Source: Pseudomonas flavescens
Lineage (GTDB): Bacteria > Pseudomonadota > Gammaproteobacteria > Pseudomonadales > Pseudomonadaceae
Length of the DNA stretch: 64,000 nt
Assembly (NCBI RefSeq): GCF_013408425.1
Contig: NZ_JACBYV010000001.1
Coordinates: 4,278,001-4,342,000 of the forward strand
Reading direction: 5' to 3'
Of this stretch, positions 1 to 64,000 are shown in pieces (the first letter of the stretch is position 1; every line of letters starts with the position of its first letter). Below the pieces are notes generated by a model. That model ran no database searches, was not told the DNA's origin, and saw only the letters and a program-made list of their open reading frames with translations. A program made the translations under genes and the position numbers.

Positions 1-1460
1 TCGAAGGTGAAGGTCATGAACGGACTCGGGTGGTCGACCTTGAGCATCTGCTCGGCGACGGTATCGAGCATCGACGGGCAGAAGGGTCTCCAGCGCTCGC
101 GGAACTTGATCTGTTCGTTGATGCGGTCGGCCACGCCCGGGATGCTCGGGCACCCGATGATGGAGCGACCACCAAGGGCGCGCGGGCCGAACTCCATGCG
201 GCCCTGGAACCAGGCCACGGGATTGCCGTCGACCATGATCTGCGCGATGCGCTGCGGCGTGTCGTCGATCCGCTGCCATTTCGGCGCATGCGGGTGCCGG
301 GCACAAGCCGCGATGACGTCTTCATTGGAATAGGCCGGGCCGAGGTAGACGTGCTCCATCTTCTCGACCGGCACGCCGCGCTTGTGAGAAACGTAGGCAG
401 CGGCACCGACCGAGGTACCGGCGTCGCCGGAAGCCGGCTGAACGAACAGTTCCTTGACCTCGGGGCGGGCGATGATCTTCTGGTTGAGCTTGACGTTCAG
501 CGCACAGCCACCGGCGAAGGCGATCTTGCCGGTTTCGCGGATGATGTCGCCCAGGTAGTAATCCATCATCTCCAGCGCCAGCTTCTCGAACAGTGCCTGC
601 ATGCTGGCGGCATAGTGGATGTAGGGATCGTCGGCGATATCGCCTTCGCGCTTGGGCCCCAACCACTCGATCAGCTTGGGCGAGAAGTAGAAGCCCTTGC
701 CCTTTTCCTTGTAGCGGCGCAGGCCGATGACGTTGGCGTAGTCGGTGTTGATCACCAGCTCGCCGTTCTCGAACTTGGCCAAACGGGAAAAATCGTACTT
801 GCTGGCATCACCATAGGGCGCCATGCCCATGACCTTGAATTCACCGTCGAGCATCTCGAAGCCGAGGAATTCGGTGACCGCGCCATACAGGCCACCAAGG
901 GAATCCGGATCGTAGAATTCCTTGATCTTGTGGATGCGGCCGTTCTCGCCATAGCCGAAGAAGGTGGTGGCGTACTCGCCCTTGCCATCGATACCGAGGA
1001 TCGCGGTCTTCTCGGTGAACCCCGAGCAGTGATAGGCGCTGGCGGCATGAGCCAGGTGATGCTCGACCGGCTCGATCTTGACCTTCTTGGCGTCGAAGCC
1101 GAGCTGCTCCAGGCACCAGACGATCTTCTTGCGGTAGCGCTTGTAGCGACGGTTACCCATGAGAATGGCGTCGAGGGCACGATCCGGCGCATACCAGTAG
1201 CGCTTGGCGTAGTGCCAGCGTTCCTTGCCGAACAGGCTGATCGGAGCGAAGGGAATCGCCACCACGTCGACGTCCGACGGCTTGATGCCCGCCTGCTCCA
1301 GGCAGAACTTGGCCGACTCGTAGGGCATGCGATTCTTCGCGTGCTTGTCGCGCACGAAGCGCTCTTCTTCGGCAGCCGCGATCAACTTGCCGTCGATATA
1401 CAACGCCGCGGATGGGTCATGGCTGAGGGCGCCGGAAAGGCCAAGAATCGTCAATGCCAC
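1..1460 (-). CDS. Carbamoyltransferase of the LPS core locus, 3' end missing
   Basis: NodU/CmcH-type O-carbamoyltransferase, the counterpart of P. aeruginosa PA5005 (called WapO, from memory), which adds a carbamoyl group to an inner-core heptose. The gene runs off the left edge: 486 codons are visible and family members are about 585 residues. It starts at a GTG at 1460 behind an AAGAGG ribosome-binding site. The N-terminus reads VALTILGLSGALSHDPSAAL, the ASKHA-like fold entry of this family. The metal-binding HHLAHAAS motif lies near residue 127. It is the last gene of the minus-strand LPS-core cluster, 78 bp after the upstream kinase gene. Family assignment is secure; the acceptor sugar is inferred from the neighbours. 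Confidence 0.9.
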   Translation of the reverse strand, partial: MALTILGLSGALSHDPSAALYIDGKLIAAAEEERFVRDKHAKNRMPYESAKFCLEQAGIKPSDVDVVAIPFAPISLFGKERWHYAKRYWYAPDRALDAILMGNRRYKRYRKKIVWCLEQLGFDAKKVKIEPVEHHLAHAASAYHCSGFTEKTAILGIDGKGEYATTFFGYGENGRIHKIKEFYDPDSLGGLYGAVTEFLGFEMLDGEFKVMGMAPYGDASKYDFSRLAKFENGELVINTDYANVIGLRRYKEKGKGFYFSPKLIEWLGPKREGDIADDPYIHYAASMQALFEKLALEMMDYYLGDIIRETGKIAFAGGCALNVKLNQKIIARPEVKELFVQPASGDAGTSVGAAAYVSHKRGVPVEKMEHVYLGPAYSNEDVIAACARHPHAPKWQRIDDTPQRIAQIMVDGNPVAWFQGRMEFGPRALGGRSIIGCPSIPGVADRINEQIKFRERWRPFCPSMLDTVAEQMLKVDHPSPFMTFTF

Positions 1461-1538
1461 GGATAAAGCCTCTTAGTGCGCTTGCCGAACGTCGACAAAC
1501 GCGATTGTTTGGTTTCGCCAAGCCTGCCTGGAGCGGGC

Positions 1539-2969
1539 TCAGGTGATAGTCGGCAAACGCCGGTCCAGCTCCTGGTAAAGGGCGCTCTGTGCCGACCAGT
1601 TGCGCAGCAGACGCGCGCGATCCCGAGCATAGGCGGCCTTGAAACTGCTGGCGCTGTCATGGTGCTGCATGGCATCCAGATCGATCAGCGCCCAGCGGCC
1701 AGCCTGCCACAGGATGTTGTTGCCCTTGAAGTCGCCGTGGCTGATGCGCTCACGCAACAATGCGGCGAACACGCTCTCCAGCGCCTGCAGATCCGCCTCG
1801 GGCGGCAACTCGTCTGCCTGGTAGGGCGCGAAACGGGCAATTATATCCACACCCGGCGTGTGTTCGGTAATCAGATAAGCCTGACGGCGCAGCCACAGGG
1901 TACGACGCTCGAGCACGGCCAGTGGCTTGGGCGTGGCAATGCCGAGGAAATCCAGACGATTGCCCTCGCACCAGCTGTGCCAGGCACGGCTCGGCCGCCA
2001 GAAGCGCCTCAGCCAGTGCCCGAAGCCCTTGATGTTGTAGCGTTTGATGACCAGCTGTCGACCAGCCTGCTCGACCCGGGCCACGGTGGACGAGCCGCCC
2101 AGCTTGAGCGGCTGCCCTGCGGCAATCGCCGCGTCCGGGTCGGCCAGCAACGGCGCCAGCAGCGCATCGTCTTCCCGCCGCACTACCTGCAGGCGCGAGG
2201 CGCTGCTGGAGGCTCGAAAGGCCGTGCAATCACGCTCGATCTTGGCCATGAACGCCTGCATGCGCGTTGCCCGCGCCTTGCTCACGGCCTTGAGCAGTGC
2301 CTCCAGCGGCAGGGCATGCTCGCCATTGACCAGCAGGTAATGCACCAGCAGCTCTTCGACGAAGCCGTCGATGGCCCCGGGAAACTGCGCGAAGAACAGC
2401 CCGAGATTGGCCAGCACCTTGTCTCGCGACAGCGGCTGCCCCGGCGTTTCGGCGCGGATTCCGCCGCCATCGATCAAAAACAGGCGGCCATCCTGACGCA
2501 GCAGGTTGTCCAGATGCAGGTCCTCCTGCCAGAGCCCCTTGCCGTGCAGCTCGGCGATCACTGCCAGGGCATCGCCCAACACCTGCTGCTGAGCATCACT
2601 CAGCCAGGGCTGATCGGCCACCGCCTGCCAGTCGTCAGCCAGGCTGCGAGCGCTCTCGAGGAACTCGAACAGCAGCCAGCCGCCCTCCCCGGAGATCGAT
2701 CCATGCTCGAGCAGGGGGGGCGTGCTGAGGCCCTGCTGCGCCAGCAACTGGACGCCCTGCAGTTCGCGGGCGTAATGCCGCTCGGCCTTGCCGCCGACCA
2801 GCAACTTGGCCAGCACCGCACGCCCTTGCCATTGCGCCCGGCCCACATAGCGTTGACCGGGCAGCACACGCAGCAGGCTGTGCAGTTCGAGAGTCTGGCC
2901 TGCCGGCGCTTCGATCAGCAGCGGCAGTTCGGGGCTACGGCCCGCGTCGGTCAGAAAAGCGAGTTTCAT
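1539..2969 (-). CDS. Two-lobed LPS core kinase (InaA/WaaP superfamily), PA5006-like
   Basis: A 476-residue cytoplasmic protein with two kinase-like modules in one chain. The first has EDLHLDNLL near residue 146 followed by FLIDGGG. The second has HGDFKGNNIL near residue 410 followed by ALIDLDAM, a better match to a catalytic loop plus a DFG-like metal site. The start is the ATG at 2969, which overlaps the wapQ stop as ATGA; an in-frame start 48 bp further upstream would lie inside wapQ. Position and length match P. aeruginosa PA5006 in the LPS core locus. A role in phosphorylating core heptose is inferred from context, and which lobe is active cannot be told from sequence alone. Confidence 0.8.
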   Translation of the reverse strand: MKLAFLTDAGRSPELPLLIEAPAGQTLELHSLLRVLPGQRYVGRAQWQGRAVLAKLLVGGKAERHYARELQGVQLLAQQGLSTPPLLEHGSISGEGGWLLFEFLESARSLADDWQAVADQPWLSDAQQQVLGDALAVIAELHGKGLWQEDLHLDNLLRQDGRLFLIDGGGIRAETPGQPLSRDKVLANLGLFFAQFPGAIDGFVEELLVHYLLVNGEHALPLEALLKAVSKARATRMQAFMAKIERDCTAFRASSSASRLQVVRREDDALLAPLLADPDAAIAAGQPLKLGGSSTVARVEQAGRQLVIKRYNIKGFGHWLRRFWRPSRAWHSWCEGNRLDFLGIATPKPLAVLERRTLWLRRQAYLITEHTPGVDIIARFAPYQADELPPEADLQALESVFAALLRERISHGDFKGNNILWQAGRWALIDLDAMQHHDSASSFKAAYARDRARLLRNWSAQSALYQELDRRLPTIT

Positions 2970-3715
2970 GGGCGCTGAGCCTTGTCCTTGAAACGCGCCG
3001 TCAGGCGCTGCAACCAATGATCCACGTTCTGCTCGCTGCCCAGATAGGCAGCCAGGAACGCGACCGTATCCTCATCACTCCAGGGATTGGTACGCCGCAA
3101 CAGAGGTTCGAGATCCTTGATTCGGTCACGCTCGCCAAAGAACAGCGGACGCGTTTTCTCCAGATCGATCAGTTGCGCAGCGAAGCCATCGCCACAGGGT
3201 TGCAGAAAGATATGCTTGGGGTAGAAGCAACCGTGCAACTGCCCTTTTTCATGCACCTGACGGGCCAGCACGCCACAGGCGTTGACGATGGCCAGGCGCT
3301 GCTCGGCAGCGAGCGCCGTCCAACCCGGCAACCAGCTGTCGAGGTCCTGCCAGCCATCCAGTGCACGGGTCAACAGAATCGCCCTGCGCTCGCCTGCGAT
3401 GCGCCGCTCGGCGTAGAACGACGCACTCATGGCCGGGATGCCCAGACGGCTGTAGCGGCGAATGCTACGGAATTCGCGCGACAGGGTCGGCTCACCCAGT
3501 GGGCGTTCCAAGCTGCGCGTCAGGTAGTTGCTCTGGCGCTTGAGGTAATAGCCACGACCATCAAGATCGAGTCGGTACACCGAGCTCCAGCCGCCACGGG
3601 GCGCCTTGTTGGGCTCGTCTACCGCGTGCAGCTCGAGCGCCCACAGCGCCTCGAAACTGGCCAGTTCGTGACGTTCGAGCAGCGAGCGATCCTCGCTGTC
3701 GATGTAGTCCTTCAT
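2966..3715 (-). CDS. wapQ: LPS core heptose kinase-like protein WapQ
   Basis: A 249-residue InaA-family protein (lipopolysaccharide kinase fold) in the place held by wapQ in P. aeruginosa. The ATG at 3715 overlaps the wapP stop (ATGA) and gives a normal family length. A much longer in-frame extension upstream would sit inside wapP and has a Pro/Arg-rich composition typical of a wrong frame. The catalytic-loop region reads LHGCFYPKHIFL near residue 158, so a Cys stands where WaaP and WapP have Asp; LIDLEK near residue 182 keeps the metal-binding Asp. It may be a weak or atypical kinase. It is translationally coupled to wapP and to the two-lobed kinase gene. Confidence 0.85.
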   Translation of the reverse strand: MKDYIDSEDRSLLERHELASFEALWALELHAVDEPNKAPRGGWSSVYRLDLDGRGYYLKRQSNYLTRSLERPLGEPTLSREFRSIRRYSRLGIPAMSASFYAERRIAGERRAILLTRALDGWQDLDSWLPGWTALAAEQRLAIVNACGVLARQVHEKGQLHGCFYPKHIFLQPCGDGFAAQLIDLEKTRPLFFGERDRIKDLEPLLRRTNPWSDEDTVAFLAAYLGSEQNVDHWLQRLTARFKDKAQRP

Positions 3716-4449
3716 TCTCTTCCCTCGAAATAGCGGACGATCTGGCCGATGCGCTGCTTGTCGCTGTCGTTGAGACGCTCGCGGCGCCGGTACTGCAGAT
3801 AGAAACGCAGCCGCTGAGTGCGCGACAGGTGGTATTTGGCGACCTTGTCCAGGCAGGCCAGGTCCTTGACGATACGCCGGCGCAGGAACGGCCCCCACCA
3901 GAATGCGCCGGTTGGGCAGTCGATGAAATATAGGCGACGGTGCTCGTCGACCAGCAGGTTGCGCCACTTCAGATCGTTGTGCGCGAAGTGGTGGTCGTGC
4001 AGCGTACGCGTGGCCTTGGCCAACTGGCAGCTGACATCCTCGACCCAGGCACGATCACGCAGGCGCGCGTCGTTGCTGTCGGCAAGGCGCGACATATCCA
4101 TGGTGTCGACCAGTTCCTGGGTGATCAGCGCGCCACGGTCGAATGCGCTGCCCTTGCGCTCCAGGCCATAGGCGGCGATCGGCGCAGTGGGAATGCCCCA
4201 GGCAGCGAAATGCTTGAGGTTCTGCCACTCGGCCTTGACCCGCGGCCTGCCGATGAAGCGTCGAGCGCCCTTACCCGCGCCATGGTAGCGCTTGACGTAA
4301 TAGCGCAGCCCGTCGAACTCCACGCGGATCACGTCCGACAGTGGGTCACGGGTGATCGGTTCGCCCTGCAGGGCAAACACGGCATCCAGGCTGGCAAAGG
4401 CCCTGGCAGCCTCTGGGGTCGCCAGCGCGGTAACGCGCCACTCACTCAT
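3712..4449 (-). CDS. wapP: LPS core heptose kinase WapP
   Basis: A 245-residue InaA/WaaP-family kinase expected to phosphorylate an inner-core heptose from ATP in the cytoplasm. The catalytic loop HNDLKWRNLL lies near residue 155 and the metal-binding YFIDCP near residue 173. A conserved Lys occurs in YYVKRYHG near residue 50. The chosen ATG at 4449 overlaps the end of waaP by 8 bp; further upstream in-frame Met codons lie within waaP. It is the third of four consecutive kinase-fold genes. Name by synteny with P. aeruginosa waaP-wapP-wapQ. Confidence 0.88.
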   Translation of the reverse strand: MSEWRVTALATPEAARAFASLDAVFALQGEPITRDPLSDVIRVEFDGLRYYVKRYHGAGKGARRFIGRPRVKAEWQNLKHFAAWGIPTAPIAAYGLERKGSAFDRGALITQELVDTMDMSRLADSNDARLRDRAWVEDVSCQLAKATRTLHDHHFAHNDLKWRNLLVDEHRRLYFIDCPTGAFWWGPFLRRRIVKDLACLDKVAKYHLSRTQRLRFYLQYRRRERLNDSDKQRIGQIVRYFEGRE

Positions 4450-5278
4450 GGCTGCTGCCCCCTGTTTCATACTTGCGTGCATAACGCGAAAGCAGGCGCT
4501 CGGCCTTGCGCTGCAGCCAGGCCAGCAGTGCGGCTTCGTCACGCAGGATCTGGCGCAGCGGGCGGGCACTGCCGGCAGCCGCGAAATAGCCCTTGAGAAA
4601 ACGCAGGAAATCGCGTTGCGTCAGGCCGATATTCAACGCCGAAAAGTACAACCCGGCCAGGTCCTTGTCGCGCCAGCGCCGCGGCACCGCAGGACGCAAC
4701 TGGGCACGGTGCAGGTCGATCACCGACAGCCGGAAATCTGCGGCACTGAACGGCTTGTCGGTATGCAGCAGAAAATGGCAGATGTAGCAGTCGCGGTGAT
4801 TGACCCCGGCAGCGTGCATGCGCCCGGTCATGTCGGCGACGCGACGGATCAGCGGCCACTTCAGCCCTGGCTGCGGTGGCTGCTGCGCCCAGCCCAGGGT
4901 CAACTGCTCGAGGTCGACCGTCGGCGCGAGCTCCTCGGTAACGATGAAGGAATGCTGCTGCGCCGGGTTGCTGCCGCGCTCGCCATATGCCACGGCGGTC
5001 ATGGTCGGCACACCCGCCCCGGTCAGGCGCTCGATGGCCTTCCATTCCTGACCGGCGCCGAGCACCGGCAGGCGGGCAGTGGCGAGGTTCTTGAGGATCT
5101 CGCCCCAGCCAACACCACGGTGAATCTTGACGAAGTAGCCTTTGCCGTCGACCTCGGTACGCAGCGTACGGCGTGCCTCCAGCTCTCGATAGACCTTGCC
5201 CTGCAGGCGTTCTACTTCTTCGAAGGCATCCTTGCCGGCCCATAGGGACTTGAACGGTTCAGCAAGGATCAGGCGCAT
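4442..5278 (-). CDS. waaP: LPS core heptose(I) kinase WaaP
   Basis: A 278-residue kinase that phosphorylates heptose I of the LPS inner core, essential for outer-membrane integrity in P. aeruginosa. The N-terminus MRLILAEPFKSLW and the length are typical. Lys51 in YFVKIHRG is the likely ATP-binding lysine. The catalytic loop is HRDCYICHF, with Asp163, and VIDLHRAQ with Asp188 follows. It lies in the LPS operon 124 bp after waaG, the only sizeable gap in the cluster, and a palindromic repeat fills that gap. wapP overlaps its 3' end by 8 bp. Confidence 0.95.
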   Translation of the reverse strand: MRLILAEPFKSLWAGKDAFEEVERLQGKVYRELEARRTLRTEVDGKGYFVKIHRGVGWGEILKNLATARLPVLGAGQEWKAIERLTGAGVPTMTAVAYGERGSNPAQQHSFIVTEELAPTVDLEQLTLGWAQQPPQPGLKWPLIRRVADMTGRMHAAGVNHRDCYICHFLLHTDKPFSAADFRLSVIDLHRAQLRPAVPRRWRDKDLAGLYFSALNIGLTQRDFLRFLKGYFAAAGSARPLRQILRDEAALLAWLQRKAERLLSRYARKYETGGSSHE

Positions 5279-5288
5279 AAGCCCCCCT

Positions 5289-5353
5289 GTAGGAGCCGCG
5301 CGCTCGCGGCGATTGCTGCAGGTGACGATAACCCGTTGAAACGGCCGCGAGCG
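5289..5353. repeat. REP-type inverted repeat between waaG and waaP
   Basis: The arms cgctcgcggc (5301-5310) and gccgcgagcg (5344-5353) are exact inverse complements. The left flank TGTAGGAGCCGCG resembles the REP sequences common in Pseudomonas. There is no T-run, so it is probably an mRNA-stabilising or REP element rather than a terminator. Confidence 0.6.
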
Positions 5354-5402
5354 CCTAACGACGCGGCGGCATGGCCAATGGCTGCCAGATCGGCTGATTC
5401 GC

Positions 5403-6524
5403 TCACGAACGCGGCGCCAGAATCACATCGGCAGCGTGCTGAGGCATGCTGTACAGATCGGCGCTATCGGCGAATGCCAGGCCATTGCGCTGCCAGGCTG
5501 CGCGACCTTCGGCATCCGCCAGCATCTCGGCGAGGGTACGGTTCAGCACATTCTGCTCGAAGGGGCTGGGCACCACGCAACCGGCATCGGCATCACGGAT
5601 GTAGTGGGCGTAGCCGCAGACATCGGTCACCAGCACCGGCAAACCCGCTACCAGCGCCTCCAGCAGCACGGTACCGGTATTTTCGTTGTACGCCGGGTGA
5701 ATCAACAGGTCTGCGCCCAGCAGGAAGCGCGGGATGTCGCTGCGCCCCTTGAGGATCTGCACCTGATCGCCAATGCCCAGTGCGGTGATCTGCAGCAGGA
5801 ACGGTTTGGGGTCGTCCTGGCCGATGACGATCAGCCGGGTGCGCTTTTTCAAATCCGGGGGCAGAGCGGCCAACGCCTTGAGGCTGCGGTCCAGCCCTTT
5901 GGTCTTGAAGCCGGAGCCGATCTGTACCAGCAACAGGTCGTCATCGGCCAGCTTGAACTCGCGGCGGAACTCGGCACGGATCTCGGCAGCATTGGCCGGC
6001 GCGCGGCGATCCAGGGAGATACCAGGCGGCAGCAGATGGAAGCGTTCGGCCGGCGTGGCGTAATGCTTGACGAACAGCGGCTGCTGCACCTCGGAGATCA
6101 TCAGAATTTCGGTGCGCGACTCGGGGGCGAATACCGCCCGTTCGTACTCGGCGAAGTGCTTGTAGCGGCCCCAGCGGCGATACAGCGGGTTGCGCAAGGT
6201 CTGCGCCTTGTCTTCGAAACAGCCGTCGGCGGCGTAATACACGTCCAGCCCCGGCATCTTGTTGAAACCGACCACGCGATCGACCGGGCGCTGGCGCAGA
6301 TCCGCCTGGACCCAGGCGGTGAGCTTTTCGTTGCGGTGATGGTTGAACAGCGCCTTGACCGGCACGACGACCACTTCGAAGCCCTCCGGCACTTCGCCTT
6401 CCCAGATCGGCGTGTACACGCGGATGCTGTGACCGCGGGCCTGGCACTCCAGCGCGATGCGCATGAAATCGCGCTGCAAGCCGCCAAAAGGAAAGTATTT
6501 GTAGAGGATGAAAGCCAGGCGCAT
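5403..6524 (-). CDS. waaG: LPS core glucosyl/galactosaminyl transferase WaaG
   Basis: A 373-residue GT4 glycosyltransferase (GT-B fold) that adds the first outer-core sugar to heptose II at the inner face of the membrane. The N-terminus MRLAFILYKYFPFGGLQRDF carries the Gly-Gly donor-loop motif. Near residues 275-290, NENTGTVLLEALVAGLPV contains the E-x7-E retaining-transferase motif. I chose the ATG at 6524, behind GAAGGG; an ATG seven codons upstream at 6545 overlaps the waaC stop by one base and is also possible. It lies in the LPS operon between waaC and waaP. Confidence 0.94.
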   Translation of the reverse strand: MRLAFILYKYFPFGGLQRDFMRIALECQARGHSIRVYTPIWEGEVPEGFEVVVVPVKALFNHHRNEKLTAWVQADLRQRPVDRVVGFNKMPGLDVYYAADGCFEDKAQTLRNPLYRRWGRYKHFAEYERAVFAPESRTEILMISEVQQPLFVKHYATPAERFHLLPPGISLDRRAPANAAEIRAEFRREFKLADDDLLLVQIGSGFKTKGLDRSLKALAALPPDLKKRTRLIVIGQDDPKPFLLQITALGIGDQVQILKGRSDIPRFLLGADLLIHPAYNENTGTVLLEALVAGLPVLVTDVCGYAHYIRDADAGCVVPSPFEQNVLNRTLAEMLADAEGRAAWQRNGLAFADSADLYSMPQHAADVILAPRS

Positions 6525-6544
6525 CGGCCCTTCGCTCTGTGGCA

Positions 6545-7546
6545 TCAGTCTATCCCCATATCCAGCAGCAGCGCGTGCAACTCGGTGAACACCCGCTGCG
6601 GCAGCAAATCATCGAAACACGGCTTGTCGCGATCGCCCTTGCCGGCATCCGGGCCACTGGCACACAGATGGATCTGCGAACGGCCGTAGGCGCCCACGCG
6701 GCCGGGCAACGTCGGCCCGTACAGCGACACGCAAGGCACATCCAGCGCGGCAGCCAGGTGACCGAGCCCGGTGTCCACGGCGACGCAGGCCTGGGCACCA
6801 GCGATCACCTTGGCAACGCCGGCCAGGTTGAGTTTCGGCAGCACGGCTGCCCCCTCGATGCCTGCAGCGATACGCTCGGCTCGCGCCTTTTCCACCTCGT
6901 TGCCCCAGGGCAGGCGAATCGACCAACCCTGTTCGCTGACCTGCTCGGCCAGCTCACGCCAGTAGGCTTCCGGCCAGTGCTTGCTCGCCCAGGTCGTGCC
7001 GTGCAGGAATACCAGATAAGGGCGAGGTGACGGATCTGCAAGCTGGCCGCGATCCAAACCGTAATCACCCAGACCGGCCGGCACGCTGTAGCCCAATGCC
7101 TGGCCGAACAATTGGCGTGTACGCTCCAGCGCATGCTGGGCACGCGGCACACTGTAGCGGCGATCATAGAAACGCGTGGCGATCGGCTCACGGGCGGAAT
7201 TGCGGTCCAGGCCGGCCACCGGTGCCTTGACGTAGCGGGTCAGCCAGGCGCTCTTGAGCAGGCCCTGGGCATCGATCACCAGATCGTAGCGGGTGTCGCG
7301 CAAGCGCTGCTTGAAACGCGACCACTCACCGCTACGCAGGGTCTGCAGCGGATGCTTGCGCCAGCGGCGGATGGCGACCGGAATCACCTGGGAGACGGCC
7401 GGGTGCCAGGCTGGAATCTCGGCGAAACCCTCTTCCACCACCCAGTCGAAACGGATACCGGGAATGGCTCGGGCCGCGTCGGTCAGCGCCGGCAGGGTAT
7501 GGATCACGTCGCCCAGCGACGAAGTCTTGATCAACAGCACTCGCAT
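6545..7546 (-). CDS. waaC: LPS heptosyltransferase I WaaC
   Basis: A 333-residue GT9 heptosyltransferase that transfers the first L,D-heptose from ADP-heptose to Kdo2-lipid A. The N-terminus MRVLLIKTSSLGDVIHTLPA is the WaaC signature. The C-terminal half has VDTGLGHLAAALDVPCVSLYG, the ADP-heptose binding region. It starts 6 bp after the waaF stop and ends at the upstream waaG ATG, which indicates tight operonic packing. Confidence 0.96.
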   Translation of the reverse strand: MRVLLIKTSSLGDVIHTLPALTDAARAIPGIRFDWVVEEGFAEIPAWHPAVSQVIPVAIRRWRKHPLQTLRSGEWSRFKQRLRDTRYDLVIDAQGLLKSAWLTRYVKAPVAGLDRNSAREPIATRFYDRRYSVPRAQHALERTRQLFGQALGYSVPAGLGDYGLDRGQLADPSPRPYLVFLHGTTWASKHWPEAYWRELAEQVSEQGWSIRLPWGNEVEKARAERIAAGIEGAAVLPKLNLAGVAKVIAGAQACVAVDTGLGHLAAALDVPCVSLYGPTLPGRVGAYGRSQIHLCASGPDAGKGDRDKPCFDDLLPQRVFTELHALLLDMGID

Positions 7547-7552
7547 CCGGCG

Positions 7553-8584
7553 CTATACCTCGACCGGATGAGTGACGAGCCGATCCAGCGCCTCATTGGC
7601 GACGCGTGGTTCGAGCTGCACCAGGCAATTGTAATGGCCAAAGCGGCAGGTGCGTTCGAAACAGGGGCTGCACTCCAGACCAAGGCGGATGACCTCCACC
7701 TGATCGGCCAGTGGCGGCGTGAACTGCGGCGAAGTCGAGCCGTACACCGCCACCAGCGGGCGATTGAGCGCCGCCGCCACGTGCATGAGCCCGGAATCGT
7801 TGGAGACCACCGAAGCCGCGCAGGACAGCAGGTCGATGGCCTGAGCCAGGCTGGTTTCGCCGGACAGGTTGACCACTTCCTCGCGCAGCCCCGGGATCAG
7901 CCGTGAACGGATGTCTTCACCGACCGGGTGATCCTTCTTCGAGCCGAACAGCCAGACCTGCCAGCCCTCACGGATCTTGTGCTCGGCGACACGTGCGTAA
8001 TGCTCGCTTGGCCAGCGTTTGGCCTCACCGAACTCGGCGCCTGGGCACAGGGCCAGAACCGGACGGTCCAGGGTCAGGCCGAAGCTGGCCAGCGCCGCAT
8101 CCCGAGTAGCCGGATCGATACTCAGCGAAGGCCGGGGATAAGGCTGCGGCAGCTCCGCACCAGGCGCATAGGCCAGCGCCATGAAGCGTTCGATCATCAG
8201 CGGGTAGCGGGCCTTGTCCAGGCGGCGCACGTCATTGAGCAGGCCGTAGCGCATCTCGCCTTTCCAGCCGGTACGCACGGGGATACCCGCGAAGAACGGT
8301 ACCAGCGCCGACTTCAGCGAGTTGGGCAGGAGTATTGCCTGGTCGTAGCGGCCGACCAGCGACTTGCCGATGCGCCGGCGCGTAGCCAGCTCCAGTACGC
8401 CATGGCCGAGGGGGAAGCTCAGGGCTTCGCGCACTTCGGGCATGCGTTCGAGTATCGGCCGACTCCATTCCGGCGCCAGCACGTCGATGGCGCAATCGGG
8501 ATGGCGAACTTTAAGACATTGAAACAATGTCTGCGCCATCACCATGTCGCCTACCCACGAAGGGCCGATGATCAGAATATTCAT
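7553..8584 (-). CDS. waaF: LPS heptosyltransferase II WaaF
   Basis: A 343-residue GT9 enzyme adding the second heptose of the inner core. The N-terminus is MNILIIGPSWVGDMVMAQTL. A LCPGAEFGEAKRWP segment lies mid-protein, and SNDSGLMHVAAALNRPLVAVYG near the C-terminus is the ADP-heptose site. It starts only 43 bp after glnE. In P. aeruginosa I remember ilvE between waaF and glnE; here there is no room for it. Confidence 0.96.
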   Translation of the reverse strand: MNILIIGPSWVGDMVMAQTLFQCLKVRHPDCAIDVLAPEWSRPILERMPEVREALSFPLGHGVLELATRRRIGKSLVGRYDQAILLPNSLKSALVPFFAGIPVRTGWKGEMRYGLLNDVRRLDKARYPLMIERFMALAYAPGAELPQPYPRPSLSIDPATRDAALASFGLTLDRPVLALCPGAEFGEAKRWPSEHYARVAEHKIREGWQVWLFGSKKDHPVGEDIRSRLIPGLREEVVNLSGETSLAQAIDLLSCAASVVSNDSGLMHVAAALNRPLVAVYGSTSPQFTPPLADQVEVIRLGLECSPCFERTCRFGHYNCLVQLEPRVANEALDRLVTHPVEV

Positions 8585-8627
8585 AAGCTCAGTATCGATA
8601 GAGAAGCCCGACGGCGAGCGGCGGCCA

Positions 8628-11573
8628 TCAATTCAGGCCCAGTTCACGCCAGATACGCATCACATTGCGTCGGTGCTCGTGAAACTGGTCGCCACCCACT
8701 ACCCCGGGCTGTTTCTGCAACGCCTGACGGTGGGCTGCAGAGCGGTAGACTTTGTAAGCGTCCTGCAGCAGGGTCGCCTCGCCATCGCGGAGCAGACCGA
8801 GCCGATCCAGGCCTTCCAGAATGCGAATGTTATCGGTGAATTCGAGCAGTACCGGGTGCTGCTTCGACCACGCCAGAGCCGCGTATTGCACCATAAATTC
8901 GATATCGACGATACCTCCGGCGTCCTGCTTGAGATCGAACGCCGCCGCTGCGTCGAAGGCCATCGGCGCAGTGCCGGCGGCGGTGGCCCGAGTACCGAGA
9001 TTGTCGCGCATCTTCGCGCGCATCTCACTGACCTCGGCCTGCAGCCTGGCCTGGTCGCGTTCACGGGCCAGCACGGCGATGCGCACCTCGGCGAATGCCG
9101 CGGCCACCCGCTGGCAGCCCACCAGCACCCGCGCTCGCACCAGCGCCTGGTGCTCCCAGGTCCAGGCTTCGCTTTCCTGATAACGCCGGAAGGCGCCCAA
9201 GGAACTGACCAGCAAGCCAGCGGCGCCGGAAGGCCGCAGGCGCATGTCGACGTCGTAGAGCTGGCCGGAGTTGGTCTGCGCGGTCAGCAGATGGATGATG
9301 CGCTGTCCCAGGCGGGTGAAGAACTGCGCGCCATCGATGGGTTTGGCGCCATCGGTCTCGGCCTGGGGGTCACCATCGTGGATGAACACCAGATCCAGAT
9401 CGGAGCCATGGCCCAGCTCGATACCGCCGACCTTGCCGTAGCCGACGATGATGAAGTCCGGCGCACACAGGCTGCCGTCGGGCCGCTGCGGCGTACCGTG
9501 CCGGGCAACCATCTGCCGCCAGGCCAGGGCCAGCACCTGATCGAGAATGGCTTCGGCCAGCCAGGTCAGGTAATCGCTGACCTTCATCAGCGGCAAGGTA
9601 CCGGCAATTTCCGATGCAGCCACACGCAGGCCGTGGGCCAGCTTGAAATGGCGCAGGGCTTCCATCTGCTGTTCCAGGTCTTCCTCGGGAATGCGCGTCA
9701 GCCGCTCCTGCAGCTCGGCAGCCAGTTCCGGGGCCTGGGGCGGGCTGAACAGCCGCCCTTCGTTGAGCAGTTCGTCGAGCAACAGCGGAAAACGGGTGAT
9801 CTGCTCGGCGATCCACGGGCTGGCTGCGCACAGGGTAAGCAGGCGCAGCAGTGCATTGGGGTTTTCCGTGAGCAGCACCAGATAGGCGGAGCGCCGCGCC
9901 ACCGCTTCGATCAGCGGCAGTACGCGCTCGAGCACCAGGTCCGGCTTCTCCTGCTCGACCGTCGCAGCCAACAGTCGCGGGATGAAGGCATCCAGGCGCT
10001 CACGGCCGATGCGCTGCATGGCGCGCACCTGATTGCCGTTGCGCAGCCCCACCAGGCGCTGCCAGGCGCCCTGGGCGTCGGCGAAGCCGGCTTCGCCCAA
10101 CTGCCGGCAGGCGGCTTCCTCATCCTGATCGTCATTCCATAGTGGCAGCCAGGCGGCACCGACCATGGGTTCCTCGCCGATGTCCTGATCTTCGTCCGGG
10201 TCGGCGATGACCTGACGGAAGTGCCAGTCGACTCGCCCACGCCAGTGCATCAGCCGTTCGTGGAAGGCTTCCCAGCCTGCGAAACCGAGCATGAACGCTA
10301 CCCGTGCACGGTCCTCATCGTTGTCCGGCAGCATTTGCGTCTGCCGATCATCGATGGCCTGCAGGGCGTGTTCGGTGTAACGCAGGAAGGCATAACCGGC
10401 GAGCAGTTCGTCGACCGCCTGCGACGGCAGATAGCCTTGCCCCTTGAGGGTATCGAGCACCTTGAGCAGCGAGCGCTGCTGCAGGCTCAGATCACGCCCG
10501 CCGTGAATCAGCTGGAAGGCCTGGGCGATGAACTCCACCTCGCGGATGCCGCCGGAGCCGAGCTTGATGTTCTCGGCCATGCCCTTGCGGCGCACTTCCT
10601 GCTGAATCAGCTGCTTCATGGTGCGCAGCGCGTCGATCGCCGAAAAGTCCAGATAACGCCGATAGACGAACGGGCGCAGCATCTCCAGCAGCTGCGCGCC
10701 GGCCTCCTGATCACCGCCGACCACCCGCGCCTTGATCATCGCGTAGCGCTCCCAGTCTCGCCCCTGGTCCTGGTAATACTGCTCCAGCGCGTTGAAGCTG
10801 AAGACCAGCGCACCGGAAGAGCCATAGGGGCGCAGGCGCATGTCGGTGCGGAACACGAAACCATCGACGGTAATGGCATCCAGCGCCTTGATCAGCTTCT
10901 GGCCCAGGCGAATGAAGAACTCCTGATTGTCCAGCGGCCGCTTGACCCACTGGGTTTCACCACCTTCCGGATAGCCGAAGATCAGATCGATGTCCGACGA
11001 CAGGTTCAACTCGAAAGCCCCGAGCTTGCCCATGCCGAGAATGACCATGTGCTGGGGCTCGCCAGTGCGGCGCCCGACCGGCGTGCCGAACTGCTCGCAA
11101 TGCCTGGGGTAGAGCCATTGATAGGCCAGGTCGATGCAGGCATCGGCCAGATCGGAAAGATCGCGACAGGTTTCCACCAGGTCCGCCTGACGGCTGACAT
11201 CTCGCCAGATGATGCGCACCTGCTGACGGTTACGGAAGCGCCGCAGGCTGCGTGCCAGCGCGTTTTCGTCAGCACACTCGGTCAGTTGCTCTGCCAACTG
11301 CCCGCGCAACTCACCAACTGCCAGCCGACGCTCCAGCTCGCCACTATCGGCCAGGTCGAGAAGCATCTGCGGATCACGCAGCCCCTGCTGGGTAACGAAG
11401 TCACTGGCAGCCGCCACCCGCTGCAGTTGCTCCCTGCGCAACGGCGGCCAGGCAGCGAAGCTGGCGGCCGCCTCGGCAGACAATTGACCGAAGGCCTGGG
11501 TCAGGGACTGTTCGGCGCGCTGAGCCAGCGGCTGGAGGATGGCGGGTAAAGAAACCAGCGCGGGCAAGCTCAT
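8628..11573 (-). CDS. glnE: Bifunctional glutamine synthetase adenylyltransferase/adenylyl-removing enzyme
   Basis: A 981-residue regulator of glutamine synthetase: it adds AMP to GS and removes it, in response to PII and glutamine. Two nucleotidyltransferase domains are visible. GMGKLGAFELNLSSDIDLIF near residues 176-195 is the N-terminal adenylyl-removing half. GYGKVGGIELGHGSDLDLVF near residues 710-730 is the C-terminal adenylylating half. Both keep the Gly...Asp-x-Asp motif. The ATG at 11573 follows AAGGA. It is the first gene of the minus-strand LPS cluster and diverges from aceE. Confidence 0.96.
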   Translation of the reverse strand: MSLPALVSLPAILQPLAQRAEQSLTQAFGQLSAEAAASFAAWPPLRREQLQRVAAASDFVTQQGLRDPQMLLDLADSGELERRLAVGELRGQLAEQLTECADENALARSLRRFRNRQQVRIIWRDVSRQADLVETCRDLSDLADACIDLAYQWLYPRHCEQFGTPVGRRTGEPQHMVILGMGKLGAFELNLSSDIDLIFGYPEGGETQWVKRPLDNQEFFIRLGQKLIKALDAITVDGFVFRTDMRLRPYGSSGALVFSFNALEQYYQDQGRDWERYAMIKARVVGGDQEAGAQLLEMLRPFVYRRYLDFSAIDALRTMKQLIQQEVRRKGMAENIKLGSGGIREVEFIAQAFQLIHGGRDLSLQQRSLLKVLDTLKGQGYLPSQAVDELLAGYAFLRYTEHALQAIDDRQTQMLPDNDEDRARVAFMLGFAGWEAFHERLMHWRGRVDWHFRQVIADPDEDQDIGEEPMVGAAWLPLWNDDQDEEAACRQLGEAGFADAQGAWQRLVGLRNGNQVRAMQRIGRERLDAFIPRLLAATVEQEKPDLVLERVLPLIEAVARRSAYLVLLTENPNALLRLLTLCAASPWIAEQITRFPLLLDELLNEGRLFSPPQAPELAAELQERLTRIPEEDLEQQMEALRHFKLAHGLRVAASEIAGTLPLMKVSDYLTWLAEAILDQVLALAWRQMVARHGTPQRPDGSLCAPDFIIVGYGKVGGIELGHGSDLDLVFIHDGDPQAETDGAKPIDGAQFFTRLGQRIIHLLTAQTNSGQLYDVDMRLRPSGAAGLLVSSLGAFRRYQESEAWTWEHQALVRARVLVGCQRVAAAFAEVRIAVLARERDQARLQAEVSEMRAKMRDNLGTRATAAGTAPMAFDAAAAFDLKQDAGGIVDIEFMVQYAALAWSKQHPVLLEFTDNIRILEGLDRLGLLRDGEATLLQDAYKVYRSAAHRQALQKQPGVVGGDQFHEHRRNVMRIWRELGLN

Positions 11574-11716
11574 GGTCTATCCTTTTCGGCGGGCTACGGG
11601 CCTGTTGGAAAACCGGCGAAGCCCCTGCGAAGGCTCGCCGCGTCTGGCTCACGCCTGATTTGATTGTAGTTTTGGTATTACTCAATCGTTCGGAAGAGCT
11701 GAAATCGCCAGCGAAA

Positions 11717-11731
11717 TGTAGTAAAACTACA
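11717..11731. promoter_or_regulatory. HexR-like operator upstream of aceE
   Basis: TGTAGTAAAACTACA is a perfect palindrome with 6-bp arms and an AAA centre. It fits the TGTARTWWWAYTACA pattern I know for HexR, the KDPG-responsive repressor of sugar catabolism. It lies 112-126 bp before the aceE ATG. A related half-site, TTGTAGTTTTGGTATTAC, lies about 50 bp further upstream. The regulator itself is inferred. Confidence 0.5.
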
Positions 11732-11842
11732 CAAAGCCGGATCTACCCAACCGGTATATCCAAGAATTAATGTGCCCGCTCAAAAAGCCGGCCACGCATC
11801 CTGGCTTCCGATTCTGGAAGCCTTTCCGCTCTGGAGCAAGCC

Positions 11843-14491
11843 ATGCAAGACCTCGATCCAATCGAAACCCAGGAATGGCTGGACGCACTGGAATCCGTCC
11901 TCGACAAGGAAGGCGAAGACCGTGCCCACTATCTGATGACGCGCCTGGGTGAGTTGGCCACTCGTAGCGGCACGCAGTTGCCCTATTCGATCACCACCCC
12001 CTATCGCAACACCATCCCGGTAACCCGCGAAGCGCGTATGCCGGGCGACCTGTTCATGGAACGCCGCATCCGCTCGATCGTTCGCTGGAACGCTCTGGCC
12101 ATGGTCATGCGCGCCAACATGCAGGATCCGGATCTGGGTGGTCACATCTCCACCTTCGCCTCCAGTGCGACCCTCTACGACATCGGCTTCAACTACTTCT
12201 TCCAGGCGCCGACCGACGAGCATGGCGGCGACCTGATCTACTATCAGGGCCACGCTTCTCCCGGCATCTACGCACGCGCCTTCCTGGAAGGCCGCCTGAG
12301 CGAAGAGCAGATGCTCAAGTTCCGTCAGGAAGTGGACGGTGGCGGCCTGTCGTCGTACCCGCACCCGCACCTGATGCCGGACTTCTGGCAGTTCCCGACC
12401 GTATCCATGGGCCTGGGCCCGATCACCGCGATCTACCAGGCACGCTTCATGAAGTATCTGGAAAACCGCGGGTTCATCCCGGCCGGCAAACAGAAGGTCT
12501 GGTGCTTCATCGGTGACGGTGAGACCGACGAGCCGGAAACCCTGGGCGCCATCTCCCTGGCCGGCCGCGAGAACCTCGACAACCTGATCTTCGTCATCAA
12601 CTGCAACCTGCAGCGCCTCGACGGCCCGGTTCGCGGTAACAGCAAGATCATCCAGGAACTCGAAGGCGTGTTCCGCGGCGCCAACTGGAACGTCAACAAG
12701 GTCATCTGGGGCCGCATGTGGGATCCGCTGTTCGCCCAGGACGAAGACGGCCGCATGCAGCGTCGTATGGATCAGGCGATCGACGGCGAGTACCAGAACT
12801 ACAAGGCCAAAGACGGCGCCTACGTGCGCAAGCATTTCTTCGGCCACGACCCGGAACTGCTCAAGCGTGTCGAGAAACTGTCGGACGAGGAAATCTTCAA
12901 CCTCAACCGCGGTGGCCACGATCCGTACAAGGTCTATGCGGCCTACCACCAGGCGGTCAACCACAAAGGTCAGCCGACCGTCATCCTGGCCAAGACCATC
13001 AAGGGTTATGGCACCGGTGCCGGCGAAGCCAAGAACACAGCGCACAACACCAAGAAGGTCGATATCGAGTCGCTGAAGAAATTCCGCGATCGCTTCGACA
13101 TCCCGCTGAACGATTCGCAGCTGGAAGAACTGCCGTTCTACCGCCCAGCCGAAGACAGCGCGGAAATGAAATACCTGCGCAAGTGCCGCGAGAAGCTCGG
13201 TGGCCACCTGCCGCAGCGTAACCGCGGCAACATCAGCATCCCGACGCCGCCGCTGGAAACCCTCAAGGCCGTTCTGGATGGCTCGGGCGACCGCGAAATC
13301 TCCACCACCATGGCCTTCGGTCGCATCCTCGCGTCGCTGGTCAAGGACAAGGAGCTGGGCAGCCGCATCGTGCCGATCCTCGCTGACGAGGCCCGTACCT
13401 TCGGTATGGAAGGCATGTTCCGCCAGCTGGGTATCTACTCGCCAGTCGGCCAGCTGTACGAGCCGGTCGACCGCGACCAGGTGATGTACTACCGCGAAGA
13501 GAAGGACGGCCAGATCCTCCAGGAAGGTCTCAACGAGGCCGGTGCGTTCTCCTCCTTCATCGCTGCCGGTACCGCCTACAGCAACTACAACACGCCGATG
13601 CTGCCGGTCTACATCTTCTATTCGATGTTCGGCTTCCAGCGTATCGGTGACCTGGCCTGGGCTGCCGGCGACGGCCAGACCCGCGGTTTCCTGCTGGGCG
13701 GCACCTCCGGCCGTACCACGCTGAACGGCGAAGGTCTGCAGCACGAGGACGGCCACAGCCACATCCTCGCCAGCACCATCCCCAACGTGCGCAGCTATGA
13801 CCCCACCTACGCTTACGAGCTGGCGGTGATCATGCGCGAAGGCACGCACCGGATGATGACCCTGCAGGAAAACGTTTATTACTACATCACCGTGATGAAC
13901 GAGAACTACCAGCAGCCAGCCATGCCCGAAGGTGTCGAAGAAGGCATCATCAAGGGTATGTACCTGCTCGAAGAGGACAAGAAGGAAGCCGCCCATCACG
14001 TGCAACTGCTGGGCTGCGGCACCATCCTCAACGAAGTTCGCGAAGCGGCGAAAATCCTGCGCAACGACTACAACATCGGCGCCGATGTATGGAGCGTTAC
14101 CAGCTTCAACGAACTGCGTCGCGATGGCCTGGCCGTGGAGCGCAGCAATCGCCTGCACCCGGAACAGGAACCCAAGAAGAGCTATATCGAGCAATGCCTG
14201 AGCGGCCGTCAGGGCCCGGTCATTGCCAGCACCGACTACATGAAGCTGTTCGCCGAACAGGTTCGCCAGTGGGTTCCGGTCAAGGAATACAAGGTACTGG
14301 GTACCGACGGTTACGGCCGCAGCGACAGCCGCCGCAAACTGCGTGACTTCTTCGAAGTGGATCGCCGTTGGGTCGTTCTGGCTGCGCTCGAAGCGCTGGC
14401 CGATCGTGGTCAGATCGAACGCAAGGCAGTGGCCGAAGCCATCGTCAAGTTCGGTATCGACCCCGAAAAACGCAACCCACTGGACTGCTGA
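11843..14491 (+). CDS. aceE: Pyruvate dehydrogenase E1 component
   Basis: An 882-residue homodimeric-type E1 that decarboxylates pyruvate with thiamine diphosphate and transfers the acetyl group to the E2 lipoyl arm. The ThDP motif GDGETDEPETLGAISLAGRE starts near residue 224, and N-terminal MQDLDPIETQEWLDALESVL is typical. The length equals that of the P. aeruginosa protein, from memory. It diverges from glnE across a 269-bp intergenic region that carries a HexR-like palindrome. aceF follows after 11 bp, so the two are co-transcribed. Confidence 0.97.
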   Translation: MQDLDPIETQEWLDALESVLDKEGEDRAHYLMTRLGELATRSGTQLPYSITTPYRNTIPVTREARMPGDLFMERRIRSIVRWNALAMVMRANMQDPDLGGHISTFASSATLYDIGFNYFFQAPTDEHGGDLIYYQGHASPGIYARAFLEGRLSEEQMLKFRQEVDGGGLSSYPHPHLMPDFWQFPTVSMGLGPITAIYQARFMKYLENRGFIPAGKQKVWCFIGDGETDEPETLGAISLAGRENLDNLIFVINCNLQRLDGPVRGNSKIIQELEGVFRGANWNVNKVIWGRMWDPLFAQDEDGRMQRRMDQAIDGEYQNYKAKDGAYVRKHFFGHDPELLKRVEKLSDEEIFNLNRGGHDPYKVYAAYHQAVNHKGQPTVILAKTIKGYGTGAGEAKNTAHNTKKVDIESLKKFRDRFDIPLNDSQLEELPFYRPAEDSAEMKYLRKCREKLGGHLPQRNRGNISIPTPPLETLKAVLDGSGDREISTTMAFGRILASLVKDKELGSRIVPILADEARTFGMEGMFRQLGIYSPVGQLYEPVDRDQVMYYREEKDGQILQEGLNEAGAFSSFIAAGTAYSNYNTPMLPVYIFYSMFGFQRIGDLAWAAGDGQTRGFLLGGTSGRTTLNGEGLQHEDGHSHILASTIPNVRSYDPTYAYELAVIMREGTHRMMTLQENVYYYITVMNENYQQPAMPEGVEEGIIKGMYLLEEDKKEAAHHVQLLGCGTILNEVREAAKILRNDYNIGADVWSVTSFNELRRDGLAVERSNRLHPEQEPKKSYIEQCLSGRQGPVIASTDYMKLFAEQVRQWVPVKEYKVLGTDGYGRSDSRRKLRDFFEVDRRWVVLAALEALADRGQIERKAVAEAIVKFGIDPEKRNPLDC

Positions 14492-14502
14492 GGAGACGCA
14501 TT

Positions 14503-16491
14503 GTGAGTGAATTGATTCGCGTACCCGACATCGGCGGTGGTGAGGGTGAAGTCATCGAGTTGTTCGTCAAGGTTGGCGACCGCATCGAGGCCGACCAAAG
14601 CCTGCTGACCCTCGAGTCGGACAAGGCCAGCATGGAGATTCCGGCCCCCAAGGCCGGCGTCGTCAAGAGCCTGAAAGTGAAGCTGGGCGACAACCTGAAA
14701 GAAGGCGACGAGCTGCTCGAACTGGACGTGGAAGGCGATGCCGAAGCCGCGCCGGCCGAGCAAGAGCCGGCACCTGCCCAGGCAGAGCCTGCCGCGGCAG
14801 CGCAACCAGCCGCCGAGCCGCAGGCTGAGCCTGCCGGCAGTGCCGAGCCTCAGGAAGTCAAAGTGCCGGACATCGGTTCCAGCGCCAAGGCCAGCATCAT
14901 CGAAGTAGCGGTCAAGCCGGGCGATACCATCGACGTCGACCAGTCGCTGATCACCCTCGAGTCCGACAAGGCGAGCATGGAAATTCCATCGCCCGCTGCA
15001 GGCGTGGTGGAGAGCGTGTCGGTCAAGGTCGGTGATGAGGTGGGTACCGGCGATCTGATCCTGGTCCTCAAAGGCGCCGCTGGTGCACAGCCCAAGCAGG
15101 CGGCCAGCGCCCCTGCTGCCGCGCCGAGCGCCGCTGCACCTGCCGAAGCCAAAGCCGCCGCTCCTGCGGCAGCTGAAGAGCCGGCAGGCGAAAGCAGTGA
15201 AGAAGTGCGTATTCCGGATATCGGCGAAGACGCTGCTGGCGTGATCGAGGTACTGGTCAAGGTTGGCGACAGCGTCGAAACCGAACAGTCGCTGATCGTG
15301 CTGGAGTCGGCCAAGGCCAGCATGGAGATCCCTGCCCCCAAGGCTGGCGTCATCGAAAGCATCTCCATCAAGGTCGGCGATCAGGCCAAGACCGGTGATC
15401 TGATCCTGGTTCTGAAAGTCCAGGGCAAGGCCGCCGCCAAACCTGCAGCCGCCGCTCAGGCGCCAGCGGCTGCCCCGGAACAGGCCAAAGCGGCCAACGT
15501 TCAGGGTTCGGCACCTGCCAAGGCCGCACCGCAAGCCGCTCCGGCAGCCACGCCAAGCCGTGATGGCAGCAAAGTGCACGCCGGCCCCGCCGTACGCCAA
15601 CTGGCCCGCGAGTTCGGCGTCGAGCTGAGCGCCGTGCCAGGCACCGGCCCGAAAGGTCGCATCCTCAAGGAAGACGTGCAGGTTTACGTCAAGGCCGAGC
15701 TGCAGAAGGCCAAGTCGGCTCCTGCCGCAGCGGCTGCCGGTGCAACCGGTGGTGCTGGCATTCCGCCGATCCCGACCGTCGATTTCAGCAAGTTCGGTGA
15801 AATCGAAGAAGTGCCGATGACCCGCCTGATGCAGGTCGGCGCCGCCAACCTGCATCGCAGCTGGCTCAACGTGCCACACGTGACTCAGTTCGATTCGGCT
15901 GACATCACCGAGCTGGAAGCCTTCCGCGTCGCCCAGAAGGCCGTCGCCGAGAAAGCCGGCGTGAAGCTGACCGTTCTGCCACTGCTGCTCAAGGCATGCG
16001 CCTACCTGCTCAAGGAACTGCCGGACTTCAACAGTTCGCTGGCGCCAAGTGGTAAAGCGATCATCCGCAAGAAGTACGTGAACGTTGGCTTCGCCGTCGA
16101 TACCCCGGATGGCCTGCTGGTGCCGGTGATCAAGAACGTCGATCAGAAGAGCCTGCTGCAACTGGCTGCTGAAGCCGCTGCACTGGCAGAGAAAGCGCGC
16201 AACAAGAAGCTTTCGGCTGACGACATGCAAGGCGCCTGCTTCACCATCTCCAGCCTCGGTCACATTGGCGGCACCGGTTTCACGCCGATCGTCAACGCGC
16301 CGGAAGTGGCGATCCTCGGTGTCAGCAAGGCAACCATCCAGCCGGTCTGGGATGGCAAGGCCTTCCAGCCCAAGCTGATGCTGCCGCTGTCGCTGTCCTA
16401 CGATCACCGTGTGATCAATGGCGCAGCCGCTGCACGCTTCACCAAGCGCCTGGGCGATGTGCTGAACGACATCCGCACCATGCTGCTGTAA
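14503..16491 (+). CDS. aceF: Pyruvate dehydrogenase E2, dihydrolipoamide acetyltransferase, three lipoyl domains
   Basis: A 662-residue core subunit of the pyruvate dehydrogenase complex. It starts at a GTG (14503) with AGGAG overlapping the end of aceE. Domains in order: three lipoyl domains with lysines at about 41, 156 and 271, joined by Ala/Pro-rich linkers; a peripheral-subunit-binding domain from about 358 (VHAGPAVRQLAREFG); and a catalytic domain ending in SYDHRVINGAAAARF, with His635. Lipoyl domains 1 and 2 have the normal DKA motif, while the third has AKA. P. aeruginosa AceF, as I remember it, has two lipoyl domains; Azotobacter and E. coli have three. Confidence 0.96.
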   Translation: MSELIRVPDIGGGEGEVIELFVKVGDRIEADQSLLTLESDKASMEIPAPKAGVVKSLKVKLGDNLKEGDELLELDVEGDAEAAPAEQEPAPAQAEPAAAAQPAAEPQAEPAGSAEPQEVKVPDIGSSAKASIIEVAVKPGDTIDVDQSLITLESDKASMEIPSPAAGVVESVSVKVGDEVGTGDLILVLKGAAGAQPKQAASAPAAAPSAAAPAEAKAAAPAAAEEPAGESSEEVRIPDIGEDAAGVIEVLVKVGDSVETEQSLIVLESAKASMEIPAPKAGVIESISIKVGDQAKTGDLILVLKVQGKAAAKPAAAAQAPAAAPEQAKAANVQGSAPAKAAPQAAPAATPSRDGSKVHAGPAVRQLAREFGVELSAVPGTGPKGRILKEDVQVYVKAELQKAKSAPAAAAAGATGGAGIPPIPTVDFSKFGEIEEVPMTRLMQVGAANLHRSWLNVPHVTQFDSADITELEAFRVAQKAVAEKAGVKLTVLPLLLKACAYLLKELPDFNSSLAPSGKAIIRKKYVNVGFAVDTPDGLLVPVIKNVDQKSLLQLAAEAAALAEKARNKKLSADDMQGACFTISSLGHIGGTGFTPIVNAPEVAILGVSKATIQPVWDGKAFQPKLMLPLSLSYDHRVINGAAAARFTKRLGDVLNDIRTMLL

Positions 16492-16527
16492 GCGAACCTT
16501 TTTTCGAGCGCCACGCTCGTAACCTCG

Positions 16528-16556
16528 ACCCCGCCCGATCAGGCGGGGTTTTTTTT
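16528..16556 (+). terminator. Rho-independent terminator of aceEF
   Basis: An 8-bp stem ACCCCGCC / GGCGGGGT with a 6-base loop runs into a run of eight T, 37 bp after the aceF stop. No other strong terminator is seen on this strand until 25379. Confidence 0.92.
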
Positions 16557-16823
16557 GCCCGCCGTTACGATGCGCGCCGCTTTCACAGGCACTCGCGAGG
16601 CCCGGAAAGACCTCAAATTGAAATAATTATTCTTTCCAAATCAGCCAGTTAAAAGAAAGACGTCACAATGCCATTAGATTTCTTGTCAGCCGTCAAACCA
16701 TGGTGCAACCTAGGCGTCATTACCGCCTCACGGCGGCCAGGGAGATACGGCAACACCCCTTGTTAGCGCTATAGTGAAAATGCCGGGCGTTTGCCTACGC
16801 CAGCAGATGGATACAGCCATTCG
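16557..16823 (+). other. Leader region of dipA, no gene seen
   Basis: A 267-bp AT-richer stretch between the aceF terminator and dipA. It holds a possible -10 element TATAGT at 16770-16775 without a convincing -35. I see no coding potential. Confidence 0.4.
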
Positions 16824-19517
16824 ATGAAAAGCCATCCCGATGCCGCGAGCCGTGCAGCGGCCGAGGTCGTGACGCAGCTACCCGTGCCTTCTCGGCTCGG
16901 CATGATGCGTTTCGAGCGGATGAACGAGGCGAACTGGTTGCTGCTGTTTCTCGATGCATCCTGTGAAAAGCAGTTCGGCATCCCCGCCGGTGATCTCTGT
17001 ACCCTGGTCGAAACGCCCTACGCCAGCCTGATGGAGCCGGAAACGCGCTACCGGCTGCACGATGCCATCCAGCTACAGCTGTCCGAAAGCAGCCACTATC
17101 TGGTGCACTACACCCTGCACACGCCTCGCGGCCCCTTGAAGCTGATGGAGCTTGGCGAGCCCTTCAGGCAACGCGGACGGCACCTGCTGCGTGGTTACCT
17201 GATGGTGATCGAAGACGCTACTGCGGATAACTCCAGCCTGCCGACACCCGAGCCACCCGCGCCCGCCCTGGGGTTGGACACGCTGGACCAGTTCCAGCGC
17301 AGCCAGGCCGAGCTGCAGCAACATCAATTGCGCTCCCTGGCCCAGCAACAACTCATCGTACGCCTGGCCAGCCAGCGCTATCAGAGCAGCGACCCGACAC
17401 GCGAAGCAGCCGAACTGATCACCCGTAGCGCCTGTGAGATCTACGGCGTGGCCCGAGCAGGTATCTGGCACATCAACGGCGACACACTCGACCCCGTTGC
17501 CCTGTGCCTGGCCGATCAGGACAACTATGAAATCCCCCTGTCGATCGACGGCCGTCGCTACCCCAGCTACCTCCGTGCGCTCAAGGAAAGCCGCTCGCTG
17601 AGCGCCCATGACGCCGAGAACGACCCACGCACCTGCGAGCTACGTGACGACTACCTGCGCCCCGAGGCGATCACCGCCCTGCTCGATGCCAGCATCCGCG
17701 TTGGCGGCGAGCTGGTCGCCGTGCTTTGCCTGGAACACACCGGTGGGCCACGCATCTGGCAAGCGGACGAAGTCACCTTCGCGAGCGAGCTGGCGGATCA
17801 ATACGCCAACGTGCTGAGCAATCAGGAGCGGCGCAACGCCACCAGTGCCCTGTACCTGTTCCAGCGCGCCGTCGAGCAGAGTGCCAGCGCTTTCATCCTG
17901 CTCAATCGCGATGGCATGGTGGAGTACGTCAACCCCAGCTTCACCGCGATCACCCAGTACAGCGCCGACGAGGTGCAGGGCCGTCAACTCGCCGAACTGC
18001 CGGCCCTGGAGAACCTCAGCGACCTGCTGTTCGACAGCACATCCGGCCTGGCCGAACAGAACAGCTGGCAGGGCGAGTTCAAGAGCCGGCGCAAGAACCT
18101 CGAGCCCTATTGGGGCCAGTTCTCGATCTCCAAGGTACATGCCGACGACGGCACCCTGACCCACTACATCGGCATTTACGAAGACATCACCGAAACCAAG
18201 CAGTCCCAGCAGCGCATCGAACGCCTGGCCTACAGCGACAACCTGACAGGGCTGGGCAACCGCTACGCCTTCATCCGCGCCCTGGAAAGACGCTTCACCA
18301 GCAGCGGCAGCGCACCGGTCAGCCTGCTGCTGGTCGACATCGACAACTTCAAACGTATCAACGATACCCTCGGCCACCAGACCGGCGACAAGCTGCTGGT
18401 GAGTCTGGCCAAGCGCCTGCGCAACAGTTTTGGCACCGAAGGCACCCTGGCGCGCTTCGCCAGCAACGAGTTCGCCATTCTGCTCGACAACTGCCAGAGC
18501 GAGCGCGGCCAGCTGATTGCCCAGCAGGTGCTGGAAACCCTCGACAAACCCCTGTTCGTCGACAACCAGCTGATCAACGTTACCGGCTCGGTAGGCCTGG
18601 CCTGTTCACCCGAACATGGCGAAGACCCGCAAACCCTGATGAAGCACGCGGGTCTTGCGCTGCACAAGGCCAAGGCCAACGGCAAGCATCAGTTGCAGGT
18701 GTTCACCGACGTTCTCAATGCCGAAGCCAACTACAAGCTGTTCGTGGAAAACAACCTGCGCCGTGCCCTGACGCAGAACGAGCTGGAGGTGTTCTACCAG
18801 CCCAAGCTCTGCCTGAAGACCGGGCAGTTACTGGGCATGGAAGCGTTGCTACGCTGGCAGCACCCCGAAAAAGGCATGATTCGCCCGGATCAGTTCATCA
18901 GCGTGGCCGAAGAAACCGGCCTGATCGTCCCGATCGGCAAGTGGGTGGTACGGCAGGCCTGCCGCATGAGCAAACAGCTCACCGCAGTCGGGCTGGGCAA
19001 CCTGCAGGTGGCGATCAACCTGTCGCCCAAGCAGTTCAGTGACCCGGACCTGGTCGGCTCGATCGCCGCCATCCTCGAAGAGGAACAGCTGCCGCCGGAG
19101 ATGCTCGAGCTTGAGCTCACCGAAGGGTTGCTGCTGGAGGCCACCGAAGACACGCGCAGCCAGCTCAGCCGCCTCAAGCAACTGGGCCTGACCCTGGCCA
19201 TGGACGACTTCGGCACCGGTTACTCGTCGCTCAGCTACCTGAAGAAATTCCCGATCGATGTGATCAAGATCGACCGCAGCTTCATCAAGGATATTCCCGA
19301 GAACCAGGACGACATGGAAATCACCTCCGCGGTGATCGCCATGGCCCACAACCTCAAGCTCAAGGTGGTCGCCGAGGGCATCGAAACCCCGGCCCAGCTG
19401 AACTTCCTGCGCCGTCAGCACTGCGATATCGGCCAGGGCTACCTGTTCGACCGTCCCATTGCGGGCCGCGATCTGGTAGAAAGCCTCAAGCGCTATCCGC
19501 GGCGCCCTACTCGCTGA
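16824..19517 (+). CDS. dipA: c-di-GMP phosphodiesterase with degenerate GGDEF and intact EAL domain (DipA type)
   Basis: An 897-residue signalling enzyme that hydrolyses c-di-GMP and, in P. aeruginosa, is needed for biofilm dispersal. Layout: an N-terminal region, a GAF-like segment (about 180-335), a PAS domain (about 345-465, [20 protein letters not shown]), GGDEF and EAL. The GGDEF site reads ASNEF near residue 546, so cyclase activity is unlikely. The EAL site is intact: MEALLRW near 672, ELTEGLLLE, and [20 protein letters not shown] from about 794. I chose the ATG at 16824 (MKSHPDAAS), the N-terminus I remember for the P. aeruginosa protein; a TTG 33 bp upstream is in frame. It precedes msrA, as in PAO1. 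Confidence 0.92.
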
Positions 19518-19581
19518 ACGGCACCTAACGTCTGTCAGCTGCCGCGGTCTACCCCAAACAACGACTCGGAGAACATGGCTC

Positions 19582-20229
19582 ATGGTCTTACGCTCGCAAA
19601 TTCTCGCCCATAAACTCGAACTGCCCAGCGCCGAGCAGGCGTTGCCCGGCCGCGAAACCGCGATCTCGGTGCCTGAGGCCCATTACGTGAATGGCAACCC
19701 GCTGCAGGGGCCGTTCCCGGCCGGCCTGCAGACCGCCGTGTTCGGCCTGGGATGCTTCTGGGGTGCCGAGCGGCGCTTCTGGCAGCAGCCCGGTGTATGG
19801 ACCACCGCGGTGGGCTACGCTGGCGGTCATACCCCCAACCCCACTTATGAAGAAACCTGCTCGGGCCTGACCGGCCATGCCGAAGTGGTGCTGGTGGTAT
19901 TCGACCCTCAGCAGACCAGCTACGAAGAACTGCTCAAGGTGTTCTGGGAAGTGCATAACCCAACCCAGGGCATGCGTCAGGGCAACGACATCGGCAGCCA
20001 GTATCGCTCGACCATCTACTGTACCGACGAGCAGCAGCTCGAGGCCGCACGCCGCAGCCAGGCGCAGTTCCAGAGCGAATTGGAGAAATCCGGCTTTGGT
20101 GAGATCACCACCGAGATCACCCTGGCGCCGACGTTTTATTACGCAGAGGCCTACCACCAGCAATATCTGGCGAAAAACCCGGAGGGTTATTGCGGCCTGG
20201 GCGGAACCGGCGTGTGCCTGCCAGCCTGA
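19582..20229 (+). CDS. msrA: Peptide methionine sulfoxide reductase A
   Basis: A 215-residue repair enzyme that reduces methionine-S-sulfoxide in proteins using thioredoxin. The catalytic motif [10 protein letters not shown] has Cys58. The recycling cysteines are in the C-terminal [10 protein letters not shown]. The length and N-terminal extension match the longer Pseudomonas/E. coli type. It lies 64 bp downstream of dipA on the same strand. Confidence 0.96.
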
Positions 20230-20317
20230 AATAGCGAAATAGCCACATGCGACTGTCTGCCAGAATGCGCACAGGCCGCTAGACTTGTCGAACAGCCACT
20301 ATCAGATCAAGCACGGA

Positions 20318-21565
20318 ATGCCGGATACCAATCAGTACATTTCGCCCGACCAGCTTTGCGTCGGGCTTTATGTCCAACTCGATCTGAGCTGGTGGGAACA
20401 TTCGTTCGCCTTCAGTAATTTCAAGATCAAGGACGAAAGTCAGCTCAAGCAACTGCGTGCACTGGGTCTCAAGCGCCTGCGCTACGACCCCGCGCGCAGC
20501 GACTGTGGGCCACTGGCATTGCCGGCCAAGGTTGTAGAACAGGCGCCGCTGGCACCGCCCGATCCGCAGGAGCAGGCCCGCCAGGTGCGGGTCAAGACAC
20601 TCAGCGTGCTGCGCAAGAGACTGTCCGAGGTCGACCGGGCGTTCACCCAGGCCAGCCAGCGGGTCAAGACGCTCAACCAGAGCCTGCGCAACCAGCCGGA
20701 AGAATCGGTCAAACAGGCCGGGGCGCTGGTCAACGAGCTGGTCGAGACCATGCTTGGCGAAGACGGCGTCGCGCTGCACAGCATCACCGGCAAGGCAGCC
20801 GAAGACGCCTACGTACACTCGCTGAACGTCACCGTGCTGTCGATGATGCTGGGCCGTCAACTGGGCCTGGATAGCGAGGCCAGCCATATGCTCGGCATGG
20901 GCGCCCTGCTGCATGACATAGGCAAGCTGGAAATACCCAGCAAGGTGTTGCTCAAACCACCACCCCTGACCCGTGCCGAACAGCAATTGCGGGAAATGCA
21001 CACCGTATTCGGGCGCCGCATGGGCGAGAAGCTGATGCTCGATGACGACGTGCTGCGCATCATCCACGAGCACCACGAATACTGCGACGGCAGCGGCTAT
21101 CCACAGCAACTGCGCGAGGCGTCGATAGGCCGCCTGAGCCGCATCGTGTGCATCGCCAACCACTTCGACAACCTGTGCAACCCGCTCGATCCGCGCACCG
21201 CACTCAGCCCCCATGAGGCGCTGGCGCGCATGTACTTGCCACAACAGCGAGTACATTTCGACGAGGTCGCACTGAAGGCCTTCATCCGTTGCATGGGCGT
21301 CTACCCGCCAGGCAGCCTGGTGCAGCTGGAAGACGAGCGTTACGCCCTGGTGCTGGGCATGCACCCGACCCTGCCGATGAAGCCGACGCTGATCGTCTAC
21401 GACCCCCAGATTCCCAAGGAAGAGGCCCTGATCGTCAATCTGGAAGCAGAGCCGTCACTGACCATCGCCGCCAGCGTACGCGCCTCGCAGCTTCCACCGG
21501 AAGCCCTCGAATACCTGAATCCGCGCCAGCAACTGAGCTACTACGTCGATCCACGGCGAAGGTAG
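20318..21565 (+). CDS. HD-GYP domain protein, probable c-di-GMP phosphodiesterase
   Basis: A 415-residue cytoplasmic protein. An N-terminal DUF3391-like region (VGLYVQLDLSWWEHSF) precedes an HD-GYP domain. Metal ligands are visible in LLHDIGKLEIPSKVL near residue 200 and in HHEYCDGSGYPQQL near residue 251, which keeps the GYP triplet. HD-GYP enzymes convert c-di-GMP to pGpG/GMP. I chose the ATG at 20318; a TTG 33 bp upstream is also in frame and no strong ribosome-binding site settles it. Being close to dipA, it makes this a small c-di-GMP-degrading neighbourhood. Confidence 0.85.
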   Translation: MPDTNQYISPDQLCVGLYVQLDLSWWEHSFAFSNFKIKDESQLKQLRALGLKRLRYDPARSDCGPLALPAKVVEQAPLAPPDPQEQARQVRVKTLSVLRKRLSEVDRAFTQASQRVKTLNQSLRNQPEESVKQAGALVNELVETMLGEDGVALHSITGKAAEDAYVHSLNVTVLSMMLGRQLGLDSEASHMLGMGALLHDIGKLEIPSKVLLKPPPLTRAEQQLREMHTVFGRRMGEKLMLDDDVLRIIHEHHEYCDGSGYPQQLREASIGRLSRIVCIANHFDNLCNPLDPRTALSPHEALARMYLPQQRVHFDEVALKAFIRCMGVYPPGSLVQLEDERYALVLGMHPTLPMKPTLIVYDPQIPKEEALIVNLEAEPSLTIAASVRASQLPPEALEYLNPRQQLSYYVDPRRR

Positions 21566-21597
21566 ATAAAAGACTACTCATCCATGGATGTGCCTAG

Positions 21598-22350
21598 ATG
21601 TCCGAACACCCTTACCTTCTCGTCCATGGTCTGATCGGCAGCCTGCGTGACCTGGCACCGGTATTTCACTCACGGGGCATGCAGGCACATGCGCCGGATC
21701 TGCTCGGCTACGGCGCCATGCAGCATGTGGATCCCTGCGCCATCACGCTACCCGGGCAGGTGGAACACCTCGCACGGTGGCTCGCGGAAAGGGATATCGA
21801 GCGCGTTCATCTGGTCGGTCACTCCGTTGGAGGCGCGATCGCGATGCTGTTCGCCACGGCTCATCCGACAAGCGTAGCGTCGATTCATAATGTCGAAGGA
21901 AACTTCTCGCTGGCCGATGCCTTCTGGTCAGCCAGCGTGGCCCGGATGACGGCCCATGAGGCCGACACGATGCTCGCGCAGCTCAGGGAAAACCCGGATG
22001 GCTGGTTGGCCAAGTCGGGGATAGCGGCCTCTGCGAGCCATCGCGCCACCGCATCGAGTTTCCTGGGCAACCAACCGGCATCGACCATCCAGGCCACTGC
22101 ACGCTCGGTCGTTGCAGTCACCGGCCACGCCGATTACCTGGATGCAGTCAGGAAAATATTCGCAGGACAGGTCCCCGTTCACCTGATCGCCGGTGAACGC
22201 TCGAGGGATGGCTGGAACGTTCCACAGTGGGCGCTGGAAAAGGCAGCCAGCTTTACCTGTGTGCCCGGTGGGCACCTGATGATGGTGGAAGATCCGGCGC
22301 GGTTCGTGGATGCGCTCACGAGCAGCCAAGAACGAAGCGGCGATCGATGA
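21598..22350 (+). CDS. Alpha/beta hydrolase
   Basis: A 250-residue soluble hydrolase. The oxyanion-hole LLVHGLIGS is at residues 7-15, the nucleophile elbow GHSVGG near residue 75, and a candidate catalytic His lies in PGGHLMMVEDPARF near the C-terminus. There is no signal peptide. It starts 32 bp after the HD-GYP gene on the same strand. The substrate cannot be predicted. It converges on rlmJ with only 12 bp between stops, leaving no room for a separate terminator. Confidence 0.8.
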   Translation: MSEHPYLLVHGLIGSLRDLAPVFHSRGMQAHAPDLLGYGAMQHVDPCAITLPGQVEHLARWLAERDIERVHLVGHSVGGAIAMLFATAHPTSVASIHNVEGNFSLADAFWSASVARMTAHEADTMLAQLRENPDGWLAKSGIAASASHRATASSFLGNQPASTIQATARSVVAVTGHADYLDAVRKIFAGQVPVHLIAGERSRDGWNVPQWALEKAASFTCVPGGHLMMVEDPARFVDALTSSQERSGDR

Positions 22351-22362
22351 ACAGCAGCGCTG

Positions 22363-23205
22363 TCAGCCCTGTTCAGCGATCAGCCAGTCCAGGCGCCAGC
22401 TTCCCTTGCTCTGCGCCAGGCGCTCGGCCAGCCAGGGCAGCAGCTCACGCAACTCGTCCTCCAGGCCCCATGGTGGATTGCTGATCAGCAGGCCGGAGCC
22501 GTTAAGGCGCTGCGCGTCATCGGCGGGGTGCACGAACAGCTCGGCCCGCAGCAGCTTCGGCGCCGCGCTCTTTTCCATGTCGCGGTAGAAGCGCTTGAGC
22601 TGACGCTCATCCTTGATCGGGTACCAGATCGCCACGATGGTCTGGCGCATGCGCCCGATGGCCTCGTTGAGGGAGGTGACGCAGCGTTCCAGCTCGTCGG
22701 CCTTCTCGAACGGCGGATCGATCAGCATGACCGCCCGCTTCTCACGCGTTGGCAACAGGGCGCGCGGCAGGTGCCAGCCCTCCCCCAGGTGCACGGCCAC
22801 ACGCCGATCACCGGCCATGTTTTCCTTGAGCAACTGCCCGTCCTCCGGGTGTTTCTCGTTGAGGTGCAGGCGATCCTGCTCGCGGGTCTGCAGGCGCGCC
22901 AGCTCGGGCGAGCCCGGGTAATGGCGCAGCACGCCATCGGGATTCATCGCGCGGATCACTTCCAGGTAATCGAGCAACGGCTCCGGTATATCCGTGGCGT
23001 CCCACAGCCGGCCTACCCCCTCGCGCCACTCACCGGTGCGGCTGGCCTGGTCGCCGGTCAGGTCGTACAGGCCAACACCGGCATGACTGTCCAGATACGC
23101 GTAAGGGGCCTCCTTGCGCGCCAACAGGGCGAACAGGCGGCAGAGCACCAAGTGTTTCAGCACATCGGCGTGGTTGCCGGCATGGAAGGCGTGGCGGTAA
23201 TTCAT
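22363..23205 (-). CDS. rlmJ: 23S rRNA (adenine(2030)-N6)-methyltransferase
   Basis: A 280-residue SAM-dependent methyltransferase that modifies A2030 in 23S rRNA. The N-terminus MNYRHAFHAGNHADVLKHLVL is the family signature. The catalytic DPPFEKADE motif lies near residue 160. It is a single minus-strand gene that diverges from the acyl-CoA dehydrogenase across 171 bp. Confidence 0.95.
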   Translation of the reverse strand: MNYRHAFHAGNHADVLKHLVLCRLFALLARKEAPYAYLDSHAGVGLYDLTGDQASRTGEWREGVGRLWDATDIPEPLLDYLEVIRAMNPDGVLRHYPGSPELARLQTREQDRLHLNEKHPEDGQLLKENMAGDRRVAVHLGEGWHLPRALLPTREKRAVMLIDPPFEKADELERCVTSLNEAIGRMRQTIVAIWYPIKDERQLKRFYRDMEKSAAPKLLRAELFVHPADDAQRLNGSGLLISNPPWGLEDELRELLPWLAERLAQSKGSWRLDWLIAEQG

Positions 23206-23376
23206 CGTCGGCTCCTGAGCAGGAGGCGAATTGTAGCCGTCCTGCGCGTGCGCTGCAGCGCCTGCAATGGATTGGCCCGACAGTGTCCGGCTTGTTCTGC
23301 GCCATCACGGCGGTCGATGATGCTGGCGGGTCACGTGCAGCCCCCTAGACTGGCTGCATTCAACCGGAGAGCCATC

Positions 23377-25179
23377 ATGCCCGAGACCTTGCTCAGCGCC
23401 CGCAACCTGGCGTTCGAACTCTACGAAGTACTGAATGCCGAGGCGCTCACCAGCCGCCCGCGATTCAGCGAGCACAGCCGGGAAACCTTCGAGGCCGCGC
23501 TGGACACCGCGCGCAGCATCGCCGAGGAGTTGTTCGCCACGCACAACCGCAAGGGCGACGAGCACGAGCCGCAGTATGTCGACGGCGCTGCGCAGTTGAT
23601 CGACGAGGTCAAGCCAGCGTTGCAGGCCTTTGTCGACGCCGGCTTCCTCAACGCGACCAGAGACTTCGAGGCAGGCGGCATGCAGTTGCCGAACCTGCTG
23701 TCCCAGGCCTGTTTCGCGCATTTCCAGGCGGCCAACATCGCCACGGCGTCCTACCCGCTGCTGACCATGGCTGCCGCCAACCTGATCGAAGCCTTCGGCG
23801 ACGAGCTGCAGAAGCGCCGCTTCCTGCAGCCGATGATCGAAGGCCGCTTCTTTGGCACCATGGCCCTGACCGAACCCCACGCAGGCTCATCCCTCGCCGA
23901 TATCCGCACGCGCGCTGAACCGGTGGCCGATGGCAGCTACCGGCTCAAGGGCAACAAGATCTTCATCTCCGGGGGCGATCATGGCCTGAGCGAGAACATC
24001 ATCCATCTGGTGCTGGCCCGCCTGCCCGACGCACCGGCAGGCGTGAAGGGCATTTCGCTGTTCATCGTGCCGAAGTTCCTGATCGGCGAAGACGGCAGCC
24101 TGAGCCCGCGCAACGACGTGGTCCTGGCAGGGCTGTTCCACAAGATGGGCTGGCGAGGCACCACCTCCACGGCGCTGAACTTCGGCGATCAGGGCAATTG
24201 TGTCGGCTATCTGGTGGGCAAACCCCATGCCGGCCTGTCCTACATGTTCCAGATGATGAACGAAGCCCGCATTGGCGTGGGCATGGGCGCGGTGATGCTC
24301 GGTTACGCCGGCTATCTGTACTCGCTGGAATACGCACGCCAACGCACCCAGGGCCGCTTGCCCGACGGCAAGAGCCCGGCTAGCGCTCAGGTGGCGATCA
24401 TCGAGCACGCCGATGTGCGCCGCATGCTGCTGACCCAGAAGGCCTACGTGGAAGGCGCTTTCGATCTCGCGCTGTACTGCGCTCGCCTGTTCGACGATAG
24501 CCAGACACTGGAGGACGCGGCACAACGTGAGCAAGCCGGGCAACTGCTCGACCTGCTGACTCCGGTGGCCAAGTCCTGGCCGTCCGAGCATTGCCTGCAG
24601 GCCAACGCCCTGGCAATCCAGATCCTCGGCGGCCACGGCTATACCCGGGATCATCCGGTGGAACAGTACTACCGCGACAACCGCCTCAATCCGATCCATG
24701 AAGGCACCCACGGCATCCAGTCCCTGGACCTGCTGGGGCGCAAGGTTGGCCAGCACGGCGGCGCGGCACTCAAGGCATTGAGCCAGCAGATCATCGCAAC
24801 CTGTCAGCGTGCCGAGCCCTTCATCGAACTGGACGCCCTGCGTCAGCCGCTGGAAAAGCTGCTGGCACGCTTGTCCCAGGTAACTCTCGGCCTGCTCGGC
24901 GACCTCCAGCAGGGCCGCGTGAACGGCACCCTGGCGGACTCGGCGCTGTACCTGAAGGTGTTCGGCCATCTGGTGATCGGCTGGCGCTGGCTGGAGCAGG
25001 CCGTTCACGCCGAGCAGGGGCGCCTCGCTGGCAATGCGGCCGACGCCGACTTCTATAGCGGCAAACTGCAGGCAGCCCGCTACTTCCTGCTACGCGAGGT
25101 GCCGGGCTGCCATCACGACCTGGACCTGCTGGAGCAACGTGACGACACCTGCCTGGCAATGAACGAGGCGTGGTTTTGA
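23377..25179 (+). CDS. Long-form acyl-CoA dehydrogenase
   Basis: A 600-residue FAD-dependent dehydrogenase of the extended family (PA5020-like) that acts in fatty-acid beta-oxidation. Motifs: the FAD-proximal MALTEPHAGSSLADI near residue 165, the NFGDQGNCVGYLVG region, and the C-terminal ILGGHGYTRDHPVEQYYRDN that closes the active site and precedes a long C-terminal helical extension. The ATG at 23377 follows CGGAGA. An open extension upstream of this ATG lies antisense to rlmJ and is not coding. Chain-length specificity cannot be read from sequence. Confidence 0.9.
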   Translation: MPETLLSARNLAFELYEVLNAEALTSRPRFSEHSRETFEAALDTARSIAEELFATHNRKGDEHEPQYVDGAAQLIDEVKPALQAFVDAGFLNATRDFEAGGMQLPNLLSQACFAHFQAANIATASYPLLTMAAANLIEAFGDELQKRRFLQPMIEGRFFGTMALTEPHAGSSLADIRTRAEPVADGSYRLKGNKIFISGGDHGLSENIIHLVLARLPDAPAGVKGISLFIVPKFLIGEDGSLSPRNDVVLAGLFHKMGWRGTTSTALNFGDQGNCVGYLVGKPHAGLSYMFQMMNEARIGVGMGAVMLGYAGYLYSLEYARQRTQGRLPDGKSPASAQVAIIEHADVRRMLLTQKAYVEGAFDLALYCARLFDDSQTLEDAAQREQAGQLLDLLTPVAKSWPSEHCLQANALAIQILGGHGYTRDHPVEQYYRDNRLNPIHEGTHGIQSLDLLGRKVGQHGGAALKALSQQIIATCQRAEPFIELDALRQPLEKLLARLSQVTLGLLGDLQQGRVNGTLADSALYLKVFGHLVIGWRWLEQAVHAEQGRLAGNAADADFYSGKLQAARYFLLREVPGCHHDLDLLEQRDDTCLAMNEAWF

Positions 25180-25225
25180 GCGACGGCGATCGAGTAACCC
25201 TCCCTCGCGCGATATCTGACACCGC

Positions 25226-25298
25226 TTGGTGGGTTACGCGACGCGCCGAGATGGCGGCGCCTGGAGCACGCGGCCATGGCGCCGCTAACCCGCCCTAC
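25226..25298. repeat. REP-type palindromic element after the acyl-CoA dehydrogenase
   Basis: The ends TTGGTGGGTTACGCG and GCCGCTAACCCGCCCTAC are imperfect inverse complements around a GC-rich centre. They are the same class as the GGTGGGCT...AGCCCACC repeats at 58242 and 62510. Confidence 0.55.
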
Positions 25299-25378
25299 GA
25301 CACTGGGGCCTGCAGGGACGACCAAGCTTGATCTGCGGTGATCACGCAAGCCGTGGGGTTGAGTTATCCACAACGAGA

Positions 25379-25405
25379 AACGGGCCCAATGGGCCCGTTG
25401 CTTTT
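25379..25405. terminator. Bidirectional terminator between the acyl-CoA dehydrogenase and ppk
   Basis: A 9-bp perfect stem AACGGGCCC / GGGCCCGTT with loop AAT is followed by GCTTTTTATT on the plus strand. It sits 12 bp beyond the ppk stop, so it can end both converging transcripts; the minus-strand T-tract (TTTCT) is weaker. Confidence 0.8.
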
Positions 25406-25416
25406 TATTCACTCAA

Positions 25417-27630
25417 TCAACGCGCGGTAATCAGCGGTGCGCTGAGTTTTTCCAGCAGGCTGGCCTGTGCGCTGCGCGAGTTCTGGTTGCCGGTTGGCGA
25501 CAGGCGCAGGTAGCGGCCGTCAGGCTGCAGCACCCAGGCATGGGTGTTGTCGGTGAGATAGGCTTCCAGCTCCTTCTTGACCCGGGTGATGAGCTTCTTC
25601 CCTTCGACGGGGAAACAGGTCTCCACACGCTTGTCGAGGTTGCGTTCCATCCAGTCGGCGCTGGAGAGGTAGATCTTCTCTTCGCCGCCATTGAGGAAAT
25701 AGAACACCCGGGTGTGTTCCAGGAAGCGACCGATGATCGAGCGCACGTGAATGTTGTGCGACACCCCGGGCACGCCCGGACGCAGGCAGCACATGCCACG
25801 CACCACCAGGTCGATTCGCACGCCGGTCTGGCTGGCCTTGTACAGCGCGCGAATGATCTTCGCATCGGTCAGCGAGTTGAACTTGGCGATGATGTGCGCC
25901 GGCTTGCCCTCGCTGGCCAGCTGAGTTTCCCTGGTGATCATGTCGAGCAGGGTCTTCTTCAGGGTGAAGGGCGCATGCAGGAGCTTCTTCATGCGCAGGG
26001 TCTTGCCCATGCCGATCAGCTGGCTGAACATCTTCGATACGTCCTCGCCCAGCGCCACGTCGGCGGTGAGCAGGCTGTAGTCGGTGTACAGGCGGGCGTT
26101 GCCGGCGTGGTAGTTGCCGGTACCCAGGTGTGCGTAACGGACGATCTCGCCGTTCTCACGACGCAGGATGAGCATCATCTTGGCGTGGGTCTTGAAGCCC
26201 ACCACACCGTAGATCACCACCGCGCCGGCAGCCTGCAGGCGGCTGGCCAACGCCAGGTTGGACTCCTCGTCGAAGCGCGCGCGCAGCTCGATGACCGCGG
26301 TGACTTCCTTGCCGTTGCGCGCGGCTTCCACCAGCGCATCGACGATTTCCGAGTTGGCCCCGGAACGGTACAAGGTCTGCTTGATCGCCAGTACGTGGGG
26401 ATCCTTGGCCGCCTGGCGCAACAGGTCCACCACCGGGGTGAAGGACTCGAAGGGATGCAGCAGGAGGATGTCCTGCTTGCTGACCACGCTGAAGATGTTC
26501 TCGCTGTTCTGCAGCAGCTTGGGGATCACCGGAGTGAACGGCGCGTACTGCAGATCCTGATGGCTTTCCAGACCGGTGATGCTGAACAGACGGGTCAGGT
26601 TGACCGGGCCGTTGACCTGGTAAAGCTCGTGCTCCGACAGGCCGAACTGCTTGAGCAACTGGTCGGTGAGGTGTTTCGGGCAGCTGTCGACCACCTCCAG
26701 GCGCACCGCATCACCGTAGCGGCGGCTGAACAGCTCGCCGCGCAGGGCACGCGCCAGGTCTTCCACATCCTCGGTATCCACCGACAGGTCGGCGTTACGG
26801 GTCAGGCGGAACTGGTAGCAACCCTTGACCTTCATGCCGGGGAACAGGTCGTCGGCGTGGGCGTGGATCATCGACGACAGGAACACGTAGTTGGCGCCTG
26901 GGCCGCCGACATCTTCCGGCACCTTGATGATGCGTGGCAGCAGGCGTGGCGCCGGGATGACCGCCAGACCGGAGTCGCGACCGAACGCATCGACACCTTC
27001 CAGCTCGACGATGAAGTTCAGGCTCTTGTTGACCAGCAGTGGGAACGGGTGAGTCGGGTCGAGACCGATCGGCGTGATGATCGGCGCGATCTCGTCGCGG
27101 AAATAGCGGCGTACCCACGCCTTGTGCTTGGTCGTCCAGTAGCGGCGGCGGATGAAGTTGATGCCGTGCTTGGCCAGCGCCGGAAACAGCACATCGTTGA
27201 GGATGGCGTACTGACGGCCGACCTGCTCGTGGACCAGTTCGGCAATACGCGACAGCGCCTGATGAGGCTGCAAGCCATCGGCACCGGCCTGTTCACGGGC
27301 AAAATTGATCTGCTTCTTCAGCCCGGCAACACGGATTTCGAAGAACTCGTCGAGGTTGCTGGAGAAGATCAGCAGGAACTTCAGGCGTTCGAGCAGCGGG
27401 TAGGACTCGTCCAGCGCCTGTTCCAGCACGCGGATGTTGAACTGCAGCTGCGACAGCTCACGATGGATGTACAGGCTGCTGTCATCCAGGCTGGGCACTG
27501 GCACGGCGACCGCCGTGGTTTCGACTACGGGCGTTTCCACTATCGCTTCCACCGGCGCTTCGTCGATCACCGGCAGGCTGATTGCCGGTACATCGAGCTG
27601 TTCGTTCTCACTGAGTCCTTCGTTGCTCAT
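25417..27630 (-). CDS. ppk: Polyphosphate kinase 1
   Basis: A 737-residue enzyme that makes inorganic polyphosphate from ATP and is important for stress tolerance and motility. The N domain begins after about 50 acidic, low-complexity residues at [41 protein letters not shown] is typical, and the phospho-histidine lies in [20 protein letters not shown]. The C-terminal PLD-like domains contain the [15 protein letters not shown] region. It lies 18 bp after hemB in the same direction. In PAO1 I recall ppx and trxA on the far side; here a REP element and the acyl-CoA dehydrogenase are found instead. Confidence 0.96.
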
Positions 27631-27648
27631 TGAATTACCCTGGAGAGG

Positions 27649-28716
<1,068 letters not shown>

Positions 28717-28909
28717 TTATGACCAAATGATGACGGCAATAACGAATACTGCGACGGCGCGTCGCAGCCGATAAGGCACATCGGATACTGCAAAAGCCCC
28801 GGGAATCGACGTACAAGCGCAACGGTGCCATTTCACAGTCTCTCGACAATTGCTGTTTTACGGTGTCGAACCGCGTAGCCTTGAATCCTCTCCTCTACGG
28901 TCACCTTTA

Positions 28910-29461
28910 ATGCTGGAAAATCTGCTGCAGCACTTCGGTTACCCGGCACTGGCGCTGGGTACCTTTCTCGAGGGCGAAATGTCGTTGTTGCTGGCTGCCT
29001 ACCTGGCGTTGCGCGGCATCCTCGACATCGAGCTGGTGATGTTCTTCGCCTTTCTCGGCACCTACGCCAGTGACCAGCTGTGGTTCCACCTCGGGCGTCG
29101 CCACGGCCGCCGCATTCTCGACAATCGCCCCCAGTGGCAGGCGCTCAGCGACAAGGCACTGGTGTATCTGCGTCGCCACCCGGACCTCTGGGTGCTGGGC
29201 TTTCGCTTCTTTTACGGCATGCGCACGGTGATGCCGCTGGCCATTGGCCTGTCCGGCTACCCGCGTCGCCGTTACGTAATTCTCGATGCCATCGGCGCAG
29301 CGATCTGGGCCATCGTGCTCGGCACCCTCGCCTACAAACTCGGCCGTGCACTCGAAGGCCTGCTTGGTGAGCTGCATCAGGTTCAGTTGTACGTCTTCGC
29401 GGGTCTGCTGATCATCGGCCTGGGCATCTGGCTGTACCGTCGTAGACAGCGCCGCGGTTGA
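28910..29461 (+). CDS. DedA family membrane protein
   Basis: A 183-residue inner-membrane protein of the DedA/SNARE-associated family, implicated in undecaprenyl-phosphate or lipid flipping and envelope homeostasis. The motif FRFFYGMRTVMPLAIGLSGYPRR near residue 100 is the family signature (F-R-x-x-x-G-x-R), and hydrophobic segments flank it. The ATG at 28910 is the natural family start, though the ribosome-binding site is weak; an in-frame TTG 60 bp upstream is less likely. It diverges from hemB across 247 bp. Confidence 0.9.
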   Translation: MLENLLQHFGYPALALGTFLEGEMSLLLAAYLALRGILDIELVMFFAFLGTYASDQLWFHLGRRHGRRILDNRPQWQALSDKALVYLRRHPDLWVLGFRFFYGMRTVMPLAIGLSGYPRRRYVILDAIGAAIWAIVLGTLAYKLGRALEGLLGELHQVQLYVFAGLLIIGLGIWLYRRRQRRG

Positions 29462-29609
29462 TGCACCGTACTTGACGTCGGCCTCACAAGCGTTCAAAAG
29501 CCTGTAACAATTGGCTGACTGACCAGTCATAACAGAAGACACGTTACCCCAAGCGAGACCGCCGGACGCAAGATCCGGGCTCGGCTCGTACCTCATCAGG
29601 AGTTGGTCG

Positions 29610-30269
29610 ATGAACAAGAAAGTCGCAGTGATTCTTTCCGGTTGTGGCGTCTATGACGGCTCGGAGATCCACGAAAGCGTGATCACCCTGCTGCGCCTCG
29701 ACCAACGCGGCGCCGAAGTGCAGTGCTTCGCGCCGGACATCGATCAGGCACACGTACTCAACCACCTCAGCGGCGAAGAAATGCAGCCAGCGCGTAACGT
29801 GCTGGTGGAGTCCGCACGTATCGCCCGCGGCAACATCAAGGACGTACGCGAACTGCGCGCCGACGACTTCGATGCGCTGATCCTGCCGGGCGGCTTCGGT
29901 GCCGCCAAGAATCTTTCCGACTTCGCCAGCGCCGGCGCCGACTGCACCGTGCAGGCCGACGTACTGACCGCTGCGCAGTCGTTCGTCAGCGCATCCAAAC
30001 CCGTCGGCCTGATCTGCATCGCTCCGGCAATGGCGGCGCGCATCTTCGGCGCTGGCGTGACCTGCACCATCGGCCATGATGCCGATACCGCAGCGGCCCT
30101 GAGCAAGATGGGCGCCGAGCATGTCGAGTGCAACGTCGAAGATATCGTCGAGGATACCCAGCGCAAGCTGGTGACCACGCCGGCCTACATGCTGGCCAAC
30201 TCGATCTCTCAGGCCGCGTCGGGGATCAACAAACTGGTGGATCGGGTGCTTGAACTGACACACGAGTGA
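29610..30269 (+). CDS. elbB: Isoprenoid biosynthesis glyoxalase ElbB
   Basis: A 219-residue DJ-1/PfpI-like protein whose E. coli homologue is glyoxalase III-like and linked to lycopene yield. N-terminal KVAVILSGCGVYDGSEIHES and the LPGGFGAAKNLSDFA motif are typical. A candidate catalytic Cys lies in LICIAPAMAARIFG near residue 133. The ATG at 29610 follows CAGGAG. It is monocistronic in this layout. The physiological role is not settled for the family. Confidence 0.93.
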   Translation: MNKKVAVILSGCGVYDGSEIHESVITLLRLDQRGAEVQCFAPDIDQAHVLNHLSGEEMQPARNVLVESARIARGNIKDVRELRADDFDALILPGGFGAAKNLSDFASAGADCTVQADVLTAAQSFVSASKPVGLICIAPAMAARIFGAGVTCTIGHDADTAAALSKMGAEHVECNVEDIVEDTQRKLVTTPAYMLANSISQAASGINKLVDRVLELTHE

Positions 30270-30290
30270 CGACCAGCTGCGCGGCGGCTC

Positions 30291-30430
30291 TGCGGCGTTA
30301 GAAACAGGCTCAAAAAGGCGCTTGCGGCTAACGCACTTCAGTGCGGCCCCGAAGGGGCGAGCGAAGCGAGTCATGCTCATGTACAAGAGCACACTCCGCT
30401 TCCTCGCCTGTTCTTGTGCGGGCGCCTAGC
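30291..30430. repeat. Degenerate palindromic intergenic repeat
   Basis: TTAGAAACAGGCTC (from 30299) and CGCCTGTTCTTG (30405-30416) form imperfect inverse arms. The inside carries CATGCTCATGTACAAGAGC and ACACTCCGCTT, a combination I recognise as a recurrent Pseudomonas intergenic repeat. A short GC-rich insert separates the halves. No gene is seen between 30270 and 30477. Confidence 0.4.
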
Positions 30431-30477
30431 CCTTGCAGAGCTCTAGCTCGCTAGCTCGTCAGCAAGTAGGGAACCCT

Positions 30478-30930
30478 TCAACCGCGCGAAAGACGCGTCA
30501 GCAGACGATCCAGCGCGTTGGCGAAAGCCTGCCGATCTCTGTCGCCATAGGCGGCCTGACCACCACCGACCTGCCCCTGCTCACGCAGGTCGGTGAACAG
30601 GTTACGCACCGCCAGACGCTCGCCCATATTGCGCTCGTCGAACTCCTTGCCCCGCGGATCCAGCGCCAAGACGCCTTTCTTCACCAGCCGATCGGCCAGC
30701 GGCACATCGCTGCAGATCACCAACTCGCCGGGTACGGCGTGCTCCACCAGATAATCATCGGCCGCATCGGGCCCGCTCGGCACGACGATCAAACGCACAC
30801 AGGCGAAAGCCGGTTTGGGCTGCGCTTGTCCGGCGACCATGACGACCTCGAAGTTACGCTTGAGGGCGAACTTGACCACCTGATCGCGGGCCAGCCGTGG
30901 GCAGGCGTCGGCGTCGATCCATACACGCAT
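30478..30930 (-). CDS. YaiI/YqxD family (DUF188) protein
   Basis: A 150-residue conserved protein with a NYN/PIN-like nuclease-type fold predicted for the family. N-terminal MRVWIDADACPRLARDQVV carries clustered acidic residues and a Cys, and VPSGPDAADDYLV and ICSDVPLADRLVKKG are conserved blocks. Function is unknown. It lies 2 bp after the LysE-type gene, in the same transcription unit. Confidence 0.9.
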   Translation of the reverse strand: MRVWIDADACPRLARDQVVKFALKRNFEVVMVAGQAQPKPAFACVRLIVVPSGPDAADDYLVEHAVPGELVICSDVPLADRLVKKGVLALDPRGKEFDERNMGERLAVRNLFTDLREQGQVGGGQAAYGDRDRQAFANALDRLLTRLSRG

Positions 30931-30932
30931 GC

Positions 30933-31562
30933 TCAGACCGGTGCGCGACGCACAGTGGCCAGCAACGCCGCGGCGCCCACAAACAGCGCACCAAAGCTGC
31001 GGTTCATGATGCGCTGCTGACGCGGCGTGCGCAGCAGGCGCAGAACACGCACGGCCAGGCCGGTATAACCCGCCATGACGATCAGGTCGACAGTCACCAT
31101 GGTCACGCCAATGATCAGGTACTGCTCGGTCAGCGGCGCATGGGGGTTGATGAACTGCGGCAGCACGGCGAGCATGAAGATGATCGCCTTGGGGTTGCCG
31201 AAATTAACCAGAAAGCCGCGCAGCACCAGGCTCAGTGGTCGACCGATGGGGCGTTCGCCGCTGACGTTCATATCAGCCGGCAGTGCGCGCCACTGGCACC
31301 AGCCGAGGTACAACAGGTACACCACGCCAAACCATTTGATCAGGGTGAAGGCCAGCGCCGAAGTCGCCAGGATCGCCCCAACGCCAGCTGCGACGATGGC
31401 GATCTGCAGCGCCAGGCCAAGCTGCAGGCCCAGGGCGTTCCAGTAGCCGCGCCAGAAACCGTACTGCAGCCCCGCGGACATCGATGCGATGGCACCAGCA
31501 CCCGGCGACAGGCTGATCAGCCAGCAGGCAACGAGAAAAGCGAGCCAGGTTTCCAGAGCCAT
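30933..31562 (-). CDS. LysE/RhtB family amino-acid exporter
   Basis: A 209-residue inner-membrane protein with about six hydrophobic segments. N-terminal ETWLAFLVACWLISLSPGAG is the LysE-family signature, and FLVNFGNPKAIIFMLAVLPQF is the conserved mid-region. These proteins export amino acids or homoserine lactone-like compounds; the substrate here is unknown. It is tightly followed by the DUF188 gene (2 bp) and lies 25 bp after the MscS-like gene. Confidence 0.92.
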   Translation of the reverse strand: MALETWLAFLVACWLISLSPGAGAIASMSAGLQYGFWRGYWNALGLQLGLALQIAIVAAGVGAILATSALAFTLIKWFGVVYLLYLGWCQWRALPADMNVSGERPIGRPLSLVLRGFLVNFGNPKAIIFMLAVLPQFINPHAPLTEQYLIIGVTMVTVDLIVMAGYTGLAVRVLRLLRTPRQQRIMNRSFGALFVGAAALLATVRRAPV

Positions 31563-31587
31563 AATGACGACCTCGTATTAGTAACGA

Positions 31588-32175
31588 TCAGGGTTCGATC
31601 TTGCGCGGTGCCGGTACATCGCCGTTGCGCCAGCGCCTGACGGCTTTCTGGAAGAACAGGCTGTTGGGAATCTGCACCCAGGTGCCCGGCGCGTCACCGG
31701 TCAGGTCTTCCAGGGTGGTGTAGAACAGGTTGATATCCAGTACCCGGCCCCGAACGCCCGGCTTGTCGGCGCTTTCCAGCACCTCGACGCAGTCGCCGAT
31801 ACGGAACGGCCCGAGGGCGAAGATCAGCAGCGCGCAGAACAGGTTCGACAATACGCTCCAAATGGCGAAGAAAGCGATAGCGGCAACCGCGACGAAACCG
31901 GTCAGCGCGCCCCACAACACCTGCGCCGAGACTCCCAGTCGCTCGAGTACCAGCATGAAGGCGCTGCCCAGGATCAGCCAGCGGGTCAGGCCGCGCAACG
32001 GCACCAGCAACTCCGCTGGCAGTTGCGGATAGCGGTGGCCCAGGCGGGTGATGCCACGGGTAAGGATGCGCTGCGCCAGCCAGGCCAGCGCCAGAATCAG
32101 GATGACCTGACCGGTGCGCATCAGCGGCTGACTCCAGGCCGTCAACCAGGCCAGATCGATAACGTCGAAATTCAA
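31588..32175 (-). CDS. Small MscS-family mechanosensitive channel protein
   Basis: A 195-residue membrane protein with three hydrophobic segments followed by the beta domain (FRIGDCVEVLE, DINLFYTTLE, IPNSLFFQKAVRRW). The pore-helix region is WGALTGFVAVAAIAFFAIWS. The start is best taken as a TTG at 32175 that overlaps the yheS stop (TTGA) behind GGAGG; an ATG 57 bp upstream lies inside yheS. It is shorter than E. coli MscS because the C-terminal domain is missing. It is translationally coupled to yheS. Confidence 0.85.
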   Translation of the reverse strand: MNFDVIDLAWLTAWSQPLMRTGQVILILALAWLAQRILTRGITRLGHRYPQLPAELLVPLRGLTRWLILGSAFMLVLERLGVSAQVLWGALTGFVAVAAIAFFAIWSVLSNLFCALLIFALGPFRIGDCVEVLESADKPGVRGRVLDINLFYTTLEDLTGDAPGTWVQIPNSLFFQKAVRRWRNGDVPAPRKIEP

Positions 32176-34082
32176 CCTATTGCCTCCAGTTCCTGTTGCA
32201 GGGTTTCCAGGGTCTCCAGCGCTTCCAGCCACTGCTCTTCCAGCTCGGCTTCACGGCTCTTGAGCCCGGCCTGGTCGGCCAGCGCCTGGCGCAACTCGTC
32301 CTTGCGGGCGGCCTCGTAAATCCCGCTATCGCCCAGCCGCTCCTCCAGTTCCGCAAGCTTGCCCTGCACCTGGCCAAGTTCGGCTTCGAGCTTGTCCGCC
32401 GCTTTCTTGTGCGGTGCCAACTGCTGACGCAGGGCAGCCGCGGCCTGGCGCTGCCCCCGCTTGTCGTTGCCGCTGCCGGCCGAAGTGGCGACCGCCGGAG
32501 CGGCCTGCCGCTGACGATAATCCACCAGCCAACGCGCGTAATCTTCCAGATCACCGTCGAACGGCGCCACGCGGCCGTCGGCGACCAGCAGGAACTCGTC
32601 GGTGGTGCTCTTGAGCAGGTGCCGATCGTGAGACACCACCACCACTGCACCGGCGAACTCCTGCAGCGCCATGGTCAGTGCCAGGCGCATCTCCAGATCC
32701 AGGTGGTTGGTCGGTTCATCGAGCAGCAGCAGGTTGGGTTTGCCCCAGGCGATCAGCGCCAGGGCCAGACGGGCCTTTTCGCCACCCGAGAAATTCAGCA
32801 CCGGCTCATCGCAGCGCGGCCCGCGGAAGTCGAAGCCCCCCAGGAAATCGCGCAGCGTCTGCTCGCGCTCGGTCGGCGCGATGCGCTGCAGGTGCAGCAA
32901 GGGGCTGGCCTTGTCGTCCAGCGCATCGAGCTGATGCTGGGCGAAGTAGCCGATCACCAGATTCTCGCCACGCTGCAGGCTGCCACTCAACGGCTGCAGC
33001 TCAGCGGAGAGGTTCTTGATCAGCGTCGATTTGCCCGCACCGTTGGGGCCGAGCAGCCCAATGCGGGCACCCGGCACCAGGCTCAGCTTGACCTGTTGCA
33101 GAATGGTCTTGTCGCCATAACCGAGGCGACCTTCGCTGAGGCTGAGCAGCGGCGTGGAAATCTTGTCGGCCTCGCGAAACACGAAATCGAAGGGCGAGTC
33201 GACGTGGGCGGCGCTCAGCTCCTCCATGCGCTCAAGTGCCTTGATGCGGCTCTGCGCCTGGCGGGCCTTGGTCGCCTGGGCCTTGAAGCGGGCGATGTAC
33301 TTTTCCATGTGCGCGCGCTGCGCTTGCTGTTTCTCGTACGCTTGCTGCTGTTGAGCCAGACGCTCTGCGCGGGTGCGCTCGAAGGCACTGTAGCCTCCGC
33401 GATAGAGGGTCAGCTTGCGCTGATCGACATGGGCGACGTGGTCTACCACGGCATCGAGAAAATCCCGGTCATGGGAGATCAGCAGCAAGGTGCCGGGATA
33501 GCTCTGCAACCAGCCTTCGAGCCAGAGAATGGCATCCAGATCCAGGTGGTTGGTCGGTTCGTCGAGCAGCAGCAGATCGGATGGGCACATCAGCGCCTGG
33601 GCCAGGTTCAGGCGCATCCGCCAGCCACCGGAGAAGTCGCCGACCCGGCGATCCATCTGCGCGTTGTCGAAGCCCAGACCGGCCAGCAGCTTGCGTGCGC
33701 GAGCGTCGGCGGTATAGCCGTCGGCGCTGTCCAGCTCACTGTGCAGGCGAGCGATGGCGCTGCCATCCTGGCGCTGTTCAGCAGTCGCCAGCTCAGCCTG
33801 CACGCGGCGCAGGTTGTGGTCGCCGTCGAGCACGTAGTCCACAGCCAGGCGCTCGAGGTTGTCGACCTCCTGGCGCATGTGGGCGATGCGCCAGTCGCCA
33901 GGCAACAGGCAATCGCCGGCGTCCGGGGTCAACTCGCCCCGCAGCAGGGCGAACAGGCTGGATTTGCCGGCGCCATTGGCACCGATCAGACCGGCTTTGT
34001 GGCCGGCGTGCAGGGTCAGCTCGGCGTCTTCTAGCAGACGCTGCGGGCCACGCTGTAAGGTAAGGTTCAGGAGTCGGATCAT
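32172..34082 (-). CDS. yheS: ABC-F family ATPase YheS
   Basis: A 636-residue cytoplasmic ABC-F protein with two ATPase domains and no membrane part, likely acting on the ribosome as other ABC-F factors do. Walker A motifs GANGAGKSS and GPNGAGKST; signatures FSGGWRMRLNLAQAL and FSGGEKARLALAL; both Walker B regions read LLLLDEPTNHLDL. The C-terminus is a charged coiled coil. The ATG at 34082 gives a length within one residue of E. coli YheS; in-frame codons upstream lie in the divergent promoter. It faces the TIGR02444 gene across 49 bp. Confidence 0.94.
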   Translation of the reverse strand: MIRLLNLTLQRGPQRLLEDAELTLHAGHKAGLIGANGAGKSSLFALLRGELTPDAGDCLLPGDWRIAHMRQEVDNLERLAVDYVLDGDHNLRRVQAELATAEQRQDGSAIARLHSELDSADGYTADARARKLLAGLGFDNAQMDRRVGDFSGGWRMRLNLAQALMCPSDLLLLDEPTNHLDLDAILWLEGWLQSYPGTLLLISHDRDFLDAVVDHVAHVDQRKLTLYRGGYSAFERTRAERLAQQQQAYEKQQAQRAHMEKYIARFKAQATKARQAQSRIKALERMEELSAAHVDSPFDFVFREADKISTPLLSLSEGRLGYGDKTILQQVKLSLVPGARIGLLGPNGAGKSTLIKNLSAELQPLSGSLQRGENLVIGYFAQHQLDALDDKASPLLHLQRIAPTEREQTLRDFLGGFDFRGPRCDEPVLNFSGGEKARLALALIAWGKPNLLLLDEPTNHLDLEMRLALTMALQEFAGAVVVVSHDRHLLKSTTDEFLLVADGRVAPFDGDLEDYARWLVDYRQRQAAPAVATSAGSGNDKRGQRQAAAALRQQLAPHKKAADKLEAELGQVQGKLAELEERLGDSGIYEAARKDELRQALADQAGLKSREAELEEQWLEALETLETLQQELEAIG

Positions 34083-34131
34083 AATGGCGGCGGATTCTAT
34101 CAGAGTCCCCCGCCGCATACTCGGAGCACGC

Positions 34132-34605
34132 ATGACCGCTGACCTATGGAGCTTCGCCACCACCCTCTACGCGCGCCCAGGCGTCGAAGCCGCGTGCCTG
34201 GAACTGCAGGCCGCCGGTGCGGATGTCTGCCTGCTGCTCTGCGGGCTGTGGCTGGATCGCCGCGGCACGCCATATGACGACGCTCTCGAAGGGCAATTGC
34301 GGCGAGTTTCAACGCAATGGCAGCACGATGTCGTCAAACCGCTCAGAAGCCTGCGCCAGGCGTGGCGCACACCAGCGCAACAAGATACGGCGCTCGCCGC
34401 GCTGCGGCAGCAAGTCAAACGACTGGAATTGGATGCGGAGCGGGAACAACTGAAGCGCCTGGAGACATTGGCTCAGGACAGAGTCCGGCAGCCGGGCAGC
34501 CAGCAACGCCTCTGGCTGGAGGCTCTGGCTGTGCCAGCCGTACAGGCCCGGGAGCACCTGTATGGTGCGAGCCTCAGCCATGGCCTGGATCAGGCTCGGC
34601 TATGA
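34132..34605 (+). CDS. TIGR02444 family conserved protein
   Basis: A 157-residue conserved protein of unknown function. N-terminal LWSFATTLYARPGVEAACLE and LQAAGADVCLLLCGLWLDRRG are the family's recognisable blocks. Much of the rest is charged and helical. The ATG at 34132 follows CGGAG. It is divergent from yheS, as in other Pseudomonas (from memory). A MITE-like element begins 13 bp after its stop. Confidence 0.85.
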   Translation: MTADLWSFATTLYARPGVEAACLELQAAGADVCLLLCGLWLDRRGTPYDDALEGQLRRVSTQWQHDVVKPLRSLRQAWRTPAQQDTALAALRQQVKRLELDAEREQLKRLETLAQDRVRQPGSQQRLWLEALAVPAVQAREHLYGASLSHGLDQARL

Positions 34606-34618
34606 GAAGGACCATCCC

Positions 34619-34841
34619 GCAGGCCGTGTGAAAACGTAGCGAGCGAAGGGCAGGCAAGGGCTGGGCGCCCCCGCCGGCGAAACGTAGCGCAGCGCAGTAA
34701 CAGCCGAAGACTGGCCCGCAGGGCGAACGTAGTGAGTCGCAAGCGCAGTTTAGGCGTTGTAAATGAGCATTTTGACTGGGCTGCAATTCCAGCGGGTTTG
34801 TAACCCAGCATGGCGAGCGCCGTAGTTTTCACACAGCCTGC
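34619..34841. mobile_element. MITE-like element, 223 bp
   Basis: The ends GCAGGCCGTGTGAAAAC (34619-34635) and, on the other strand, GCAGGCTGTGTGAAAAC (34825-34841) are inverted repeats with 16 of 17 matches. The interior has no credible gene; the short minus-strand frame through it is Cys/Arg-rich and looks spurious. This is the form of a non-autonomous transposable element. No clear target-site duplication could be fixed by eye. Confidence 0.6.
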
Positions 34842-34904
34842 CCGATAGCCCCACGGTGAACCGGTGACGCATGAACCCACGAAAGCACAGAGGCCCTGTC
34901 GGGG

Positions 34905-35183
34905 TCAGGCTTGCAACTCCCGATCCAGCACTTCTTCGATTTCGCTCTTGATCTTGCCGCTCATCACCGAAAGCAGGAGGCCGAGATTGAGGTGCAGGTT
35001 AACGCGGTCCTCGCTGACCTCGATCCGTCCGTCGGCGCCACTGCGCTTGAATTCGAGGGTGTCGCCGTTCCACTGGTAACGCACGTCGTATTCGCGCGCC
35101 AGGCGCTCGGCGAGCTTTTCGGCCTTGCCCCGGGCGGCCTCTATCCCCAGATTGTGGGGACGGTCGACGGTAATTTTGGCCAT
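34905..35183 (-). CDS. Polyhydroxyalkanoic acid system family protein
   Basis: A 92-residue protein of the PHA-granule-region family (PF09650), counterpart of PA5062. It starts MAKITVDRPHNLGIEAARGK at the ATG at 35183, behind AGGAG; an upstream in-frame extension is not needed. VNLHLNLGLLLSVMSGKIKSEI is the conserved C-terminal block. In PAO1 the gene lies next to the phaC1ZC2DFI cluster; here the pha genes are not in the window and a MITE-like element is its neighbour. It diverges from ubiE. Confidence 0.88.
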   Translation of the reverse strand: MAKITVDRPHNLGIEAARGKAEKLAERLAREYDVRYQWNGDTLEFKRSGADGRIEVSEDRVNLHLNLGLLLSVMSGKIKSEIEEVLDRELQA

Positions 35184-35330
35184 CAAGGCTCTCCTGACTG
35201 AAATCGCTGGCGGGGGAATATACAAGAAGCACCTGTGACCCACTACCGCGCTTGCAGCCTGGCCCGGGGTTTTAGGTTTAGAATGCCCCCACTCGGCTTT
35301 ATAGAGCCTCGGATTTCAGGAAAGGGCGAC

Positions 35331-36101
35331 ATGAACGATCCGCGCAAGAACGACGGCAGCGAACCCACCACCCACTTCGGCTTCCAGGATGTTCCGGAAA
35401 GCAGAAAAGCGGAGAAGGTCGCCGAAGTGTTCCATTCGGTGGCTGCCAAGTACGACCTGATGAACGACCTGCTTTCCGGCGGCATGCACCGTCTGTGGAA
35501 GCGCTTCACCATCGAGCTGTCCGGCGTGCGCAGCGGCAACCGCGTACTGGACATCGCTGGCGGCACCGGTGACCTGGCCCGCCAGTTCTCGCGCATCGTC
35601 GGCGAGACCGGCGAAGTGGTGCTGGCCGATATCAACGCCTCGATGCTCAAGGTCGGCCGTGACCGCCTGCTCGACCGCGGCGTGTCGGGCAACATCGCAT
35701 TCGTCCAGGCCGACGCCGAAAAGCTGCCCTTCCCGGACAACCATTTCGACTGCGTGACCATCGCCTTCGGCCTGCGCAACGTCACCCACAAGGACGCCGC
35801 CATCGCCTCCATGCTGCGCGTGCTCAAGCCCGGCGGTCGCCTGCTGGTGCTGGAGTTCTCCAAGCCCAAGAGCAGCCTGTTGTCCAAGGTCTACGACACC
35901 TACTCGTTCAACTTCATGCCGCTGGTGGGCAAGCTGGTGACCAACGACGCCGAGAGCTATCGCTACCTGGCCGAGTCGATCCGCATGCACCCGGATCAGG
36001 ACACCCTCAAGGCGATGATGCTCGATGCCGGTTTCGACCGCGTGACCTACCACAACATGACCGGCGGCATCGTCGCCCTACACCGCGGTATCAAGCCCTG
36101 A
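35331..36101 (+). CDS. ubiE: Ubiquinone/menaquinone C-methyltransferase UbiE
   Basis: A 256-residue SAM-dependent methyltransferase acting in ubiquinone synthesis. The SAM motif [15 protein letters not shown] lies near residue 70 and [23 protein letters not shown] is typical. The ATG at 35331 follows AAGGG, and the preceding in-frame codons are leader. It is the first gene of the ubiE-ubiJ-ubiB unit; its TGA shares a base with the ubiJ ATG. Confidence 0.97.
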
Positions 36102-36718
36102 TGCTGACCCTGGCCCTGCTCGCCGGCGTCGAGCGCGGTCTCAACCGCGTACTGGCGCTGGACAGCACCGCCCTGCCACGCCTGGCCCGGCTCAATGGCC
36201 GGGTGATTGCGGTCGAATCGCGCGCACCGGCATTCCAACTGTTCATCCTCGCCGATGGCGAAGGCCTGCGCCTGGCCAGCCAGTGGGCGGGGCAGATCGA
36301 CTGCACCCTGCGCGCGCCGGCCAGCGCTCTGCTGCGCCTGGCGCTGGCCAGGGACAAGCAGGCCGTGCTGCACGCGCCGGAGGTCGACCTCGATGGCGAC
36401 AGCGGCGTGCTGATGGAGCTGGCCGGCGTGCTGCAGGATCTCGAGCTGGACTGGGAATACGAGCTGTCGCGCTGGCTCGGCCCGATCGCCACGCCATTGC
36501 TGGCCGGTCACCTGCGCAGCCGCACGGGCTGGACGCGAGACAATCTGCACAGCCTGCAACTGAGCCTGGCCGATTACCTCAGCGAAGAATCGCGCACGCT
36601 GGTCGGCCGCCGCGAGGCCGAGGCGCGCTTCGCCGAACTGGATGACCTGAAACTTTCCCTCGACCGTCTCGACGCGCGCATCGAGCGCCTCGCCCAACGC
36701 CATAAGCCCATCGCATGA
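36101..36718 (+). CDS. ubiJ: Ubiquinone biosynthesis accessory factor UbiJ
   Basis: A 205-residue soluble protein with an SCP2 lipid-binding domain (about 15-115) and a C-terminal coiled coil ([20 protein letters not shown]). In E. coli it organises the Ubi metabolon with UbiK. Its start overlaps the ubiE stop by 1 bp and its end overlaps the ubiB start by 4 bp, so all three are translationally coupled. Confidence 0.92.
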
Positions 36719-38322
36719 AGCTGCTTGCCGTTCGTCGTCTGTTGCGCATTCTCTACGTGGTCATCCGCTACCGCCTGGATGACCTGCTGTTCGCTCTGCC
36801 GCTGCCCTTCTGGCTGCGTGCACCGCGCTTCCTGCTGCCCTGGCGCTGGGTGCCGCGCGGCAAGGCGTCGCTGAGCCGTGGCGAGAGCCTGCGCCTGGCC
36901 CTCGAGGAACTGGGGCCGATCTTCATCAAGTTCGGCCAGTTGCTGTCCACTCGCCGTGACCTGCTGCCGCCGGATATCGCCGATGAGCTGACCCACCTGC
37001 AGGATCGCGTGCCGCCGTTCGACCCGACCAAGTCCATTGCCCTGATCGAGGAGCAACTGGGCGTGCCGGTCAGCCAGGCGTTCGCCCGCTTCGACACCGA
37101 GCCCCTGGCGTCGGCCTCCGTCGCCCAGGTGCACGCGGCACGGCTGAAAAGTGGCGAGGAAGTGGTGGTCAAGGTGGTGCGCCCCGGCCTCAAGCCGATC
37201 ATCCGCGCCGACATGGCCTGGCTGTTCCTGCTCGCCAAGCTGGCCGAACGCGCCTCCGCCGAAGCCCGCCGCCTGCACCCGGTGGACGTGGTCAGCGACT
37301 ACGAAAAGACCATCTACGACGAACTCGACCTGCTGCGCGAGGCGGCCAACGCCAGCCAGCTGCGGCGCAACTTCGAGGGCTCGGACCTGCTCTACGTGCC
37401 TCAGGTCTACTGGGACTGGTGCCGCCCCAAGGTGCTGGTCATGGAGCGCATCTACGGCATTCAGGTCACCGATCTGGCAACCCTGGCCGACCAGCGCACC
37501 GACATGAAACTGCTGGCCGAACGCGGCGTGGAGATCTTCTTCACCCAGGTGTTCACCCACAGTTTCTTCCATGCCGACATGCACCCGGGCAACATCTTCG
37601 TCAGCACGCGAACGCCATGGAACCCGCAGTACATCGCCATCGACTGCGGCATCATCGGGAGCCTCACATCCGAGGATCAGGACTACCTGGCGCGCAATCT
37701 GGTGGCCTTCTTCAAGCGCGACTACCGCAAGGTAGCGCAGCTGCACATCGATTCCGGCTGGGTGCCCCAGGAGACTCAGGTCAACGATTTCGAAGCGGCG
37801 ATCCGCACCGTGTGCGAACCGATCTTCGAGCGCCCGCTCAAGGACATCTCCTTCGGCCTGCTGCTGATGCGCCTGTTCCAGACCGCGCGGCGCTTCAACA
37901 TGGAGATCCAGCCGCAACTGGTGCTGCTGCAGAAGACCCTGCTCAACATCGAAGGCCTGGGCCGCCAGTTGTACCCGGACCTGGATCTGTGGACGACCGC
38001 CCAGCCGTTCCTCGAGCGCTGGATGCGCCAGCGCGTCAGCCCGCGCAACCTCTTGCACAACCTGCAGAGCCAGGTCGAGCAGGTGCCGCACCTGGCCAAC
38101 ATGACCCGCAGCCTGCTCGAACGCATGGCCCAGCCCCACGCCAACGATCCGCCACCACCATGGCGTGAACGCGACAGCTGGACCCTGCGCCTGATCGGTG
38201 CAGCGCTGATCGGCGGCGGCGTGGTACTGGCCCTGGGCGTCGCCAACCTGAGCGAGCCGAGCCTTGCCTGGCCGGCCTGGCTGATGACCGCAAGCGGTCT
38301 GTACCTGATCCTGCGCCGATAG
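36715..38322 (+). CDS. ubiB: Ubiquinone biosynthesis atypical kinase/ATPase UbiB
   Basis: A 535-residue ADCK-family protein with two C-terminal membrane helices, needed for ubiquinone synthesis. The KxGQ motif is in [16 protein letters not shown]. The Ala-rich nucleotide loop is [21 protein letters not shown] and IDCGIIG form the catalytic and metal site. The ATG overlaps the ubiJ stop (ATGA). A 9-bp stem hairpin starts at its stop codon, before hisI. Confidence 0.97.
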
Positions 38323-38343
38323 CCAGCCAGCGCCCTGGCTGGC
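38322..38343 (+). other. Intercistronic hairpin between ubiB and hisI
   Basis: GCCAGCCAG and CTGGCTGGC form a perfect 9-bp stem with loop CGCC, directly after the ubiB stop. There is no T-run, so it is more likely a processing or attenuating hairpin than a terminator. Confidence 0.5.
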
Positions 38344-38376
38344 ACACTTGGCTCCAGATATGAAGACGGAAAAGCA

Positions 38377-38770
38377 ATGAACGACTGGCTAGATGAAATC
38401 AACTGGAACGACGACGGCCTGGTGCCGGCCATCGCCCAGGATCACCTGACCGGGCGCATCCTCATGATGGCCTGGATGAACCGCGAGGCACTGGCCCTGA
38501 CCGCCAGCGAGCAGCGCGCCATCTACTGGTCACGCTCGCGTGGCAAGCTGTGGCGCAAGGGCGAGGAGTCCGGTCACGTGCAGAAGCTTCATGAACTGCG
38601 CCTGGACTGTGATGCCGACGTGATCGTGCTGATGGTCGAGCAGCTCGGCGGCATCGCCTGCCATACCGGGCGCGAAAGTTGCTTCTATCGGGTATTCGAG
38701 AATGGCGCGTGGAAGACCGTCGATGCCGTCTTGAAAGATCCGCACACCATATATGCACCGGAACACCGCC

Positions 38771-38778
<8 letters not shown>
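38377..38778 (+). CDS. hisI: Phosphoribosyl-AMP cyclohydrolase
   Basis: A 133-residue enzyme for the third step of histidine synthesis, opening the purine ring of PR-AMP. The metal sites are visible: [23 protein letters not shown] and CHTGRESCF carry the Asp and Cys ligands. It is monofunctional, with HisE encoded separately by the next gene, which overlaps it by 8 bp. Confidence 0.97.
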
Positions 38779-39130
<352 letters not shown>

Positions 39131-39154
39131 AGACTCTGACGAGGACAATGCAGC

Positions 39155-39421
39155 ATGGGCATTTTCGATTGGAAACACTGGGTAGTCATCCTTATCGTCG
39201 TCGTGCTGGTGTTCGGCACCAAGAAACTCAAGAACCTCGGCTCCGACGTCGGTGAGACCATCAAGGGTTTCCGCAAGGCGATGAACGAAGACGAGGGCAA
39301 GCCGGCCGAACCTCAGGCTCAGCAGCCGCAGCAGCCTTATCAGCAGCAAGCGCCGCTGAACCAGCCGCATACCGTGGAAGGCCAGGCCAGCAAGGTCGAA
39401 GAACCGCTGCGCAAGGACTGA
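39155..39421 (+). CDS. tatA: Sec-independent translocase subunit TatA
   Basis: An 88-residue inner-membrane protein that forms the Tat pore for folded proteins. One N-terminal membrane helix ([14 protein letters not shown]) is followed by the amphipathic [22 protein letters not shown] and a Gln/Pro-rich tail. It lies 24 bp after hisE and 9 bp before tatB, in the order his-tatABC as in P. aeruginosa. Confidence 0.95.
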
Positions 39422-39430
39422 GGCCAGAGC

Positions 39431-39853
39431 ATGTTCGGTATCAGTTTCAGCGAGCTGCTGCTGGTCGGGCTGATTGCCCTGCTGGTGCTCGGCCCCGAAC
39501 GCCTGCCCGGCGCTGCGCGCACCGCAGGCTTGTGGATCGGCCGCATAAAACGCAGCTTCAATGCGATCAAGTCGGAGGTCGAGCGCGAAATCGGCGCTGA
39601 CGAAATCCGTCGCCAGTTGCATAACGAACATATCCTCGAGCTCGAGCGGGAAATGCAGGCGGTCAAGAACGATATCCTGCCGCCAGCCCCCCAAGCGGCA
39701 GTGCCACCGCCCGCGCAGCAATCGGCGCCCGTCGCCGAGTCAGCTCCGGTAGCTCCGGTAGCTCCGGTAGCTCCGGCTGAGCCTGCTCCAGCTTCTGTCA
39801 CACCGCCAGCCCCGGCGCCCGTCGCCAGCCAGGACAAGACGCCGCAACCATGA
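39431..39853 (+). CDS. tatB: Sec-independent translocase subunit TatB
   Basis: A 140-residue membrane protein that, with TatC, binds twin-arginine signal peptides. N-terminal [20 protein letters not shown] and the [14 protein letters not shown] hinge are the signature. The C-terminal third is Ala/Pro/Val-rich and holds a perfect 9-bp tandem repeat encoding APV. Its stop overlaps the tatC start by 4 bp. Confidence 0.95.
39743..39777 (+). repeat. 9-bp in-frame tandem repeat in tatB
   Basis: Almost four copies of GCTCCGGTA encode an Ala-Pro-Val run in the flexible TatB tail. It is in frame, so length variation would be tolerated. Confidence 0.9.
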
Positions 39854-40641
39854 GTCGACTCTCCGACAACGACCAGGAAATGCCGCTGGTTTCCCATCTC
39901 GCCGAGTTGCGTACGCGCCTGCTGCGCTGCGTCGCGGCGATCTTCCTGATCTTCGCAGGCCTGTTCTACTTCGCACAGAAGATCTACACCCTGGTTTCCG
40001 CCCCGCTGCGCCAGTACCTGCCGGAAGGCGCGACGATGATCGCCACCGATGTGGCCTCGCCGTTCCTCACCCCGTTCAAACTGACCATGATCGTCGCGGT
40101 GTTCCTGGCCATGCCGGTGATCCTGCATCAGGTCTGGGGCTTCATCGCGCCGGGCCTGTACAAGCACGAGAAGCGCATCGCCATCCCGCTGCTGGTCTCC
40201 AGCATCATTCTGTTCTACAGCGGCATGGCCTTCGCCTACTTCCTGGTCTTTCCGATCATCTTCCACTTCTTCGCCAGCGTGACGCCCGAAGGTGTGTCGA
40301 TGATGACCGACATCGCCAGCTACCTCGACTTCGTGATGACGCTGTTCTTCGCCTTTGGCGTGGCCTTCGAGATACCCGTGGCCGTGGTGCTGCTGATCTG
40401 GATCGGCGTGGTCGATGTCGAGTACCTGCGCAAGATTCGTCCCTACGTGATCATCGGCTGCTTCGTGGTCGGCATGATCCTGACGCCACCGGACATCTTC
40501 TCGCAGACCCTGCTGGCCGTGCCGATGTGGCTGCTGTTCGAGCTGGGCATCATTGCCGGCAGCCTGATTCGTACGCGTCGCGGCGAGCCCGACGAGGACG
40601 AGGAAGCCCCGGCCGATCAGCCGCCCAGCACGCAAGCATGA
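39850..40641 (+). CDS. tatC: Sec-independent translocase subunit TatC
   Basis: A 263-residue six-helix membrane protein, the signal-peptide receptor of the Tat system. [17 protein letters not shown] is the conserved N-terminal cytoplasmic segment; [12 protein letters not shown] and [21 protein letters not shown] are further family blocks. Its ATG overlaps tatB and its stop overlaps rsmE (ATGA). Confidence 0.97.
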
Positions 40642-41345
40642 ACCTGCTGCTCCTCGAGGACGGCGACTTCATCGCCGCCGACCGCGTGCGCCTCGATGGA
40701 CGACGCCTGACCCACCTGCATGAAGTGCACCGCGCCGAAAGCGGCGACACCCTGCGGGTCGGCCGCCTCGGCGGTGAGATGGGCGGCGGCCAGTTGCTGC
40801 AGCTGGACGCCAATAGCGCCGAGCTGCAGGTCAGCTTCGACCAGCCACCACCAGCCAAGCTGCCGCTGACCCTGCTGCTCGCCCTGCCGCGACCGAAGAT
40901 GCTCAAGCGCGTGTTGCAAAGCGTGGCCGCCATGGGCGTGCCACGGCTGATCCTGCTCAACAGCTACCGGGTGGAAAAGAGCTTCTGGCAGACGCCCTTT
41001 CTCGAGCCAGCGGCGATTCGCGAGCAGTTGATTCTCGGCCTGGAACAGGCCCGCGATACGGTGCTGCCCGAGGTGATCGTCGAGAAGCGCTTCAAGCCCT
41101 TCGTCGAGGATCGCCTGCCGCAACTGGCAGCTGGCACCCTCGGTCTGGTCGGCCACCCCGGCCTCTATCCGGCGTGCCCCCGCGCCGTCGAGCAGCCGGT
41201 TACCCTGGCCATCGGCCCCGAGGGCGGCTGGATCCCCTACGAGGTGGACAAACTGGCCGAGGCCGGCCTGCAGCCCGTGCAGCTCGGCGAGCGTATTCTG
41301 CGCGTGGAAACGGCGGTCACCGCCCTGCTGGCCAGGTTGTTCTGA
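40638..41345 (+). CDS. rsmE: 16S rRNA (uracil(1498)-N3)-methyltransferase
   Basis: A 235-residue SPOUT-fold methyltransferase that modifies U1498 of 16S rRNA. The SAM knot is visible in [21 protein letters not shown] and [19 protein letters not shown]. The ATG at 40638 overlaps the tatC stop by 4 bp; upstream in-frame codons lie inside tatC. It is the last gene of the ubi-his-tat run, as in PAO1. Confidence 0.94.
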
Positions 41346-41408
41346 GCGAGCCATTAGCAGAAGCGGACATCAGCGCATGATCGGTGGGAACACGCGGGGA
41401 CGCCTAGT

Positions 41409-41434
41409 CCATGCCCGTGATTTCGCGGGCATGG
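41409..41434. repeat. REP hairpin, diverged copy
   Basis: CCATGCCCG and CGGGCATGG form a perfect 9-bp stem, and the right flank continues GCCCGCTCCCAC. This is the same element as the perfect palindrome at 44911-44964 with a degraded left half. No other feature is seen between 41346 and 41568. Confidence 0.7.
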
Positions 41435-41568
41435 CCCGCTCCCACTGGATAGATGCCCGTGACTGATCGGCACTATGCACAGCGAGTAACGCCTTGCTCA
41501 CCGTACCGATTTGGCGCCAGCATCCTGTCTGCCTATGATGAACACCTCGCGCCCCCCAAGGAGCTGCC

Positions 41569-42459
41569 ATGCGCCGCCTGCTCACCGGCCTCACCGTTAT
41601 CGTCCTGCTGCTGTTCAACACCCTGATTCTGATCGGGCCGATGCTGCTCATCGCCCTCGGCAAGTTCTTGCTGCCGGGCAAGCCACTGAAGGCTGCCTGC
41701 TCACGCCAGGTCATGTGGGTCGCCGAGTTCTGGGCGGAGAACTGCAAACGCATCTTCGCAGCGCTCACTCCGACCCACTGGGATATTCGCGGCGGCGGTG
41801 AGCTGCGGCAGGACACCTCCTACCTGATCATCAGCAATCACCAATCCTGGGTCGACATCCCGGCACTGGTGCAGGCGTTCAACCGCAAGACGCCCTACTT
41901 CAAGTTCTTCCTCAAGCAGCAGCTGATCTGGGTGCCCTTTCTCGGCTTGGCGTTCTGGGCGCTGGACTATCCATTCATGAAGCGCTATTCGAAGGCCAAG
42001 CTGGAGAAGCACCCGCACCTCAAAGGGCAGGATCTGGACATCACCCGTCGTGCCTGCGAGAAATTTCGCGATCTGCCGGTCACGGTCGTCAACTACCTGG
42101 AAGGTACGCGCTTCACCCCGGCCAAACAGGCGCAGCAGGGCTCGCCCTACCGCCATCTGCTCAAGCCCAAGGCGGGCGGTGTGGCCTTCGTGCTGGCGGC
42201 GTTGGGCGAACAACTGGACGCCATCCTCGACGTCACCATCGTCTACCCGGAAGGCACACCGCCCGGTTTCTGGAAGCTGATCAGCGGCCAGGTACCCCAG
42301 GTCATCATGGATATCCGCACACGGCCGCTCGAGCCTGCGCTGTGGCAGGGCGACTACCAGAACGACGACGAATTCCGCCTGTACGTGCAGAACTGGGTCA
42401 GTGGCCTGTGGGAAGAGAAGGATGCGCTGATCGCGCAACTGAGGCGGGAAATACGCTGA
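41569..42459 (+). CDS. PlsC-type acyltransferase (YihG-like)
   Basis: A 296-residue membrane-associated 1-acylglycerol-3-phosphate acyltransferase-like enzyme. An N-terminal hydrophobic helix (LLTGLTVIVLLLFNTLILIG) is followed by the catalytic NHQSWVDIP (HX4D) near residue 90 and by YLEGTRFTP. It resembles E. coli YihG, which acylates lysophospholipids. The ATG at 41569 follows AAGGAG. It converges on fdhA with 49 bp between stops. Confidence 0.9.
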   Translation: MRRLLTGLTVIVLLLFNTLILIGPMLLIALGKFLLPGKPLKAACSRQVMWVAEFWAENCKRIFAALTPTHWDIRGGGELRQDTSYLIISNHQSWVDIPALVQAFNRKTPYFKFFLKQQLIWVPFLGLAFWALDYPFMKRYSKAKLEKHPHLKGQDLDITRRACEKFRDLPVTVVNYLEGTRFTPAKQAQQGSPYRHLLKPKAGGVAFVLAALGEQLDAILDVTIVYPEGTPPGFWKLISGQVPQVIMDIRTRPLEPALWQGDYQNDDEFRLYVQNWVSGLWEEKDALIAQLRREIR

Positions 42460-42508
42460 TTGCTGGGCAGTGGAAGCGGCGAGGCTCAGCGAGCCCCGCC
42501 GGCATCGA

Positions 42509-43708
42509 TCACGCCGCGCTGAAGGTCTTGTGCGGGTCGATGACGAATTTCTTCGGCACGCCAGCATCGAACTCGCCGTAGCCACGGGGGGCGTCTTCCA
42601 GGCTGATGACCTGCACGCCAACCACTTCGGCGATGTTGATGCGGTCCCACATGATGGCCTGCATCAGAGCACGGTTGTACTTCATCACTGGGGTCTGCCC
42701 GGTGTGGAAGCTGTGCGACTTGGCCCAGCCGAGGCCGAAGCGGATGCTCAGGCTGCCGATCTTCGCCGCCGCATCCACCGCGCCCGGGTCCTCGGTGACG
42801 TAGAGGCCGGGAATACCGATCTTGCCGGCCACCCGAACCACGCCCATCAACGAGTTGAGTACCGTGGCCGGTGCTTCGTGCTGGGCACCGGCATGGCCGT
42901 GGCCACGGGCCTCGAAGCCCACCGCGTCGACGGCGCAATCCACTTCCGGCTCACCGAGCAGGTCGGCGATCTGTTCGTGCAGCGGCGTGTCCTTGGACAG
43001 GTCGGCGATCTCGAAGCCCTGGGCCTTGGCGTGGGCCAGGCGCACCGGGTTGACGTCGCCGACGATCACCACCGCGGCGCCAAGCAGCCGTGCCGAAGCC
43101 GCTGCGGCAAGGCCGACCGGGCCGGCACCGGCGATATACACGGTGCTGCCCGGCCCCACGCCTGCGGTGACCGCGCCGTGATAACCGGTGGGCAGAATGT
43201 CGGACAGGCAGGTCAGGTCGCGGATTTTCTCCATCGCCTTGTCGCGATCAGGCAGTTTCAACAGGTTGAAGTCGGCGTAGGGCACCAGCACGTATTCGGC
43301 CTGGCCACCGGTCCAGTCGCCCATGTCGACGTAGCCATAGGCGCCACCGGCACGCGCCGGGTTGACGGTCAGGCACACGCCGGTGTGCTGTTCCTTGCAG
43401 GAGCGGCAGCGGCCACAGGCGACGTTGAAGGGCACGGACACCAGATCACCGATCTTCAGGTTCTCGACATCGCTGCCCTTTTCGATCACCTCACCAGTGA
43501 TCTCGTGGCCCAGTACCAGGCCGACCTGGGCGGTGGTGCGACCGCGCACCATGTGCTGGTCGGAGCCGCAGATATTGGTGGAAACCACCTTGAGGATGAC
43601 CCCGTGCTCGATCTTGCGACCACGCGGATCCTGCATCTTCGGATAATCGATCTTCTGAACTTCGACCTTGCCCGTGCCGAGATAGACGACACCGCGATTA
43701 CCAGACAT
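42509..43708 (-). CDS. fdhA: Glutathione-independent formaldehyde dehydrogenase
   Basis: A 399-residue zinc medium-chain dehydrogenase oxidising formaldehyde to formate with NAD. The catalytic zinc ligand Cys47 is in STNICGSDQH and the LGHEITGEV motif has His68. The structural-zinc cysteines are in CGRCRSCKEQHTGVC. The nucleotide fold AGAGPVGLAAAASARLLGA is intact. The ATG at 43708 gives the family length, with AAGGAG upstream. It is the last gene after soxBDAG-purU and detoxifies the formaldehyde from sarcosine demethylation. Confidence 0.96.
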   Translation of the reverse strand: MSGNRGVVYLGTGKVEVQKIDYPKMQDPRGRKIEHGVILKVVSTNICGSDQHMVRGRTTAQVGLVLGHEITGEVIEKGSDVENLKIGDLVSVPFNVACGRCRSCKEQHTGVCLTVNPARAGGAYGYVDMGDWTGGQAEYVLVPYADFNLLKLPDRDKAMEKIRDLTCLSDILPTGYHGAVTAGVGPGSTVYIAGAGPVGLAAAASARLLGAAVVIVGDVNPVRLAHAKAQGFEIADLSKDTPLHEQIADLLGEPEVDCAVDAVGFEARGHGHAGAQHEAPATVLNSLMGVVRVAGKIGIPGLYVTEDPGAVDAAAKIGSLSIRFGLGWAKSHSFHTGQTPVMKYNRALMQAIMWDRINIAEVVGVQVISLEDAPRGYGEFDAGVPKKFVIDPHKTFSAA

Positions 43709-43920
43709 ATGAATCTCCTTCTTGTTGTGGATACAAGGCACGCAGGCCCTGCAATGGAGTATTGAAGCGTCTGTCTCGGCACCCGCCGGTAAGGGCAGGA
43801 CGGCTACCGAGTGGTCGCGCCGACTGGTGGCGCAAACGGTCTAGGCAGACTAGCGAGCGCTTGGCGCTGCCATGGGGACAAAACCGACAGCGAGCGTTCT
43901 GTGCGCGGCACCCGCGCCAG

Positions 43921-44778
43921 TCAGAGCACGACGGTGCGGTTGGCGTTGAGGAACACGCGCCGCTCGAGGAAGTAGCCCACGGCCCGGGCCAGCGTCAGGC
44001 ACTCGATATCCCGGCCTTTTGCCACCAGATCCTCGGGGTAGTGCGCATGATCGACGCTTTCCACCCCCTGGGTGATGATCGGCCCTTCGTCGAGGTCATT
44101 GTTGATGAAGTGAGCCGTGGCGCCGACCAGCTTCACCCCCTTCTGATAGGCCTGGTGATAGGGTTTCGCGCCCTTGAAGCCGGGCAGCAGCGAGTGGTGG
44201 ATGTTGATCGCCCGGCCGTCGAGCCTGCGGCACAGCTCGGCGGACAGCACCTGCATGTAGCGAGCGAGCACCACCAGTTCGGCGCCGGTGTCCTCGACCA
44301 CCTGCAGCACCCTGCGTTCCTGCGCCGGCTTGTCGTTGGGGTCGAGGGCGAAGTGGTGATACGGGATGCCGTGCCAATCGGCCAGGGGCTTGAGGTCCGG
44401 GTGGTTGGAGACGATCGCGGTGATGTCCATCGGCAACTGGCCGGTGCGCTGACGGTAGAGCAGATCGTTGAGGCAATGATCGGCCTTGGAGACCATGATC
44501 ACCACCTTGGCGCGATAGCCTGGCGGCGTCAGCTCGGTGCGCATCTCGAAGGGCGCGGTGCGCTCATCGAGGCCGGCGAGAAACGCCGCCTCGTCGAAAT
44601 CGGCCTGGACGCGGAATTCGACGCGGATGAAGAAGCGGCTGGCCAGCCGGTCATCGAAGCTGTGGTGCTCGGTGACATAGCAGCCCTGCTCGAACAGGTA
44701 GCGGGTCACCACATCCACGGTGCCCAGCAGGCTCGGGCAGTGAGCGGTGAGAATCCAGGTGTCGGGGGTGCGGCTCAT
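43921..44778 (-). CDS. purU: Formyltetrahydrofolate deformylase
   Basis: A 285-residue enzyme that hydrolyses 10-formyl-THF to formate and THF. An N-terminal ACT domain (TWILTAHCPSLLGTVDVVTR) precedes the formyltransferase domain. The catalytic region reads NIHHSLLPGFKGAKPY, followed by GATAHFINNDLDEGPII. In this locus it frees THF after sarcosine oxidase has loaded it with a one-carbon unit. It lies between soxG and fdhA with about 210-bp gaps on each side. Confidence 0.96.
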   Translation of the reverse strand: MSRTPDTWILTAHCPSLLGTVDVVTRYLFEQGCYVTEHHSFDDRLASRFFIRVEFRVQADFDEAAFLAGLDERTAPFEMRTELTPPGYRAKVVIMVSKADHCLNDLLYRQRTGQLPMDITAIVSNHPDLKPLADWHGIPYHHFALDPNDKPAQERRVLQVVEDTGAELVVLARYMQVLSAELCRRLDGRAINIHHSLLPGFKGAKPYHQAYQKGVKLVGATAHFINNDLDEGPIITQGVESVDHAHYPEDLVAKGRDIECLTLARAVGYFLERRVFLNANRTVVL

Positions 44779-44910
44779 GAAAGCGATTCCTTGTGGTGAT
44801 CGCTCCCATGCGCCGGCCGGCAGTGCACGACGGGGAGCGTCATTGGCTGCGCTAGTGCGCGGCCTTTGGGAGTGGTGAAGCTAAAGCAGGAGCGACGGTC
44901 AGCATTTATT

Positions 44911-44964
44911 CTGTGGGAGCGGGCCATGCCCGCGATTTTTCGCGGGCATGGCCCGCTCCCACAG
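44911..44964. repeat. Perfect long palindrome (REP) between soxG and purU
   Basis: Two 24-bp arms are exact inverse complements around the 6-base loop ATTTTT. The arms start CTGTGGGAGCGGGCCATGCC. It is a full-length REP of the type also seen at 41409. It could block or stabilise the sox transcript before purU. Confidence 0.9.
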
Positions 44965-44984
44965 TGGGTTACAGCAAAGAGACC

Positions 44985-45614
44985 TCAGGCCTCCACGGCC
45001 AGCCCGTACTCGGCGCTGGCATCCTGCAGCCACAGCCAGAAGTAGTCGGAGAAGCTGCGGCGGATCAGCAGTTCCCAGGTCTCCTCGCCAGTGCGGCGAA
45101 TCACCAGTTGGGACTTGGCGAACACCGTGCCGACCGCCTTGCCCACCGGAAAGTTTTTCGGGTGAACGTCGTAGCTGCTGGACTTCATCAGCAGCTCGCG
45201 CACCTTGGGCCCACGCAGCTCCAGCAGGGTTTGCCCACCGCTGACGTTGACCACCGAAATATGCTGACCATCCAGGGTCTCGCGCAGCGTGCGCTCGACC
45301 TCGAACTCGCTGCCGCCAGGCACGATCAGCAGCCATTCATCCGGGCCCAGCCACTGCAGCGAGGTATCGCCGTTGGCTACCAGGGTCAGTGCGCCCGGCA
45401 GCTCCAGGCCGAGGGCCTTGTGTACACCACCGGCAAAATTGGCATCGTCGGCGTCGCCACGCAGGACCAGATGGCCGAGCAGGCTCTTCTCGCGCAGGCT
45501 GACGCCAGCGCCCTGGCGGCCCTTGCCGGCCAATTCGTGCAACCCGGCATGGTGCAGGGACGACTGCCCGGCGATGTCGGCAGGGCGTTGCTGATAAAGA
45601 TTGGCGTTAGACAT
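44985..45614 (-). CDS. soxG: Sarcosine oxidase gamma subunit
   Basis: A 209-residue subunit of heterotetrameric sarcosine oxidase, with a GcvT-like fold. It starts MSNANLYQQRPADIAGQSSL at the ATG at 45614, overlapping the soxA stop by 8 bp; an in-frame start eight codons further upstream is less likely. LELRGPKVRELLMKSSSYDVHP is the family block. It is the last sox gene, followed by the large palindrome. Confidence 0.94.
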   Translation of the reverse strand: MSNANLYQQRPADIAGQSSLHHAGLHELAGKGRQGAGVSLREKSLLGHLVLRGDADDANFAGGVHKALGLELPGALTLVANGDTSLQWLGPDEWLLIVPGGSEFEVERTLRETLDGQHISVVNVSGGQTLLELRGPKVRELLMKSSSYDVHPKNFPVGKAVGTVFAKSQLVIRRTGEETWELLIRRSFSDYFWLWLQDASAEYGLAVEA

Positions 45615-48600
45615 TCTGGCGATCCCCTTTCGGGTCATAGAACACGGAGCTGACGATTTCGGCCTCGATCACGCTGCCATCGACCAGCGGCGCGAAGACC
45701 CGCTCGCCGATGCGCTTGAGGCCGCCCCTGACCAGGGCCATGGCGAAGGAATGGCCCATCGCGGCGCTCATGTAGCTGGAGGTGACGTGGCCAACCATGG
45801 TCATCGGAATCTGCTGCTTGGGGTCGAACACCAGTTGCGCGCCTTCTGGCAGCACCTTGTTCGGATCCACCGGCTTGAGGCCGACCAGTTGCTTGCGGTC
45901 TTCCTTGAGGGTGTCTTCGCGATTCATGCCGCGCCAGCCGATCCAGGAGAACGGCTTGGTACGCCCGACGCACCAGCCCATGTTCAGGTCGTCCGGGGTG
46001 ACCGAGCCATCGGTATCCTGGCCGACGATGATGAAGCCCTTCTCGGCACGCAGCACGTGCATGGTCTCGGTGCCGTATGGAGTCAGGCCGTGCTTCTGGC
46101 CGGCGGCGATGATCTTCTCCCACACCCCCAGGGCATAGTTGGCCTGGACGTTGACTTCGTAGCTCAGCTCACCGGTGAAGGAGATCCGGAATACGCGCGC
46201 CGGCACGCCGCCGACGTTGCCTTCCTTCCAGGTCATGAACGGGAAGGCGTCCTTGTCCAGGTCGATATCGGTGACTTCGGCCAGCAGCTTGCGGCTGCTG
46301 GGGCCGGACAGGGTCATGGTCGCCCAGTGGTCAGTGACCGAGGTGAAGTACACCTTCAGCTCCGGCCATTCGGTCTGATGATAGATCTCCAGCCATTCCA
46401 TCACGCGGGCAGCGCCGCCAGTGGTGGTGGTCATGACGAAATGGTTGTCGGCCAGGCAGGCCGTCACGCCGTCGTCGAAGACCATGCCGTCTTCCTTGCA
46501 CATCAGGCCGTAGCGGGCCTTGCCCACGTCCAGCTTGGTCCAGGCGTTGGTGTACACGCGGTTGAGGAACTCGCGCGCATCCGGGCCCTGAATGTCGATC
46601 TTGCCCAGGGTCGAGGCGTCGAGAATGCCCACCGCGTTACGCACGGCCAGGCACTCGCGGGCCACGGCGGCGTGCAGGTCTTCACCTTTTTTCGGGAAGT
46701 ACCAGGGGCGCTTCCACTGGCCGACGTCCTCGAACTCGGCGCCGTTTTCCAGGTGCCATTTCTGCATGGCGGTGTAGCGCTTGGGCTCGAACAGATCGCC
46801 ACAATGACGGCCGGCGATGGCGCCGAAGGTCACCGGGGTGTAGTTCGGGCGGAACATGGTGGTGCCCATCTCACTGACGCTGATGCCCAGCGAACGGGCG
46901 GCGATGGCCAGGCCGTTGATGTTGCCCAGCTTGCCCTGGTCGGTACCGAAGCCCAGCGCGGTGTAGCGTTTGACGTGCTCGACCGACTCGAAGCCCTCCC
47001 GCGTGGCCAGCTCGATACCGGCGGCGGTGACGTCGTTCTGCTGATCGACGAACTGCTTCGGTGCACGCGCGGTGTTCTTGTCGTGCGGCACCTGGAACAG
47101 CGCAATCGACGCTTCCTCGATGCGCTTCTCGGCCTTCGGCAGCGTGCCGCTCACCGGCTGGAAGCCCACCTCGGCGGCCGCCTTGGCACCGGCTTCGAAA
47201 CCATCGGCGAGGCTGTCGCCCATGCCGAACACACCGTTCACGGCACCGGCGCAATGACGTTTCTGGAAACCGTCACCCGGCACGAAAGCGAGGATGTCTT
47301 CACGCCAGACCGGACGACCGCCAAGGTGCGACGCCAGGTGCACCACCGGGCTGTAGCCGCCGGAGCTGACGATCAGGTCGCAGTCGAGGGTCTCGCCCGG
47401 GCTGGTGACCTTGTGCCTGGCAGCGTCGATGGCGCAGATGCGCGCACCGGTGACACGCTTGCTGCCACGCGCCTCGACCACAGCGCTGCCGGTGAGCACG
47501 CGCACGCCACGTCGGCGCGCTTCCTCGACCCAGCTGCCGCGCGGGTTGCTGCGCGCGTCCGCCACGGCCACCACCTGGCGACCGGCGTCGAGCCAGTCCA
47601 GCACCACGCGGTAGGCGTAATCGTTGTTGGTCGACAGCACCAGCTTCTGCCCGGGCGCCACGCCATAACGGCGCACGTAGGTCGACACGGCATCGGCCAG
47701 CATGTTGCCGGGCACGTCGTTGTTGGCATACACCAGCGGGCGCTCGTGGGCGCCGGTGGCCAGCACCACGCGGCCAGCACGCACACGGTGCAGGCGCTGG
47801 CGCGGTTGGCCGATTGGCGCGACTTCGCCGAGGTGGTCGGTGAGGCGCTGGTGAATGGTGAGGAAGTTGTGGTCGTGGTAACCGTTGACCGTGGCACGCG
47901 CCAACAGGGTCACTTCCGGCATGGCCTGCAGCTCGGCGATGGCCTTGGCGGCCCACTCGGCAGCCGGCTTGTCGTCGAGCATCTCGCGGGTAGAGAGCAG
48001 GCTGCCACCGAGCTCTTCCTGTTCATCGGCGAGAATGACCCGGGCGCCACTGCGGCCGGCGGCCAGGGCTGCAGCCAGCCCGGCAGGGCCGGCACCGACC
48101 ACCAGCACGTCGCAGTGCTGGTTCAGGTAGTCGTAGATATCCGGGTCGTTCTCTTTTGGCGCGCGGCCGAGGCCTGCAGCCTTGCGGATGTACTTCTCGT
48201 ACGTCAGCCAGAGGTTCTGCGGGTACATGAAGGTCTTGTAGTAGAAACCGGGCGGCATCATGCCGCCGCCGACCTTGCCGAGAATCCCCATCAGGTCGGT
48301 GTTGACGCTCGGCCAGCCATTGGTGCTGGTGGCCGTCAGGTTCGCGTACAGCGCCTGCTGAGTTGCCCGCACGTTGGGGATCTGCGCCGCTTCGGCGGAA
48401 CCGATCTGCAGCACGGCATTGGGCTCTTCGGCGCCGGCGGCAACGATGCCGCGCGGGCGCGAGTACTTGAAGCTGCGGCCGATCACGTCGACGCCGTTGG
48501 CCAGCAACGCGGCGGCCAGGGTGTCGCCGGCATAACCCTGATAGGTCTGGCCGTTGAAGCTGAAGGTCAGCGGCTGGCTGCGATCGATGCGGCCACCCTG

Positions 48601-48624
48601 GGAAAGACGATTGACCTGGCTCAT
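45607..48624 (-). CDS. soxA: Sarcosine oxidase alpha subunit
   Basis: A 1005-residue subunit. The N-terminal part has an NAD-binding fold (LVVGAGPAGLAAALAAGRSG near residue 175) and a 2Fe-2S-like N-terminal domain that begins with the TFSFNGQTYQGYAGDTLAAA region. The C-terminal about 400 residues form a GcvT-like tetrahydrofolate domain that receives the one-carbon unit as 5,10-methylene-THF. It overlaps soxD by 4 bp and soxG by 8 bp. Confidence 0.96.
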   Translation of the reverse strand: MSQVNRLSQGGRIDRSQPLTFSFNGQTYQGYAGDTLAAALLANGVDVIGRSFKYSRPRGIVAAGAEEPNAVLQIGSAEAAQIPNVRATQQALYANLTATSTNGWPSVNTDLMGILGKVGGGMMPPGFYYKTFMYPQNLWLTYEKYIRKAAGLGRAPKENDPDIYDYLNQHCDVLVVGAGPAGLAAALAAGRSGARVILADEQEELGGSLLSTREMLDDKPAAEWAAKAIAELQAMPEVTLLARATVNGYHDHNFLTIHQRLTDHLGEVAPIGQPRQRLHRVRAGRVVLATGAHERPLVYANNDVPGNMLADAVSTYVRRYGVAPGQKLVLSTNNDYAYRVVLDWLDAGRQVVAVADARSNPRGSWVEEARRRGVRVLTGSAVVEARGSKRVTGARICAIDAARHKVTSPGETLDCDLIVSSGGYSPVVHLASHLGGRPVWREDILAFVPGDGFQKRHCAGAVNGVFGMGDSLADGFEAGAKAAAEVGFQPVSGTLPKAEKRIEEASIALFQVPHDKNTARAPKQFVDQQNDVTAAGIELATREGFESVEHVKRYTALGFGTDQGKLGNINGLAIAARSLGISVSEMGTTMFRPNYTPVTFGAIAGRHCGDLFEPKRYTAMQKWHLENGAEFEDVGQWKRPWYFPKKGEDLHAAVARECLAVRNAVGILDASTLGKIDIQGPDAREFLNRVYTNAWTKLDVGKARYGLMCKEDGMVFDDGVTACLADNHFVMTTTTGGAARVMEWLEIYHQTEWPELKVYFTSVTDHWATMTLSGPSSRKLLAEVTDIDLDKDAFPFMTWKEGNVGGVPARVFRISFTGELSYEVNVQANYALGVWEKIIAAGQKHGLTPYGTETMHVLRAEKGFIIVGQDTDGSVTPDDLNMGWCVGRTKPFSWIGWRGMNREDTLKEDRKQLVGLKPVDPNKVLPEGAQLVFDPKQQIPMTMVGHVTSSYMSAAMGHSFAMALVRGGLKRIGERVFAPLVDGSVIEAEIVSSVFYDPKGDRQNV

Positions 48625-48947
48625 GCCGTTACTCCTTGGTCGACGGCCTTCTTCTCGGCGAGCGAAGCCTCAGTGACGCTGGGGCGCTCGCCAATCTTGT
48701 AGGTTTCGAGAATCTCGTAGCTCACCGTGTGGCGGGTGACGTTGAAGTACTGACGGCAGCCTGCTGCGTGAATCCACAGCTCGTGGTGGATGCCACGCGG
48801 GTTGTCGCGGAAGAACAGGTACTCGCCCCACTGCGCATCGGTGCAGGCATTCGGATCCAGCGGGCGGGGAATGTGCGCCTGGCCGCCAGCGTGGAATTCT
48901 TCTTCGGAACGCAGTTCGCCACAGTGAGGGCAGAAGATGTGCAGCAT
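48621..48947 (-). CDS. soxD: Sarcosine oxidase delta subunit
   Basis: A 108-residue zinc-binding subunit. MLHIFCPHCGELRSEEEF supplies Cys6 and Cys9, and WIHAAGCRQYF supplies His60 and Cys64. It sits between soxB and soxA, and its stop overlaps the soxA start. Confidence 0.96.
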   Translation of the reverse strand: MLHIFCPHCGELRSEEEFHAGGQAHIPRPLDPNACTDAQWGEYLFFRDNPRGIHHELWIHAAGCRQYFNVTRHTVSYEILETYKIGERPSVTEASLAEKKAVDQGVTA

Positions 48948-49002
48948 GTTCGGTACCTCCAGAAAACCATCGTCCCTCTCTCAGCGAGAGAGGGCGCCAA
49001 AA

Positions 49003-50253
49003 TCAGTGCGCCACACCGGCTGCGCCGTGCTCGTCGATCAGCGCACCGTTGTGGAAGCGCTCGATGGAGAAGGCCTTGGCCAGCGGATGCATCTCGCCCT
49101 TGGCCAGGCTGGCCGCGAACACGTTGCCCGAGCCTGGCGTGGCCTTGAAGCCACCGGTGCCCCAGCCGCAGTTGAAGAACAGGTTCTTCACCGGGGTCTT
49201 GGCGATGATCGGGCAGGCGTCCGGCGTGGTGTCGACGATGCCGCCCCACTGACGGTTCATGCGCACCCGCGAGAGCACCGGGAACATCTCGACGATGGCC
49301 TGCAGGGTGTGTTCGATGGTCGGATAGGAACCGCGCTGGCCGTAGCCGTTGTAGCCGTCAATCCCGGCGCCGATGACCAAGTCGCCCTTGTCCGACTGGC
49401 TGATGTAACCGTGCACGGCGTTGGACATGATCACCGTGTCGATGATGGGTTTGATCGGCTCGGAGACCAGCGCCTGCAGCGGGTGCGATTCCAGCGGCAG
49501 GCGGAAGCCGGCGAGCTTGGCCAGGTGACCGGAGTTACCGGCGGCGACCACGCCGACGCGCTTGGCGCCGATGAAGCCCTTGCTGGTTTCCACGCCGATC
49601 ACCGCGCCGTCCTGCTTGCGAAAGCCAATGACTTCGGTCTGCTGGATCAGGTCGACGCCCAGGGCGTCGGCGGCGCGGGCGAAACCCCAGGCCACGGCGT
49701 CGTGACGGGCGACGCCACCGCGGCGCTGCAACGAGGCACCGAGGACCGGGTAACGGGTGTTCTTCGAGCAATCGAGGTAGGGAATCATCTCCGCCACCTG
49801 CTTGGCATCGACCACCTCGCCATCGATCCCATTGAGGCGGTTGGCGCTGACGCGGCGCTCGATGTCACGCATGTCCTGCAAGGTGTGGCCGAGATTGAAC
49901 ACACCGCGCTGGGAAAACATGACGTTGTAGTTCAGGTCTTGCGATAGACCTTCCCACAACTTCATCGCGTGCTCGTAGAGGTGCGCGGACTCGTCCCACA
50001 AATAGTTGGAACGCACGATGGTGGTGTTACGTGCGGTGTTGCCACCGCCCAGCCAGCCCTTCTCGACCACGGCGACGTTCTTCACGCCGAACTCCTTGGC
50101 CAGGTAGTAGGCTGTGGCCAGGCCATGCCCGCCACCGCCGACGATGATCACGTCATACACCGGTTTGGGAGTCGGATTGCGCCACATGCGTTGCCAGTTT
50201 TCGTGGTGACTGAAGGAATGCTTGAACAGGCCGAAGCCGGAATAGCGCTGCAT
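49003..50253 (-). CDS. soxB: Sarcosine oxidase beta subunit
   Basis: A 416-residue flavoprotein subunit that oxidises the N-methyl group of sarcosine. N-terminal MQRYSGFGLFKHSFSHHENW and the FAD motif IVGGGGHGLATAYYLAKEFG are typical. VEKGWLGGGNTARNTTIVRS follows. It carries FAD and covalent FMN at its interface with the alpha subunit, as known for the family. It is the first sox gene, after glyA. Confidence 0.97.
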   Translation of the reverse strand: MQRYSGFGLFKHSFSHHENWQRMWRNPTPKPVYDVIIVGGGGHGLATAYYLAKEFGVKNVAVVEKGWLGGGNTARNTTIVRSNYLWDESAHLYEHAMKLWEGLSQDLNYNVMFSQRGVFNLGHTLQDMRDIERRVSANRLNGIDGEVVDAKQVAEMIPYLDCSKNTRYPVLGASLQRRGGVARHDAVAWGFARAADALGVDLIQQTEVIGFRKQDGAVIGVETSKGFIGAKRVGVVAAGNSGHLAKLAGFRLPLESHPLQALVSEPIKPIIDTVIMSNAVHGYISQSDKGDLVIGAGIDGYNGYGQRGSYPTIEHTLQAIVEMFPVLSRVRMNRQWGGIVDTTPDACPIIAKTPVKNLFFNCGWGTGGFKATPGSGNVFAASLAKGEMHPLAKAFSIERFHNGALIDEHGAAGVAH

Positions 50254-50296
50254 GGGAGACTCCTGAATTCTGGGTGTTGCCGTCTGGCTGGCGGCC

Positions 50297-50365
50297 CGTA
50301 GGGTGGATCACGCTTTACCGATCCACCGATGCGCGGTGGAAGGAAACAGCGCCTCCCACCCTACG
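50297..50365. repeat. REP-type element between glyA and soxB
   Basis: The outer arms CGTAGGGTGG and CCACCCTACG are exact inverse complements (50297-50306 and 50356-50365). An inner hairpin GGTGGATC / GATCCACC lies within. It could attenuate transcription from glyA into soxB. Confidence 0.75.
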
Positions 50366-50367
50366 AA

Positions 50368-51621
<1,254 letters not shown>

Positions 51622-51789
51622 CACGTATCTCCCCGAGGCGCCTGAAGGCGCCGCATCTGGCTCGGTTGCTCGATATGAGTCTTGTTGCAGCGATGGTATG
51701 ACTCGCCCTCGAGAACCAGATGCCTATGCACGCCACGGGAGATTGCGTTTGCGACATGACCGAGTGTCGCAATTGCACATGCCGCACAC

Positions 51790-52527
51790 TCAGATGAAGC
51801 GCAGTGCGACCAGCGCGAGAAAGTGCCCGGGATAGAACAGATAGGCCCAGCGTCGTACCGGTGGTACCGGGAATGGCGGACGGATGCGCAACAGCAGCAG
51901 ACCGACCAGCGGGGCGAACAGGCAGATGGCGAGCACGCTCCAGGCGAACGGGTCGCCCCGGGCGGCGTCGCGATAGAAAGGCGCCCAGTAGTTGGCCGCC
52001 AGGCAGCAGACCATCGGCAGCAGCCAGGCGCCATAAGGCTTGCGCAGCGCCAGCAGGAACGCCGCCGGCAATACCGCGCCGAAAGCGCCGAACATCAGCC
52101 ACTCATGGCCGAACACGGCGATCAACAGCGCCGCCCCACCCAGCCAGCAGGCCTGGGGCTGCGGGCGCTGCACCGCATTGGCGATCAGCAGGCCGAGCAC
52201 CAGGGTCGGCAGCACGTTGAGCGATTCCGCCGAGGGCACCAGCAGCCGGTAGGGCCACTCCGATAGCAGCGAGAACAGCAGCAACCAGCCGAGATAACTC
52301 AGCGATACGGCGCCGGAATCACCCACTCTCGGTCGCGCAACGTTGGCAGCAATGGCCAGACAGAACAATGGAAAGGCCAGACGACCAGGTACGTAGAGGA
52401 AATACAGGGAGGGCCAGACATGGCGAAGGTGATCGATCAGCATGGTCAGCAGCGCCAGCCATTTGATCAGATCGAGGGCCGCGTCACGGCCGAAAGGCAT
52501 TGGCTGAGCAAGTGATGCTGGAGGCAT
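51790..52527 (-). CDS. TraX family membrane protein
   Basis: A 245-residue polytopic inner-membrane protein of the TraX family (PF05857; F-plasmid TraX acetylates pilin). ALDLIKWLALLTMLIDHLRH is the family's N-terminal motif, and the C-terminus RRWAYLFYPGHFLALVALR matches its end block. About seven to eight hydrophobic segments are visible. There is no conjugation gene nearby, so it is a chromosomal acyltransferase-like member of unknown substrate. The start is uncertain: ATG at 52527 or 52500, with no good ribosome-binding site. Confidence 0.85.
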   Translation of the reverse strand: MPPASLAQPMPFGRDAALDLIKWLALLTMLIDHLRHVWPSLYFLYVPGRLAFPLFCLAIAANVARPRVGDSGAVSLSYLGWLLLFSLLSEWPYRLLVPSAESLNVLPTLVLGLLIANAVQRPQPQACWLGGAALLIAVFGHEWLMFGAFGAVLPAAFLLALRKPYGAWLLPMVCCLAANYWAPFYRDAARGDPFAWSVLAICLFAPLVGLLLLRIRPPFPVPPVRRWAYLFYPGHFLALVALRFI

Positions 52528-52634
52528 GTGCACGCGTCACGCTGGGATATGAGGCTGCACGGTAGAGGCTCTGGCTGCCTCGACGCAAATCAGAAGGCGG
52601 CGCAGGGCTAAACCCTGCGCCGCCGGTTCGAGGC

Positions 52635-52934
52635 TTACTGCAGTTTGGTGTTGCAGCTGCTCGAGGCCGTGACCAAGCGCTGCTGCAGCGCGGCATCCGG
52701 CGGCACCTGCTTGCTCATTTCGGCCATTTCGGCCTCACTGAACTCCTCGCTGACCTTGGTCGCAGCGCAGTCGCAGAACGCCGTCAGCTTCTCTTGCGAG
52801 TGGCCGGACTGGGCGCCTTTCACGCACTCCTGCACGAAGGTCGACTTGGCTTCGGGGGACCAGGGTTCGGCTGCCACGGCCGGCAAGGCGAAGGCGAGCG
52901 GTGCGAAAAGTGCGATCAGATGACGGTAGCTCAT
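52635..52934 (-). CDS. Small exported protein with four cysteines
   Basis: A 99-residue hypothetical protein. It has a clear signal peptide (MSYRHLIALFAPLAFALPAVAA, cleavage after AVAA), giving a mature periplasmic protein of about 77 residues. The mature part contains four Cys, including CDCAATKVSEEFSEAEMAEM, and looks all-helical. It may carry disulfides or bind a ligand; I do not recognise a named family. The ATG at 52934 follows CAGGAG. It lies about 100 bp upstream of the TraX gene on the same strand. Confidence 0.75.
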   Translation of the reverse strand: MSYRHLIALFAPLAFALPAVAAEPWSPEAKSTFVQECVKGAQSGHSQEKLTAFCDCAATKVSEEFSEAEMAEMSKQVPPDAALQQRLVTASSSCNTKLQ

Positions 52935-53135
52935 GGTGGGCTCCTGTAGCTTGGAATCGGCGAGTCCTTGATTACGACTCTCTGCTTTGTGAGCCCACAG
53001 ACTGCCGTGAGTTCAGAATGATTGCCCTCGACGAGCCCTGAACAATATGTCGCGCCAGCGAGTTCTAAGGCTGGCCAAGGCGGGCTAAAGTAGCGGCATA
53101 CGCCCGGTTGGGGCGAAGCAGACAAGGATTTTCCA

Positions 53136-54176
53136 ATGCCCGACAACTCCCAGCAATTCGCCAGCGACAACTACTCGGGCATCTGCCCCGAGGCCTGGGA
53201 AGCCATGGCAGAAGCCAATCAGGGCCACCAGCGCGCCTATGGCGACGACGAATGGACGGCCCGCGCCGCCGACCACTTCCGCAGCCTGTTCGAAACCGAC
53301 TGCGACGTGTTCTTCGCCTTCAACGGCACCGCCGCCAACTCCCTGGCGCTCTCCGCGCTGTGCCAGAGCTACCACAGCGTGATCTGCTCGGAGACCGCCC
53401 ACGTCGAGACCGACGAGTGCGGCGCGCCGGAATTCTTCTCCAACGGCTCCAAGCTGCTTACCGCCCATACCGAGCAGGGCAAACTGACGCCCGCGTCGAT
53501 CCGCGAGATCGCGCTAAAGCGCAAGGACATCCACTACCCCAAACCCCGCGTGGTGACCCTCACCCAGGCCACCGAAGTCGGCACCGTTTACAGCCCCGAA
53601 GAAATCCGCGCGATCAGCCAGACCTGCGAGGAACTCGGCCTGCACCTGCACATGGACGGCGCGCGCTTCTCCAATGCTTGCGCCTTCCTCGGCTGCAGCC
53701 CGGCGGACCTGACCTGGAAAGCCGGTGTCGACGTGCTCTGCTTCGGCGGCACCAAGAACGGCATGGCAGTCGGCGAAGCGATCCTGTTCTTCAACCGCGA
53801 GCTGGCCGAAGACTTCGACTACCGCTGCAAACAGGCCGGGCAACTCGCCTCGAAGATGCGCTACCTGTCAGCACCCTGGGTCGGCATCCTGCAGAACGAT
53901 GCCTGGCTGCGTTATGCCAAGCACGCCAACCACTGTGCACAACTGCTCGCCAGTCTGGTGGAAGACGTGCCCGGCGTGAGCCTGATGTTCCCGGTGCAGG
54001 CCAACGGCGTGTTCCTGCAGATGTCCGAACCGGCCCTCGCCGCCCTGACCGCCCGCGGCTGGCGCTTCTACACCTTCATCGGTGCCGGTGGCGCACGCTT
54101 CATGTGTTCCTGGGACACCGAACAAGCCCGCGTCCGTCAACTGGCCGCGGATATCCGCGAAGTGATGGCCGGCTGA
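53136..54176 (+). CDS. ltaE: Low-specificity L-threonine aldolase
   Basis: A 346-residue PLP enzyme cleaving L-threonine and allo-threonine to glycine and acetaldehyde. The PLP lysine is in CFGGTKNGMAVGEA near residue 207. N-terminal FASDNYSGICPEAWEAM and HMDGARFSNA are family blocks. It feeds the same glycine pool as the sox and glyA genes. It ends just before a terminator-like hairpin and the DnaA-box region. Confidence 0.95.
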   Translation: MPDNSQQFASDNYSGICPEAWEAMAEANQGHQRAYGDDEWTARAADHFRSLFETDCDVFFAFNGTAANSLALSALCQSYHSVICSETAHVETDECGAPEFFSNGSKLLTAHTEQGKLTPASIREIALKRKDIHYPKPRVVTLTQATEVGTVYSPEEIRAISQTCEELGLHLHMDGARFSNACAFLGCSPADLTWKAGVDVLCFGGTKNGMAVGEAILFFNRELAEDFDYRCKQAGQLASKMRYLSAPWVGILQNDAWLRYAKHANHCAQLLASLVEDVPGVSLMFPVQANGVFLQMSEPALAALTARGWRFYTFIGAGGARFMCSWDTEQARVRQLAADIREVMAG

Positions 54177-54195
54177 GCGTCGGCTTGATACGCAA

Positions 54196-54224
54196 GGTGG
54201 ATCGAGGCGCTCGCCTCATCCACC
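54196..54224 (+). other. Terminator-like/REP hairpin after ltaE
   Basis: GGTGGATCGAGGC and GCCTCATCCACC pair over 12 bp with one bulged C and the loop GCTC. There is no T-run. It uses the GGTGGAT motif seen in the repeat at 50302. Confidence 0.55.
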
Positions 54225-54239
54225 CACCCTCCTCGCAAA

Positions 54240-55400
54240 GCCTCCAACACATCTCAGGCACTCTGTGGATAAAAGCCACGGCCTGTCGCTGCGCGGGAAT
54301 CAGCACGGCTGCGCTGTAGTTTGCGGGCGACAGCATACTCGGCGGCGTAACGTCTGCTGAAAGCAGCCATTTCAGGCAACTGGGGATAAACATCGACACC
54401 ATCCCCAGATCACGTGGACGATGGTGTGGATAAGCTGTCGGCAACAGGCTACACGCCAGGCAGCTCGGCGCCTCTGGCGATTCGTACAAAAAACGTTCTA
54501 TTTCAATGAGTTGCCCTGCGGGTTACGCACATTCACTGTGCAGCAACCCTTTCACAAGCTGTGCATATGTAGCTGCAGCTCGCATACCACGGCGCCTACA
54601 GAGAGCTGATCTTTTTTTGATCAGCCCACTTGACGATCGATTCATCCACAGCACTTTTGCAGCGTTGCCGGCACATTGTGGACAGCCGTCCCCACAATCC
54701 GTGGATGATGACGGGGATAAACTGTAGGTAAACCGCTACACACCCCGCTACCAGAGGGCTGCAGCGATTCGGTTGAAAAACGTTCGATTTCAACAGGTTG
54801 GAAAGTTATCTACACACAGAAGCTGTGCGCTTACCTGTGCATAAGGTGTTCAGACCGGGCTGCACGCCACCGAATACGGCGCCCTCAGCGCAATGATCAT
54901 TTTCTGAACAGGGGCCCGAGCCAGGGCGACGGCGCTGCCGATGACGCCCGATAAAGAGCGGGGCTGTGTACAGATGACTGATCCAGCGACCCGCTTTCCC
55001 CCAAAGTCCGTGGATCAAGCTGTGAATAACCTGTCGCCACTCGCCTACAGGCCAGTATCCACGCTGCTTGCAGGCCAGCGATCAAAAAACGAACGATTTC
55101 ATGAGGTTGACGTATCCACCAAGGCCGCCGCCAACCTGAGCAGGGCTGCAAGTTATTCATAATAGTTGTGCATACACTTGTGGATAACCTGTCCAGCGAT
55201 GGCCAGGCGTCAACGCCTGCGAAGCCTGTCGGTAATTGGCGCATTTTCGATCGCCTCCCGCGTCGCCACGCCAGGTGAGGCCTGGCAGTTGACACCGCCA
55301 GGTGATCTGCAGAAGCAGGGCAGCGATCAACCAGCAAGCTTGCGCACAATTACTGTGTGCCCGGCTGTGGATAAGCTGTTCGACACCGCCTGCAGCCCAG
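54240..55400. other. DnaA-box cluster with three tandem ~300-bp repeats; no credible gene
   Basis: Exact TGTGGATAA (reverse complement of the DnaA box TTATCCACA) occurs at 54264, 54425, 55179 and 55366. TGTGCATAA (54836) and TGTGAATAA (55021) fit TTATNCACA. One-mismatch boxes occur at 54381, 54560, 54642 and 54806. All six full boxes point the same way, and four are followed within two bases by CTGT. A unit starting with box-CTGT and ending past an AT-rich 26-mer is repeated at about 54425, 54712 and 55021. Frames through the region are short and have no recognisable product. By analogy it is a DnaA-titrating (datA-like), DnaA-reactivating or origin-like locus; this role is inferred. Confidence 0.65.
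54488..55109 (+). repeat. Three diverged copies of an AT-rich 26-bp repeat
   Basis: Copies lie at 54488-54513, 54775-54800 and 55084-55109. The common pattern is AAAAACG(TT/AA)C(T/G)ATTTCA followed by a GTTG end. The spacings of 287 and 309 bp equal the spacings of the associated DnaA-box blocks, so these are parts of a larger tandem repeat. Confidence 0.85.
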
Positions 55401-55453
55401 GCGCTGCGTGGCCCAGGCAAAGCTGTCTACTTTATGACCAATGACTGGAGCGG

Positions 55454-56554
55454 TCAGTAATCGATGCTCACGTCGTTACGTGGCACGCTGCAGCAGGACA
55501 GGATGTATCCCTCGGCCACGTCCTCGTCGGTGATCCCGCCGTTGTGCTCCATATCCACATCGCCGGCCGTCTTCAGTACCTTGCAGGTTCCGCAAATCCC
55601 CATCCCGCATGCCTTGGGGATATGCAGCCCGAGCTTCGCCGCCGCCGCGTGCACCGTCTCGCCAGGGCCGACCTGAATGCTCTTGCCGGTGCTGGTGAAT
55701 GCCACCTGATTGAGATCGGCAGCCGGCACGTCCGGCGCATCGGCAGCCTGCTCGGCCAGTTCCTTGACCTCCTCGCGCACGTCTGCCGGTACCGGGCCGA
55801 AGGCCTCCTCGTGGTAGCGGCTCATATCGAAGCCCTTGGCCTCGAGCAGCCGCTTGACCGCCGCCATGTAGGGCGTAGGCCCGCAGCAGAAGATCTCCCG
55901 CTGCAGATAGTCCGGCGCCATCAGCTGCAACATGGGCTCGTTGAGGTAGCCGCGATAGCCCGACCAGGCTTCGCCCAGACCATGCTTCTCGCAGATCACG
56001 TGCAGATTGAAGTTGTTGATCCGCGCCGCCATGTGCTCCAGCTCACGGTGGTAGATGATGTCCTTGGGCGAGCGCGCGCTGTGCACGAAGACCATGTCGA
56101 CGTTGGCATTGGTGTCGTAGAACCAGCGGGCCATCGACATCACCGGGGTGATGCCCACCCCGCCACTGAGAAACAGCACCTTGTCCGCCGGAAAATCGAT
56201 GGCATTGAACAGCCCGACCGGACCATGCACCGCCAGCTCCTGGCCTTCGGACAGGTTGTCGTGCAACCAGTTGGACACCTTGCCGCCCGGTACCCGCTTG
56301 ATGGTGATGGAGAAGCTGTAGGGCACCGAGGGTGAGCTGGAGATGGTGTAGGAGCGCATCACCGGCCGGCCTTCGATCTCCAGCTCCAGGGTGACGAACT
56401 GACCCGGCTTGAAGAAGAACAGCACCGGCTGGTCGGCCATGAAGCAGAAGGTGCGCACATCCCATGTTTCCTGGATGACCTTGACGCAGCGCACCACGTG
56501 GCGGCCATTGCTCCAGGTCTGGGTAGTGACGGGATAGAGGAATTCGTTCGACAT
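55454..56554 (-). CDS. gbcB: Glycine betaine monooxygenase reductase subunit
   Basis: A 366-residue ferredoxin-NADP reductase-type partner of GbcA. The FAD motif MRSYTISSSPSVPYSFSITI, the NAD region SGGVGITPVMSMARWFY and a C-terminal 2Fe-2S domain with CGMGICGTCKV plus a final Cys pair are visible. It passes electrons to the Rieske oxygenase GbcA, which demethylates glycine betaine to dimethylglycine. The ATG at 56554 gives the family length. It diverges from gbcA across 356 bp. Confidence 0.96.
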   Translation of the reverse strand: MSNEFLYPVTTQTWSNGRHVVRCVKVIQETWDVRTFCFMADQPVLFFFKPGQFVTLELEIEGRPVMRSYTISSSPSVPYSFSITIKRVPGGKVSNWLHDNLSEGQELAVHGPVGLFNAIDFPADKVLFLSGGVGITPVMSMARWFYDTNANVDMVFVHSARSPKDIIYHRELEHMAARINNFNLHVICEKHGLGEAWSGYRGYLNEPMLQLMAPDYLQREIFCCGPTPYMAAVKRLLEAKGFDMSRYHEEAFGPVPADVREEVKELAEQAADAPDVPAADLNQVAFTSTGKSIQVGPGETVHAAAAKLGLHIPKACGMGICGTCKVLKTAGDVDMEHNGGITDEDVAEGYILSCCSVPRNDVSIDY

Positions 56555-56910
56555 GGTCGTTTCTCTCGCGCACGCAGGCCGCTCACCGGCCCTGTCTCTG
56601 CCGCGATTGTGCGCAACGCACCTGTCGTTCATTTACCTGCCAGCGACATCGGCATGCTAACGGCGACCTGCCCCGTAGACACTGGCCTACCGAGTCGGGA
56701 AATGATTCGGGCATGTCGCCCATGGATAAGGTTCACGCCGCGCCCGGCTCCACACTCGCCCCCAGCCGAACAGGATAAGAGCGCCAGCCGCAGCCCCCTC
56801 TGAAAAGCGCCAATCGGCAGGCGCCCAGGGGTGCGATGCGCCACCTTGCGTACCACCGCAATAGCCACTTTCACGGCCAGCGCAGCGCGCTCGCCACGAG
56901 GAGTTCTCCG
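56555..56910. other. Divergent gbcB-gbcA intergenic region
   Basis: 356 bp between two divergent starts, presumably holding both promoters. In P. aeruginosa the AraC-family activator GbdR controls these genes; I could not fix a GbdR site by eye. No small gene is seen. Confidence 0.4.
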
Positions 56911-58203
56911 ATGACCGTCACCTCCACACTGAGCCTTGGCGACCCGCTGGAACCGGCACGCGCCGCAGCCGCCGACATGCTGCAGAACCGCGAGCGCACC
57001 TTTTCCCTGCCACAGCCGTTCTATAACGACGAACGCATGTTCCAGCTCGACATGCAGGAGATCTTCCACAAGGAATGGCTGATCGCCGGCATGACCTGCG
57101 AGATCCCCACCAAGGGTAATTACCTGACGCTGCAGATCGGCAACAACCCGATCATCGTCATCCGCGGTGCCGAGGGCAGCGTGCATGCTTTCCACAACGT
57201 CTGCAGGCATCGCGGCTCGCGCCTGTGCACCAGCGACAAGGGCAAGGTGGCCAAGCTGGTCTGCCCCTACCATCAGTGGACCTACGAGCTGGATGGCCGC
57301 CTGCTGTTCGCCGGCACCGAAATGGGCGCCGACTTCGACCTCAAGGACTACAACCTCAAGCCGGTGAGCTGCAAGACCGCTGGCGGCTACATCTTCATCT
57401 CCCTGGCCGAGAACCCACCGGCCATCGACGAATTCCTCGCCACCCTGTCGCACTACATGGAACCGTACGACATGGAGAACGCCAAGGTGGCGGTGCAGAC
57501 CAACCTGTACGAGAAGGCCAACTGGAAACTGGTGCTGGAAAACAACCGCGAGTGCTACCACTGCAACGGTTCGCACCCGGAGCTGCTCAACACCCTGCTG
57601 GAATGGGACGACACCAACGACCCGCGTGCCAGCCAGGCCTTCAAGGATCACGTTGCCGAGTCCGCGGCCAAGTGGGAAGCCGAGAAGATCCCTTACCTGC
57701 ACGCGGGTTTCGGCCTGCGTAACCGCATCGTGCGCATGCCCCTGCTCAAAGGCACCGTGTCCATGACCATGGACGGCAAGCAGGGCAGCCAGAAGCTGAT
57801 GGGCCGCATCCAGAACCCCGACCTGGGCTCGATGCGCATCCTCCACCTGCCGCACTCGTGGAACCACTGCATGGGCGATCACATGATCGTCTTCACCGTG
57901 TGGCCGATCAGTGCCCAGGAGACCATGGTCACCACCAAATGGCTGGTGCACAAGGATGCCGTCGAAGGCGTCGACTACGACGTAGCCCGCCTGCGCCAGG
58001 TATGGGATGCCACCAACGACCAGGATCGCCGCCTGGCCGAAGAGAACCAGCGCGGCATCAACTCCACCGCCTACCAGCCCGGCCCCTACTCGAAGACCTA
58101 CGAGTTCGGCGTGGTCAATTTCATCGACTGGTACAGCGGCCGCATGCTCAACAACCTGGGCGCCGCGCCTGCGCCCTACCTGCGCGACGTCAAGGCGCAG
58201 TAA
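56911..58203 (+). CDS. gbcA: Glycine betaine monooxygenase oxygenase subunit
   Basis: A 430-residue Rieske non-haem iron oxygenase demethylating glycine betaine to dimethylglycine. The Rieske ligands are Cys98 and His100 (CRHRG) and Cys118 and His121 (CPYHQW). The mononuclear iron site lies in ENNRECYHCNGSHPEL. The ATG at 56911 follows GAGGAG; codons upstream are leader. It pairs with gbcB and starts the pathway that soxBDAG and glyA complete. Confidence 0.97.
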   Translation: MTVTSTLSLGDPLEPARAAAADMLQNRERTFSLPQPFYNDERMFQLDMQEIFHKEWLIAGMTCEIPTKGNYLTLQIGNNPIIVIRGAEGSVHAFHNVCRHRGSRLCTSDKGKVAKLVCPYHQWTYELDGRLLFAGTEMGADFDLKDYNLKPVSCKTAGGYIFISLAENPPAIDEFLATLSHYMEPYDMENAKVAVQTNLYEKANWKLVLENNRECYHCNGSHPELLNTLLEWDDTNDPRASQAFKDHVAESAAKWEAEKIPYLHAGFGLRNRIVRMPLLKGTVSMTMDGKQGSQKLMGRIQNPDLGSMRILHLPHSWNHCMGDHMIVFTVWPISAQETMVTTKWLVHKDAVEGVDYDVARLRQVWDATNDQDRRLAEENQRGINSTAYQPGPYSKTYEFGVVNFIDWYSGRMLNNLGAAPAPYLRDVKAQ

Positions 58204-58241
58204 AAACAAGGGCTGCAAGAAGGCGAAAGCGGACCTTCGAT

Positions 58242-58305
58242 TTGGTGGGCTAAAGCCCACCCTACAGCCGCGCATCTAACAGTAGGGTGGGCTTCAGCCC
58301 ACCAA
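58242..58305. repeat. REPIN-like inverted pair of REP sequences
   Basis: Two 24-bp REP units (58242-58265 and 58282-58305) lie head to head with one mismatch between them. Each is itself a short palindrome built on GGTGGGCT / AGCCCACC. The unit is the same as in the tandem array at 62510. Nothing else is recognised from 58306 to 58516 apart from the ribosome-binding site of the next gene. Confidence 0.85.
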
Positions 58306-58516
58306 TTGGTGCCCGACTACGAACGGCGGCTTTCGCCTTTAACCTACCAATGCTCCGCGGGGCCTCTCCCTGCCCGTTCGGTTTATGAACGGAATGTTTC
58401 ACAGCATTTCACGCCCGTAAGCGAAACAATCGAGGCAGTCCCGGCCATCGGCACACACGCGGTTTTCTCTGCGAAGCAGCCCGGCCACGCGCTTCCACTT
58501 TCGCGAGGAAACCACC

Positions 58517-61500
58517 GTGAGCGTGAAACCACTGAGCAAAGGCCCCAACGATCAGGCAGGCGGTGACGGCCTGCGTTTCGACAACGTCATGCGTCTGAGC
58601 CTGAAGGCCGAAGGTAATCCCAAGCCCAAGGAAGACCGCGTCGCTACCGACAACGAGACGTGGCCGCCAGTGGACAAGACCCAGGTCGAAGCGCCCAAGG
58701 ATGGAAAGATCCGTTACCAGTTGGATGGTCAGGGCGTGGTGGTGGACCGCTCGGTCAACCCCGAGCTGTACAAGTTCCTGCTCAACCTGCATGCCCTCAA
58801 CCAGTCCCCCGAGCAGAAGGCCCAGGTGGTCGCGGCGATGGGCGACGACCACGCTATCGCCGACCGCAATACCGAGGTGCAGAAGGCGGGCGACTACACC
58901 CAGTTCAAGTGGCAGGGCAATCTCGAAGACACCGAGGTGATCACCTACATCACCACCAACGGCGAAACCGTCAGCGTCTCCAAAGCACTGACCCCAGAGC
59001 TGTTCGCTTCGGTGCAGCAGATCGGCCTGTCACGCTATACCCTCGAGCAGCGCGTGGCCGATGGCCGTGAAGTCGCCGGTGCCGACACCTATGTGGCCGA
59101 GCACGACATTGCCGTCTGGGGTAGCCCGGACGAGTTCGGCAACGGGGTCATCCAGTTCGAGACCAAGGACGGCAAGAAGTACGTCGTATCCGAACACGAA
59201 AACAAGGAAATGTACGACCGGGTCGCCGGGATGTGGAGTGACCACGTCAAAGGCGGCGACTCGATCCAGGACCTTCGTGACAAGTACGACCTGCCCGACC
59301 TCGATGCACTGGATCTGCTCGGCCAGAGCAGCGGCGAGAAGGCCAACAAGGACGACAAGGAAGAGATGACGGTGGTCGAGCTGGCCACCAAGAACCTGCT
59401 CGACAAGTACAAGAAGCTCATCGACGACGGCAAGGTCGACAAGGACAGCGACGTCTACAAGCTGGTCAAGGCCATCGAGGCCAAGGCAGCCATGGAAAGC
59501 GGGCACCGCATCACCCCCTACATCGAAGACCCACGCGGTGGCGACACCACCTGGCGGAAGTTCGACACCGATGGCGAGACGCTGAGCGAAGAGGATATGC
59601 AGGACATCCTCAACGGCAACTCGGTGGATAAGCTGCTCAGCGAAATGTTCACCAGCGGCGACGGCGAGAAGGACAAGATCGGCAAGGAATTCCAGGCCGA
59701 GCTGGACAGTGCCATCGAGAAAATCAGCGGCGAGGACAAGACCAAGCTGGCCGACGAGATCTACGAAACCCTGACCAGTCTGGACTTCGTCGAATACCTC
59801 GCGGACATGAAGAAACAGGGGCTCGACAGCGAGGGCCAATCGGAAGTCGCCCGCCTCGCTTCGAGCCTCGAACTGCTCGACCCGGAGCGCGCCCGCAAGG
59901 CCGAGTCGGAGCTCAAGCAGAACAGTATCCTGGTCGAGATCGATACCCTGGTCGGCGACCCTGGAGCGATCCCCGACGAATACAAGGAGATGGCCTACAA
60001 GGACATGGGGGCGCTGATAAAGACCGTGCTCAAGTCCGCCGACATCCCTCGCCGCGTCCAGGACAGCATCGAGAAGTTCTACAACGAACTGCTCAACGAC
60101 AAGACCAAGATGGCCGACTTCGTCGAGCTCAGCAATCAGCTCAACAACGGCACCATCAGCCAGGCTGATTTCGACCAGCAGCTACAAACCAAATACATCC
60201 CGGCGGAAGTCAGCAAGGATGACTTCACCAGGGCCATAGGCACGCTCAACCAGTACGGCGTACTTGGTACCATCTCCGCGTTCGGCTCGCTGGGCGGCGC
60301 GATTTACATGCTTTCGGCCAAGAACGGTCAACTGTCCGACGAGCCATTGGAACGCCTGGCCATCGCCAAGGATTTCATCACCTTCCTCAGTGGCGGTGCG
60401 CAGTTCGAAAAGACCAAGATCTTCGACAAGTTCACCAAGACCAATACCGCCGAACTGCTGGGCCTGAGCAAAACGCTGCCGGAAATCTGGGGCAAGGAAA
60501 ATGGCACGATCGGCAAGACGATCGAAGGCTTCCTGCGCGAACGCGGCATCTCCGGTATCCCCGACGCGGTAGAGAGCCGCGCCAACAGCGTCATCGAGCT
60601 CGGCTCGCTGAATGGTGGTGGCGGCGGCAACGTACTCGATCAGGTCAGGCTTTCGGCTGAAGCCGCAGGCATCGGCCCCCTGGACGACGACGGCATTCGC
60701 GCCCTGCTGGACGACGTCGTCCAGCGTGCCGGCGGCAATCCACCCGCAGACTACTCGCGCTACAACAGCCTCAATCAGCTCGCCAACGAGCAGAACCTCG
60801 TGATAACCGAGGACACCATCAATCAGAGCATCGCCGAAAGACAGGCCGCGGCGGGTCTGGGGCAGGTGCCCGACGATGCTTCGATTCTCGAGTTCGCCGA
60901 TCACCTGGAAAACGCAGCCAGTCGTCCGCTGCCGCCCTCCACGACATCCTCAGGCTATTCGGTCTACGAAGATGCGGTGGAGTTCTTCGAAGAGCGCAAT
61001 ATCGCTCCACCCAGTGTCGAATCCTTCGAGCGGGTGATGAGTGAGCGTGCCTCGGCGGCACCCGGTGCAGACGTGGAGCTGGATCGTCAGGCCATCGAAC
61101 AGATGTACGAGCAGGACAACCGCCCACCACCCGCAGCGGACGTGCTCGATGACGCCATCGAACCGATCAACGATGCCATCCGCAACAATCCTCCGGCGCA
61201 GAGCGTCGTCGACAACGCGACCGTTCGCGACGCCCTGAGCCCCAACGGCGCGGTAGACGTGCCGTCCATCAAGCCCGGCCTGGCGGCAAAGATTGGCGGC
61301 ACGCTGACCAAGGTGTTGGGCGTGGCACCGGACATTCTCAGCGTTGCGGATATCGTCATGGGCGGCTACGCGATCAAGGACGCCATCGCCAACAACAGCG
61401 ATATGGGCAAGGCGGCTGGTGCCCTGCAGATCATCAGCGGCGTGGCGGGCACAACGGCCGGCGTGATCGGCACCGCCGGCCTGTTCGCCAGCATCGGCGC

Positions 61501-62473
61501 GCTGGCTGGAGCGACCGGCCCGCTGTTTCTGATCACCGCGGGCCTCGGGCTGATCGCCGGCATTATCGGCATCTTCGTCGACCACGAGAAAAAACAGAAA
61601 GCCACCGACAAGGAAGGCCAGTGGTTCAAGGATCTCGCCGAACTCGGCCTGACCCAGGAAGACTGGGGCGACAAGCTCGAGTACGCGCGCTACAGCTTCT
61701 ACGAGTACGAAGGCCGCGACGCCCCGGCAGGGCAGAGCATCTACGACTACCAGAAGGATGAATGGGAGCACTTCAAGGAAACGCCCCAGGAAGGTGGCTC
61801 ATCCATCAACCGTCTGGATGACGACATGCACCTGGCCAAGTTCGACAAGGACTTCTATCAGGACAATCGCGAAGTCATGCACACCATCCGCGAGCGCTGG
61901 GACGACTGGAACGGCAAGGACGCCATCGTCAGCAAGAAGGACCTGGAAAAGATCGCCAACGGCGACGGCAGCGACGAAGAGAAGGCGGCCGCACGCTTCC
62001 TGCTCGACAACAGCGAGTTCTTCGACCAGCTCGATACCCAGTGGGGCAAGGGCGGCCAGGATGGCAAGGTAAGCACCAACGATCTCAATACCTGGCTGAA
62101 GATGGTCGGCGCCCATGAGGACCAGTACGACCGAGCCTTCTTCGACGAGCACAAGGGCATCATCGACACCATCCGTGATCGCTGGGACGACTGGAACGGC
62201 AAGGACGCCATCGTCAGCAAGAAAGACCTGGAGAAGATCGCCAACGGCGATGGCAGCGACGCCGAGAAGGAGGCGGCGCGCTTCCTGCTCGACAATCAGG
62301 GCTTCTTCGACCAGCTCGACAACCTGGCCAAGAACGACAAACGTGACGGCAAGATCAGTACCGGCGACCTGGAAACCTGGTTGAAAGCCATCGGCGTGGA
62401 GAAAACCGACAAGAGCGACCTGACCTACAACCCCAACGAAAACACACCGGCCTGGCGGGTGATGCGCGGTTGA
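58517..62473 (+). CDS. HrpK/HrpF/NolX-like type III translocator-related protein (orphan)
   Basis: A 1318-residue acidic protein without an N-terminal signal peptide, starting at a GTG behind GCGAGGA. A long charged helical region is followed by a Gly/Pro-rich linker (about 720-930) and two hydrophobic Gly/Ala-rich stretches at about 965-1022. Next comes a GQWFKDLAELGLTQEDWGDK segment that I associate with HrpK-type proteins. The C-terminus has two near-identical blocks 95 residues apart (about 1117-1180 and 1212-1275) with EF-hand-like loops such as NDKRDGKISTGD. P. syringae HrpK1, Xanthomonas HrpF and NolX are putative type III translocators but shorter. No secretion genes, chaperone or hrp box are seen here. 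Family call moderate, function uncertain. Confidence 0.65.
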   Translation: MSVKPLSKGPNDQAGGDGLRFDNVMRLSLKAEGNPKPKEDRVATDNETWPPVDKTQVEAPKDGKIRYQLDGQGVVVDRSVNPELYKFLLNLHALNQSPEQKAQVVAAMGDDHAIADRNTEVQKAGDYTQFKWQGNLEDTEVITYITTNGETVSVSKALTPELFASVQQIGLSRYTLEQRVADGREVAGADTYVAEHDIAVWGSPDEFGNGVIQFETKDGKKYVVSEHENKEMYDRVAGMWSDHVKGGDSIQDLRDKYDLPDLDALDLLGQSSGEKANKDDKEEMTVVELATKNLLDKYKKLIDDGKVDKDSDVYKLVKAIEAKAAMESGHRITPYIEDPRGGDTTWRKFDTDGETLSEEDMQDILNGNSVDKLLSEMFTSGDGEKDKIGKEFQAELDSAIEKISGEDKTKLADEIYETLTSLDFVEYLADMKKQGLDSEGQSEVARLASSLELLDPERARKAESELKQNSILVEIDTLVGDPGAIPDEYKEMAYKDMGALIKTVLKSADIPRRVQDSIEKFYNELLNDKTKMADFVELSNQLNNGTISQADFDQQLQTKYIPAEVSKDDFTRAIGTLNQYGVLGTISAFGSLGGAIYMLSAKNGQLSDEPLERLAIAKDFITFLSGGAQFEKTKIFDKFTKTNTAELLGLSKTLPEIWGKENGTIGKTIEGFLRERGISGIPDAVESRANSVIELGSLNGGGGGNVLDQVRLSAEAAGIGPLDDDGIRALLDDVVQRAGGNPPADYSRYNSLNQLANEQNLVITEDTINQSIAERQAAAGLGQVPDDASILEFADHLENAASRPLPPSTTSSGYSVYEDAVEFFEERNIAPPSVESFERVMSERASAAPGADVELDRQAIEQMYEQDNRPPPAADVLDDAIEPINDAIRNNPPAQSVVDNATVRDALSPNGAVDVPSIKPGLAAKIGGTLTKVLGVAPDILSVADIVMGGYAIKDAIANNSDMGKAAGALQIISGVAGTTAGVIGTAGLFASIGALAGATGPLFLITAGLGLIAGIIGIFVDHEKKQKATDKEGQWFKDLAELGLTQEDWGDKLEYARYSFYEYEGRDAPAGQSIYDYQKDEWEHFKETPQEGGSSINRLDDDMHLAKFDKDFYQDNREVMHTIRERWDDWNGKDAIVSKKDLEKIANGDGSDEEKAAARFLLDNSEFFDQLDTQWGKGGQDGKVSTNDLNTWLKMVGAHEDQYDRAFFDEHKGIIDTIRDRWDDWNGKDAIVSKKDLEKIANGDGSDAEKEAARFLLDNQGFFDQLDNLAKNDKRDGKISTGDLETWLKAIGVEKTDKSDLTYNPNENTPAWRVMRG

Positions 62474-62509
62474 TTGGCCAGAACGGTTCGATTGGCAATG
62501 GACTCCTCT

Positions 62510-62944
62510 GGTGGGCTGAAGCCCACCCTACTCCCCAGGGGCATCAACCGTAGGGTGGCGCTTTAGCCCACCAAAGCCATCAATACCGATGGTGGCTGGC
62601 TATTCAGCATGCGGCTCGGAGCTTCGGGCGGTGGGCGTTGTCGGTGGTGGGCTGAAGCCCACCCTACTCCACAGGGGCATCAACCGTAGGGTGGCGCTTT
62701 AGCCCACCAAAGCCATTCAACGCCGATGGTGGCTGGCTATTCAGAGCATGCGGCTCGGAGCTTCGGGCTGTGGACGTTGTCGATGGTGGGCTGAAGCCCA
62801 CCCTACCCCCAGGGGCATCAACCGTAGGGTGGCGCTTTAGCCCACCAAAGCCATTCAACGCCGATGTTGGCTGGCTATTCAGAGCATGCGGCTCGGAGTT
62901 TCGGGCCGCGGGCGTTGTCGGTGGTGGGCTGAAGCCCACCCTAC
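62510..62944. repeat. Tandem array of ~138-bp REP-containing units
   Basis: GGTGGGCTGAAGCCCACC recurs at 62510, 62646, 62785 and 62923 (periods 136, 139, 138), with a matching inverse REP (GTAGGGTGGCGCTTTAGCCC) in each unit. Three full units plus a partial fourth are present. Spacer text such as GGCTGGCTATTCAG and GCATGCGGCTCGGAG is also conserved. Frames through the array are repetitive and not real genes. Confidence 0.9.
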
Positions 62945-62993
62945 GGCGCGCGGTTTGGCTTCAAGGGCCCCGCTGAGGCCCGGGCCGGCAGCG

Positions 62994-63470
62994 CTATCCA
63001 ACCGGCAACCCGATCACCCGGCCGACATACGCGGAGCGCGGCATGTCTCGCTGCGAATCGGCCAGTTCGGCGACGCGCCTGGCGACCTGTTCATCGAAGG
63101 GCGCCGAGCGGCCGCTGGCGGTGTCGATGTTCATCAGCATCTGTTCGCTTTCGGCCACTGTCTGCCCGTCGTCGCAGCGCTCGATCAGGTGATGGATGTG
63201 CAGGCGCTTGCGGTCATGGCCGAGCAGTTGGCTGCGCACCTGAACGCCCACACCAAGTTTCACCTCGGCGAGAAAATTGAGGTGGCACTCCAGCGTGTAG
63301 AGCGTATGCGCGGTACGCGCCCTGCCTGCCTCGTCGAGACCGAGGAGCTCCATCAGCCCATCGGTGGCGAAGCTGCAGATCAGCAGGTAGTAGGCATCGC
63401 GCAGGTGGCCGTTGTAGTCGACCCAGTCGGCCTGCACCGCGGTTCGGTAAGTAACGGGCAGCATGCTCAT
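62994..63470 (-). CDS. Hot-dog thioesterase of the carnitine locus
   Basis: A 158-residue acyl-CoA thioesterase-like protein, counterpart of CdhB, proposed to act on a betainyl-CoA intermediate of carnitine breakdown. The active-site motif [15 protein letters not shown] carries the catalytic Asp, and [19 protein letters not shown] is typical of the fold. Its ATG at 63470 overlaps the stop of the carnitine dehydrogenase gene (ATGA), so the two are coupled. Symbol withheld because the assignment rests on context. Confidence 0.85.
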
Positions 63471-64000
63471 TCCTCGAAGGTGAAACCATGGCGCGCCTTG
63501 GTCTGGCGCACGGCATCGAGTACCGCCAGCAGGCAGTCGTCGCGGTAGCGCTCCAGCTCGGCGATGCTGCGCTGGCCCTGCTGCACGCCGGTACCGGTGA
63601 CCACATCGTCGATCAGCGCTTCGGTCAGCTCAGGAGCTTGCAGATAGGTCCAAGGCAGCTTCAGCGCCGGCCCGAACTGGGCCATGAAGTGGCGCATGCC
63701 GGCGTCGCCGCCCGCCAGGGTGTAGGTCATGAAGGTGCCCATGAACGACCAGCGCAGCCCGGCACCGAAGCGGATCGCGTCGTCGATCTCACCGGTGGTG
63801 GCCACACCATCGTTGACCAGGTGCAGCGCCTCGCGCCACAGCGCCTCGAGCAGGCGGTCGGCGATGAAACCCGGGACTTCCTTGCGCACGTGCAGCGGGC
63901 GCATACCCAGCGCGCGGTAGATGGCGCTGGCGGCCTGCACGGCCTCAGGCGCGGTGCGCTGGCCACCGACCACCTCCACCAGCGGCAACAGGTACACCGG
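63467..64000 (-). CDS. cdhA: L-carnitine dehydrogenase, N-terminal part missing
   Basis: The last 177 codons of a 3-hydroxyacyl-CoA-dehydrogenase-type enzyme; the rest is beyond the right edge (family about 320 residues). Visible: [20 protein letters not shown], the conserved C-domain entry, and [30 protein letters not shown]. It oxidises L-carnitine to 3-dehydrocarnitine with NAD, on the way to glycine betaine, the substrate of GbcA/GbcB nearby. The overlapping thioesterase supports carnitine rather than fatty-acid metabolism. Confidence 0.85.

Follow-up and report, generated by a model that had tools for sequence, protein, structure and literature searches.

The window analysed here is a stretch of 64 kb (C1:4278001-4342000) from a host genome that consists of a single contig of 5,951,877 bp. 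Two genes in it converge on a non-coding gap of 1277 bp: ltaE (53136..54176, plus strand), which matches the Pfam beta-eliminating lyase family and keeps the gene name given in the initial annotation, its sole NCBIfam match being below the cut-off, and gbcB (55454..56632, minus strand), assigned from its open reading frame and an NCBIfam match as the glycine betaine monooxygenase reductase. The gap holds an array of DnaA boxes at genome coordinates 4332264-4333374 and, since both genes converge on it, the array is upstream of neither. The dnaA gene is found at 4,632,012, about 300 kb away, in line with the initial annotation, which had noted no dnaA near the array; this distance is 5% of the chromosome from oriC and puts the array at 0.10 of the arm as measured from oriC. 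Those neighbouring ORFs that could be named are metabolic, and by eye no rep, par or integrase gene was recognised among the ORFs of at least 100 aa overlapping positions 48000-62000. Searches for structured RNA gave no Rfam match up to E = 1 between 53900 and 55800, and no tRNA or tmRNA was detected in the whole window. Elsewhere in the window, a 1318-aa ORF (58517-62473) carries two near-identical repeats close to its C-terminus.

Scanning the window located exact copies of TTATCCACA at 54264, 54425, 55179 and 55366, together with TTATTCACA at 55021 and TTATGCACA at 54836. All six are on the minus strand, so that the four exact and two further full boxes previously claimed in a single orientation are indeed present; the CTGT said to follow four of the six is also there and reads, on the plus strand, as one G or C and then CTGT. 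Positions 54240-55400 contain nine of the window's 16 box matches with at most one mismatch, and 100 shuffles of the entire 64 kb yielded a mean of 3.9 and a maximum of 11 such matches. The number of exact boxes expected in 1160 bp is 0.017 at the density of the host genome and 0.068 at the density found within 0.5 Mb of oriC, corresponding to Poisson probabilities of about 3e-9 and 9e-7, respectively, for four or more exact boxes, which bears out the excess over chance that had been reported. Genome-wide, exact TTATCCACA occurs 87 times, against 11 for a reversed control pattern; 80 of the 87 copies are less than 1 Mb from oriC, and the left arm has none beyond that distance. Box counts in three more closed genomes of the genus are 122, 156 and 133 (12, 19 and 20 for the control). 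A solitary exact TTATCCACA is also present at window positions 25364-25372 on the plus strand.

The boxes had been described as lying inside tandem repeats. Tandem Repeats Finder reported none over the array, and what remains of this description is a set of degenerate direct repeats with irregular spacing, the intervals of repeat family D1 being 287, 124, 185 and 345 bp. The array is made of six units with a common layout, in which a box is followed after 3 bp by a weaker box in the same direction and, 5 bp further, by a weak box in inverted orientation. All six are on the minus strand, and the bit scores given with them come from R1, a sequence-only model trained on 52 units, taken from 22 genomes of the genus, that include all six window units. 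Unit 1 (55337..55382, 46 nt with flanks) consists of TTATCCACA, GGGCACACA and inverted TTGCGCACA (37.5 bits), and unit 2 (55150..55195) of TTATCCACA, GTATGCACA and inverted TTATTCATA (28.8 bits), its boxes matching TTWTNCACA at 9, 8 and 8 of 9 positions. Unit 3 (54992..55037) is formed by TTATTCACA, TGATCCACG and inverted TTTCCCCCA (35.3 bits), and unit 4 (54807..54852), which overlaps TTATCTACA at 54806 on the plus strand, by TTATGCACA, AAGCGCACA and inverted CTACACACA (29.3 bits). The weak unit 5 (54683..54728) combines TTATCCCCG, TCATCCACG and inverted CCGTCCCCA (24.5 bits), and unit 6 (54396..54441) combines TTATCCACA, TCGTCCACG and inverted CCATCCCCA (29.8 bits). Over the six units the strong box matches TTWTNCACA at 7-9 of 9 positions, and the middle and inverted boxes each at 5-8. 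Two minus-strand boxes, the exact TTATCCACA at 54264..54272 and TTATCCCCA at 54381..54389, have neither a second nor a third box.

The 3-bp and 5-bp gaps were first spotted by eye and offset scans were run afterwards, using as anchors eight strong or near-strong boxes of the window defined by a pattern that was itself chosen after the units had been spotted. Of the 40 offsets scanned, gap 3 gave the highest score for the direct box and offset 17 (3+9+5) for the inverted one; neither value was reached in any of 20,000 shuffles. Both boxes are present at six of the eight anchors, the other two being outside the units. Four further sets of sites were scanned in the same way: 47 sites from arrays near gbcA, 30 from arrays near yigZ, seven from other arrays of the host genome and eight from the ltaE-gbcB interval of relatives. 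Offset 17 was the best position for the inverted box in all four sets, and gap 3 the best for the direct box in three, coming second to gap 16 in the gbcA set. Around 107 solitary boxes neither gap 3 nor offset 17 stands out.

Candidate sites for IHF lie between some of the units, on the minus strand. A consensus scan found CAACTCATTGAAA (54486..54513), with one mismatch and a T-tract following it; its TTGAAATAG core is kept in seven of eight aligned genomes (it is changed in G422) and its T-tract is broken in G384. A second site, CAACCTGTTGAAA (54773..54800), also with one mismatch and a T-tract, is located between units 4 and 5 and belongs to repeat D3, of which a third and poorer copy, again an A-tract next to an IHF-like sequence, is found at 55080..55109. 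Counted with a tolerance of one mismatch, IHF-like sites occur three times in the gap, in one case within a stretch that overlaps unit 2, compared with 0.43 in shuffled sequences. The IHF consensus used for these counts is close to the one quoted in PMC8682772.

We used the gap as a query against 398 genomes of the genus. Long matches at the same place were obtained in G192 (82%), G386, G001, G410, G422 and G175, and three shorter matches in G384. All seven of these relatives have boxes between ltaE and gbcB, and after filtering we counted six units in G192, three in G001, four in G386, four in G410, four in G422, five in G175 and three in G384. In the five relatives compared column by column (G192 was left out as too close, and G384 was also left out), identity to the window is 75.6% in unit columns versus 46.7% in the others, a difference to be read with the provisos that columns are not independent and that the aligner may favour units. 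We also inspected 28 further ltaE loci of the genus, for which the interval to gbcB was complete in 12 and incomplete in 16. None of the 28 has a TTWTNCACA box downstream of ltaE and none gives a match to R1, which indicates that an array in precisely this position is a feature of the window's lineage. Conservation of the boxes across the interval in relatives, put forward earlier as a check, was found in seven relatives and fails in the 12 complete and 16 incomplete intervals, a mixed outcome; that most Pseudomonas examined lack an array between ltaE and gbcB counts against the DARS-like reading given below. Five of the 12 genomes with a complete, box-free interval, together with six other mapped genomes, have an array elsewhere in the same gene cluster.

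The three-box layout is also that of two known E. coli loci. In MG1655 the DARS1 boxes are at 208 (+), 222 (-) and 234 (-) of locus L117 and the DARS2 boxes at 1136 (+), 1150 (-) and 1162 (-) of locus L115. Read on the minus strand, both give box III, 3 bp, box II, 5 bp and inverted box I, the arrangement of the Pseudomonas unit, whose strongest box is the outer one, box III. This agrees with the published description of DARS1 and DARS2, whose box spacing is identical and whose box I is opposite to boxes II and III (PMC5742627). The core boxes of DARS1 and DARS2 match the DnaA consensus at 8-9 of 9 positions. An inverted box at +5 scores 8/9 in both loci, and the weakness of box I in the window (5-8 of 9) counts against the DARS reading on this point. 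At the same offset datA scores 5/9 and the main double boxes of polA, nrdA, purH and mioC 3/9; among other E. coli pairs, two in the DARS2 region score 6 and 4, the gap-2 polA pair 5, and the gap-2 nrdA and purH pairs 3. E. coli DnaA is reported to prefer, in vivo, box pairs 2-3 bp apart (PMC11317965), and the direct pair with a 3-bp gap is common to the array units and these E. coli double boxes, the inverted third box being what the main pairs at polA, nrdA, purH and mioC lack.

Model R1 was also run on 80.8 kb comprising the E. coli control loci and the window. It matched DARS1 at 15.2 bits (in two overlapping loci) and the DARS2 core at 13.7 bits, although these matches, of 13.7-15.2 bits, cover model positions 13-45 only, which counts against the comparison. 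Further matches in this set were two weaker places of the window besides its units and another stretch of DARS2, matched in part at 11.4 bits over positions 4-23 and not including box I. No match up to E = 5 was obtained at datA, polA, nrdA, purH or oriC-mioC. In the host genome R1 had no match at oriC, the only one in 4622500-4637000 being weak (10.6 bits) and about 5 kb from oriC. Like the array, DARS1 and DARS2 are intergenic and non-coding. The regulatory region of DARS2 has IHF and Fis sites, and the array has candidate IHF sites near its units. The array differs from them in having six units, in occurring with other arrays in the same genome and in being nearer to oriC: on the E. coli arms datA is at about 0.20, DARS2 at about 0.41 and DARS1 at about 0.66, so that a position of 0.10 is nearer to that of datA and counts against DARS. 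Clusters of DnaA boxes outside oriC are also known from Bacillus subtilis and Streptomyces, where oriC-proximal clusters restrain initiation (cited in PMC5742627).

Similar arrays are widespread in Pseudomonas. In 11 of 11 mapped genomes (loci L094-L103 and L062), chosen for having an array or a strict double box in the cluster and so not giving a rate, a co-oriented array lies no more than about 2.2 kb from gbcA or from a gene of the same cluster that we take to encode an electron-transfer-flavoprotein-like protein. As side observations, ten of these 11 arrays (all except L098) have an opposite-oriented TTTTCCACA 47-58 bp from a box, and a tract resembling TGATCAAAAAA is repeated between their boxes. 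Of the 15 closed genomes in which ltaE is present, 11 have a strict double box no further than 12.3 kb from it. A second common site, represented by 15 mutually matching loci, has on one side a YigZ/IMPACT-like gene, which matches Pfam UPF0029 but stays below the NCBIfam cut-offs, and on the other an ABC-transporter gene, these neighbours being read in L048 only. The host genome itself has three more arrays, beside azurin (L033, 1658-1904), creB (L035, 7485-7896) and gbdR (L037, 2727-2963), the last gene matching a Pseudomonas-type NCBIfam model; by ORF lists the azurin-side and gbdR-side arrays are between convergent genes.

The 16 closed genomes together have 72 strict double boxes, where the reversed control gives 4, and 62 of the 72 are in the origin-proximal third of the arms, a figure computed with rounded genome sizes for seven of the 16 genomes; exact sizes were used for the positions of R1 loci. 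R1 has matches in all 16 closed genomes, 13 of which supplied training units. Of its 202 matches, 150 were listed; 125 of these form 47 clusters, and the 150 define 72 loci. The loci are placed in the origin-proximal third in 61 cases (median 0.23 of the arm), in the middle third in five and in the last in six. Four of these 11 distal loci, from the same 150 matches, belong to G029, two of them being beyond 2 Mb. A single strong unit is found about 0.78-0.95 Mb from oriC at L104 2902-2947 and, in similar form, in G036, G010, G032 and G029, with no second unit within 1 kb among the matches listed. The orientation of units relative to fork movement, judged by eye in a few genomes, is not constant.

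At E <=1e-5, R1 has a match in 118 of 119 Pseudomonas genomes and more than one in 114 of these; excluding 18 training genomes the count is 100 of 101, and the one genome without a match is a 350-contig assembly. At E <=1e-3 it matches 178 of 274 genomes of the class Gammaproteobacteria with the host genome included, these E-values being rough. Since the box pair alone could lead R1, we checked the class by searching for the pair without requiring box I, which gave 38 matches in 29 genomes (the host genome excluded), while the reversed control gave 2. In 15 of the 38 pairs the +5 position carries an inverted box scoring 7/9 or better, each of the other offsets from 0 to 16 having at most one, and 23 pairs are without it; the 15 come from 15 genomes, two of one genus and nearly identical. 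The strict three-box pattern was found in at least 117 stretches of named contigs against about 0.5 expected, an estimate assuming equal base use. Among the 80 matches listed, 50 are from Pseudomonas or Stutzerimonas and the rest mostly from other gamma- and betaproteobacteria, with three from MAGs titled Alphaproteobacteria.

Distances between neighbouring units cluster near 150, 161, 172, 182, 193, 203 and 213 bp, about one helical turn apart, a pattern that is suggestive of looping. A first set of 120 spacings excluded G029, G036, one pair of G046 and one weak pair of L163; the restored set has 134 spacings with 31 distinct values in the range 140-215 and gives the same p = 0.0018, for a range that was chosen after viewing the histogram and for genomes many of which are related. 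The spacings of both sets derive in part from the 150 of 202 R1 matches listed. When all distinct values of the first set are taken, the best period is 11.4 (R 0.38), with R 0.15 at 10.5. The spacings in the window (124, 158, 185, 187 and 287) are off the peaks of the other genomes, which counts against the DARS-like reading.

We interpret the array, with its boxes, their geometry, their conservation and their match to DARS, as probably a multi-copy DARS-like locus that regulates DnaA through six units resembling the DARS core. Binding of DnaA to the units is very likely, and binding of IHF to the IHF-like sites is likely. Whether the array acts by nucleotide exchange, that is reactivation, as opposed to plain titration or ATP hydrolysis, is a matter on which we judge the chances to be about even. 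The suggestion that the locus titrates or reactivates DnaA has therefore gained support, and the geometry favours a reactivating site of the DARS type over datA. Plain titration, with arrays serving as high-affinity sinks for DnaA near oriC and the geometry only raising affinity, is the main rival; as the full explanation it strikes us as rather unlikely, and it may hold alongside reactivation. It is favoured by the 80 of 87 exact boxes of the host genome within 1 Mb of oriC, by the mostly ori-proximal arrays of the 16 closed genomes (among the 150 of 202 matches listed) and by E. coli, whose boxes are enriched near oriC and whose chromosome is described as titrating DnaA (PMC12371093). Against it, a sink would not require an inverted box in a fixed position, and yet one at +5 is found repeatedly in the class and is absent from the main E. 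coli promoter double boxes that we examined. A datA-like role, in which head-to-tail DnaA oligomers and IHF would promote ATP hydrolysis and restrain re-initiation, is improbable in our view. The array has in common with datA its closeness to oriC, at 5% of the chromosome, its co-oriented strong boxes and IHF-like sites between some of them; datA itself is described as having its essential boxes in one direction, with a single IHF site between them, at an ori-proximal position (PMC5742627). Each of the six units nevertheless adds an inverted box to these one-direction boxes, and datA has neither a good one at +5 (5/9) nor a match to R1.

The two remaining proposals concern origins and promoters. 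A secondary or relic origin, or the remnant of an integrated replicon, was raised in the initial annotation, and clustered DnaA boxes with IHF-like sites do resemble an origin. Also, between 48001 and 56000 the sign of the GC skew (4-kb bins) flips at the locus, the value being +0.037 before about 52 kb and -0.052 after it. At an origin the skew switches from negative to positive. The change seen here is in the opposite sense, and further sign changes occur elsewhere in the window. The array also lacks an AT-rich unwinding stretch, its lowest G+C over 100 bp being 0.46 versus 0.29 at the real oriC, where R1 has no match. The metabolic neighbours, with no replicon gene recognised by eye among the neighbouring ORFs, the sequence constraint and the cousins found at several chromosomal loci per genome in nearly all Pseudomonas searched likewise speak against a remnant. 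On base composition, skew sense, neighbours and cousins we rejected both the secondary origin and the remnant, to which we assign almost no probability. DnaA-dependent transcriptional regulation of ltaE or gbcB would be compatible with the role of DnaA as a transcription factor in E. coli (PMC11317965). We regard such promoter control as very unlikely, since ltaE and gbcB run towards each other and have the array downstream of them; moreover, related arrays adjoin different genes in other species.

For the DARS-like reading the following mechanism can be proposed. DnaA would bind the strong box and the weaker direct box 3 bp on in head-to-tail fashion, and a third DnaA would occupy the inverted box 5 bp beyond, facing head-to-head the DnaA on the weaker direct box. 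In E. coli DARS, head-to-head contact of the DnaA molecules on boxes I and II promotes ADP release (PMC8682772, PMC5742627). Bends of the IHF type between the units may join them into one complex. Most likely the array would promote ADP-to-ATP exchange on DnaA and also hold a share of the DnaA pool. Because it is replicated early, its dose would double soon after initiation. A broader and more tentative proposal, which we consider possible but would not call probable, is that a belt of multi-unit DARS arrays flanks oriC on both sides, with helically phased units that act together to recharge and hold DnaA, and is the genus's main initiation timer.

As far as the literature found goes, DARS and datA control of DnaA has been worked out in E. 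coli and its close kin. Conservation of DARS2 in beta- and gammaproteobacteria close to E. coli is already in print (PMC5742627, PMC8682772), so the kind of site is known. In the titles and opening abstract lines searched, which lie mostly outside subscription papers, we found no description of multi-unit arrays, of a belt flanking the origin or of their spread in Pseudomonas. If the belt reading is true, early replication and dose would set the timing of initiation, and the arrays would be a repeated-unit counterpart of E. coli DARS2 and datA. If the arrays act as DARS and datA do, Pseudomonas would have several candidate control loci, most with at least two units and all at known places, and whether reactivation, titration or both time initiation becomes a question that deletion can address. 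The three-box rule recurs across the class and provides an easy sequence-based check for DARS-like sites in genomes with no named ones.
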